Virus record (IMG/VR): IMGVR_UViG_3300009285_016357
Coordinates: 1-36,617 of that record
DNA: 36,617 nucleotides
From: a virus
Reading direction: 5' to 3' (one strand)
Shown here: positions 1 to 36,617 of the stretch, one piece after another
Position numbering within the stretch: position 1 is the first letter of the stretch
Layout: every line of letters starts with the position of its first letter
Program-made: the position numbers and the translations under genes
The notes under the pieces: generated by a model
Told to the model about the DNA's origin: nothing
Seen by the model: only the letters and a program-made list of their open reading frames with translations
Databases searched by the model: none

Positions 1-2145
1 ATGTGGCGTCATCTGGTGCGGAGCCTGACGAATCAGCGAGGCCAGACGCTCAATCTGTTCCAGCAGGCGAGTCCATTGCTGCGCAACCTTCTCAGCACCG
101 GCGCGGGCTTCTTATCCGGCACGCCGCAACCCCAGTCGCCTAGTTTCTCCGACACGCTCCGGCAACTCCTGGGCGTGGGGCTGACCGGGGCGGGCCTCTT
201 GCAGCCCAACGATGTGTCGCAGAATCAAGGGGCGCGGACGCAGGCGTTTCAATCGCTCCGCAATGTCTTTACCTCGCCGAACGCCCTGACCGATCAGTTT
301 AAGGCGCAGATCGGGAACCTGCAACCGACCATGAATCAGCTGTTTCAGCCGGGTCAGGGGGAGCAATTTCTGCGGACCACGCTGCAACCGGGCGGGTATA
401 ACACGCTGCTGCAGCAAGGCGCTCACGGGGTGCAAGGCGTGTTAGGACCGGAGACTTTTGGCACCGGCCCCGGCGGCCAATACTTGCAAGGGCTCTTGAA
501 TCCCACGAACTACAATCAGCTGCTCGGCCAGACGGCCGGCGGGGTCCGCACGGCGTTTGCGCCGGAACTCGCGGAATCGCCCGCCAGTCGCTACCTCACC
601 GGCTTGCTCGGGCAAAATAATGTGGGAGGGGTGTATAACCAGTATCTGCCCCTGATTGAACAGCAGAACCGCGATTTGTTTAACTCCATTCAACAGCGCA
701 TGGTGGCGGGCTTACCCTCCAGCCTCAGTCCCGGCATGAGTGGGCCGGAGATTGCCGCGATTCGGGAAGGGTTCACCCGTGAAGCCCTGCCGAGACAACA
801 AGCCTTGATTGCCGACCTTGGCCGGGAAAGCGTCGCCCGGCAAATGGCGGCCTCTGGAACGCTCCTCCAAAACCAGGAGTCCATGCGGAACTTCGTCGGA
901 GGACAGACCCAGCAAGGGGTATCGAACCAGCTCAACATCGGCCAAAATCTGTTGCAGGATGAGGCAAATCGCCGAGCGCAGGGTTTGAATTTGTTGAACC
1001 AAGGGATCGGCAACCAACTCGGACTCGGCGAGACCTTGATGGGTCAGGAAAACCTCCCACGCCAAGCTCTCCTGAACCTCGCCAATCAGAACGTTGGACG
1101 CCAACTCGGTGCGGCGGGGGATATTCTGAACTTCACCCAGCCGGATGCGCTGTCAAGCCTGTTGCCCCTGCTGGGACTGGATATGCTCAATGGAAGAGGG
1201 GGAGGAGGACCGGGAGCGCTGCCAGGCCAGCCCGGCGTCGCACCAGGCACGCAGGCGGGGCAACCCGGTACCGGCAGTGCCCTCCAGCAGTTCCTCGGCG
1301 GGGGGCAGGGAATGGGACGGTTTGCCCCGATTGGGCAACTCTCAGCCGCGGATATCATCCGCCAAGTCCAGATGGGCTCCATGACGCCAACTGAAGGTCT
1401 CGCCCTGTTTGGTCGGACCGGGCTGCTCCCGGCGCTGGGGACGGGCGCCGCCGGCTATGGAGTCGGACAACTCGCATCGCAGGTGGGGCGGAATCAAGCC
1501 CAATCGGCCCTCGGAGGCGCGTTGGGAGGTGCGGCCACCGGGGCGGCGATTGGCTCCGTCATCCCTGGCTTGGGGACCGCCATCGGCGCGGTCGTCGGAG
1601 GATTGGGCGGGCTCTTTGGAGGATTCTTCGGGGAGCGCCGGCAGCAGCAGGAACTCAAAGAATCCTTCCGCCGGGCCGATTTGGATAGCCAAGCCGACCA
1701 GGTGCAGGAGATCGGGAGCTTCTTCACCCAACGGCTCGGGGCGCTGGGGGGGGAGACGTCCGCCTTCCAGCAGACTATCGCTCAGCTGATGCAGGAATCG
1801 CCCGGGCCGGGCGATGAACAGACCCAGGCCGCACGGTTGGGAGGACAGGTGTTGCTCCAACGACTCCAACAGGTCACTCCCTCGCTGACGAGTTTGAACC
1901 AAGTGCCGGGATTGCGGCAGGAGTTCATTGATGCGTTGACGGGCAGCACCTTCACGTCCGGCAACAGCAGTTTCGGCGGCGGACCGCCCCTCACCTCCTT
2001 TCCCCAATGGGCGAGTGCGGCTGGCCTCGCTCGCGGGGGCCGCTTGCCCTACGGAGGCCGGGCGGTGGTCGGCGAGCGTGGTCCGGAGTTGCTCTTGGCT
2101 GGCCCAGGCACCCAGGTGATTCCGTTGCTGATGGGACGCACCTAA
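1..2145 (+). CDS. Tape-measure or ejection-type structural protein, 714 aa
   Basis: Large Gln/Gly-rich protein, probably an internal virion or tape-like protein that enters the host envelope during DNA delivery. The first half is rich in repeated LLxQ, NQLGxG and GLLxPxNYNQLL-type segments. A glycine zipper follows at about residues 485-545 (runs such as LGGALGGAATGAAIG), typical of membrane-inserting phage proteins. The C-terminus ends in VVGERGPELLLAGPG, a signature seen at the ends of many tail tape-measure and related proteins. The N-terminus MWRHLVRSLTNQRGQTLNL matches the N-termini of the scaffold and capsid proteins in this window, which supports the ATG at base 1 as the true start even though it sits on the window edge. 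The gene is followed by an AAGGAGGT site and three co-oriented genes. Exact role is inferred. Confidence 0.75.
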   Translation: MWRHLVRSLTNQRGQTLNLFQQASPLLRNLLSTGAGFLSGTPQPQSPSFSDTLRQLLGVGLTGAGLLQPNDVSQNQGARTQAFQSLRNVFTSPNALTDQFKAQIGNLQPTMNQLFQPGQGEQFLRTTLQPGGYNTLLQQGAHGVQGVLGPETFGTGPGGQYLQGLLNPTNYNQLLGQTAGGVRTAFAPELAESPASRYLTGLLGQNNVGGVYNQYLPLIEQQNRDLFNSIQQRMVAGLPSSLSPGMSGPEIAAIREGFTREALPRQQALIADLGRESVARQMAASGTLLQNQESMRNFVGGQTQQGVSNQLNIGQNLLQDEANRRAQGLNLLNQGIGNQLGLGETLMGQENLPRQALLNLANQNVGRQLGAAGDILNFTQPDALSSLLPLLGLDMLNGRGGGGPGALPGQPGVAPGTQAGQPGTGSALQQFLGGGQGMGRFAPIGQLSAADIIRQVQMGSMTPTEGLALFGRTGLLPALGTGAAGYGVGQLASQVGRNQAQSALGGALGGAATGAAIGSVIPGLGTAIGAVVGGLGGLFGGFFGERRQQQELKESFRRADLDSQADQVQEIGSFFTQRLGALGGETSAFQQTIAQLMQESPGPGDEQTQAARLGGQVLLQRLQQVTPSLTSLNQVPGLRQEFIDALTGSTFTSGNSSFGGGPPLTSFPQWASAAGLARGGRLPYGGRAVVGERGPELLLAGPGTQVIPLLMGRT

Positions 2146-2154
2146 GGAGGTCCG

Positions 2155-2391
2155 ATGTACCACATGACGCGGGCGGAATACGACGCGGTGCACGACGCGA
2201 TTACGCATCAGCTCTTTCGGGTGAACCGCAACATCAAAGCGGTCTTCGGGAACGACATGACGGATGAGGAACTGCGCACCACCCATCGCATGATGCAACA
2301 GAGCGTCCACCAAGCGATACAAGCCAAGGAGCAACAGGCGATGCAACCGCAATTGCAGACTCAGCGCGACCTCAGGAGAGGACTCGTGTAA
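2155..2391 (+). CDS. Small helical protein between ejection-type genes, 78 aa
   Basis: Unrecognised. The ATG sits 3 bases after a full AAGGAGGT ribosome site (2144-2151), so the start is firm. The protein is charged and predicted mostly helical (MTRAEYDAVHDAITHQL..., then a Gln-rich helix with MMQQSVHQAIQAKEQQ). Its stop overlaps the next start by one base (TAATG). Position between the 714-aa and 268-aa proteins suggests a small virion component or assembly factor; this is inference from context only. Confidence 0.75.
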   Translation: MYHMTRAEYDAVHDAITHQLFRVNRNIKAVFGNDMTDEELRTTHRMMQQSVHQAIQAKEQQAMQPQLQTQRDLRRGLV

Positions 2392-3197
2392 TGCCCCTCA
2401 ACCGTGAAGCTCTCCGCACCATCGTCAACTACCGCCTGACCCAGCGGGCGACGCAGGAAGCGCGAGACACGGAAGAACGAGCCTTCCAGCGCAAGTTGCA
2501 GCTTCTCGGGATTGAGGCGGGGGTCAAGGCGGGCGAGATATTACCATCGTTTGACGGAGGACAGTTCAAGGGGTTTACTGGCCGTGATGCCTCGCAAGCG
2601 GCCTCGCGCATCCCGACAGGCGTCAGTCCGACCTCGTTTCTTCAGCGACAACTGTTGGAGACCTCCCTTGCGCCCCCCAGCGTCTTTGAAGCGCAGGCGA
2701 TGCAGACACTCCCCATGCCACCGTTCGTGCCCGGCCCGGCGGGGTCGTTCATGACGAGTCCGCAGGTGTTGACCCCCGGAGAACACTTTGCGCCCGGCGT
2801 GGAGATTGCCCCGTCGCGCTTGGGGTCACGGGCCATGGGATTGGCGGAGGGGATTCGTGGACAACAGGCAGTGGAACTTGGCCCCCAACTGCGCCAGCAA
2901 CGCTTGGAGGAACTTCAACAAGCTGGCGAATTGGCAGGCGTCCTGACGCCGGCGTTCCAAAATATCACCACCCTGCCACAGCAGGGTGGGCAGCCTACGA
3001 CGATTCAAGTCCCTCGCGGACTGGTGAAGACTCCCCCCGCACTCAGCGACACCGCAGCGTTCAGAAAAGACATCCAGGAGTCCTTGGAAGCCATTCGGCG
3101 AGGCCGGATCAGCAACGAGGAGGCGATCCGTCTCCTGCTTGAGGCGTACCCTGACAAAGCCAATAAGATTCTGGAATTGCAACAGTTGATCTTCTGA
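2391..3197 (+). CDS. Structural protein of unknown function, 268 aa
   Basis: Unrecognised. The N-terminal 45 residues are a charged helix (TQRATQEARDTEERAFQRKL). A Pro-rich low-complexity middle (TLPMPPFVPGPAGS) and a helical C-terminus (EAIRRGRISNEEAIRLLLEAYPDKA) follow. The upstream site is AGGAGAGG and the gene overlaps both neighbours by one base (TAATG and TGATG), so it is translationally coupled within the four-gene ejection or tail cluster. By place it could correspond to an internal virion protein of podoviruses; no family match is claimed. Confidence 0.75.
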   Translation: MPLNREALRTIVNYRLTQRATQEARDTEERAFQRKLQLLGIEAGVKAGEILPSFDGGQFKGFTGRDASQAASRIPTGVSPTSFLQRQLLETSLAPPSVFEAQAMQTLPMPPFVPGPAGSFMTSPQVLTPGEHFAPGVEIAPSRLGSRAMGLAEGIRGQQAVELGPQLRQQRLEELQQAGELAGVLTPAFQNITTLPQQGGQPTTIQVPRGLVKTPPALSDTAAFRKDIQESLEAIRRGRISNEEAIRLLLEAYPDKANKILELQQLIF

Positions 3198-6100
3198 TGA
3201 GGCTCTTCGATGATGTGCTGCGCCCCCAGCGTGGCGCATTGTTTCAGGATTTACTTGACCCCCCGCCGATCCGCCGGGGCGACTTTGGCCTCGGCACGGC
3301 GGAGACGATTGGCCCGATCCCGTCCTTGCGCCTCCAAGATGTCGTCCCCCGCACCCTCGAGACGGGGCGCCATCTCCTCAGTAGCCTCCTCCACGTTCGT
3401 CCGCTCGAGGCGCTCCGAGCCCAGACCACCCTCGCGCCCTCGTTGGGCGTCGATCTGCTCAACGCGGCGTTTGCTCCCGTCTCAGCGGCGATGGAGTCTG
3501 GGACCAGAGCGCTGCAGGGACGCCCGCAACTGCCGCTGCCGAGTCTGGCGCGCGGGGCCTTGACGGGCTTCCCGGAAGACGATCCCTTCACGGCCACTGT
3601 GCGCGCCGCATTGGAAATGGGCGCGGTGAATGCGGCGCCGGCGGCGGCGCGCGGAGTGGGACGAGCCATCAGTCGCCTCGGCGTGACGGGTCGCCTCCAA
3701 CAGACCCTACGTGCCCGTCAGATTTTGACCGCTCCCGTGGAGGCATTAGTCTCACAAGCGCAGCGCAGCGGGGGGGAGGCAGCGGACATTCTTCGCGCAC
3801 TCCGTCGCGGGCGGTCGCCGAAGTTCCGTCCGGTGTTTGAAGCGGTGCAACAGCAACGACAGGCGCCGCGACGCATCGCGGGGTTGCTCCCCGCCCCGCT
3901 GGCCTCGGAGCGTGGGGCCGCGGGACTGCCGGAGATTCGCCCAGGGGACTTCGTGCGCTTCGGAAATCAGGTGCGACGAGTGGTCAGTCTTGATCCGCGC
4001 ACGCAGCGAGTGGTGCTGGCGGTGACGGCGGGGCGCACCATCACCGTTCCGCTGCGCGGCTTGACACGAACCACGCCGGTGGCTCCAGAAGGTCAGATCG
4101 TGCCCCAGGCACAGCCAGTGATGCCATCGGTTCCGAAGATCGTGTATGTGGGGCAAGCCACAGAGGCTCCTGTCGGAAAGAGAGTCCTCTATGTCGCAGA
4201 AAATCCTTCCTACGCAAAACGGTTCGGGGAGACGGTGACTCGTGTTGCCATCAGGCCGAAAAAGACGCTCGATGTCACACCGCTTGGAGAGCGATCAATC
4301 GGATTTGAGACGCTTCAAACCTTCCTCGCAAACCACGGGGTCACGGTTGATGTCTCAGTCACGCCGTATGAGGACGATGCAGCTAAACCTGCGTGGCAAT
4401 GGATCAGAAAGTTTCCAGACATCGCTGACGACATTCAGCGGGTTGGCTACGACGCTATTCAACACAAAGAGACGTTTCGTGGGACTGGGAAGCGCGAGAC
4501 CACGTATCGAATCCTTGACCAGTCAATTCTTCAGCCAACGACCCCAGCCGTTGCACCAGGAAAGCCGATGTTTTCCAGTGCCGGAGCCATGGCCGACCCC
4601 GGCTACGTCCTCAAAGGCCAGCCCTTTGAAGGGGTAATCATCTCCTACGAGAAGCAAGCTGGACTAGGGACGTTCGACCGGCTTTCTCCCAAAGCTCAAC
4701 TTGAGGTGATCGCTAACTCACCCGAAGCAGCCCCAGTCCAAGACATCATCAAGAAGGTGACAGGGCAGGTAAAAACAGGGCGTCCCGTTGCGGAAGCGGT
4801 TGCGTTGCGGCGATTATTCCAACGGGAAGCGGCGGTTGCTCGGCAAGCGTTTCGTGCGGGAAGAGTTACCGCACTTGAACCGATTCCTCCGACCACCCTT
4901 GAACGAGTGAAAGACGTGACGGGGCAAATCCCACCCCCGAAAACATTGTCAGAACAGCAAGCCCTGACGGCATCGCTCCGGCGTCAACAGACGACTACTC
5001 GGCGAGCTGCGTTGTTCAGTAAGGCCCAGACCCTCGATCAGATTGGGAACCTGTTTAGCGAACCGAAGAAGTTTCTGAAGGTCGCGCAAGCGAAGTCCCT
5101 GACGCCAATACAAGTGGGGCGGATGGCGCGCCTGCAACGCATCCAAGTTGGACAGATCACCCGTGGGCCACGCGGGGGAGTACTTGACGTGCCGTTGACC
5201 GCAGCTGATCTTCGGCGTATTGAAGCAGCAACGGAGGGGATTGTCCCACGCCAGCCACAGATCAGCGGCCAACCGCCGAGGATTCCACGAACGCAAGCGC
5301 TGGTCCCCGCGGATTTTGCCCAGCATCCCTTCCGCGATCTGACGGAGTTCCAAGCCGCGCCCCTCTCCGGGCTTGACCCGCGCCGAGCGGCCCGACTGGT
5401 GGATGGGCAGGACTTCGGCCCGGTGCGTCAGGTCATCCTCGACCCCGCCCAAGCCGCCGCGCAAGCGGGACGAGCGGCCGGCCAACGCGACCTCGCGGCC
5501 CTCCACCGTGTCGTGCCGACCCTCCGGCCCGTGAGCCGACTTGCGAGAGGCCCGCAGGAGTCTGAGCAGCTGTTCGACCTCATCGAAGGTCGGCTCGACC
5601 CGACGGCCATCACGCCTCGCGTGCAGCAGGCCGCGGGGATCATGCGGGAAACCTACGACCGGCTCTTGGGCGACCTCAATGCGGCGAGGCAGCGACAGGG
5701 CAAAGTCCCCATTCAGCGACGGGAGCACTACATCACCCACATCCAGACCTTGAACGTGCTGGATGATTTCTACTACGGCCTCAACAACGTGCCAGAGGAG
5801 GCCCTGGGACTCCCATCCGTGACGACCCATCCCAACAGTCCATTCTTCCAGTTTGCCCTCAAGCGTTTGGGCGGACCGTATGCGAAGGATGCGGTGGAAG
5901 CGTTCACGCGCTATGTCATGAAAGCCAACGCCGTCATCGCCCATGCCCCAGTCTTGCAAGCGACGCGCCCGCTCATTCGGTTCCTGCCGCCACGAGCGCA
6001 AGGGTACTTCACGCAGTACCTCGATGAAGTCTTGGCGTTGAAGAAGGCGAAGGCCGACGTGATGGTCCCGCGCCCACTGCTCAACGCCGTGAGTTGGCTC

Positions 6101-7306
6101 CGACGCCAGGTGGGGGGCGGGGCGATCTTGGGCAACCTCTCGTCCGTCTTCAACCAACTCTGGACTGTGCCAGCGATAGTCGCACGAGTGGGGCCGGTGA
6201 GAGCAGTCGGCGCTGGTGGAGAACTCCTCGCTGCAACGGGGACGGATGTGCTGAATCGCCTCATCCTTCGGGTGGGGGCGCGGGATTATGCCCAAGCCAT
6301 TCTTGATCTCCACAAGCCAACGGTCCGAGACTTCATTGATCAGCACTCGCCCCTCATGCAGAACCGGCGCTTTGAGATTGAGTTTGACCCGACGACCATG
6401 CGACGGGTGGATAAGGTGCTCGGCGCCTTGATCCAGTCAGTCGATCAGGAGATGGTGCGTCTGGCATGGCTGGCGCAGTTTCGCAAGAGCGCCAGAGCAG
6501 GGACGGCGTTTGCTCACGCGGTGCGAGAAGCCGAAGAAACGGCCTTTGTGACGCAGAGCGGCTACACGCCCGAAGACCTCCCGCCGGCCTTTCGCAGCCA
6601 GATCGCCGGGGCCTTTGCGCAGTTTCAAAACTCGGTGAACAACGTCTTCAACTTCCTGCGGTTTGATGTAGGGATTCAACCGCTCACGCTGGCCCGCGAC
6701 TTCCGCGGTCATGTCGGGCGCCATCCTCAACTATTCAAACAAGCTCTCCTGTTCTTTGGAACCGTCCTCACGATGAAGATGCTCTATGAGCACGCCGGTA
6801 TCCCCTCGGCGGTTGACGGGCCGGAAGACCTGATTCCGTTGTGGGGGATGGCGGAGTATGGCCCGCCGGCCTTCTGGGCCCCTGCGGATGCGGTGCTGTC
6901 GCTGGCGACCGCCGACACGCCGCTGGAGCGGGCAAAGGCGACTGCCAAGTTCAAACGCGCGGCCTTCCTCCTGATCGGACGCGGAGGCAATCAACTCCGC
7001 AAGACGATGGATGGCATTGTGGGCATCTCGAAAGGTGGGAAGTTCGATAGGCGCGGGAGGCTCTTGTTTCCGGTTCGTGGGACGATAGAACAGGGGAGAG
7101 CACTCCTCTTTGGGATTTACGGCACGCAGGCGGGGCAAGCCTACATTCGGCGAGGGTTTAAGCCTGAGCCGAAGCGATTCCAGTTAACCGCGCCTCAGCC
7201 CACTCTTGCTCGTCCTGCACTTGGTGCACGGACGAACGGGAGGATAATCCGTAGAGGTCATGCACCTGTGCGTGGACGCTTGTTCGAGGATGTGTTATCG
7301 AAGTAA
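3197..7306 (+). CDS. Giant polyvalent internal-virion-like protein with ADP-ribosyltransferase-like insert, 1369 aa
   Basis: The largest protein in the window, probably carried in the virion and injected with DNA. Residues about 312-450 read like an ART domain of phage polyvalent proteins: IVYVGQATE, then YVAENPSYAKRFGE, RVAIRPKKTLDV and a closing GYDAI...TTYRILDQSIL. That part is AT-richer (33, 35 and 33 GC of 60 in lines 4201, 4321 and 4441, against 46-47 of 60 at 3601 and 5461), as expected for an acquired domain. The C-terminal half (about 780-1180) has features of large polyvalent proteins: REHYITHIQ, GNLSSVFNQLW and FAQFQNSVNNVFNFLRFD. RLFDDVL at the N-terminus recurs as RLFEDVL at the extreme C-terminus. 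The start overlaps the upstream stop. ART catalytic residues are not certain from reading alone. Confidence 0.75.
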   Translation: MRLFDDVLRPQRGALFQDLLDPPPIRRGDFGLGTAETIGPIPSLRLQDVVPRTLETGRHLLSSLLHVRPLEALRAQTTLAPSLGVDLLNAAFAPVSAAMESGTRALQGRPQLPLPSLARGALTGFPEDDPFTATVRAALEMGAVNAAPAAARGVGRAISRLGVTGRLQQTLRARQILTAPVEALVSQAQRSGGEAADILRALRRGRSPKFRPVFEAVQQQRQAPRRIAGLLPAPLASERGAAGLPEIRPGDFVRFGNQVRRVVSLDPRTQRVVLAVTAGRTITVPLRGLTRTTPVAPEGQIVPQAQPVMPSVPKIVYVGQATEAPVGKRVLYVAENPSYAKRFGETVTRVAIRPKKTLDVTPLGERSIGFETLQTFLANHGVTVDVSVTPYEDDAAKPAWQWIRKFPDIADDIQRVGYDAIQHKETFRGTGKRETTYRILDQSILQPTTPAVAPGKPMFSSAGAMADPGYVLKGQPFEGVIISYEKQAGLGTFDRLSPKAQLEVIANSPEAAPVQDIIKKVTGQVKTGRPVAEAVALRRLFQREAAVARQAFRAGRVTALEPIPPTTLERVKDVTGQIPPPKTLSEQQALTASLRRQQTTTRRAALFSKAQTLDQIGNLFSEPKKFLKVAQAKSLTPIQVGRMARLQRIQVGQITRGPRGGVLDVPLTAADLRRIEAATEGIVPRQPQISGQPPRIPRTQALVPADFAQHPFRDLTEFQAAPLSGLDPRRAARLVDGQDFGPVRQVILDPAQAAAQAGRAAGQRDLAALHRVVPTLRPVSRLARGPQESEQLFDLIEGRLDPTAITPRVQQAAGIMRETYDRLLGDLNAARQRQGKVPIQRREHYITHIQTLNVLDDFYYGLNNVPEEALGLPSVTTHPNSPFFQFALKRLGGPYAKDAVEAFTRYVMKANAVIAHAPVLQATRPLIRFLPPRAQGYFTQYLDEVLALKKAKADVMVPRPLLNAVSWLRRQVGGGAILGNLSSVFNQLWTVPAIVARVGPVRAVGAGGELLAATGTDVLNRLILRVGARDYAQAILDLHKPTVRDFIDQHSPLMQNRRFEIEFDPTTMRRVDKVLGALIQSVDQEMVRLAWLAQFRKSARAGTAFAHAVREAEETAFVTQSGYTPEDLPPAFRSQIAGAFAQFQNSVNNVFNFLRFDVGIQPLTLARDFRGHVGRHPQLFKQALLFFGTVLTMKMLYEHAGIPSAVDGPEDLIPLWGMAEYGPPAFWAPADAVLSLATADTPLERAKATAKFKRAAFLLIGRGGNQLRKTMDGIVGISKGGKFDRRGRLLFPVRGTIEQGRALLFGIYGTQAGQAYIRRGFKPEPKRFQLTAPQPTLARPALGARTNGRIIRRGHAPVRGRLFEDVLSK

Positions 7307-7564
7307 GCGGACGCGCTGCCACCGCTTCCCATAGCGGGTGGACTCCGCAATCGGCTGGGGCGGTGTACAGGCCGCTCGGAGTGTCTCGCGTTCAGCCTGC
7401 CAGTCCTGCTCCCACGCCATCCGCCATTGCCCCCACATCGTCCCGCGTTCCACGAAGAAGGTGCTATGCATGAACAGGAGGTATAGGGCCAGCCCCGCTG
7501 CCACCCCCCAGCCGAGCCGGGAGGGCCAGCAGCGGGACAGTGGAGGGTGATTATTGTGTGTCAT
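7295..7564 (-). CDS. Single-pass membrane protein, 89 aa, last gene of the leftward operon
   Basis: Unrecognised. One membrane segment near the N-terminus (LGWGVAAGLALYLLFMHS) is followed by a charged, Trp-rich helical part (WGQWRMAWEQDWQAERETL). One-pass proteins with a helical outer part at the end of phage small-gene blocks can be spanins or holin partners, but nothing here proves it. The start overlaps the previous gene by 14 bases. The 3' end overlaps the convergent 1369-aa gene by 12 bases, leaving no room for a terminator between the two transcription units. Confidence 0.6.
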   Translation of the reverse strand: MTHNNHPPLSRCWPSRLGWGVAAGLALYLLFMHSTFFVERGTMWGQWRMAWEQDWQAERETLRAACTPPQPIAESTRYGKRWQRVRLLR

Positions 7565-7727
7565 GGGATGGTTTCAAGTAACACCGGTCGCGCACCTGAT
7601 GGACAGCACAGGCTCGTTTGGGCGTCTGATTCGCAATCGCCACCGCATTGACAGGATGCTGGGGATGCCCGTTCCACCGACGGACGGTCATGCGAGGCAC
7701 GTGGGTCGGAAATTGCAGCGTCCTCAT
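7551..7727 (-). CDS. Small basic protein, 58 aa
   Basis: Unrecognised short frame starting MRTLQFPTHVPRMTVRRWNG and ending YLKPSHDTQ. It fits exactly between its neighbours: 31 bases after the stop of the 125-aa membrane protein and overlapping the next start by 14 bases. The ribosome site is weak (GAGACGACG). It is called mainly because the operon otherwise has no empty stretches. It carries two Cys but no clear zinc motif. Confidence 0.45.
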   Translation of the reverse strand: MRTLQFPTHVPRMTVRRWNGHPQHPVNAVAIANQTPKRACAVHQVRDRCYLKPSHDTQ

Positions 7728-7758
7728 CGTCGTCTCGCGTGAATGCGTCTCCCTCCGC

Positions 7759-8136
7759 TCAGTACGGCAACGAGTGCCACCCCCACCACACGAACAGCCC
7801 CAGGGCGACGAGCACAGAGCCGATCAGCAAGAGACGACCCGCGAGGGCGCGTCCCCGCTTCATCCACTCCCTCCCCAGCCCTCCGAGGAATAGCAGGCAA
7901 CTGCCCGCCACAAGGAAGCCGAGGAACGGGAGGCTGAAGTGGTCGGCGTGCGCCTGCTGATCGCGCACGATGGAGGGAGCGGTCGCCGTGAGGGCGAGCA
8001 ACTCGCGGGCCCGCTGAAGGACAGCGGGCGAGACAAGGATGGCTGGCGGGAGGATGTCGGTGGGTGGAACGATCAGCGTGGGGGGCTGGGCCGACGGCCC
8101 GACCACCACTCGCCCCTCCAGATCATAGTCGATCAT
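7759..8136 (-). CDS. Two-pass membrane protein, 125 aa
   Basis: Unrecognised. The N-terminal half is Pro/Val-rich (PTLIVPPTDILPPAILVSP). Two strong membrane segments follow (LPFLGFLVAGSCLLFLGGLG and LLLIGSVLVALGLFVWWGW) with a short basic loop REWMKRGR between them, so both ends probably face the same side. The start ATG overlaps the previous stop as ATGA, which decides the start over longer in-frame options. Two-pass phage proteins of this size may be holins, but no lysis gene neighbours it that I can recognise. Confidence 0.7.
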   Translation of the reverse strand: MIDYDLEGRVVVGPSAQPPTLIVPPTDILPPAILVSPAVLQRARELLALTATAPSIVRDQQAHADHFSLPFLGFLVAGSCLLFLGGLGREWMKRGRALAGRLLLIGSVLVALGLFVWWGWHSLPY

Positions 8137-8354
8137 GCTGAACGCAGGGTGAACGTCTCGTGGCCGGTCCTGAGGGAGTGCGTGGTCGCCCACTCCACGC
8201 CTCGAGGTCCCGACTGACCACACTCCAGACAGCCCGCCCGGACCGTCGGGGCCTCCTGCGTCGCCACCTCGCGCTTGGCCTGCGCGATCCGGGCTGCGAG
8301 CGGTCGGCGATCCACCAGCCCCGTCCACTGCGGGGGCACCCGTGGCCTCCTCAT
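8133..8354 (-). CDS. Small protein with a CxxC pair, 73 aa
   Basis: Unrecognised. It begins MRRPRVPPQWTGLVDRRPL, contains a helix (RIAQAKREVATQE) and one CLEC pair. The start is set by an ATGA overlap with the tryptophan-rich peptide upstream, and its own stop forms ATGA with the next gene. A GTG 39 bases upstream in the same frame is possible but lacks a ribosome site. Confidence 0.6.
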   Translation of the reverse strand: MRRPRVPPQWTGLVDRRPLAARIAQAKREVATQEAPTVRAGCLECGQSGPRGVEWATTHSLRTGHETFTLRSA

Positions 8355-8425
8355 CGCCCCCACCGCCAGGGCCACCACGCCTCCAGCCCCCACACTCGCG
8401 GGATGAGCCAGATGGGGTCAGGCAT
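8351..8425 (-). CDS. Tryptophan-rich 24-residue peptide
   Basis: Six of 24 residues are Trp; the peptide starts MPDPIWLIPRVWG and ends WWPWRWGR. The ribosome site GGAGG lies seven bases before the ATG, the start is two bases after the previous stop, and the stop forms an ATGA overlap with the next gene, exactly as the larger genes of this operon do. This signal set is better than for many longer frames here. A Trp/Arg-rich amphipathic peptide would be expected to bind membranes, but function is unknown. Confidence 0.6.
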   Translation of the reverse strand: MPDPIWLIPRVWGLEAWWPWRWGR

Positions 8426-8427
8426 CC

Positions 8428-8655
8428 TCACTCCTCCCGGAGGGCATCCAGGACGCGCTCCAACAACGTATCCACCCCTGGAATCTCGTCAGCCAAGACG
8501 GTAGCAACACTCGCCATGTCTCGCGCTCGCTGCGCCTGCTGGGCGGCGGACCAGGCGGCGAGCCAGGCACGTCTCGCGGCTGGATAACTGATAAGGTCAT
8601 GCTGTTCAGGTAATCTCCACCACGCCTGAAACGCCGCCTCTGCGGGAGCGGTCAT
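8428..8655 (-). CDS. Small helical protein, 75 aa
   Basis: Unrecognised. The sequence is helix-rich and Ala/Trp-rich (AEAAFQAWWRLPE, RRAWLAAWSAAQQAQRAR), ending in an acidic helix (VDTLLERVLDALREE). The phrase FQAWW..P plus a following coiled-coil-like helix is common among small phage early proteins of unknown role. The start ATG forms an ATGA overlap with the upstream mini membrane protein, which selects MTAPAE over an upstream in-frame start. Confidence 0.7.
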   Translation of the reverse strand: MTAPAEAAFQAWWRLPEQHDLISYPAARRAWLAAWSAAQQAQRARDMASVATVLADEIPGVDTLLERVLDALREE

Positions 8656-8732
8656 CTGAATAAGTGAACTCCGGCCATCACGACACACACGATCCCGAGA
8701 GCCAAGATGAATGACCAGAAGTCGCTATTCAT
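8652..8732 (-). CDS. Mini membrane protein, 26 aa
   Basis: A 26-residue frame, MNSDFWSFILALGIVCVVMA and a short end, that is essentially one membrane helix. It overlaps the upstream 71-aa gene by eight bases and the downstream gene as ATGA. A longer in-frame extension upstream would overlap the 71-aa gene much more, so the short form is preferred. Function unknown. Confidence 0.5.
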   Translation of the reverse strand: MNSDFWSFILALGIVCVVMAGVHLFR

Positions 8733-8940
8733 TCTCAGTCCTCCGGGCGGCGAGGCTAGTTGCATAGAAGAAACTCCCGTCATATCGCTGGTACGCCTGA
8801 AACTTAAATAGTTTCCCAAGTTCAGCGAAATATAAATCCGGCATCGGCGGCAACGTAACCTTGACTGTTTTATAAAACTCTCCACCTAAAAAACATGAGA
8901 TTGTAGCCACCTGTCGGTCGAGGGCGCGGTCAGGGGTCAT
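8725..8940 (-). CDS. Small unknown protein, 71 aa
   Basis: Unrecognised. It starts MTPDRALDRQVATISC and contains an aromatic-rich middle (LYFAELGKLFKFQAYQRYDG) that looks like a small globular fold. Local base composition is noticeably AT-richer than in the flanking genes, hinting at separate origin. The start is fixed by an ATGA overlap with the upstream stop at 8937. Confidence 0.6.
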   Translation of the reverse strand: MTPDRALDRQVATISCFLGGEFYKTVKVTLPPMPDLYFAELGKLFKFQAYQRYDGSFFYATSLAARRTENE

Positions 8941-9131
8941 GGCTTCCAGTCCTCAGCAGGCGTCAAGGGTCGGTCAGGGAAATAGCACCGCGACGCTCCG
9001 AGACAGAGCCACCAATCCGGCCCCATCACAAACGCCATATTGGCGATGAGCGTTCCACAGGAACAAGTGGTAATGTCCAATAGCGGGTCATAGTCCTGAG
9101 CGCCGATTCCGCCATGCGTATGTTTGCTCAT
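8937..9131 (-). CDS. Small Cys-containing protein, 64 aa
   Basis: Unrecognised. It begins MSKHTHGGIGAQDYDPLLD, carries TCSCG and later WWLCLGASRCYF, so four Cys could bind a metal. The start is selected by the ATGA overlap with the upstream 101-aa gene; the frame is open further upstream but no start there fits the operon pattern. Confidence 0.6.
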   Translation of the reverse strand: MSKHTHGGIGAQDYDPLLDITTCSCGTLIANMAFVMGPDWWLCLGASRCYFPDRPLTPAEDWKP

Positions 9132-9433
9132 CCCAGCGCGTCCAGGGGACGGCAAATGACTTCTATTATCTGATTGCAAACAGGCAATGACCCACCACAC
9201 TTACTTGGCATTAACAGACGCGGTAATTCTTCTTTCAGGCGTTCCATCGCTCTCTGCATCTCCTCCAGCCGGGCGAGCAGGCGGGGGAGGTCGGATTGTG
9301 CGTGCAGAAAGAATGGCACGGCATCGGGTGTCAGGTTGAGTTCCCAGAGGTCATCTTCGCTATAGGGCGCATGGGCGTTGGCATATGCTTCACACCGTGC
9401 CCGGATCGCCGCGAGGTCGGAGGCGAGGGTCAT
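9128..9433 (-). CDS. Small early protein, SDLAAIR/LLARLEEM family, 101 aa
   Basis: It begins MTLASDLAAIRARC and continues with FFLHAQSDLPRLLARLEEMQ, a layout seen in many small phage and prophage proteins (a helix-rich N-terminus, then a LLARLEEM coiled coil). Function is unknown for that type. It is a paralogue of the 89-aa gene at 9845-10114: same N-terminus, same LLARLEEM helix encoded by an identical 26-base stretch, and the same C-terminal RPLDxxG ending. ATGA overlaps on both sides set the start and join it to the operon. Confidence 0.75.
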   Translation of the reverse strand: MTLASDLAAIRARCEAYANAHAPYSEDDLWELNLTPDAVPFFLHAQSDLPRLLARLEEMQRAMERLKEELPRLLMPSKCGGSLPVCNQIIEVICRPLDALG

Positions 9434-9573
9434 CGGTATTTCTCCTTCAAGGCTTTGGGGTCATACATCGGAGAGTTGCTCCCACGTAGCGTTGCCCATT
9501 TCTCCTTAAGAATCCGTCGGCGTTCAGTCTGCCGACGCTGATAGTGAGGGTCAATCGTCCAGTCTTTGCTCAT
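9430..9573 (-). CDS. Small basic protein, 47 aa
   Basis: Unrecognised. MSKDWTIDPHYQRRQTERR and a Lys-rich end make it strongly basic and helical, compatible with nucleic-acid binding but not proof of it. The start region GGAGC(G)AGGGAGATGAGC is nearly identical to that of the 78-aa gene at 10523, one of several reused start cassettes here. ATGA overlaps on both sides. Confidence 0.6.
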   Translation of the reverse strand: MSKDWTIDPHYQRRQTERRRILKEKWATLRGSNSPMYDPKALKEKYR

Positions 9574-9848
9574 CTCCCTCGCTCCTGCTGAGCCTGAGCA
9601 AGGTCGGCTTCGAGCTGTTCCTTGATCCGTCCAAACTCTGCCGCTTGTTCTCCAATCATCCGGTTGGCATTTCGGAGGTATCCCTGTGTCTCTGCCCACC
9701 GTTTGATATGCATGTTGACAGACGCCTCATAGCGCTCTGTGGCTGCCGCCAGCGCCTCGGCGGACACGGAATGGCAGGGGCCGTGGATGATGGCACTCCC
9801 ACGTCCACCAGTGAACTCAATTCGACAGGTGCAGGGCTGGCTACTCAT
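9570..9848 (-). CDS. Coiled-coil protein, 92 aa
   Basis: Unrecognised. A short Cys-bearing N-terminus (MSSQPCTCRIEFTGGRGS) precedes a long helix (residues about 28-92) ending LEADLAQAQQERGR with coiled-coil character. The start is fixed by ATGA overlap with the upstream paralogue gene. Confidence 0.65.
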   Translation of the reverse strand: MSSQPCTCRIEFTGGRGSAIIHGPCHSVSAEALAAATERYEASVNMHIKRWAETQGYLRNANRMIGEQAAEFGRIKEQLEADLAQAQQERGR

Positions 9849-10114
9849 CCCGGCACGTCCAGGGGGCGGAGCGATATGCTCACTCGTTTCCTTATATCGT
9901 CCACAATCATGTCGGCCTCTTTCTTGCCTCCATAGTCCAGCGCGTGAAAATAGTCTCGTACCCTGTTCAATGCTCCCCGCATCTCCTCCAGCCGGGCGAG
10001 CAGGTGTGCGCGGTCGATAATTGCGTCACCAGCATAGGCCATCAGGTCGGGGAGCGCGGGAGCTTGTAGGCACCGTACCCGAATCGCCGCGAGGTCGGAG
10101 GAGAGGTCAGTCAT
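9845..10114 (-). CDS. Small early protein, paralogue of 9128-9433, 89 aa
   Basis: It begins MTDLSSDLAAIRVRCLQ and shares HLLARLEEM and the terminal SLRPLDVPG with the 101-aa protein 400 bases downstream. The parts between differ (the other copy carries an acidic LWELNL region; this one has a KKEADMIVDDIRKR helix). An ordinary gene duplication with later divergence or cassette swapping would explain this. ATGA overlaps on both sides. Confidence 0.7.
   Translation of the reverse strand: MTDLSSDLAAIRVRCLQAPALPDLMAYAGDAIIDRAHLLARLEEMRGALNRVRDYFHALDYGGKKEADMIVDDIRKRVSISLRPLDVPG
9979..10004. repeat. 26-base direct repeat, copy 2 (copy 1 at 9256-9281)
   Basis: Bases 9256-9281 and 9979-10004 are identical over 26 positions and 723 bases apart. 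Both encode, on the minus strand, the LLARLEEM helix of the two paralogous small proteins. Flanking bases differ. This much identity at DNA level between otherwise diverged genes suggests recent exchange or strong constraint. Confidence 0.85.
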
Positions 10115-10290
10115 TCATAGTCTCCTTCATCCATCGACCAGTGTTGTCTAGATCGGATGATCTTCATGGCCGCTTGTCGCTCAATCTTTCGCTTCCTTCG
10201 AAGCATACGACCAGTAGCCTCGCGAATTATTTTGGGCGCTTTCTTCTGAGTTATTAGTCTTCCTGCCGCGAGGTCGGAGGAGAAGGTCAT
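10111..10290 (-). CDS. Small basic protein with reused start cassette, 59 aa
   Basis: It begins MTFSSDLAAGRL, sharing 18 identical start-proximal bases (10265-10282 with 10086-10103) with the next gene downstream, then diverges completely into a Lys/Arg-rich helix (MLRRKRKIERQAAMKIIRSR). The chimaeric look (conserved first nine residues, unrelated rest) suggests a start module was recombined onto another reading frame. The region is AT-richer than its neighbours. ATGA overlaps on both sides. Confidence 0.65.
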   Translation of the reverse strand: MTFSSDLAAGRLITQKKAPKIIREATGRMLRRKRKIERQAAMKIIRSRQHWSMDEGDYE

Positions 10291-10523
10291 CGAACCGCCA
10301 TCAGTTCTTGCATCTTGTCGATGAGGTCTGCCAAACATTCCTGATTAAAACAGGTGTCGCGGCAGGGGAAGAACGCATATTGTCGCCAGCGACCAAACCA
10401 TTTAATCTGACCGAGAAGCGTCTGCTGCGTCGTGGATTCCACATCGAGGACGAGGGTTTTTCCTGTCGCACTCTCTCCGGCTGGAACAAACTTGAGCCAT
10501 CGGCTTACCGGTCTATCGCTCAT
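10287..10523 (-). CDS. Conserved small phage protein (WRQYAFFP type), 78 aa
   Basis: Contains KTLVLDVESTTQQTLLGQIK followed by WFGRWRQYAFFPCRDTCFNQ and a C-terminal helix ECLADLIDKMQELM. The LGxIKWxxxWRQYxFFP pattern recurs in many small phage and prophage proteins; I know no established function. Start at ATG 10523 has GGAG eight bases upstream; 28 bases separate it from the YopX gene. Function left open. Confidence 0.75.
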   Translation of the reverse strand: MSDRPVSRWLKFVPAGESATGKTLVLDVESTTQQTLLGQIKWFGRWRQYAFFPCRDTCFNQECLADLIDKMQELMAVR

Positions 10524-10551
10524 CTCCCTTGCTCCGGGTGGTCGGTCGGCC

Positions 10552-10929
10552 TCATGGGGTGGGGCTGGTGAGCAACGCTGGGTGTTCGTAGATGTTGCCG
10601 AGGATTTTCCACCATTGAAGGTCATGTGGTACGACGAAACAGGCATCGCGCTCACTCCAAACAACATCAACAGGAATAGGTTTCATTCCATCGGGGACAT
10701 CTTCACGCCAAAACTCAATGTTACTATCGTGCATCTCCGTTGGGACAAGGACATCTCCTTCGTAGATTTCTTTGCTGTTCCCGTCGAGGAGGCCGGTGAA
10801 TTGCATGAACACCATATCCCGTAGGTGATGAGCAACTTCAACCCGACCACCATCGAGGAAGAAAAGACACGTAACAGGCTCCATCGCTTTCTTGATCGGA
10901 TCCCACGCTCTGAACTTGATGGCTCTCAT
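10552..10929 (-). CDS. YopX family protein, 125 aa
   Basis: Clear YopX-type sequence: MRAIKFRAWDPIKKAM at the N-terminus, FMQFTGLLDGNSKEIYEGDV in the centre (the hallmark FTGLxDxxGxxIYEGD), and KILGNIYEHPALL at the C-terminus. YopX proteins are common in phages and low-GC hosts' plasmids; biochemical role is not settled. Full length for the family. The gene sits 34 bases after the 39-aa membrane protein and has only a weak ribosome site. Confidence 0.9.
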   Translation of the reverse strand: MRAIKFRAWDPIKKAMEPVTCLFFLDGGRVEVAHHLRDMVFMQFTGLLDGNSKEIYEGDVLVPTEMHDSNIEFWREDVPDGMKPIPVDVVWSERDACFVVPHDLQWWKILGNIYEHPALLTSPTP

Positions 10930-10963
10930 CGTCCGGCTCGGCGGGTGGGGTGCCAAGGATAGG

Positions 10964-11083
10964 TTATCGGAACAACCATTTCCATAATCCAATCTGTTTG
11001 GCGACTACATATCCAAGCCACCCCGCACTCCCAAACCATAGGGCGGCGATATTCATCCAAAGCAAGAACTTCAGTGGGCTCAT
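10964..11083 (-). CDS. Mini membrane protein, 39 aa
   Basis: MSPLKFLLWMNIAALWFGSA then a glycine-aromatic stretch and a basic end (KWLFR): one or two membrane passes. The start ATG overlaps the upstream stop as ATGA, the same coupling as the flanking genes, which supports this short frame over the overlapping 70-codon frame in another phase. Function unknown. Confidence 0.6.
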   Translation of the reverse strand: MSPLKFLLWMNIAALWFGSAGWLGYVVAKQIGLWKWLFR

Positions 11084-11403
11084 CGTTCCCTCCGCAGAGT
11101 GGCGCGGCGACGCATCGCGTCCGCAATTCGCTTGCCATCGTCTAGGATAGCGTCGCTACAAATGCACGCAGTATGAGCACATGGTTGAGTAAACTGTTCA
11201 GCAATCAATGCTGCCTCCTCCCACACCCACGCCTCCGCCTCGGTCAGGGCGGTGGTGATGAGGTTCAAGAGCTTTTTTCGTTCTCCCATCGTATCGCCCA
11301 TTGTATGCGGATCGAGTCGCCAATTCTTCCTCCAGGCCATATACGCAGCGTAGACTTGCTCTGCCACCTGCGTCGCGTCCGCGGGGGTGGGCTGGTCAGG
11401 CAT
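11080..11403 (-). CDS. Small helical Cys/His protein, 107 aa
   Basis: Unrecognised. MPDQPTPADATQVAEQVYAA leads into AYMAWRKNWRLD and a helix ALTEAEAWVWEEAALIAEQF, then CAHTACICSDAI and a basic end. The AAxIAExxxxxC...IAxAIR-like layout is seen in small phage proteins of unknown role. The ATG overlaps the upstream stop by eight bases (ATGCCTGA), a junction type reused in this genome. Confidence 0.65.
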   Translation of the reverse strand: MPDQPTPADATQVAEQVYAAYMAWRKNWRLDPHTMGDTMGERKKLLNLITTALTEAEAWVWEEAALIAEQFTQPCAHTACICSDAILDDGKRIADAMRRRATLRRER

Positions 11404-11632
11404 CAGTGGCTCCACCTTTTCGTGCGGCAGCCATCAACAGCCGTCCGATGGCAACCACGACGTTGGGGTCACTCTGGCGAAAGCGGAATTGTCCATCTCC
11501 TTTGTTCACGAAGGGGGTTACGGTGATGCATCCTGTCCCATAGCGGGTCAGGTAGACGGCATATTTCTCTCCCGGCAACTCGACCCGCCAGGTCTGTTCC
11601 TCATGTTCGAGGGTGAAGGTGGGGTCAGGCAT
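11396..11632 (-). CDS. Small beta-rich protein, 78 aa
   Basis: Unrecognised. MPDPTFTLEHEEQTWRVELP, then alternating polar and hydrophobic residues (YAVYLTRYGTGCITVTPF), suggests a small beta fold. The start overlaps the upstream stop as ATGCCTGA. It shares the MPDP start with the 24-residue Trp-rich peptide at 8425. Confidence 0.65.
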   Translation of the reverse strand: MPDPTFTLEHEEQTWRVELPGEKYAVYLTRYGTGCITVTPFVNKGDGQFRFRQSDPNVVVAIGRLLMAAARKGGATDA

Positions 11633-12272
11633 GGGGAGCCTCCGGGGTGAGGGCGGCACGACACGCATCATTGATGGCGTGCATCTGCGCTCGAAGATGG
11701 TCAGCTTCGCTATGGGGAGCGGACTCGTCTGGTAAATTACAGTATCCTGCGCCAGCGGGCTTCGGCTCACTCTGACAGCGGATGGCTTCGACCACCCCCT
11801 CCATCCGTTCCAGGTCGGCGAGGAGGGACAAGACGATATCCGGGGAGCAGGCAGCACGTAAAGTCGCTTGTTCAAGCATCATCATCCCAGGCGAAGCGGT
11901 CTTTACGTTCTCCGCTCTCGCCTTCAACCGAGCGCGGGCGGGAGGGGTCATGGGCGGGGTTGTCCGCTGCTGACACCACCGATTTTCCTCCTGGCCGGTG
12001 GCCCAAGCCAGGAGGTCGTCAGCCGCGAGCCGACAGAGGCGACACGCCGTCGGATTGCCCCCCGTCACCTGATGTGCACTCCCATGCAGGCTTGTCAGAA
12101 TACCGCGGAGTCTCTCCCACGAGGGCGTCGGGACACAGGCGAGGAGGTCGTTGAGAAATGTACGACACCACGGGAATAGTTTCCCTAACGGATCCTCAGC
12201 CGAAACCCACGCATCATGACAGGTCGTTCCATGCTTCCGCAACACCGCTTCCAGTTGGGCACGAAGGGTCAT
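11625..12272 (-). CDS. Two-module early protein, 215 aa
   Basis: The first 90 residues (MTLRAQLEAVLRKHG..., CRLCRLAADDLLAWA) form one helical unit with CxxC. From about residue 108 (MTPPARARLKARAENV) a second unit resembles the small paralogues further downstream: ATLRAACSPDIVLSLLADLERM parallels LLARLEEM. It therefore looks like an in-frame fusion of two small early genes. The start is fixed by an ATGA overlap with the lipoprotein gene; an internal start at the second unit is possible. Confidence 0.7.
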   Translation of the reverse strand: MTLRAQLEAVLRKHGTTCHDAWVSAEDPLGKLFPWCRTFLNDLLACVPTPSWERLRGILTSLHGSAHQVTGGNPTACRLCRLAADDLLAWATGQEENRWCQQRTTPPMTPPARARLKARAENVKTASPGMMMLEQATLRAACSPDIVLSLLADLERMEGVVEAIRCQSEPKPAGAGYCNLPDESAPHSEADHLRAQMHAINDACRAALTPEAPHA

Positions 12273-12487
12273 GGACAATCGCCTCGTCCACGCGCATCAA
12301 AAATGTATGCCATGGGAAGTCCCGGTCGTGAGCCCACACGATAGCCGTGCTCCTCAATCTGTTGGCGTGTCGCACACGGCCACGGCGTCTTGGCGGCTGC
12401 TCGACAATAGGAGACAAGATCACCTGGGGTTGCTGGGGTCGCACACCCCGCCACCAACACACTCAGGAGCAGGAGGTCGCGGGTCAT
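12269..12487 (-). CDS. Predicted lipoprotein, 72 aa
   Basis: The N-terminus MTRDLLLLSVLVAGCATPAT is a short lipoprotein signal with lipobox LVAGC, cleaved before Cys15. The mature part is about 58 residues with three further Cys (YCRAAAK, WPCATR, GDCP) and no membrane helix. It should be anchored in the envelope of a diderm host. Phage lipoproteins include Rz1-type spanins and superinfection-exclusion proteins; the early-gene setting next to nucleases favours exclusion or envelope modification, as inference. ATGA overlaps on both sides. Confidence 0.75.
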   Translation of the reverse strand: MTRDLLLLSVLVAGCATPATPGDLVSYCRAAAKTPWPCATRQQIEEHGYRVGSRPGLPMAYIFDARGRGDCP

Positions 12488-12828
12488 GGCGCCACCGTTG
12501 GGATGGTAGCCAGCCACGCCAGCACCTCGTCCGCGCTGCGGATCACCGCCGCGAGACCGCCGTGCGCCCGGACTTCCTCCAAGAAGCGGGTTTGGTAGTC
12601 GGTCAGGCGGAGCGTGCCGGTTTTACATTCAATGGCAATCAGCTTCCCGCCGGCGTGGGGCACAATTCCCAAAATATCGCTACTCCCCACCAAGCCGTAG
12701 CGCACAAACCGTTGGCGTTCCCCCGGTCGTCCATAGCGGGTAGCGCCAGAGTTATTTCTCCAACAGAAAATCCCGTGGAGCCGCAGGAGACGCAGGGTCG
12801 CGTCAATGAGGGCGGTTTCGCGACCCAT
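12484..12828 (-). CDS. VRR-NUC domain nuclease, 114 aa
   Basis: A stand-alone VRR-NUC (PD-(D/E)XK superfamily) nuclease of normal length. Key residues visible: Glu4 in the first helix, VGSSDILGI with Asp51, LIAIECKTG with Glu67 and Lys69, and the following Gln79 in LTDYQTRFL, with the closing GGLAAVIRSADEVLAWL. Such phage proteins are thought to cut branched DNA during replication or packaging. The ribosome site AAGGAG is eight bases from ATG. Placed right after the HNH gene in the HTH-controlled unit. Confidence 0.9.
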   Translation of the reverse strand: MGRETALIDATLRLLRLHGIFCWRNNSGATRYGRPGERQRFVRYGLVGSSDILGIVPHAGGKLIAIECKTGTLRLTDYQTRFLEEVRAHGGLAAVIRSADEVLAWLATIPTVAP

Positions 12829-12839
12829 CGCAGCGCTCC

Positions 12840-13103
12840 TTATGCCGTACGGACTTCCGAGACAATCCCAGGAATCCCCGTATCGTTTTCATGATAGAAC
12901 GCTCGGCGACTCATAATGTACGTCCGAGATTCTTCCATCGTCTTAAACCTTAGGCTTCCCTTGATAAAGTTGCACAGATAGCAAGCGAGGACTTTGTTTG
13001 CATAGCCCAATTTTAATCCACCGTGTATGCGCGGGATAAAGTGGTCGTAGACGAGGGCTTTTGGTTCCGTCCACCGTTCACAATATCGGCATTGCCATTT
13101 CAT
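12840..13103 (-). CDS. HNH endonuclease, small, 87 aa
   Basis: Compact HNH protein: zinc pair CRYC at residues 5-8, DHFIPRIHGG with the DH catalytic start at 20-21, Asn36 in the GYANKVLA stretch, and the second pair CYLCN at 41-45 followed by Lys48. Length and layout fit the small free-standing HNH enzymes of phages. The start forms an ATGA overlap with the HTH gene, so both are made from the same message. Confidence 0.88.
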   Translation of the reverse strand: MKWQCRYCERWTEPKALVYDHFIPRIHGGLKLGYANKVLACYLCNFIKGSLRFKTMEESRTYIMSRRAFYHENDTGIPGIVSEVRTA

Positions 13104-13279
13104 GGGATAGCCTGCGTCAGCATCTTTTCTAATGTTATAGCGTACATTTGCCTCGGTTTAGATTGCCCTCTGCTCCATCGATTAATGGTATTCCAAGAGA
13201 CTCCTAACTGCTTGCTTATGCGGTACTTACTGATTCCTTGCTTGAGAAGCATCCCAACAACGTCCGTCCCTCTATTCAT
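13100..13279 (-). CDS. Small HTH transcription regulator, 59 aa
   Basis: A Cro-like size protein. Residues 10-38 read as a helix-turn-helix: LLKQGISKYRISKQLGVSWN, then TINRWSRGQSKP, the usual end of recognition helix plus the GxSxP turn of XRE or IS-type HTH. The site GGGAGG lies six bases before ATG. Immediately upstream is a near-consensus promoter whose -10 overlaps a perfect 12-base palindrome, so autorepression is likely. It leads a unit containing HNH, VRR-NUC and the small-gene tail. Confidence 0.85.
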   Translation of the reverse strand: MNRGTDVVGMLLKQGISKYRISKQLGVSWNTINRWSRGQSKPRQMYAITLEKMLTQAIP

Positions 13280-13300
13280 TTTTATCCTCCCCGTCTAATT

Positions 13301-13352
13301 GTGTGATAGAACAATCATAACATGTTATATCACACACGAATGGGGGTGTCAA
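13301..13352 (-). promoter_or_regulatory. Promoter and operator of the HTH unit
   Basis: Minus strand: -35 TTGACA (13352-13347), a 17-base spacer, -10 TATAAC (13329-13324); +1 near 13317. A perfect palindrome ATAACATGTTAT covers 13317-13328 and overlaps the -10. A second inverted pair GTGTGATA (13301-13308) and TATCACAC (13328-13335) brackets it. Bound protein would block polymerase, and the HTH product is the obvious candidate. The remaining 73 bases up to 13408 hold a stem (13365-13392) without a T-run and no gene. Confidence 0.8.
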
Positions 13353-13408
13353 CTGTTTTCCTCTTCTGGCGTGGCGAGCGAACGCCACCAGAGTGGAATC
13401 GGGAGGCG

Positions 13409-13711
13409 TCATGGTTGGCATCGAGACGCGCTTCCATGAGGACCCGGAACCTCCCGCTTCCCCCGCCGCACCGCGTGCCGCGCTTGGACGCGCTGCTTGC
13501 GCTCCCAGGTCTGTTCACACGATGAACAGCAGAATCGCCGCCGAGCGACCCACTGTGTGAACCGGCGCACCTCAACCGGCGACAGGATCAGTTGAGGTCT
13601 CCATCTATTCCAGCGTTCAAAGATAGTAACATTTCCACTCGCATCCCGCGCGACCGCCAGCCCCGGAGCTAACAGAGATGCACCCTTCGGGAGGCGCTGC
13701 ACACGGCTCAT
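13409..13711 (-). CDS. Small basic protein with CCxxC, 100 aa
   Basis: Unrecognised. MSRVQRLPKGASLLAPGLAV, then VARDASGNVTIFERWNRWRP, LSPVEVRRFTQWV and FCCSSCEQTWERKQRV with a very basic tail. Basic charge and the CCSSC cluster suggest nucleic-acid binding. The start overlaps the upstream stop as ATGA. It is the last gene of the replication unit, ahead of the HTH promoter. Confidence 0.6.
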   Translation of the reverse strand: MSRVQRLPKGASLLAPGLAVARDASGNVTIFERWNRWRPQLILSPVEVRRFTQWVARRRFCCSSCEQTWERKQRVQARHAVRRGKREVPGPHGSASRCQP

Positions 13712-13962
13712 CCTTCCCTCCCCTTGGAGGCGGTCAATTCCCTCAACCGCTGCCGCTGCTCCGGGGTGAGGTCATCGGCACTCGTCCGCTGCTCCAGCGC
13801 GGTCATCCGCAGCACGGCCAGCCAGTTCGTCCCCGGATAGACTTCGCACTTGGTGTACATCAGCGTCAGCGTCGCCCGCTCCAACAAAACGTCTGGCAGA
13901 TCACAGAGCATCTCAAACGCAAACTCAGGGTCCAGGTTGAACGTGGGAAATGCCAGCGCCAT
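13708..13962 (-). CDS. Unknown protein linked to the replication initiator, 84 aa
   Basis: Unrecognised. MALAFPTFNLDPEFAFEMLC and DLPDVLLERATLTLMYTKCE are followed by VYPGTNWLAVLRMTALEQR and a C-terminal helix LTPEQRQRLRELTAS. The start chosen overlaps the initiator gene by 38 bases; a later Met (FEMLCD) is an alternative. Small proteins after a phage initiator are often helicase loaders or initiator partners, which is only a positional suggestion. Confidence 0.55.
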   Translation of the reverse strand: MALAFPTFNLDPEFAFEMLCDLPDVLLERATLTLMYTKCEVYPGTNWLAVLRMTALEQRTSADDLTPEQRQRLRELTASKGREG

Positions 13963-14851
13963 CCGTGCCAGACACTGTGCCAGGAGGGGCCGGCTCAGGC
14001 GCACGAGCGAGCCAGGATGCCAGTTGACGGAACTGAGCGAGCTGGTTGGCGGTAAAACCGTGGCGGGCTCGGGTAAGCTCGTCGGTATAGCGTCCGACGT
14101 CAGGGAGGTGCTTGGCGATGGTGTCGAGCGTCCAGGTAAGGGCCTTGCGCTCGAAGTAGGCGGCGGCGCAGTCCAAGGCAACCAAGGCATGGTCGAGTCC
14201 TCCAGCTTCCGCGATCAGCGCGAGGGCTGACCGGCTGTGGCGTTTGTAGGCCCCGGAGACCTGAGCCGGGGTTAAGGTGGGGCGCGATGTGCCTTTCAAG
14301 TCCAAAAAGCGGTTGATGAGGGTTTGGTGGGGTTGCTCGGAGTGGAGAGTCTCTTTGGTATTTGTCTTAGGAGTAAGGACTATATCCTTATTGTGTATTG
14401 TGTATTGTGTATTTGTCCCCTTCGTAGTCCCTTTGAAGCCTCTTAGAAGCCCCTTCGCCTTACACAACCGCACCACCTCCGGCATAAACACGCAGGTCTC
14501 GTACTGGGCGAGCAGCGCTTGGACGTGCTTTAGCAATAGGGTGTTTTTGGGGGTGACGGCAGGTTGATGTTTGAGGGTATTGACGACCCAGATCACGGCT
14601 TTGTCCGTGTCGTACCGCACCCGCGCATAGCCCGCCACCGGGCGCTGCACCTCGTCAAAGGCCGCGGTAAAGCGTGGGGGAGGGAGCTGCGTTTCAAATT
14701 GGAGCGTGATCGTCGTCACCGCATAGAGTCCAATCGGATTGTGTCGGGGACTCGTAATCAGGTTCAAGAAAATCAGCTTGGCGTCCGCACTCCAAGCTTG
14801 AAAGACGGGGTCATCCCACATGGTGCTGAGCACGGTATGATAGCGCGCCAT
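13925..14851 (-). CDS. Replication initiator / replisome organiser, 308 aa
   Basis: The N-terminus MARYHTVLSTMWDDPVFQAW, then LIFLNLITSPRHNPIGLYAV and VNTLKHQPAVTPKN, has the layout of phage replisome-organiser proteins with an N-terminal winged helix (the same opening as many O-type or DnaD-like initiators). The C-terminal half is helical (TLTPAQVSGAYKRHSRSAL, HALVALDCAAAYFERKALTW). The middle carries an AT-rich block with tandem repeats (origin candidate). There is no ribosome site; the ATG (14851) or the adjacent GTG (14854) follows a structured leader. It should melt the origin and recruit host helicase. Confidence 0.75.
   Translation of the reverse strand: MARYHTVLSTMWDDPVFQAWSADAKLIFLNLITSPRHNPIGLYAVTTITLQFETQLPPPRFTAAFDEVQRPVAGYARVRYDTDKAVIWVVNTLKHQPAVTPKNTLLLKHVQALLAQYETCVFMPEVVRLCKAKGLLRGFKGTTKGTNTQYTIHNKDIVLTPKTNTKETLHSEQPHQTLINRFLDLKGTSRPTLTPAQVSGAYKRHSRSALALIAEAGGLDHALVALDCAAAYFERKALTWTLDTIAKHLPDVGRYTDELTRARHGFTANQLAQFRQLASWLARAPEPAPPGTVSGTDGAGISHVQPGP
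14374..14411. repeat. Hairpin plus tandem 7-base repeats, possible replication origin
   Basis: Three perfect tandem copies of TTGTGTA occupy 14391-14411, directly preceded by an inverted pair TAAGGA (14374-14379) and TCCTTA (14385-14390). The block is strongly AT-rich within a GC-rich gene and lies at about residues 147-159 of the replication initiator. Repeats inside the initiator gene are the lambda-O style of phage origin. Whether these are iterons or a low-complexity linker is not decided by sequence alone. Confidence 0.5.
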
Positions 14852-15002
14852 CACAAAAGAAAATCAGGGTCGGCGGCCCCGGGTAGGTGCCAACTCGCTT
14901 GCGCGAGCCACGCGGTAAGGCATGACCGACCCCGACAGGGGTTAGCGAGACACAAAAAAGCCGCGTGTTGTGGCAGCATCCCGGGGCCTGTGGTTCATGC
15001 AT
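14852..15002 (-). promoter_or_regulatory. Structured leader ahead of the replication initiator
   Basis: About 145 bases with no normal gene. It begins with an 18-codon frame (14998 down to 14942; MNHRPRDAATTRGFFVSR). Then a hairpin ACCCC-TGTC-GGGGT (14942-14929) competes with a longer pairing of GGGTCGG (14932-14926) with CCGACCC (14873-14867), which is followed by TGATTTTCTTTTG like an intrinsic terminator. A stem CTCGC-GCAA-GCGAG (14907-14894) sits between them. Another phase reads TRLFCVSLTPVGVG... RVGTYPGPPTLIFF, which recalls the translated leaders annotated as Icd-like or Ash in P4-type elements (from memory, uncertain). Confidence 0.5.
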
Positions 15003-15004
15003 CC

Positions 15005-15034
15005 AGTCTACACGTCGTCATCCGCCCGTGTCAA
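15005..15034 (-). promoter_or_regulatory. Promoter of the replication unit
   Basis: Minus strand: -35 TTGACA (15034-15029), an 18-base spacer, -10 TAGACT (15010-15005). The -10 ends seven bases before the A of the 18-codon frame at 14998, so the message may start directly at that ATG. The -35 lies within the 3' end of the 67-aa frame upstream. Confidence 0.65.
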
Positions 15035-15221
15035 GCACTTTCCGTCTGCGGGGACTGCCCGGAGGTGGCCGCATTTCGTTCTCCGTCCACGCCGTCGGGC
15101 GCCCGGTCAGCGCATCCACCCGTAGCTTCAAGACCCGACACCGGGCGCACCAGGATTTCCATCCTTGATGCGAGGGAACCTCATGGCCGGGCCAGACGGG
15201 GCGCGGCATCATGCCGTCCAT
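15018..15221 (-). CDS. Small CxxC protein, 67 aa
   Basis: Unrecognised and less certain. MDGMMPRPVWPGHEVPSHQG is followed by WCARCRVLKLRVDALTGRPT, so one CxxC in a basic context, then a basic end. It begins 13 bases after the previous stop with only GAGG-like ribosome signal; a second Met three residues in is equally possible. Its last codons overlap the -35 of the replication promoter. Confidence 0.45.
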   Translation of the reverse strand: MDGMMPRPVWPGHEVPSHQGWKSWCARCRVLKLRVDALTGRPTAWTENEMRPPPGSPRRRKVLDTGG

Positions 15222-15234
15222 CGCCTCAGCGGGA

Positions 15235-15471
15235 CTAGCGCAACCAATGCAATTTCGTCAGGGCGTCCACGACCTGCTGGACTTGCGGGTTGGACTCGAT
15301 GGCGTCGATGGCCTTCTCGATCTCCGCGAGCTTCGACTGCAACTGCGCCCGTTCTCGGTAGAGGCGCTCCGTCATGGTGGGCGTGGCATTGATGAACCCC
15401 GACAACTCCTTCTCCTGTTCCATCGGTGGCATCGACGCTTCAATCCCTCCCCCGACTCCGCTCTCAAACAT
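15235..15471 (-). CDS. Coiled-coil protein, 78 aa
   Basis: Unrecognised. A Gly/acidic N-terminus (MFESGVGGGIEASMPPMEQE) precedes one long helix with heptad character (ERLYRERAQLQSKLAEIEKA...VVDALTKLHWLR). The ribosome site AGGAGG, seven bases before ATG, fixes the start although the frame is open far upstream. The 79 bases between this gene and the next upstream one hold only a 13-codon frame. Confidence 0.7.
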   Translation of the reverse strand: MFESGVGGGIEASMPPMEQEKELSGFINATPTMTERLYRERAQLQSKLAEIEKAIDAIESNPQVQQVVDALTKLHWLR

Positions 15472-15550
15472 GTCATCCTCCTCTTGGTTCACGCCACACG
15501 ACGACCCCTGTTCTAATTCCACCCGATCTCCCGCCCCCCACCCATGGGCG

Positions 15551-15832
15551 TCATCCTCGCACACAACTCCTGACCAGCAACACCAGCCCCGCGAGGAGGG
15601 CGTAGCCCACCATCCGCACCCAGTGGGCGGGGTGCTCGCGCCAGTCAGATATCTTAAGGTCATCGTCAGGAGGCCACTCCTCCCAATGCGGAGCGCGGGA
15701 AGCAAGAACCTTATATGGCGAGATTCCCCGCTCGTGGGCTTGCGTGTTTGCCCACTCCACCCAGGCCGAGGATTGTCGTGCTTGCGTCTCCATGTCAGCC
15801 GTTCTGATTGCGCGCGCGTCACGGCAGGGCAT
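15551..15832 (-). CDS. C-terminally anchored membrane protein, 93 aa
   Basis: Unrecognised. A soluble, Trp-rich part (SSAWVEWANTQAHERGISPY, APHWEEWPPDDDLKISDW) is followed by one membrane helix near the C-terminus (MVGYALLAGLVLLV, residues about 74-87). ATG 15832 has GGGA six bases upstream and lies four bases after the previous stop; an internal Met at 15793 is possible but lacks a site. Confidence 0.6.
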   Translation of the reverse strand: MPCRDARAIRTADMETQARQSSAWVEWANTQAHERGISPYKVLASRAPHWEEWPPDDDLKISDWREHPAHWVRMVGYALLAGLVLLVRSCVRG

Positions 15833-15835
15833 GCG

Positions 15836-16162
15836 TCATCCCATCCCCGCTAGCACGAGCTGCCCGTCCGCCGCCACGATGGGGGGTTCCGCGTGCAGGC
15901 GGTAACACGCCTCGCCCCGCTGCTTCGCAGGACACGTCGGGAGTGCTGCGAAGCCCATGATGCTGCAGCCGGGACAACTGCCGTGCTTGCGGATCGTGTG
16001 GAGCCGCAGGTCGTAGCCCTTTTGTCGGAGCAGCGTGAAGGTCTTGCGATACTCCGCGCAATACCGTCCCCCGTCGGCATGGAAGATTTCGCTCAACGTT
16101 TTCGGGCCTTCGCGGAGCAGGAGGAGGAGGCCGGAGGCGTGGGTCAAATGAGCATCCTCCAT
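15836..16162 (-). CDS. Winged-helix-like protein with Cys cluster, 108 aa
   Basis: The first 55 residues resemble a small winged helix (THASGLLLLLREGPKTLSEI, then a Tyr-rich helix ending LRQKGYDLRLHTI). The rest holds C63, C66, C77 and C86, enough for one zinc site. Winged-helix proteins of this kind occur among phage early regulators; no target is evident here. No strong ribosome site precedes the ATG. Confidence 0.65.
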   Translation of the reverse strand: MEDAHLTHASGLLLLLREGPKTLSEIFHADGGRYCAEYRKTFTLLRQKGYDLRLHTIRKHGSCPGCSIMGFAALPTCPAKQRGEACYRLHAEPPIVAADGQLVLAGMG

Positions 16163-16196
16163 TCAACTTGCGTTCCGAGCAACTCTGAGCGCGGCA

Positions 16197-16316
16197 TTAT
16201 TCGAAGTCGTGGTTCGGAGGCACGAGCGGCTCGGGCGGCTGGTGGCAGGGGCAGGAGCAACCGGAACAGTCGGGGTGCTGGTCGAGCTGGCAGAACGGGG
16301 CGAGCTCGGGGGTCAT
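16197..16316 (-). CDS. Cys/His mini protein, 39 aa
   Basis: Starts MTPELAPFCQLDQHPDC and continues SGCSCPCHQPPEP: six metal ligands (C9, H14, C17, C20, C22, C24, H25) in 17 residues, a tight zinc-knuckle-like pattern seen in other phage mini proteins. The ATGA overlap with the 70-aa gene upstream supports the start. 34 bases separate it from the next gene. Confidence 0.6.
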   Translation of the reverse strand: MTPELAPFCQLDQHPDCSGCSCPCHQPPEPLVPPNHDFE

Positions 16317-16525
16317 GGCCCTTCAGCCTCCCGCTTGACGTAGAGCGTCAACGGCTTCCCCGTCCAGCGTCGCATCTTTGTCACGTCCTCCAACGCAGAG
16401 AGGGGAATCTTGAAGGTCACGGTGCTCTCCCCTTCTCCGTCCGTGGTGAGCCGATGGAGCGACGCCCCGACCATCCCGGCCACATTGTCCGGGGTCGCGG
16501 GGAGCTTAGAGGCGGCGCGAGACAT
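16313..16525 (-). CDS. Small beta-rich protein, 70 aa
   Basis: Unrecognised. MSRAASKLPATPDNVAGMVG, then STVTFKIPLSALEDVTKMRR and KPLTLYVKREAEG. The start lies 20 bases inside the 3' end of the 218-aa gene, so the two are coupled. Its pairing with a recombination-linked protein suggests a role in that module, but nothing in the sequence says which. Confidence 0.65.
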   Translation of the reverse strand: MSRAASKLPATPDNVAGMVGASLHRLTTDGEGESTVTFKIPLSALEDVTKMRRWTGKPLTLYVKREAEGP

Positions 16526-17162
16526 TGCGATCTTCCACCGGCTTGACCCCAGGCACGTTCATCGCGGTCTTGAGCGACCTCGCGAGACCATTCAGGACGG
16601 GCAGGTTCGCCAAGATGAGCGTGAGGGGTTGCTTGCCTTGTCCGACCGCCAGCGCCAACGCCTTGAGATCCGTCACGTCGGCGCTCCATCTCGTCTGAAA
16701 ATGTTGATTCTCGATCTGCGGCGTTTTCTTGGGCACGATGACCGGAGGACTGGCGCTGATGATCTCCTTCGCGGTGTCAGGATCGTCGCTCGCCTCGGCC
16801 AATTCCTGCGCCTTGCGCTGGGCTTCCTCGTGCAGCTTGCGTTCGGCCTCACGGCGCTTCCGCTCTTGTTCATCATCCCAGGAGATCATTTGCCGATCCA
16901 CCGTCGAGAGGAACGTCTGAAGGGGCAGGAGGGCTGCTTTTTCCTTCGTGAGGATTTCGGCCTTTGCCGCGTCGATCTTTCGCTTCATCGGGGCGAAGTA
17001 GTCCTTGATAGCCCGAATGCGGGCGTTGATCGCCTGGCCGATCTCTGCCGCGCTCACGTAGCTCTGCTGGGATGTGATCCGGAGGCCCTTCGCTTGGCTC
17101 AAGACCAAAGCATTCTCCTGCTCCAACTGTTGCTCGTTGATCTCAGCGAGGTCGGTCGCCAT
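16506..17162 (-). CDS. Recombination-associated coiled-coil phage protein, 218 aa
   Basis: A long helix with heptads (residues about 40-125: AINARIRAIKDYFAPMKRKI, ... RKRREAERKLHEEAQRKAQE) is followed by a short globular C-terminus (HFQTRWSADVTDLKALALAV). The layout YxxAxxxxxxI...FxPMKxxIDxAK is a common phage family encoded beside annealing proteins and exonucleases; function is not established. GGAGG seven bases before ATG fixes the start, and the gene overlaps the nuclease upstream by 20 bases. Confidence 0.75.
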   Translation of the reverse strand: MATDLAEINEQQLEQENALVLSQAKGLRITSQQSYVSAAEIGQAINARIRAIKDYFAPMKRKIDAAKAEILTKEKAALLPLQTFLSTVDRQMISWDDEQERKRREAERKLHEEAQRKAQELAEASDDPDTAKEIISASPPVIVPKKTPQIENQHFQTRWSADVTDLKALALAVGQGKQPLTLILANLPVLNGLARSLKTAMNVPGVKPVEDRNVSRRL

Positions 17163-17793
17163 GATTCGTCCTCCACGTGTCTAAGACATACGCAATCTGT
17201 TTCTCCGTGAGCCGTACCCCGAAGATGGATGTTGGGTCCACCCCGCGCGCGTCCAGGGCTTTGTAGATGGCTGTCAGTCCGACGCCGTGATCACTCCGCT
17301 CTCGAAACGGATGGAGCCGGTATTGTTCGTTCGGGAGCAACTGCACCCCCCATCGCTGGCAGGGGGCGCGGCCCAACCACTCATAGAGCGCGGTCTGCAA
17401 AGCTTTGCTCGGGGACATCCCCCCGCTCTGGAAGTCGAGGAGCAGCCGCACCCCGTGATGCCGGAGGACGAGATCTGGCGTGCCGGCGATGGGGAGCGTG
17501 GGATGGAACAGGGACCGCTCCACGGCGATGATGCGTTCGGGTTTGAGATCGCGCAGACACGCCTGCGCGGCTCGGACATAGGGGAGGACGACGGGATCGA
17601 CGGTGGCCCAATTCAGATCATTCTCCAAGTGATAGGCGATGCTGGCATGAGTCGCCTGTCCACGGCTCAGGTGAAATGCGGTCCCCCACGTCTCCACCAG
17701 CCCCGCTTCCTTGAGTGCGTCCGTCACCGACACGAGGACCTGCCCCTGTCGCTTGTAGGTATGGGTCTGAGGGTCGTAGGTGCCCTTAGGCAT
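17143..17793 (-). CDS. PD-(D/E)XK recombination nuclease, 216 aa, atypical active site
   Basis: Exonuclease of the Cas4/RecB-like group, expected to resect DNA ends for the annealing protein upstream. Motifs in order: HTYKRQGQVLVSVTDALKEA (N-terminal family signature), RGQATHASI, E92 in AVERSLF, GTPDLVL with D107, LLDFQSG with D120, and the Q133-Y motif in ALQTALYEWL. The usual catalytic Lys of D-x-K is Gln122 here. The start overlaps the annealing gene stop by eight bases (ATGCCTAA). Confidence 0.8.
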   Translation of the reverse strand: MPKGTYDPQTHTYKRQGQVLVSVTDALKEAGLVETWGTAFHLSRGQATHASIAYHLENDLNWATVDPVVLPYVRAAQACLRDLKPERIIAVERSLFHPTLPIAGTPDLVLRHHGVRLLLDFQSGGMSPSKALQTALYEWLGRAPCQRWGVQLLPNEQYRLHPFRERSDHGVGLTAIYKALDARGVDPTSIFGVRLTEKQIAYVLDTWRTNHGDRPR

Positions 17794-18643
17794 GGGCGGG
17801 GGCTTTGTCCTTTTTGAGCTTGCCGTAGGTGCTCTGCGCCCACCGCTCCGACAGCTCCTTGACGTTGCGTTTGCCACGCACTGAGGAGCCATCCTCCTTC
17901 TTCCAGGTGCTCGCCTTCTCCACGATGTCGTGCGCCATCGCCTCGCTACCCTCGGCTAGTTGGAGGCAGAGCGCCCACAACTTCTCATGGATCGTGCCCT
18001 CGGTCTCGCCGTTCTCCGACGTGCGCTGGGGTTGCTGGATGAGCGCTTTCCCCTCTCCATTCGTCACGGCCTCCCGGACTTCCTCCGGCAAGTCCTCGAT
18101 GTCCTGGTTGAACACATCGGAGGCGGCGGTGACGACCAGCGTCATGGCGACGAGGGCACGTTTGTGGGCCATCTTCAGGACGGTATTCGCCACATCCGTC
18201 GGATTGATCCGCACCTGCTTGAGCTTGACGGCCTCCCCCTCCACCTTCTTCCAGACTTCCCGCCGGCGATCCTCTGCGGTGTCCGTCCATTCCTCCGCAC
18301 AGACCGGACGACGCCACTTGTATTTTTCCTCGCCGGAACTGCACTCGCCGATCCCCGCGCCGAGGAAGTGATTGGTGACTTGATGCACGCCCTTGACCGT
18401 CACCCGATAGCGGATCTCGTCTGCGGTGAGGTCTTCGATCACTGGCTCCCCGGCGGCAATGCGGAAGGTGCTCAGAATCTTCTCCGCGCCCGGCTTGTAG
18501 AGGGTGTTCTTCTGGGTGCCGGGGATCACGCCGAAATGCACGTCCTTCTTCATCACCGAGCGCAACACCTTCTGAATCAGGTTGACGTTGGCTCGGATTT
18601 CCTCCGAGGTGAGCGGTTGCGACTCAATCAGTTCCTGTCCCAT
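17786..18643 (-). CDS. Single-strand annealing-type recombination protein candidate, 285 aa
   Basis: Belongs to a widespread phage family with VMKKDVHFGVIPGTQKNTLY and KPGAEKILSTF near the N-terminus and DVANTVLKMAHKRALVAMTL with AASDVFNQDIEDL later. The family is usually next to nucleases and is often proposed to be a Rad52/RecT-like annealing protein; that role is inference from gene pairing here, an exonuclease following with overlap. One Cys pair lies between (C101, C115). AGGAGG seven bases before ATG selects the start over an upstream in-frame one. Confidence 0.75.
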   Translation of the reverse strand: MGQELIESQPLTSEEIRANVNLIQKVLRSVMKKDVHFGVIPGTQKNTLYKPGAEKILSTFRIAAGEPVIEDLTADEIRYRVTVKGVHQVTNHFLGAGIGECSSGEEKYKWRRPVCAEEWTDTAEDRRREVWKKVEGEAVKLKQVRINPTDVANTVLKMAHKRALVAMTLVVTAASDVFNQDIEDLPEEVREAVTNGEGKALIQQPQRTSENGETEGTIHEKLWALCLQLAEGSEAMAHDIVEKASTWKKEDGSSVRGKRNVKELSERWAQSTYGKLKKDKAPAHA

Positions 18644-18706
18644 CACATCCTCCTTGTCTTTTCTCCTGCCCTGCCGTACAATTTCCTCTGAGCCGCTCCA
18701 CACGGC

Positions 18707-18886
18707 TCAGGTTGGCCCCGCCTCACGGTGTCTGCCGTGGGGCGGGTGTGTCTTCGCGGGATCGTGCAGGCACATCTCCAGTTCCCGCTCGCACCGGCCA
18801 CAGAGAAAGTTGAGGCCATCGAAGGTTAGCCGGACGTGATTCGCGGTGCGGCGGCAGTTCCAACAGACCGGGAGGGGGTCGCTCAT
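18707..18886 (-). CDS. Zinc-ribbon mini protein, 59 aa
   Basis: MSDPLPVCWNCRRTANHVRL and LCGRCERELEMC: two CxxC knuckles (C8/C11, C29/C32), a classic four-Cys zinc ribbon, with a His-rich tail. ATGA overlap with the upstream gene. 63 bases follow before the annealing gene, holding only its ribosome site. Role unknown; such ribbons usually bind nucleic acid or protein. Confidence 0.75.
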   Translation of the reverse strand: MSDPLPVCWNCRRTANHVRLTFDGLNFLCGRCERELEMCLHDPAKTHPPHGRHREAGPT

Positions 18887-19182
18887 CCCCGTCCCTCTGC
18901 GTGGGCGATGACTTGACAACTTTGGCACACACGTGGCACACAGCCCTCTTCTCCGGGGAGTCTGTGTTCGACCTTCAGCGCCGCCAACAACTCTGGCGCA
19001 GCCTCCAACAACGGCGCGAGTCGTGTAGGAACGGAAAAGAGAGTTCCGTCTACCCTGATCAGCTTTCCCGGCCCCGGCGTGTGGCTCATCTGACCCCGGA
19101 GGAGACCCCCTCCGCTCCTGACTGGGGCGCCACACGCGACGCACCGACCCGGAAATTGATTCACTCGTGGTTCCATATTCAT
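18883..19182 (-). CDS. Zinc-finger plus APELLAAL-type early protein, 99 aa
   Basis: First gene of the leftward operon. Residues 1-30 carry NQFPGRCVACGAPVRSGGG, half of a zinc site common at the N-terminus of phage proteins; from residue 32 (MSHTPGPGKLIRVDGTLFSV) it changes into the PGP...LLEAAPELLAALKVEH type of small early protein, ending CVPRVCQSC. It reads as a fusion of two small genes. AGGAGG seven bases before ATG 19182 selects this start; a Met 27 codons upstream (AGGGGG site) is an alternative. Confidence 0.7.
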   Translation of the reverse strand: MNMEPRVNQFPGRCVACGAPVRSGGGLLRGQMSHTPGPGKLIRVDGTLFSVPTRLAPLLEAAPELLAALKVEHRLPGEEGCVPRVCQSCQVIAHAEGRG

Positions 19183-19288
19183 TCCTGCACCTCCTCCTGC
19201 TCGCAGACAAGAGCGCGCGCCCCGTTCGGAGGTCTGCTGCGAGGCAGGATGGTTTCCCATCATGGAACCCCCTACTGAGGGCGCGCAC

Positions 19289-19320
19289 AAAAACACCCGG
19301 CGCTCGCCTGAGCGTCGGGT
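19289..19320 (-). terminator. Intrinsic terminator in the leader of the leftward operon
   Basis: Minus strand: ACCCGACGCTC (19320-19310), loop AGGC, GAGCGCCGGGT (19305-19295), an 11-base stem with one G-U type pair, then GTTTTT to 19289. It lies between the promoter (+1 about 19368) and the first gene (19182), so it must be read through: an attenuator or antitermination point. No gene fits 19183-19464 apart from the optional upstream start. Confidence 0.8.
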
Positions 19321-19374
19321 TAGTGGTTCGTGGAGTCCTCATCCCGTTCTCGCAGCATGACCATGACAAAAATG

Positions 19375-19403
19375 AGCCTACACCAGAATCCGCGGGATGT
19401 CAA
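19375..19403 (-). promoter_or_regulatory. Main leftward promoter
   Basis: Minus strand: -35 TTGACA (19403-19398), exactly 17 bases, -10 TAGGCT (19380-19375). An A-run just upstream (complement of 19406-19413) could act as an UP element. +1 is expected near 19368, giving a 186-base leader with the terminator at 19289-19320. Confidence 0.75.
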
Positions 19404-19429
19404 GCTTTTTTTTAGACAAATCTTTCTCC

Positions 19430-19458
19430 TTGCATTCGTCGTTCAATCGCGTTAGTGT
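19430..19458 (+). promoter_or_regulatory. Possible rightward promoter for the packaging genes
   Basis: Plus strand: TTGCAT (19430-19435), 17 bases, TAGTGT (19453-19458). Weak hexamers, but the spacing is ideal and the -10 ends seven bases before the A of the terminase start at 19465, which has no ribosome site. Back-to-back with the leftward promoter. Confidence 0.4.
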
Positions 19459-19464
19459 AGCCGC

Positions 19465-19890
19465 ATGGCGGAGCTACAAGCGGCGAGCGGGCCTACGTCC
19501 GCTTCACGTCTGAAGCCGTGGCAATTTCAACCCGGCAATCCTGGCGGGCGGCCAGGCAGGCGGAATGTCCAGGGGTTGCTGGATGAGTCGATTCGGGCCG
19601 CCCAGATGCTGCGGAATCGGCTCAAGGAACCGTGCCTGTGTGTCCGCGAATTATGGAAGGCCGCGAAACCCGAGCGACGCGAGGCCATTTTCAAGCGGTC
19701 CTGCAAGACGTTGGATCAACATTTTGCCCGCCGGGCCTTCCTCGACGATACGATCCTCGCCGCCTTCCAGAAAAAACGCATCCCCGACTTGCAGCATCAG
19801 ACGGGCGAGGCCCCTCCGGTCGCGGTCAACATCGTCTACGGCCATCAGGTCCCTCGGGTTCAGGTCGTCGAACCTCTCCCTCATGCCTGA
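19465..19890 (+). CDS. Terminase small subunit candidate, 141 aa
   Basis: The N-terminal KPWQFQPGNPGGRPGRRN is the arginine/glycine-rich signature found in many phage proteins directly before the large terminase. Helices follow (LLDESIRAAQMLRNRLKEPC, RREAIFKRSCKTLDQHFARR). It should bind DNA and start packaging. The gene directly precedes terL and overlaps it by eight bases (ATGCCTGA). No ribosome site precedes the ATG, and a promoter is placed for a leaderless start. Confidence 0.7.
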   Translation: MAELQAASGPTSASRLKPWQFQPGNPGGRPGRRNVQGLLDESIRAAQMLRNRLKEPCLCVRELWKAAKPERREAIFKRSCKTLDQHFARRAFLDDTILAAFQKKRIPDLQHQTGEAPPVAVNIVYGHQVPRVQVVEPLPHA

Positions 19891-21301
19891 GACGCTGGAC
19901 GTGCTGTTTGCGCCCTACGGGGTGCAGGACGATGGCCGAGCGCACCCGCCCCATCCAACGCAACAGACGATTCTCGACTGGGTCGCGGCGGTGCGAGCCG
20001 GGACGCAGACGGCGCCGGGCCTCCCGGTCCTGTATCTCCAGCATGGAGTCGATGCTGGGGGTACCCGGGGGATGCTCGCCCCGCTCCTCGAATGCGCCTT
20101 TGAATGCGCCGGCCTCCGCGTGTTGATCGGCCGCAAAGATTTCAACGACCTCCGCCTCTCGATCATGGAAACGTTTTTTGAGATTCTCCCGCGTGCGCTC
20201 TTAGCGGAGGCGGATGCCCAGGAACATCGCTACGTGATTCGCGCCACGGGGGGCACCTCGCAAGTGTTCTTCCGTGAGTTGAAGGATGTCAAAGGGCTCG
20301 GCTCCCAAGAGTTCGGGATGATCTATGTGGCCGAAGCCCATGAAATTGATATCGCCTCCTACCGCACCCTCAAACAGCGCTGCCGGCAGCAAGGCTATCC
20401 GAATCTGCTGCTCCTGGAAGGCAATCCCCCAGGACAGGGGCATTGGCTCACCCACCTCACCGATCCCACCCATCCCGACTACGACCCGGACATTACGCGG
20501 CTGACGTTGAGTTCCTACGAAAATCAGGCGTTCATGCAGCCCGGCTATCTGCGGATGCTCGAGGCGATGCCGCCGAGCTGGCAGCGCCGCTATCTGATGG
20601 GCGAAGTCGGCGCGCTGGCGGATGGGACGCCGGTCTATCCGGCGTTCCAGGAGCCGATCCATGTGCACGAGACGAAGCTCATTCCTGACCGGCCGCTGAT
20701 TCGGGGATGGGATTTTGGCTACCGGAAAGCCGCCTGTGTCTGGTGCCAGCAGGAGGACTCCGGTCGGCTCCTGGTGCATAAGGAGTGGATGGCGATTGAG
20801 ACGCCAGAAGACGCCTTTATCGACGGCGTCATCACCCGGACGAACCTGTGGTTTGGGGCGCGTGCCGCACGCGACTACGGCGATCCGGCGGCCCGGAATC
20901 GGGATCCCCACGGCGTCTCGGCCTTGACCCGCCTGACCCAGCATGGGATTCAGATGCTCTCTCGGCAGACGACCTACGGGCAGCGGATTCCCCTCATCAA
21001 TCAACGACTCTCGCAGCTCATTGGGGGGGTGCCGGCCGTGACAGTCAATCCAGCTTGCGCCATTCTCATCGAAGGGTTGATGGGCGGCTATCGCTTCCCG
21101 GAGTTGGAGGAGGGGCGCGATCTGAACGCCAAGCAGGAGATTCCCCAAAAGGATGGGTGGTTTGATCACCTCGCCAACGCCTTTGAGTACGTCATGGTCA
21201 ATCTCTACGGCCAATCGACGCCGGCGGCGGTGAAGACCATTGCCGCGCATCGAGCGCGTCAGCGGCGCGTGGCCGTCCGGCGAGGCGCCGTGGTGTTCTA
21301 A
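19883..21301 (+). CDS. terL: Terminase large subunit, 472 aa, degenerate P-loop
   Basis: DNA-packaging ATPase and nuclease. The nuclease half is textbook: IRGWDFGY (D277), RDYGDPAARN (D331, D334) and DGWFDHLANAFEY (D428). The ATPase half is recognisable (YLQHGVDAGGTRGMLAP at residues 51-67; FGMIYVAEAHEID with E151; a coupling-like LLLLEGNPPG at 175-184), but the Walker A lacks Lys: DAGGTRG stands where GSGKTRG is normal. The size is usual. The start overlaps the small-subunit stop as ATGCCTGA. Confidence 0.92.
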   Translation: MPETLDVLFAPYGVQDDGRAHPPHPTQQTILDWVAAVRAGTQTAPGLPVLYLQHGVDAGGTRGMLAPLLECAFECAGLRVLIGRKDFNDLRLSIMETFFEILPRALLAEADAQEHRYVIRATGGTSQVFFRELKDVKGLGSQEFGMIYVAEAHEIDIASYRTLKQRCRQQGYPNLLLLEGNPPGQGHWLTHLTDPTHPDYDPDITRLTLSSYENQAFMQPGYLRMLEAMPPSWQRRYLMGEVGALADGTPVYPAFQEPIHVHETKLIPDRPLIRGWDFGYRKAACVWCQQEDSGRLLVHKEWMAIETPEDAFIDGVITRTNLWFGARAARDYGDPAARNRDPHGVSALTRLTQHGIQMLSRQTTYGQRIPLINQRLSQLIGGVPAVTVNPACAILIEGLMGGYRFPELEEGRDLNAKQEIPQKDGWFDHLANAFEYVMVNLYGQSTPAAVKTIAAHRARQRRVAVRRGAVVF

Positions 21302-21460
21302 ATGCCCGTCACCCTGACCAAGCAGGCGGACGGGTCGGTCCGGGTGTCCACGCCGCACGGGACGACGGCGACCTCCACCAGCCTGCGGAAGGCCCTGCGA
21401 CAGAAACGTCTGTTGAACGCCATAGAACATAATCCAAATTTTCATCCACGGAGCAAGTGA
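21302..21460 (+). CDS. Small basic protein, 52 aa
   Basis: Unrecognised short frame immediately after terL (ATG is the next base after TAA): MPVTLTKQADGSVRVSTPHG, then SLRKALRQKRLLNAIEHNPN. A small beta hairpin plus a basic helix is likely. Translation probably depends on terL termination as there is no ribosome site. Short genes between terL and portal are common and varied. Confidence 0.6.
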   Translation: MPVTLTKQADGSVRVSTPHGTTATSTSLRKALRQKRLLNAIEHNPNFHPRSK

Positions 21461-21464
21461 GCGC

Positions 21465-21686
21465 ATGAGCCGTCACGATTCGCGTCTCCGCCATGAAGAC
21501 GAGGCTCGCCGGCGCTTGAAAGCGGGCATCGCCACCGTCGCCCTCCGGCATCGGCGCACCCGGCCGGCCGTGGATAGCTACGGGCATCCGTTGGCTCGAG
21601 CCGTGGAAATGGCGGATCGGCATAATGAACGCACGCTGGAACGCTGGGCGGCCAAGCGGACGCGGACAATTGTGGTGATGGGATGA
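21465..21686 (+). CDS. Small basic helical protein, 73 aa
   Basis: Unrecognised. Arg-rich throughout (MSRHDSRLRHEDEARRRLKA, ... RHNERTLERWAAKRTR). GGAG lies 11 bases before ATG. Positively charged small proteins between terminase and portal may contact DNA; this is positional inference. Confidence 0.6.
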   Translation: MSRHDSRLRHEDEARRRLKAGIATVALRHRRTRPAVDSYGHPLARAVEMADRHNERTLERWAAKRTRTIVVMG

Positions 21687-21699
21687 GCTTGTTGATGTC

Positions 21700-21894
21700 A
21701 TGAGCCGCTACCTTACGTCGCGTCGGATGAAACACTGCCAAAGCTGGGATTGCCACGCGCCCACCAGCGACCTCTGCGCGGTCTGCGGGCAAGGCTTCTG
21801 TGAGGCGTGTTGGCAGGGGCATGACCGCAAGCACCCCCGACCAGCGTCTCACCTCGTCGAGGTCAGGACGCCGGAGGGCGACCAGGGTATCTAA
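21700..21894 (+). CDS. B-box-like zinc protein, 64 aa
   Basis: MSRYLTSRRMKHCQSWDCHA followed by LCAVCGQGFCEACWQGHDRK: Cys/His spacing C13, C18, C26, C29, C34, C37, H41, H45 suggests two zinc sites like a B-box or RING-like module, rare in phages at this place. The stop overlaps the portal start by one base (TAATG), so it is coupled to portal. Role unknown. Confidence 0.7.
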   Translation: MSRYLTSRRMKHCQSWDCHAPTSDLCAVCGQGFCEACWQGHDRKHPRPASHLVEVRTPEGDQGI

Positions 21895-23888
21895 TGGCGA
21901 ACCTCATCCTCCGCGGCCATGCGACAGATCGTAAGCTCCTCGACTATGCCCTCCAAGTGATTGCGTCGAGCGACGGCTGGTGGCAGGACGGGATGCCGGG
22001 GACGACCTTCTCGCGCCGGGATCAGTTCCAGGAGTATCGCCTGCGGATGGAGGGCCGGCGCTCGGTGGCGGGGCTCTATCGGGACGCCAAGGATGAACCG
22101 TTTGAGCAGAGCTCGAATGTCGGCGTCCCCGCCGAGCAGATTTTCTCCGAGTTTCTCATTCCCACCCTTCTCGCCAACACGCATGATCTGGAACCGATGT
22201 TGCAAGCGATTGACCTGAAAACCGAGGCCGTGGATGAGGCGCTCACGGCCTTCCATGACCGCTACCACCGGGTGGAACTCTCGACCAAGCGACAGTTGTT
22301 GGAGGAATCCACGCGGGAGGTCTTGACCGTCGGGAGCGTCTTTCATAAGTGGACCTGGGGCAGCCTGTGGAAGCAGCGGGAGGTCTCCTTTACGGTCTTC
22401 ACCCATCCCTTGAGTAGTCAACCCATCATGCGCCAGAACCCGCAGACCGGTCAGAGCGAGCCGTGGTTTGTTGATCCGAAGATGCCAGACGATCTCTGGC
22501 CAGTGGATCCCGCGACGGGGATTCGGCTCACCGTGCAATCGATGCCCGCGACCGATTTTGACCTCGTGCGGGAAGGCCCGCAGCTCACTGTGGTGACAGC
22601 CGAATCTATCCTGTTTCCTCCGTCTGCGAACACGGTCGATCCAGAGAGCTGGGACTATGCCGGGCATCGCTACGCGGTGAGCCCCTGGTGGTTTCTCGGC
22701 CGCGAGGGTGACCCCTTTGATGGTAAGTTGCAGAACCTTCCGTTGCTGTGGAAATGGCTCGGGGTCAAGCCGGATGAGGTCCACCGCCGGCCCGATGGGA
22801 CGCTGACGAAGCCCGTGCGTCTCGCGGAGCTGCAGATGAAGTTCCCGGTCGATGCCTCGGGCAAGCCCGTGGAAGTCATCGCCTTAGTTGCCGAAGAAGC
22901 GAAACTGCTCTTAGCCTGGCGGGTGAGCAAGTTTCCTCGTCGCAATCTCTTTGCCCGGCAGGTCTTCAGCCGGGGGCAGCATCCCTTAGGCAAAGGGATT
23001 CCAGAAACCGCCTATGGGCTTCGCTCAGCCTTGGATGCCTCCGTGAACCAGGACATTGACGCGGGGAATCTCTACAACCATCCGCCCCTCTTGCTCTCTT
23101 CACTGGCGATGCTGGAAGATGAGGACTATGAAACGACCGGGCCCGGCACCCAATGGGTCATGACGGACATCAATGGGGCGAAGTTCCTCCCGCCGCCCAT
23201 CGGCAAGCGCGATCCGATTGCGCGAGAGAACTGGTTACTCTCGATGTTGCAACGGATGTGGGGCGTGACGGATTTGAACCTCAACGCCCCAACTGATTCG
23301 CTCGCCCCGAGCCTGAACACGGCCCGGGGGACGATGGCGGTGCTGAATCAAGGGAGTATCAAGTTCGGGCATCTGACCAAGCGGCTCTCGGAGACGGATA
23401 CCCTCGAATATCAATTCGGGCATGACCTGTTCTCAGAGATGCTCGCCAACTCCAAGACGGTGTCTATTAAGGGGCAGCCGGTGACGATTAAGCCGGAGCA
23501 ACGGCAGACGTTTTTCCGTCCGGACGTGTACCTCGTCTCGCGTGGCAATGGGGTGACGACCAACCCGGCCTTGCGCCAACAAGTCCTGATGCAGGGCTAC
23601 CCACTGTTGATGAGCAGTCCGTTTATCGGAGGCGATTTGTCGGTCCGGAAAGACTACGAGGAACAATTGCTGGCGGCGTTGGGCATCCAACTCGATCTCA
23701 AAGACCCCCAAGCGCTCCAACAGAGCCAACTTGTGTTCCAACTCCTCCAAACGCCGGAAGGGCAAGCGGTCCTTCCGCAAGCGCTACAAGCCGTGATGCA
23801 GCAACTCCAACTGCGTCCATCCAGCAATGGCAAGGGCCCTGGTCCTGCGTCCGCTCCCTCGAGGCCGAATGTGGCGCTGGCTCAGTAA
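21894..23888 (+). CDS. Portal protein, 664 aa
   Basis: Dodecameric head-tail connector expected directly after the terminase. Features: QSSNVGVPAEQIFSEFLIPT and TREVLTVGSVFHKWTWGSLW near the N-terminus, a long central beta/alpha region with WDYAGHRYAVSPWWFLGREG, then GMPETAYGLRS-type helix (KGIPETAYGLRSALDASVNQ), and a Gln-rich helical C-terminus (ALQQSQLVFQLLQTPEGQAV). Size and order fit podovirus-like portals. The last residues overlap the next gene by 20 bases. Confidence 0.85.
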   Translation: MANLILRGHATDRKLLDYALQVIASSDGWWQDGMPGTTFSRRDQFQEYRLRMEGRRSVAGLYRDAKDEPFEQSSNVGVPAEQIFSEFLIPTLLANTHDLEPMLQAIDLKTEAVDEALTAFHDRYHRVELSTKRQLLEESTREVLTVGSVFHKWTWGSLWKQREVSFTVFTHPLSSQPIMRQNPQTGQSEPWFVDPKMPDDLWPVDPATGIRLTVQSMPATDFDLVREGPQLTVVTAESILFPPSANTVDPESWDYAGHRYAVSPWWFLGREGDPFDGKLQNLPLLWKWLGVKPDEVHRRPDGTLTKPVRLAELQMKFPVDASGKPVEVIALVAEEAKLLLAWRVSKFPRRNLFARQVFSRGQHPLGKGIPETAYGLRSALDASVNQDIDAGNLYNHPPLLLSSLAMLEDEDYETTGPGTQWVMTDINGAKFLPPPIGKRDPIARENWLLSMLQRMWGVTDLNLNAPTDSLAPSLNTARGTMAVLNQGSIKFGHLTKRLSETDTLEYQFGHDLFSEMLANSKTVSIKGQPVTIKPEQRQTFFRPDVYLVSRGNGVTTNPALRQQVLMQGYPLLMSSPFIGGDLSVRKDYEEQLLAALGIQLDLKDPQALQQSQLVFQLLQTPEGQAVLPQALQAVMQQLQLRPSSNGKGPGPASAPSRPNVALAQ

Positions 23889-24303
23889 ACCGCGTGTCTG
23901 GCCCGCCCTGGTGCGGTCGATCCAGGCTTTGGCGGCGTTTCGCCGTGCGCGAAGCGGGTTTCTGCCAGCCGGGGGTCCGGGGAGGCCCACCCTCCGCCGC
24001 GCCTGGTCCCTGGCGGGGGTGAAGGCGTCGGATGCCTCGTTGCTCCAAGAACTGGCCTCGAGCGGTCGGCGGATGGAGGCGCTCACCAATCAGCCGGGCT
24101 GGACCGATCTGCTGGAAGCCAAGCAGTATTACCAATCGCTCGCCGATTGGAAAACGAAGACGCCGACCTTGACCGAAAAGGAACGCTTTCAAGCGGCGGT
24201 CGAATGGGCGACCCTGGAAGGGTTTTTCAAGGAAGTCTACGGACGGATGCGGCGCGGACGCGAGGCGGAGGGAAAACTGAACAAGGTCGTCGTGCGTCGT
24301 TAA
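23869..24303 (+). CDS. Small basic protein after portal, 144 aa
   Basis: Unrecognised. It starts MWRWLSKPRVWPALVRSIQA, another MW-basic-hydrophobic N-terminus like three virion proteins here but lacking the NxRG part. The middle is Arg/Pro/Gly-rich, the end helical (LLEAKQYYQSLADWKTKTPT, AVEWATLEGFFKEVYGRMRR). GAGG lies four bases before ATG; a longer in-frame start would overlap portal more. It is the last gene before a terminator. Confidence 0.65.
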   Translation: MWRWLSKPRVWPALVRSIQALAAFRRARSGFLPAGGPGRPTLRRAWSLAGVKASDASLLQELASSGRRMEALTNQPGWTDLLEAKQYYQSLADWKTKTPTLTEKERFQAAVEWATLEGFFKEVYGRMRRGREAEGKLNKVVVRR

Positions 24304-24355
24304 CCACTTACCGCGTTTCGGGTTGATCTCCGAAGCGCCCAACGAGGTCTTCAAG

Positions 24356-24388
24356 CCCCTGGCTGTCGACAGGCAGCTAGGGGTTTTT
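24356..24388 (+). terminator. Intrinsic terminator before scaffold and capsid
   Basis: CCCCTGGCTG (24356-24365), loop TCGACAGG, CAGCTAGGGG (24374-24383): a ten-base stem with one G-U pair, then TTTTT (24384-24388). The rest of 24304-24449 holds no gene; I find no sigma-70 promoter between this terminator and the scaffold start. Confidence 0.85.
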
Positions 24389-24449
24389 CGTTGGAGATGT
24401 CGATCACTCGGCCCGCCGGAGTGCAGGCGGAGGATGGGAGGATCCCAGC

Positions 24450-25280
24450 ATGGCTGGAGACGTTCTGCGAAGGCTATGGGCCCGCCTGAACAATCAGCGC
24501 GGAGAGGTCATCACCCTGCCGACCGATGTGCAGGAGAAACTGTCCCGGCTGGAGAAGCTGGAGAAGGACAATGCCGCCTTGGGCTATCGGATGCGGGCGT
24601 GGGAGAAACTGGGGAAAGAGGCGGGGGACGTGATTGAGTATGACGCGCAAGGCATCCCGATGGCGTTTCGGTACACAGCGCCAGCGACGGCGCCCCTCCC
24701 GGTCACCGGGTCACACCCCTTAAGCGGGGTCCATGAGAACCCGCAGGCGGTGGATGCCTACTACCAGGCGCTCTACACCCAGCAACTCAACGCGGCGGGC
24801 TACGTGACCGTCAAGCAAGCCCAGGAGATGGCCTCCGAAGCCTATCAGCTCGCCCGGGGGGATGGACAGGTGTGGCGCACCTACGACAAGCTGACCGCCA
24901 AGCCGGACTATGCGGATCTCGCCAAGCTGGAGTCGGACCTGTCGAAACGGACCGCGACGATTCTGCAAGAACGCAACTTGGCGCGCCCGTTGCCGAACGC
25001 CAAGGGCTTCGATGAGTGGCAGTATGGCGATCTGGGCCATCTGCAGTTCGGGGCGGATTTGGCGCGGTTGCAGATGCACCAGGAAGCCCTGACCGCCGCG
25101 GCCGCGGCCGCGTCGGGTCACGTCAATCAGAACCAGGCGGGGTTGTCGGTCGGGCCTGGGGCGGCGGCGGCGCCAGTGCCCGTGTCGGGCGAGGTCCCGG
25201 TGACGGGTGGGGTGGTGGACTGGGAGAAGGTTCGGTCGGATACGGAATCCCGAGCGGGACAGTTCGGGGTGAAACTCTAA
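24450..25280 (+). CDS. Scaffold-type protein, 276 aa
   Basis: Directly before the capsid gene, as scaffolds usually are. N-terminus MAGDVLRRLWARLNNQRGEV shares the NxRG motif with capsid and the 714-aa protein. A short leucine-zipper-like coil follows (VQEKLSRLEKLEKDNAALGY), then helical regions and an Ala/Pro/Val-rich linker (PGAAAAPVPVSGEVPVTGG) before a C-terminal WEKVRSDTESRAGQFGVKL, which could be the capsid-binding end. GGAGG eight bases before ATG. Confidence 0.7.
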   Translation: MAGDVLRRLWARLNNQRGEVITLPTDVQEKLSRLEKLEKDNAALGYRMRAWEKLGKEAGDVIEYDAQGIPMAFRYTAPATAPLPVTGSHPLSGVHENPQAVDAYYQALYTQQLNAAGYVTVKQAQEMASEAYQLARGDGQVWRTYDKLTAKPDYADLAKLESDLSKRTATILQERNLARPLPNAKGFDEWQYGDLGHLQFGADLARLQMHQEALTAAAAAASGHVNQNQAGLSVGPGAAAAPVPVSGEVPVTGGVVDWEKVRSDTESRAGQFGVKL

Positions 25281-25296
25281 CAACCAAGGAGTGCTC

Positions 25297-26619
25297 ATGT
25301 GGTGGGTCAAGTTCTTCGTCTCGTTCCTCAGGAACGAGCGCGGCGTGACCCTGAACCTCGCGACCAAGACGAGTTGGGACGCGATTATCCCGGAGTATTG
25401 GGATAAAGCGGTTCAGGATGAATCAGATCGGCTCTCCGTCATCAACCGGCTCACCGGCCCGGACGGGTCGGATGCGGCGGTCTTGACGAAGACCGATTTG
25501 ACCAAGCAGAAAGGGGACAAGATCACCTTCTCGACCCTGCAGCGGTTGCTGGGCAAGGGGGTCTCCGGGACGACCGCCTTGGAAGGCGCCGAGGAAAATC
25601 TGGTCCCGGGCACGTATACCGTGACGGTCGAGCTCTTCCGGCACGCGACGGCCGCGAATGACATTGCGCGCCAGGAGTCCTTATTGGACTTCCCGCGAGA
25701 TGCCGGCCGGAAGATCTCGGAATGGCACGCCCGGTTCCGCGATGACAACTTCATGAGTCAGATCTTGAACGTCGACACGATTCAGACGTTGTACGCGGGG
25801 GGCAAAACGTCGCGGGGGAACCTCGGCCCTGCCGATACGTTTAACACGCGGGAACTCAAGCGGTTGCACCTCGCGGGTCGCCGGCGCGGAGTGCGGCCGT
25901 TTCGCACTACGCGGAAAGCGCAGTTGCCCTGGCCCGTGTATGGGGCGCTGATTTCGGAGGTGGACTACTACAACCTCATCGAGTCGGACGACTTCAAGCA
26001 GGACATGCGCTTGGGGGCGGAACGTGGGGCCAACAACCCGGTCGTGGATGGGTCGGTCGATATGTACCAGGGGATCGTCCTCTGGGTCTTCGGCTCGGTC
26101 AACCCCGGCGATGGGATGCTGGGCTCGTTCCTGCGACCGGAAGCCCGGCTGGCGGCCACGATTACCGCGAGCGGGACGAGCGTGACGGCCGGTCCGACGA
26201 CGGCGGTGACGAACGTGGACTACTGGCAGTATTTCCCCGGCGCCTATGCCTACGGGGAGACGATCAGCGGGACGCAGACGGCGCTCATTGACAGCGAGCA
26301 GATGACCTTCACGGCCGCGCCCACGGATACGACCCTGACGGTCACGCGCGCCGCCAACGGCACGACGGGCGTGGCGCATACGGCCGGGGCGTTGATCACG
26401 CTGAACAACGTCGGGAAGGTGGTGGTGTTCGGGGCCCAGACCGCCCTGGAAGCCTGGGCGATGATGGTCCAGCGGATTCGCCAGGAGCGGGACTACGGGA
26501 TGGAACTCGGGATCGGGGTGAAGTGGATGTACGAAGTCAAAGGGGTGGCGAACGCGGATGCGACCCTGGCGAACTGTGTGGTTGAAGAGACCACATCCCC
26601 GAACCCGAACACGGTCTAA
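25297..26619 (+). CDS. Major capsid protein, N4-gp56 type, 440 aa, with inserted beta-domain
   Basis: Typical N4-gp56 family opening after the N-terminal tail: KGDKITFSTLQRLLGKGVSG, LEGAEENLVPGTYTVTVELF, then HARFRDD and later NPVVDGSVDMYQGIVLWVFG and VGKVVVFGAQTALEAWAMM. Between residues about 287 and 371 a Thr/Ala-rich beta-domain is inserted, with IDSEQMTFTAAPTDTTLTV and RAANGTTGVAHTAGALITL, the type usually found in phage tail or baseplate proteins. The first 20 residues hold FFVSFLRNERGVTLNL. AAGGAG precedes ATG 25297. Confidence 0.88.
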   Translation: MWWVKFFVSFLRNERGVTLNLATKTSWDAIIPEYWDKAVQDESDRLSVINRLTGPDGSDAAVLTKTDLTKQKGDKITFSTLQRLLGKGVSGTTALEGAEENLVPGTYTVTVELFRHATAANDIARQESLLDFPRDAGRKISEWHARFRDDNFMSQILNVDTIQTLYAGGKTSRGNLGPADTFNTRELKRLHLAGRRRGVRPFRTTRKAQLPWPVYGALISEVDYYNLIESDDFKQDMRLGAERGANNPVVDGSVDMYQGIVLWVFGSVNPGDGMLGSFLRPEARLAATITASGTSVTAGPTTAVTNVDYWQYFPGAYAYGETISGTQTALIDSEQMTFTAAPTDTTLTVTRAANGTTGVAHTAGALITLNNVGKVVVFGAQTALEAWAMMVQRIRQERDYGMELGIGVKWMYEVKGVANADATLANCVVEETTSPNPNTV

Positions 26620-26632
26620 GGGAGGAGCGACC

Positions 26633-27007
26633 ATGAAGCGAGTCTTCTATGCGATTGGCCTGCTCCTGATGGTGCAGGGCGTGGCAGGGGCGGCGTGTCC
26701 GGATGAGCAAGTCCTGAAAGTGGTGGGGGCGCCCCTGGCCGATGACGGGATCATCACCACGAACGGCCAGGATGTCAACGCGATCCTGGTGGACTGCTCG
26801 GGGACCGCGTGTACCGGCGGGTTCTACAACGCGGATACGCTGGGGGCGGCGGTGTTAGCCGACCTGAAAGCCCATGTGGGCGGGGCGGCGAACACCACCA
26901 CGTTCCTCGATTTGACGGATGCCCCGTTGTATTTTAGCGACGGGGTGACGTTCGTCGATGACGCGAACGTGGATGCGGCCCTGATCTATAGCTGTCAGCC
27001 GCGCTGA
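26633..27007 (+). CDS. Secreted capsid-adjacent protein, 124 aa
   Basis: The N-terminus MKRVFYAIGLLLMVQGVAGA is a Sec signal peptide with a likely cut after VAGA, before ACPDEQ. The mature part is small and beta-like (NGQDVNAILVDCSGTACTGG, FYNADTLGAAVL, PLYFSDGVTFVDDANVDAAL) and resembles small decoration-type phage proteins encoded after capsid genes. Three or four Cys could form disulfides outside the cytoplasm. GGGAGGAG precedes ATG; the longer in-frame start overlaps the capsid gene and is rejected. Confidence 0.75.
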   Translation: MKRVFYAIGLLLMVQGVAGAACPDEQVLKVVGAPLADDGIITTNGQDVNAILVDCSGTACTGGFYNADTLGAAVLADLKAHVGGAANTTTFLDLTDAPLYFSDGVTFVDDANVDAALIYSCQPR

Positions 27008-27378
27008 TGCGTGCCGTCCTCCTGGGGGGGCTGCTGCTTCTGGCAGCCTCCCCGGTGGCGCTCGCGGCCACCTCACCGTGTACCGAGACGCAAGAACTGA
27101 CCCCCCCAGCGTGGGTCGAACTCTCAGCTCGGCCCGCGAGGCTCTGCGGCGTGGCGTTCTTCGCCACGGCCGCCAACGGCTACTGTCACGTCTTCGATAG
27201 TCCCGATCCAGACGATCCGACGCACGGACAAGCGCGCACGGTGGCCGAACCGGGGGCGGCGACCGCCGGCAATTCCGCCGCCGTGGGCTTTGGGGATAAC
27301 GGCTATCCGACCCGCTTCGGGCTGGGGGCGTATGCGGTCAATGGCCGATGCATCGTCTACTTCGGGACCACGCCCTAA
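27007..27378 (+). CDS. Secreted protein of unknown function, 123 aa
   Basis: Signal peptide MRAVLLGGLLLLAASPVALA, cut before ATSPCTE. The mature part is beta-rich with Cys (C47, C60, C115 and others) and a C-terminal YAVNGRCIVYFGTTP. The start overlaps the previous stop as TGATG, so the two secreted proteins are coupled. No family recognised. Confidence 0.7.
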   Translation: MRAVLLGGLLLLAASPVALAATSPCTETQELTPPAWVELSARPARLCGVAFFATAANGYCHVFDSPDPDDPTHGQARTVAEPGAATAGNSAAVGFGDNGYPTRFGLGAYAVNGRCIVYFGTTP

Positions 27379-28364
27379 GATTCTCGACGGGGGTCTGGGT
27401 GGCGGCACCACTGCTGGGGGTGTGGCCGGGGGCGTCGCCGAAGTCCGCGCAGATCGGCTGGTGGGTGCTCGCGTCCCTCCTGGTCATTGCGGTCGGGATG
27501 CGAGCGCCCGTGCGTCGGACGCTCTCCGGGTTCGGGTGGGCGGTGGGGGCGGTCCTGGTCGTCGTCTTCAGCCACCTGCAGGGGATCGGGTTTACGATTG
27601 GTTGGGCCTATCAGGTCAGCCTGCTTGTGGTCGCGAGCTGGTTCCTGGCCGAACGCGGGGAGTTTCGATGGATCCGACAGACGGTGCTCGGCGTGGCGTG
27701 GCTGCAGGTGGGCCTCGCCGGGCTCGAACTGGCGGGGATGACGTTGTATCCGACCGCCGGGGCGTGGCCGCATGGGAGCCTGACGACGCGCACGGGCCTC
27801 GCCATCCTCTGGATGCTGGCGAGCCTCTGGAGCACGCACTGGAGCGCCCTGGGGTTTGCCGTCTTGGCCTGTCTGACCGGCAGTTGGACGGCCGCGCCGG
27901 CCCTCGTCCGACTGGTCTGGACCACTGGAGGCATCACGACCTCCCTCCTCGTCTCGATTCCGGTGCTGCTCGGGGTCTTCGCGCGACTCTGGTGGGACAA
28001 ACTCACATCTCGCGTGGAGGTCTGGTCGTCTGTCTTCTGGCTGCAAGCGGGATGGCTGACGGGGTGGGGGTTTCTGCCGTTTCCGCTCGGCTTCGTCAGC
28101 ACCGACCCCACCGGCGCCATCGGCACGTTGCCCTCCCTCTATCTGAACAACACCGCGCTCGATTGGGTCGGACGCACCGGGCTCGTCGGGGCGGTCCTCT
28201 TGGGGGGGTGGCTGTGGTGGGTGGCTCGCCGCCTCACCGCGCCGTGGCGGGTCTGGACGGCGCTCGGCGTGGGCTGGGCGATGTGCTGGCAATCGGCCGA
28301 AGCCCTGCCGGTCTTGAGTCTGTTGGGGCTGTGTAGCGTGATCGGGATAGCCCAGGAGGACTGA
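27348..28364 (+). CDS. Polytopic membrane protein, O-antigen ligase/polymerase-like, 338 aa
   Basis: About ten hydrophobic segments run along the chain (for example WWVLASLLVIAVGM, GWAVGAVLVVVFSH, SLLVSIPVLLGVF, GLVGAVLLGGWLWWVARR). The segment LPSLYLNNTALDWVGRTGLV recalls the HNxxL...GxxG stretch of Wzy/WaaL-type proteins though His is absent, so an O-antigen enzyme is possible but unproven. It overlaps the previous gene by 31 bases, has no good ribosome site, and a GTG shortly after could be the start. Odd company for capsid genes. Confidence 0.65.
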   Translation: MHRLLRDHALRFSTGVWVAAPLLGVWPGASPKSAQIGWWVLASLLVIAVGMRAPVRRTLSGFGWAVGAVLVVVFSHLQGIGFTIGWAYQVSLLVVASWFLAERGEFRWIRQTVLGVAWLQVGLAGLELAGMTLYPTAGAWPHGSLTTRTGLAILWMLASLWSTHWSALGFAVLACLTGSWTAAPALVRLVWTTGGITTSLLVSIPVLLGVFARLWWDKLTSRVEVWSSVFWLQAGWLTGWGFLPFPLGFVSTDPTGAIGTLPSLYLNNTALDWVGRTGLVGAVLLGGWLWWVARRLTAPWRVWTALGVGWAMCWQSAEALPVLSLLGLCSVIGIAQED

Positions 28365-28714
28365 TGTGGATTCGGTACAAGCACGCGATGGTGGATGGCG
28401 TCCCTGCGCATAAGGCGATTCGTGGGGCGTCCGAGTACGTCTTTCTCGATACGGAGGACGGGGTGTGTGAGGTGCGTGACCGGGCGGGCATCGAGTACCT
28501 CTTGGCGCGTCCGGCGAACTACGAGATCGCGTTTGAAAAATATGGGATTGTCTTTGATGTCACCGGGAAGGAAGTGGAGGTGGCGCCGACGACGGCTACG
28601 ACCGTAGAGACTGCCGTAGAGACGGCCAGGGTCAATACCGCAATCTCTCGTCTCACACTGAGGAGCGCTCTTCCATCGCTCAAGCGCAAACCCGGCCGCC
28701 CACGCAGAGGGTAA
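28364..28714 (+). CDS. Small structural-type protein, 116 aa
   Basis: Unrecognised. MWIRYKHAMVDGVPAHKAIR and VFLDTEDGVCEVRDRAGIEY look like a compact fold; the C-terminus is a Thr/Ala linker and a basic tail (LKRKPGRPRRG). Phages often encode a similar small protein (short conserved core with RAGIExLL, then a KxGRPxR tail) after the capsid. Overlaps the membrane protein by one base. Confidence 0.65.
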   Translation: MWIRYKHAMVDGVPAHKAIRGASEYVFLDTEDGVCEVRDRAGIEYLLARPANYEIAFEKYGIVFDVTGKEVEVAPTTATTVETAVETARVNTAISRLTLRSALPSLKRKPGRPRRG

Positions 28715-28737
28715 GCGGATCCCAAGCGTGGGAGGGG

Positions 28738-29007
28738 ATGTGTACGCCAGCTGGCGGGTGTCTGACCCGATGCTGTTTCTATGACGGGTCGCCCTGTGAC
28801 AAGTTGGAGTTCACCGACGCCGCCAAGTCAGTCGGACGGTGCACGGTCTACGCCACACGCTTCGGCGTCCATCAGACGCTCATGGGGACTTCGTTCAAGT
28901 GCGCCAGCATGGCGGATTGGTTAATGCAGAAACCAGCTCCAGAGAAGTGCGGCTATGCGGTCGTGCGTAGTATTGAGGGGATGCCGGTCGTGCGAGGGCA
29001 AGCTTAG
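28738..29007 (+). CDS. Cys-rich metal-binding candidate, 89 aa
   Basis: MCTPAGGCLTRCCFYDGSPC, GRCTVYATRF and FKCASMADWLM: at least eight Cys, with CC...C...GRCxVYxxR spacing like small iron or zinc cluster proteins (YkgJ-like). GGAGGG is only two bases from ATG, inside a small CCCA-AGCG-TGGG stem. Its stop touches the inserted HNH gene (three-base convergent overlap). Confidence 0.6.
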   Translation: MCTPAGGCLTRCCFYDGSPCDKLEFTDAAKSVGRCTVYATRFGVHQTLMGTSFKCASMADWLMQKPAPEKCGYAVVRSIEGMPVVRGQA

Positions 29008-29756
29008 ATGAATCGCTGTGCGGAGTCTCGTGATGCGTGTGGCATCCAGCACGCATGGGAACAGAAGCGAGATCGCTTAGTAGTTGGTGCGAAACTTTTC
29101 CCGCAGTGTTCGCACGGTTTCGGCGTGAGACGCCTAGGATGATTCTTCCAGAACAAAATACGAGCGCAACGATGCGAACAACACCGAGCCATAGGACGCC
29201 ATGCCAAAAACTGTTTTTGACAGGCAAGGCATTTCTTCGGGTAGATGGGATTAGCTCTGTGCGTTTTTCTGCGACGAGCATGGTAACACAATGAACATAG
29301 GCCATCGCCAAGATGTTTATGATTGTTCTTCTGGCATCGAATGCATCGATCGCGGCTTCTCGCCCATCCCGCAAATGGCTTTCTGATGACAATGACTGGG
29401 CGCGGGATGCCTCGTTTTTTGAAATATGTCCGGCATCTGGTGCAGCGCCCATTTCCCATATGCGGTCGTTCGGTGGAATTGCAATCGATGCAAGCGTTGT
29501 AATCCTTAGCCCATGTTCCGATGGTGACGTGATGACGAATATGTTCAGTCCGATCCATGACGCGAAGGTTGGACATGGTGTTATTCGTGATGTCGTGGTC
29601 AATGTGATGGACAACTTCGTAGGGGAGGAGAAGGCGTCTCAGACTGAGCATGATCTGGTATCGATGCTCAAGGATATACCCATCTTTTCTCGCCCATGGA
29701 TGGCGTTTTCCGATGAATCGAAGCAAATATCCCTCGCCACTTTTAATGAGAGCCAT
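29004..29756 (-). CDS. HNH homing endonuclease with four zinc fingers, 250 aa
   Basis: Free-standing HNH enzyme: residues 48-75 hold VVHHIDHDITNNTMSNLRVM, then HIRHH, followed by four four-Cys knuckles (C89/92/105/108, C138/141/154/157, C176/179/192/197, C215/218/232/236) that would bind DNA. It runs against the surrounding genes and is AT-richer (31/60 GC at 29101, 28/60 at 29641), so it is a recent insertion between two structural genes. A near-consensus promoter ends on its ATG and there is no ribosome site: a leaderless message is likely. Confidence 0.9.
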   Translation of the reverse strand: MALIKSGEGYLLRFIGKRHPWARKDGYILEHRYQIMLSLRRLLLPYEVVHHIDHDITNNTMSNLRVMDRTEHIRHHVTIGTWAKDYNACIDCNSTERPHMGNGRCTRCRTYFKKRGIPRPVIVIRKPFAGWARSRDRCIRCQKNNHKHLGDGLCSLCYHARRRKTHRANPIYPKKCLACQKQFLAWRPMARCCSHRCARILFWKNHPRRLTPKPCEHCGKSFAPTTKRSRFCSHACWMPHASRDSAQRFI

Positions 29757-29762
29757 GCGGAT

Positions 29763-29791
29763 AGTATACCCATGGACACCATAGGAGTCAA
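29763..29791 (-). promoter_or_regulatory. Promoter of the HNH endonuclease
   Basis: Minus strand: -35 TTGACT (29791-29786), 17 bases, -10 TATACT (29768-29763), each five of six to consensus. The -10 ends seven bases before the ATG A at 29756. The -35 overlaps the AGGAGT ribosome site of the adaptor gene on the other strand. Confidence 0.7.
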
Positions 29792-29794
29792 CAA

Positions 29795-30529
29795 ATAGCC
29801 ACGTTTACAGACCCGCTAGACTTCGTCAGCTTGTACGGGGTCGACGGCCTCGGCTGGATGGTCGGCATCCAAGATAGCACCACCGACCTGCCAGGCCGCA
29901 AGAACGCGGTCAACTGGGCCTACATCGACCTCGCGGGGATTAAGGGCTACTGGCGGCGGCGGTCCTCGGACTATACGTCGTCGTCCTCGCCCGCGCTCGT
30001 CGCCGGCACGGCGGCCTACAACGTGCCCTCTGACTACAACGATGCCTACCGCCTCTACTACCGCGAAGCGGGACAGATGGTGGATGTGCAGCTAATCGGC
30101 GACTCGGAATGGTTGGAGCGCTCCGCGACGCGCTCGACGGATGCCGGCGATCCCCGGTTTGCTCGGTTGGTGCATAACGGGACGAGTTATCGGTTTGAAC
30201 TGGATCGGCCCATCTCCGCCGCCTTCCTCACGCGCATCGGGACGTTGACCTTGGAGTATGGGATTCGCGTCGTCCAGCTCTCGGCGGACACCGACAAGCC
30301 GATCTTGCCGCCAAACTTGGCGTTGCACATCTTATCCCTTGCGGCCTATCGCTATCTGTTGACGCAAGGCGATCTGGCCATGGCCGACCGCTTCAAACCC
30401 GACGTGGCGCTCGCGAGGGCCGAGGTGTTGCGCTACGACCTCACCCGGACCGGCCGACCACGACAACTTCGTCCCAGGACGAGTTACGCGCCGGCTCGGG
30501 CCGGCTGGAGTGATTACGGACAGGTGTAA
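29795..30529 (+). CDS. Head-tail adaptor, 244 aa, apparent AUA start
   Basis: Connector-type protein placed after portal and capsid: NVPSDYNDAYRLYYREAGQM, DAGDPRFARL, FELDRPISAAFLTRIGTLTL, DKPILPPNLALHILSLAAYR and a helical end follow the order of phage adaptor/neck proteins. The natural N-terminus would be ATFTDPLDFVSLYG after Met, but the codon there is ATA (29795-29797), correctly spaced from AGGAGT (29783-29788). The first standard start in frame is TTG at 29831 with no ribosome site. Confidence 0.75.
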   Translation: MATFTDPLDFVSLYGVDGLGWMVGIQDSTTDLPGRKNAVNWAYIDLAGIKGYWRRRSSDYTSSSSPALVAGTAAYNVPSDYNDAYRLYYREAGQMVDVQLIGDSEWLERSATRSTDAGDPRFARLVHNGTSYRFELDRPISAAFLTRIGTLTLEYGIRVVQLSADTDKPILPPNLALHILSLAAYRYLLTQGDLAMADRFKPDVALARAEVLRYDLTRTGRPRQLRPRTSYAPARAGWSDYGQV

Positions 30530-30541
30530 CCAGGAGGGGTC

Positions 30542-31024
30542 ATGGCACCGACGGGCATGGACGTGAAGACCTTTGCGGGCTTGGATGAAACCGCGGCGTT
30601 GTTTCAGGAGAAGTTGGATCGGATTCGAGGAGACATCGGGCAGGCCGAACGGGCGCTCGGCGCGATGCAGTCCCAGGTGGATGTGCGACGGGAGGAAATC
30701 GCCACCTTGGACAAGGCGATGGAATCCAAGCACCGCGCGCTAGAGCAGTTGACCGATAAGGTGGTCAACGGGCAGGCGGCGCTCGAGGAGAGCAAGGCGA
30801 ACATCATCCGGTCGATGGAACACGCCGAAGCGAACGCGAACGCGCGACTCGACGCGGCGGATCGTGCCGAGATCAAAGCGCATCAGGCCACGCAGGCCGC
30901 GGTCAACCAATACGCCAAGGTCAAAGCCGCCAAAGCGGATGTCCTCGCGGAGCTGGAGACCATCGCGAAGCAGGTGCAGGGGATGGTGGGGGCGGTGTCC
31001 ACACAGCTCGACAGCATCACCTAA
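30542..31024 (+). CDS. Long coiled-coil protein, 160 aa
   Basis: Almost entirely one helix with heptads (EKLDRIRGDIGQAERALGAM, HRALEQLTDKVVNGQAALEE, ADVLAELETIAKQVQGMVGA). AGGAGG precedes ATG. Between adaptor and fibre genes such proteins may be tail or fibre-linker components; no family is recognised. Confidence 0.7.
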   Translation: MAPTGMDVKTFAGLDETAALFQEKLDRIRGDIGQAERALGAMQSQVDVRREEIATLDKAMESKHRALEQLTDKVVNGQAALEESKANIIRSMEHAEANANARLDAADRAEIKAHQATQAAVNQYAKVKAAKADVLAELETIAKQVQGMVGAVSTQLDSIT

Positions 31025-31027
31025 GCC

Positions 31028-31333
31028 ATGCCGCAGGCCTCGATCCTGCAAAGTTTTACGACCGAGCGGATCACGGTCGATGACACCGTCGGCGGGGTGC
31101 GCCTGACGATTGCCAACGTCGTCTCCACCCCCCCGGCCCAAGCCGCGACGCTGACGGTTGAAAGTGCCCAGATCCGCTGGACGAAAGACGGCACCGCCCC
31201 CACCTCGACCACCGGCCATGTGGCGAATGTCGGATCGGTCATCTTCCTGGATAACGCGGGGGATCTCTGGAACTTTCGCGCCATCAGAACAGGAGCGACC
31301 AGTGGGACGCTACAAGCGACTTATCATCGGTAG
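31028..31333 (+). CDS. Small beta protein, decoration or fibre-base type, 101 aa
   Basis: MPQASILQSFTTERITVDDT, LTVESAQIRWTKDGTAPT and TGHVANVGSVIFLDNAGDLW form the usual pattern of small phage beta proteins (...A.I..dG.aPT...G...) found near heads or fibres. The C-terminal RTGATSGTLQATYHR overlaps the fibre start by 32 bases. Confidence 0.65.
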   Translation: MPQASILQSFTTERITVDDTVGGVRLTIANVVSTPPAQAATLTVESAQIRWTKDGTAPTSTTGHVANVGSVIFLDNAGDLWNFRAIRTGATSGTLQATYHR

Positions 31334-33671
31334 CCTCCTCCTGACCAGCCCGGCAGGGTGGGCCGACGAGGCGGGGATTACGCCGTCGGCGTTCCAATTG
31401 GCCGAGGAGGAAGATGGCGCCCCGTCCTGTGCTGGCACCATTCTGAAGGTCAGCAACACCTCGCTGACGGATAACGCGGATGGGTCGTGTTCCGTCTCGA
31501 CCAGTGGCGGCTCCGGCGATGTCACCGCGGTCGGCGATGTGACCTCCGGCGCCGCCTTCGACGGGACGCAGGGGACGACGCTCACCTTCAACGACGCCGC
31601 GGGCGACCAAACGCTCCTGTACAATTCCGGCGGCGACCTCGACTTCAACTTCTCCGACGACCTCACCCTCCGGGACGCCACCCCTCACCTGCAATGGCTC
31701 GATACCACCGCTTCGCACGACGACTTCGAGGCCTACGCCGATGCGAGCCAGTGGTATCTCACGAACGTGACAGACGCGATTGAACTCCTTCGATACGATG
31801 CGTCCTATAACCTGCACTTCCGCGGCGGGGCAGTGGCCTACGACTGGCCGACGGCAGATGGGAGCAACGGGCAGTTTCTTCGCACCAATGCGAGCGGCGG
31901 ACTCTCCTGGGCCACCGGCTCCGGCGGCAACTCGTTCGAAACGATGGCCGTGCCCGCCGGAGCCTCCGTGGTGGCCGACACCGCCACCGACACCCTCACC
32001 CTCACCGAGGACACCTTCCTCACCCTCACCGGCACGGCGGCGACCGACACCATCGCCATCACCCAAGTGACGACCGACCTGGGCACGGACGGGCTGATTG
32101 CCGCCAATGCCGTCGCGCTCACCACGGATACGACCGGCAACTATGCCGCCGGCGATGCGGAGGCGGGAGCGGCCCTCACTGGTGATACGGCTACCGCGTT
32201 CTTCTCGCTCGGCACGTTGGAGCATGAGCGTGGCGGCCTCGAAGCGGACGTGAGCGCCTACGATGGCCTGGTTGGGGTGACGGGCGGGGCGACCTACAAC
32301 CAGACCGGCACGACCACCCAGATCATCATCTTCGACGGGGCGGGGGCCCCGACCTCTGCGGCGCTCTCTGGTGACGTGACCATGACGAATGGCGGGGTGG
32401 TGAGCATTGCCGCCGATTCGGTGGCGCTGACGACGGACACCACTGGTAACTATGTCGCAGCCGTCACCACCAGCGTCTTGACGGGACTCACCGGCGGGAA
32501 TGTTGCCGCCGAAGGGACAACCTCTGCCCTTGCCTTTGATTACTCCCAAGCCTTGAGCGGTGATGTGGGCCTAGGGGCGAACGCCACAGTGTTCGGGGTG
32601 ACGGGATTGGTGGCGGAAGGCGCGACGGCCGATACGATTGAACTCTTCCTCGCCATTCCCGACCCGGTCACGACGGACAAAACCATTACGCTGTTCAACG
32701 CCACCGATACGGTGGTGGGGAAGGCGACGACGGATATCTTGACCAACAAGACGATTGCGGCAGCCGACAACGTGGTGACCGCCGATGACACGATCTGCAC
32801 CGACTGCCTCAATGCCACGGAGATTGAAGACCTCTACACCCTGAACACGGGCGACACCATCACCGGAGCCGTCACCATCAATGACAATGATGCGGCAGGG
32901 AGTACCCTCCTGACCATCGGGGACGCGACCGACGCCGATTCCGCGGCGATCTTCGGTGATCTGACCATCACCGGCGGCGATCTGACCCTCGGCACCACCT
33001 CCATCTTCAGCGGGGGCGATACGGCGAGCCTGAACAACGTGGATGCGGTGGATGCGACGACGGAGGCGACCATCGAGGCGGCGATTGATACGCTCGCCAA
33101 CCTCGCGTCTGGCGGGTTAGCGGATAATACCGTTGTGGATGCTGATCTCGCCATAACGGAATCGATGAATCTGTTTGCGAATCGTCCGAAAATCACTGGA
33201 GCCTTTGTCGTTCGCACCCCGACGAGCGGCGATGCCTCCACGCAAGGAGCTGCGATTGATGCAGGGGACGGGAACTGGCGGCTTCTGTTTGATCCGACGA
33301 CGGATGAGGCCGTGGTTTGGGAGTTCCGCTTGCCGGATTATTGGGGGGCGCATGGCGAGGTGAATATCCAGTACAGTATGACCTCCGCGACGGCCAATGA
33401 GGTGGACTTTGAGGTGGACGTGATGTGTGTTACGCCGGGGGATGCCGCCGACATTGGAATCGCCTCCTTTGCGGGAGTGGCGACGGCCTCCGATACAGTA
33501 CCGGGCACGGCGGGGTACTTGGATGAGGTGTCGGTGACGGTTACGGATGATGCGTGCGCGCCAGGGGACCTCATGTGGCTCTATCTCTCAAAGGATGCCA
33601 ACGATGCGACCCTGGACGATGCGACGGGAGATACCGAGGTTGTCGGAGTGGAATATGAGTTTACGCGCTAA
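31302..33671 (+). CDS. Tail-fibre-like repeat protein with Sec signal, 789 aa
   Basis: GTG start with AGGAG six bases upstream gives MGRYKRLIIGSLLLTSPAGW, a good signal peptide cut before DEAG. The remainder is Thr/Asp/Gly-rich with repeated motifs (LTTDTTGNYAAG and LTTDTTGNYVAA; GDVTAVGDVTSG; ATDTLTLTEDTF), like fibre or adhesin shafts, and ends in a globular part (DEAVVWEFRLPDYWGAHGEV..., VTVTDDACAPGDLMWLYLSK) likely to be the tip. A Sec signal on a phage fibre is unusual. Confidence 0.75.
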   Translation: MGRYKRLIIGSLLLTSPAGWADEAGITPSAFQLAEEEDGAPSCAGTILKVSNTSLTDNADGSCSVSTSGGSGDVTAVGDVTSGAAFDGTQGTTLTFNDAAGDQTLLYNSGGDLDFNFSDDLTLRDATPHLQWLDTTASHDDFEAYADASQWYLTNVTDAIELLRYDASYNLHFRGGAVAYDWPTADGSNGQFLRTNASGGLSWATGSGGNSFETMAVPAGASVVADTATDTLTLTEDTFLTLTGTAATDTIAITQVTTDLGTDGLIAANAVALTTDTTGNYAAGDAEAGAALTGDTATAFFSLGTLEHERGGLEADVSAYDGLVGVTGGATYNQTGTTTQIIIFDGAGAPTSAALSGDVTMTNGGVVSIAADSVALTTDTTGNYVAAVTTSVLTGLTGGNVAAEGTTSALAFDYSQALSGDVGLGANATVFGVTGLVAEGATADTIELFLAIPDPVTTDKTITLFNATDTVVGKATTDILTNKTIAAADNVVTADDTICTDCLNATEIEDLYTLNTGDTITGAVTINDNDAAGSTLLTIGDATDADSAAIFGDLTITGGDLTLGTTSIFSGGDTASLNNVDAVDATTEATIEAAIDTLANLASGGLADNTVVDADLAITESMNLFANRPKITGAFVVRTPTSGDASTQGAAIDAGDGNWRLLFDPTTDEAVVWEFRLPDYWGAHGEVNIQYSMTSATANEVDFEVDVMCVTPGDAADIGIASFAGVATASDTVPGTAGYLDEVSVTVTDDACAPGDLMWLYLSKDANDATLDDATGDTEVVGVEYEFTR

Positions 33672-34440
33672 CCTCCTCCTCAGCCTCTGGCTCTGCGCGA
33701 CCCCGGCGTGGGCGGCGGTGGATTTCGATGGGGCCGATGACAGCATTGACTTCGGGTCGGCGGCCTCGCTCGACAACGCCTTCTACTCCGTCTATGCCGA
33801 TTTTGAGGTCCAAGGGACCGGCGATACGACCGCCCAGCGGATTTTCTCGAAAGGGTTATGGCACATCATCTATTCCGATGCCGACGCGGACGGGTCGCAT
33901 GATCTCTTCTTGGACCATGACTGTGTGACGACGCAATTCCAGCGACGAGGCGGAGCCCAGAGCATCAATACGCGCTATCGCTTGGTGGTGAAGTGGGACC
34001 GCTCCGGGACCGCCGCCAATGCGGAAATCTACATTAATGGGGCGCAGGTGTCCTACGCCACGACCCAGAACTGCGTCGGGGGCCTCATAAGCGATGCCCC
34101 GGAGGACCTCTGTCTGGGGAATGATTCCGCCATCCCGTGCGCGGAAACGCGGTCCTTCGACGGCCTCATCTACGAGGTGGCGTTCTGGAGCATCGAGTTG
34201 ACCGACGCGGAAGCCGTCGCCCTCACACAACCCAACCGTCGGATTCGACTCGGTCCCACCCAGGTCCAACCAGCCAATCTCATTCTCTACTCGACGCTGG
34301 ATGATGAGGAGGGGGGCAGTTCTGCGGATGCGGACACCTTCTTCGACCGCTCCGGGAATGGGAACAACGGGACGGGGGCGGATGGGGCTGGCAATGCAGG
34401 ACTCACCGCCGTGAGTGAACCCCAACTGAGCTACCCATGA
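33655..34440 (+). CDS. Secreted LamG/concanavalin-like protein, 261 aa
   Basis: Signal peptide MSLRANLLLSLWLCATPAWA, then AVDFDGADDSIDFGSAASLD, the standard opening of LamG or concanavalin-A-like carbohydrate-binding domains, with YRLVVKWDRSGTAANAEIYI, FDGLIYEVAFWSIELTDAEA and a closing ILYSTLDDEEGGSSADADTF. Expected to bind glycans outside the cell. GGAG seven bases from ATG 33655 sets the start; it overlaps the fibre gene by 17 bases. Confidence 0.8.
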   Translation: MSLRANLLLSLWLCATPAWAAVDFDGADDSIDFGSAASLDNAFYSVYADFEVQGTGDTTAQRIFSKGLWHIIYSDADADGSHDLFLDHDCVTTQFQRRGGAQSINTRYRLVVKWDRSGTAANAEIYINGAQVSYATTQNCVGGLISDAPEDLCLGNDSAIPCAETRSFDGLIYEVAFWSIELTDAEAVALTQPNRRIRLGPTQVQPANLILYSTLDDEEGGSSADADTFFDRSGNGNNGTGADGAGNAGLTAVSEPQLSYP

Positions 34441-34886
34441 GAACCGTCTGTGTGTGGTTGCTAATGACTGGCCTTGCCTTCGCCGAAGACGTGGTGCGCT
34501 TCGATCCCGCGACGGGTGCCTACCAGGGCTGCCTAAGCATTGGCGATACTACTGTCTTTCTCACTGACCCCAACGACCTCAAAACAGCGAAACCCAGCTA
34601 CCTGGTTGTCGACCCGCTGACCTGCCTCACGGCGAGCTTTGCGGGCATTCCAGAGCGGTATCGGAAGGTAGCGAACGGGCAGGTGGTCGAGATGACCCAG
34701 GCCGAGCAAGATGCGGTCGATGCCCCGCCTCCGTTGACGCCGGATGAACAAGCCCTCGCCACCCTCAACGCCCAGCTCGATGCGGATGACGTGGCCTGGA
34801 CGAGCCTCACCACCGCCCAGAAGTTCGCGGTGGTGAAGACGCTCCTGCGGCGGGCCGTCTTGCAGCGACGGCTGGGACGCGAATGA
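34437..34886 (+). CDS. Secreted small protein with fibre-chaperone-like tail, 149 aa
   Basis: Signal peptide MRTVCVWLLMTGLAFA, cut before EDVVRFD. The body includes RYRKVANGQVVEMTQAEQDA, a stretch common at the C-terminal part of phage fibre-associated proteins, and a helical C-terminus (TSLTTAQKFAVVKTLLRRAV). ATGA overlaps on both sides couple it with the LamG-like gene and the next. Confidence 0.7.
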   Translation: MRTVCVWLLMTGLAFAEDVVRFDPATGAYQGCLSIGDTTVFLTDPNDLKTAKPSYLVVDPLTCLTASFAGIPERYRKVANGQVVEMTQAEQDAVDAPPPLTPDEQALATLNAQLDADDVAWTSLTTAQKFAVVKTLLRRAVLQRRLGRE

Positions 34887-35149
34887 TCCGCCTCGCCCTC
34901 CTCGCGCTGGACGTGTCCGGGTGTCTCGTGCTCTGGCTCCTCTGTTGCGGCCACACCAACCCCATCGCTGTGCATATCATTACGCCGGTCCGGACGGCGC
35001 AGTCGTGTACCCCGATGCCGCAACCGCCGGTCGAGGGCATGGCGCTGTGGCATCTGACCGCTGTCGACGGCACGACGGACTACCAGCGGATTCCCGTGGA
35101 CTGTCCAGAAACCTCGGAGTGCGTGTGGACCTGTCCCATCACGCCGTAA
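34883..35149 (+). CDS. Membrane-anchored small protein, 88 aa
   Basis: N-terminal hydrophobic stretch MIRLALLALDVSGCLVLWLL, then CCGHTNP and an extracytoplasmic-looking part with Cys and Pro (SCTPMPQPPVEGMALWHLTA, CPETSECVWTCP). VLWLLC could also act as a lipobox-like site, weakly. Start fixed by ATGA overlap. Function unknown. Confidence 0.6.
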   Translation: MIRLALLALDVSGCLVLWLLCCGHTNPIAVHIITPVRTAQSCTPMPQPPVEGMALWHLTAVDGTTDYQRIPVDCPETSECVWTCPITP

Positions 35150-35238
35150 GCGTGGAGCACCGGGTCTGCGTGGACTGCGGCCTGGTCGACGAGCCTCCGG
35201 GCTGTCGCTGGCAGTGGCGATGTCCGACCGTGGAGTAG
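35125..35238 (+). CDS. Zinc-ribbon mini protein, about 37 aa
   Basis: A short GTG-started frame overlapping the previous gene: VEHRVCVDCGLVDEPPGCRW and QWRCPTVE, with C-x2-C and two more Cys. A GTG at 35152 would give 28 residues. The frame fills the gap before the next gene. Low certainty on the start. Confidence 0.4.
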   Translation: MDLSHHAVSVEHRVCVDCGLVDEPPGCRWQWRCPTVE

Positions 35239-35248
35239 CGGACTGCTC

Positions 35249-35485
35249 ATGGGGTCTCGAACGCTCCGCGCAACGGTACTGGCGGTCTGGTGCGATGACT
35301 GCGGCTGGCAACCCCCTGGCACCCCGTGCCGCTACCGTCCGGCAACGAGTCTGGTGGCGCAATATCTGGCGAGCCACGACCTTCATGCCCCGCGAGGTCG
35401 GGGCGTGGGGCCTCTCGGCCACCCGGCGCGTGTGGGAATGGCACCATTGGTTCCAGCAACAGATTGTCAGCAAGGTCTAGGATGA
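35249..35485 (+). CDS. Possible small Cys protein, 78 aa, overlapping 35295-35480
   Basis: MGSRTLRATVLAVWCDDCGW and CRYRPATSLVAQYL read as a small zinc protein and have mostly G/C in third positions in the first half; the second half does not look coding in this frame. Its stop forms ATGA with a 25-codon frame at 35482. It may be a shorter gene or an alternative to the overlapping frame. Confidence 0.35.
   Translation: MGSRTLRATVLAVWCDDCGWQPPGTPCRYRPATSLVAQYLASHDLHAPRGRGVGPLGHPARVGMAPLVPATDCQQGLG
35295..35480 (+). CDS. Small basic protein, 61 aa
   Basis: MTAAGNPLAPRAATVRQRVW then RNIWRATTFMPREVGAWGLS and a Trp/His-rich end (RRVWEWHHWFQQQIVSKV). Third positions are strongly G/C over the whole length, favouring this frame over the overlapping one after about 35370. 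Start uncertain (no clear ribosome site). Function unknown. Confidence 0.45.
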   Translation: MTAAGNPLAPRAATVRQRVWWRNIWRATTFMPREVGAWGLSATRRVWEWHHWFQQQIVSKV

Positions 35486-35516
35486 GCGGCGGGCGGGTCG
35501 CCACAACTGAGAAGAC

Positions 35517-35969
35517 ATGGAGGAATCGCACGCGACCCCCCGCCTCCTTCTGCCCATGAAGACTGAGTGGACGCGGAAGAATCTGACGATTGCTGGTAGT
35601 GGCGTGGTCGCCGCCCTCCTAGTGCTGCCGAATCTCGGCAAGGGGATTGATGCGGTGGTGTACCTTGCCCAGACGCCAGCCGTGGCCTACGCCGCGAAGC
35701 AGACCGCCGAGCAGGTCGATGACTATTTCCAGCGCTACCTGGAGAAGCAGGAGGCGGTAGCGAACGCCCTGAATGCGTATGTGGCGCAACAGCAACAACA
35801 GCAACAACGGCGCCCGCCAGTCCCCGATACGGACGAGCCGACCATCCCGCCACTGATCTGGATTGAGCCGGACATGGTGGAGGGGAAACAGGTGTGTTCA
35901 GATGGTGAACAGCGGTGGTGGTGGCAGCCAGGCGAATGGAACTGGAGCGATCTGCGGGGCTGTGAGTAA
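35517..35969 (+). CDS. Single-pass membrane protein with coiled coil, 150 aa
   Basis: One membrane helix (LTIAGSGVVAALLVLPNL, about residues 23-40), then a long helix (AKQTAEQVDDYFQRYLEKQE) ending in a Gln run (AQQQQQQQRRPP), a Pro linker and a Trp-rich end (GEQRWWWQPGEWNWSD). Inner-membrane spanin-like layout is possible. An alternative start is MKTEW at 35556. Ribosome site weak (GAGAAG). Confidence 0.55.
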   Translation: MEESHATPRLLLPMKTEWTRKNLTIAGSGVVAALLVLPNLGKGIDAVVYLAQTPAVAYAAKQTAEQVDDYFQRYLEKQEAVANALNAYVAQQQQQQQRRPPVPDTDEPTIPPLIWIEPDMVEGKQVCSDGEQRWWWQPGEWNWSDLRGCE

Positions 35970-36214
35970 TGGAACCCCCCCTGCTTGCGTCGCTCGTCAA
36001 CGGCCTGCTCTCCTTGCTGGTCGGCATGGTGCTCTGGGGGGTGCGGGCGATCAACGCCAACCTGACGACCATGAACGGGCGGCTCGGCAGCCATGTGGAG
36101 AATAAAGACCTGCACTACGCCGCGCAAGCCCGGACGGATGAGCAAATCAAGTCCCTGACGCAGATGGTCGCGGTCGCGCACACCCGCATCGACCGCCTCA
36201 AGGAGGAGGCGTGA
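35969..36214 (+). CDS. Holin/XhlA-like small membrane protein, 81 aa
   Basis: MEPPLLASLVNGLLSLLVGM and VLWGVRAINANL form one membrane helix; the rest is a coiled coil (HYAAQARTDEQIKSLTQMVA, HTRIDRLKEEA). This membrane-plus-coil layout is shared by several small phage lysis or structural proteins. It overlaps the previous gene by one base (TAATG) and the next likewise. Confidence 0.6.
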   Translation: MEPPLLASLVNGLLSLLVGMVLWGVRAINANLTTMNGRLGSHVENKDLHYAAQARTDEQIKSLTQMVAVAHTRIDRLKEEA

Positions 36215-36390
36215 TGGCATTGACGTTGAGGCAAGCGCAAGGGGGCAGGAAGAAGCAGGTGTCGTTGCAACACTTCCTGACGGAGTTTGCCGTGAGCATC
36301 GGCACCACGGCGGACAAGGCCCAATACAACAAAGCGTGGCACACGCTCTGGTGTCGCATTCACCGACTTGGCTTGTTCAAGCAGGCGTGA
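36214..36390 (+). CDS. Small basic protein, 58 aa
   Basis: MALTLRQAQGGRKKQVSLQH, FLTEFAVSIGTTADKAQYNK and AWHTLWCRIHRLGLF: helical and basic, no family recognised. It is joined by one-base overlaps (TGATG) to both neighbours and follows AGGAGG, so the short frame is credible. Confidence 0.6.
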   Translation: MALTLRQAQGGRKKQVSLQHFLTEFAVSIGTTADKAQYNKAWHTLWCRIHRLGLFKQA

Positions 36391-36617
36391 TGGACGCCGT
36401 GATCGTCCTCGTCGTCTTCGCCGCCCTGGTCGGGGCCATCTGGTGGCTGGGCGCGCATGGCCTGGCCATCCTCCTCGGAGGGTGTGCGGTCGTCACGGCG
36501 TTCGTGGAAGGCATCTGGGTGTGGCGGTTCGGCTTGTCGGTCTCCCAGGAGACTGGACGATTGAAGCGGTGGCAACTCCTGACCATCATCCTGCTGGTGG
36601 AGGCGGGGGCGGTGGGG
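36390..36617 (+). CDS. Multi-pass membrane protein, partial (76 codons to window edge)
   Basis: MDAVIVLVVFAALVGAIWWL, LAILLGGCAVVTAFVEG and WQLLTIILLVEAGAVG give about three membrane passes before the frame runs off the window. The start overlaps the previous stop (TGATG). Could be a holin or other envelope protein; incomplete. Confidence 0.55.
   Translation, partial: MDAVIVLVVFAALVGAIWWLGAHGLAILLGGCAVVTAFVEGIWVWRFGLSVSQETGRLKRWQLLTIILLVEAGAVG

Follow-up and report, generated by a model that had tools for sequence, protein, structure and literature searches.

A shared N-terminal peptide on otherwise unrelated late proteins of an uncultured short-tailed phage

Late genes of the phage

The 36,617 bases analyzed here (the window) make up a virus record from an uncultured short-tailed phage. 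A tail adaptor of the SU10 type is encoded at 29858, and the order terminase, portal, 144-aa protein, putative scaffold and coat resembles that of podophages, e.g. Paracoccus phage KLEP18-1. The major capsid protein (25297-26619, + strand) belongs to the N4-gp56 / Phage_capsid_3 family: PF13252 was matched above its cut-off (E 3e-13), phrog_334 was matched at E 6e-33, the coat region could be aligned, and tblastn with this protein matched podophage coats. Its ATG at 25297 was favored over a GTG at 25291 because AAGGAG lies upstream at a 5-base spacing. Directly before the coat gene lies that of a coiled-coil-like protein of 276 aa (24450-25280, + strand), a putative scaffolding protein assigned by position only, for which no PHROG or Pfam match was found.

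At the other end of the window, genes for proteins of 714, 78, 268 and 1369 aa (bases 1-7306) form a putative ejection set, similar to the ejection genes of P22 and T7; the PHROG tail- or tape-like matches to it were weak only. The 714-aa protein (1-2145, + strand) consists of the tag described below, a fast-diverging N-terminal third, a glycine-zipper region (residues ~500-545) and a tape-like C-terminus, GGRLPYGG..VGERGPELL. We thus infer the identities of both the scaffold and the ejection protein from position and weak matches. Base 1 of the window is exactly the ATG of this gene, and the last open frame (36336-36617) would be in frame with it if the record is circular; bases may have been lost from the ends by trimming.

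A common peptide at the start of three late proteins

A preliminary description of this DNA had proposed that one N-terminal peptide is common to three otherwise unrelated proteins, and all three N-termini were found as it gave them. The peptide (the tag) reads MWRHLVRSLTNQRGQTLNL on the 714-aa putative ejection protein (1-57, + strand; core N11-L19 at bases 31-57), MAGDVLRRLWARLNNQRGEVITL on the putative scaffold (24450-24518, + strand; core at 24492-24518) and MWWVKFFVSFLRNERGVTLNL on the major capsid protein (25297-25359, + strand; core at 25333-25359). In the 714-aa protein, the putative scaffold and the capsid the core, N-[QE]-R-G-x-x-[LI]-x-L, begins at residues 11, 15 and 13, respectively, so that the earlier placing of it at residues 12-20 is right only approximately. 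All three tagged starts are credible as gene starts; that of the 714-aa protein lies at base 1, where an upstream extension would be invisible, and a homologue starts at the same Met. The 144-aa post-portal protein has, as previously described, an MWRWL-type start (23869-23898, + strand) without NxRG, and was not counted as tagged. A possible degenerate fourth copy opens the 1369-aa gp16-like protein (3197-3256, + strand; MRLFDDVLRPQRGALFQDLL), whose LRPQRGALF has PQRG instead of NQRG; alone it is not significant.

The motif was picked after inspection, and a chance resemblance of the three starts had therefore to be weighed. Of the 52 predicted translations, two of which are out of frame, 3 have N[EQ]RG in residues 1-40, and the set contains no other instance. 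Three N[EQ]RG starts never appeared in 2,000 shuffles: a single run reached two, and no other exceeded one; the strict motif was obtained in 0 of 2,000. Such matches are thus not common in shuffled sequence, a possibility which the preliminary description had raised against its own proposal. In addition, all pairs of first-30-residue segments from 49 proteins were compared in a motif-free manner. Among the 1,176 pairs the tag pairs ranked 2nd, 3rd and 5th, with scores of 43, 38 and 31, and when internal segments served as the null a score of 38 was reached in 0.04% of pairs. The first-ranked pair, two early proteins, has LLARLEEM in common as well and is paralogue-like. It was confirmed that the tag is real, beyond chance and confined to protein starts. 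The shuffles, the motif-free pair test and the independent retention of the tag in a second phage (see below) all oppose chance resemblance, which is hardly credible.

The tag on the coat protein

The window capsid was aligned with six homologous coats (BcepIL02, Skulduggery, KLEP18-1, RHph_Y1_10, Stean and POI1126). Its approximately 18-20 extra N-terminal residues are the tag, and all six homologues start just past it. By sequence the protein is a member of the N4-gp56 family; the addition of 18-20 residues is present in the window protein only, which differs from the family coats also by an insert in the C-terminal half. As judged from this alignment, the tag on the coat is a clean add-on module. 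The preliminary description would have fallen had relatives of all three proteins lacked the motif, and this was not the case: a relative of the ejection protein carries it, while none of the six coat homologues does.

Retention of the tag in a distant phage

For the 714-aa protein, the sole relative was found in a 30.9-kb record (G001), a very different, distant phage that otherwise has few genes related to the window. The homologue (L003:2-1636:-) keeps the tag as MWTRLWNLLANERGQ-LNL, and its start, MWTRLWNLLANERGQLNL, is identical to the window tag at 11 of 18 positions. Past the tag, identity falls to 25 of 82 aligned residues (Fisher p 0.028, tag versus this stretch), and in the C-terminal domain 173 of 271 residues are identical. 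A second tagged protein of G001 (125 aa; tag MRTLANLKRRLALWLLKLVCTNEQGGLSLGG) is encoded in the tail-gene region and not among the head genes. There are five clear copies of the tag, from two phages, and both G001 copies lead into GG linkers. The coat and scaffold candidates of G001 have no tag, which indicates that coat and scaffold are not tag-dependent everywhere. Together with the tag on the 125-aa tail-region protein, this weakens the earlier argument that the tagged proteins are those which meet in the procapsid.

Recombination might have put a start cassette before several genes, in which case the peptide would have little function. Such a process may be seen among early genes of the same window: the genes at 9128-9433, 9845-10114 and 10111-10338 (- strand) have a common start, (M)..S-SDLAA, and near their beginnings (at 9433, 10114 and 10338) share the near-identical DNA TCCTCCGACCTCGCGGC, with one mismatch in the first. 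One of the bodies is different, and the shared start is, by the look of its DNA, a recent reuse of a gene start. The late tags, however, differ at synonymous positions and upstream. Where the tags have the same residue they use different synonymous codons, which points to conservation by selection at the level of protein and not of DNA; the late tags are of long standing, with diverged DNA. Furthermore, the ejection-protein tag was retained while the following ~80 aligned residues drifted, which argues against an inert cassette, since such a cassette should have decayed with its neighboring sequence. Reused gene starts are therefore a decidedly unlikely explanation of the late tags.

Further copies were sought in larger collections. 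In viral contigs, the pattern MW-(4-10 residues)-LxN[EQ]RG gave six in-frame matches among those listed, none of them a tag; its fixed-spacing version gave G001 plus two non-tags only, and NERGx[LF]x[LF]GG was found at a valid position in G001 only. LxNERG-x-h-x-h-GG gave no convincing N-terminal tag in 85,000 genomes. Relatives of the capsid, scaffold and terminase were not found in the viral contigs, and a profile of the ejection protein returned only glycine-zipper matches from 244 genomes of two phyla. When the tag peptides were compared with phages by tblastn, a match in an Aeromonas phage was rejected as chance, for it spans a gene boundary. No further clear copy having come from the viral contigs or the 85,000 genomes, the tag appears to be rare in the collections scanned.

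Prepilin-type and Sec-type signals

The preliminary description had compared the RG step with a prepilin cleavage site. The tags might then be prepilin-like signals, cut after NxRG by a host prepilin peptidase; what they have in common with type IV or Flp prepilin leaders is a basic start and a Gly before the putative step (position -1), and NERG presumably resembles the leaders of type IV, Flp and TadE proteins. This comparison did not hold. Glu at +5 is absent from all five tags (the residues there are L, L, L, G and G), the 21 residues past the Gly have a mean KD of -0.6 to 0.5 and form no hydrophobic helix, and the Pfam and NCBIfam prepilin models gave no match to the tags even at E 10. 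A prepilin-like signal is thus very improbable. A double-glycine leader of the bacteriocin type was considered for G001 and rejected, as the spacing residues misfit by eye and the window tags have no GG. Nor is the tag a typical Sec signal peptide: by a simple heuristic, neither the window tags (all three) nor the G001 ejection protein gave a positive call, and the 125-aa protein of G001 has a borderline h-region and no AxA.

Other late genes do begin with Sec signals, as called by a simple heuristic plus AxA sites located by eye. In the window these are 26633-27007, 27007-27378, 31302-33671, 33655-34440 and 34437-34886; in L003 of G001 they are 9176-9700, 10596-11201, 11198-11917 and 16944-17342 (- strand). 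Among the genes with such signals are those of a ~790-aa fibre-like protein and a Laminin_G_3 protein. Convincing Sec signals on genes of a virion cluster are unusual, and they are seen in both phages. Both phages also have, among the late genes, one for a multi-pass membrane protein (window 27348-28364; L003 15863-16939, - strand), which by eye looks like an O-antigen ligase or polymerase and gave no Pfam match.

Probable helical character of the tag

The stretch before the core is basic, Trp/Leu-rich and amphipathic (combined shuffle p 5e-4, with helix end points set after the motif was known). In this comparison the tagged proteins rank higher than the other late proteins (p 0.004, likewise with end points set post hoc). 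From these features we infer that the stretch would form a helix; AlphaFold models of the capsid and of the G001 125-aa protein had pLDDT of 32 and 43, too poor for structural use. A membrane-binding amphipathic helix might suffice to explain the tag: the late proteins would be anchored at the inner membrane, as the site of particle assembly, with no specific protein partner. The tag helices are amphipathic, mostly of net positive charge and rich in Trp and Leu, and Sec signal peptides are encoded by five further late genes of the window, all of which agrees with this explanation. The hydrophobicity of the tags is modest, however (12-residue KD maximum -0.7 to 1.5), and the conserved NxRG-x-x-L-x-L is left unexplained. 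It seems quite unlikely that membrane binding is the whole of the matter.

Discussion

We tentatively propose, at somewhat less than even confidence, that the tag is a leader of ~20 residues, a conserved N-terminal module which serves as an assembly-recruitment tag. The leader would comprise a short basic, Trp/Leu-rich amphipathic helix, an N-[EQ]-R-G turn that ends the helix, and a short L-x-L strand, and would be placed ahead of otherwise unrelated late proteins. A shared partner, or the tags themselves, would bring coat, scaffold and ejection protein together where the particle grows, perhaps at the inner membrane. In G001 the tail-region protein would be brought there likewise, and the tag may later be trimmed.

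Such a tag would act like the capsid-targeting sequences (CTS) of T4 or the leader of P22 gp7; membership in either group is suggested by analogy at most. It speaks against our proposal that P22 can largely do without the comparable leader of gp7, the burst in its absence still reaching ~60% of normal (PMC8402733), and that the five clear copies come from two phages only. In T4, N-terminal capsid-targeting sequences are common to internal proteins and suffice to target cargo (PMC9026906). As with IPI-IPIII of T4, the window has a short N-terminal peptide on proteins with unrelated mature parts, the T4 peptides being linked to the assembly of the head (PMC9026906). We claim no sequence relation between the two. 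The T4 sequences are cut by the phage prohead protease gp21, whereas no such protease was found in the window: PHROG searches of the late genes returned no prohead protease. Nor was T4-type [LI]xE cleavage indicated, residues 1-100 of the 714-aa protein being free of Glu. A further difference from T4 is that the window tag is also on the coat and the putative scaffold, and in G001 on a tail-region protein. To our knowledge, targeting of the T4 type has to date been described for internal cargo.

The P22 gp7 leader, like the tag, is a stretch of ~20 basic and hydrophobic residues that opens a podophage ejection protein (a putative one in the 714-aa case, from gene order and weak tape-like PHROG matches). 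It occurs on one P22 protein only and has no NxRG-x-x-L-x-L. The P22 record gives the N-terminal 20 residues of gp7 as cut by the host OpdA, and the mature N-terminus has been shown (PMC8402733). The tag might, by the same token, be a leader that is cut off by a host peptidase and that keeps the proteins soluble or inactive, or marked, until assembly. The likeness in length, position and basic-hydrophobic character is in keeping with this, as is the passage of both G001 tags into GG linkers. On the other hand, no common cleavage sequence follows the tag, the PHROG searches of the late genes revealed no phage protease, and in P22 only gp7 has such a leader, the other head and ejection proteins starting differently. 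A cleaved leader of this kind is, on balance, unlikely.

A broader scheme, which we consider improbable, would join the tags to the Sec-type signals. The NxRG tags would keep the head and ejection proteins with one another or at the membrane, the Sec-type signals would export several fibre- or decoration-like late proteins, and part of virion assembly or maturation would take place at or across the inner membrane.

If the tag does recruit coat, scaffold and ejection protein alike, a small phage without a recognized head protease would possess an assembly signal that is both compact and portable. A tag that recruits late proteins would aid in predicting virion genes among the unknown genes of uncultured phages, and might be used for loading proteins into phage-like particles.
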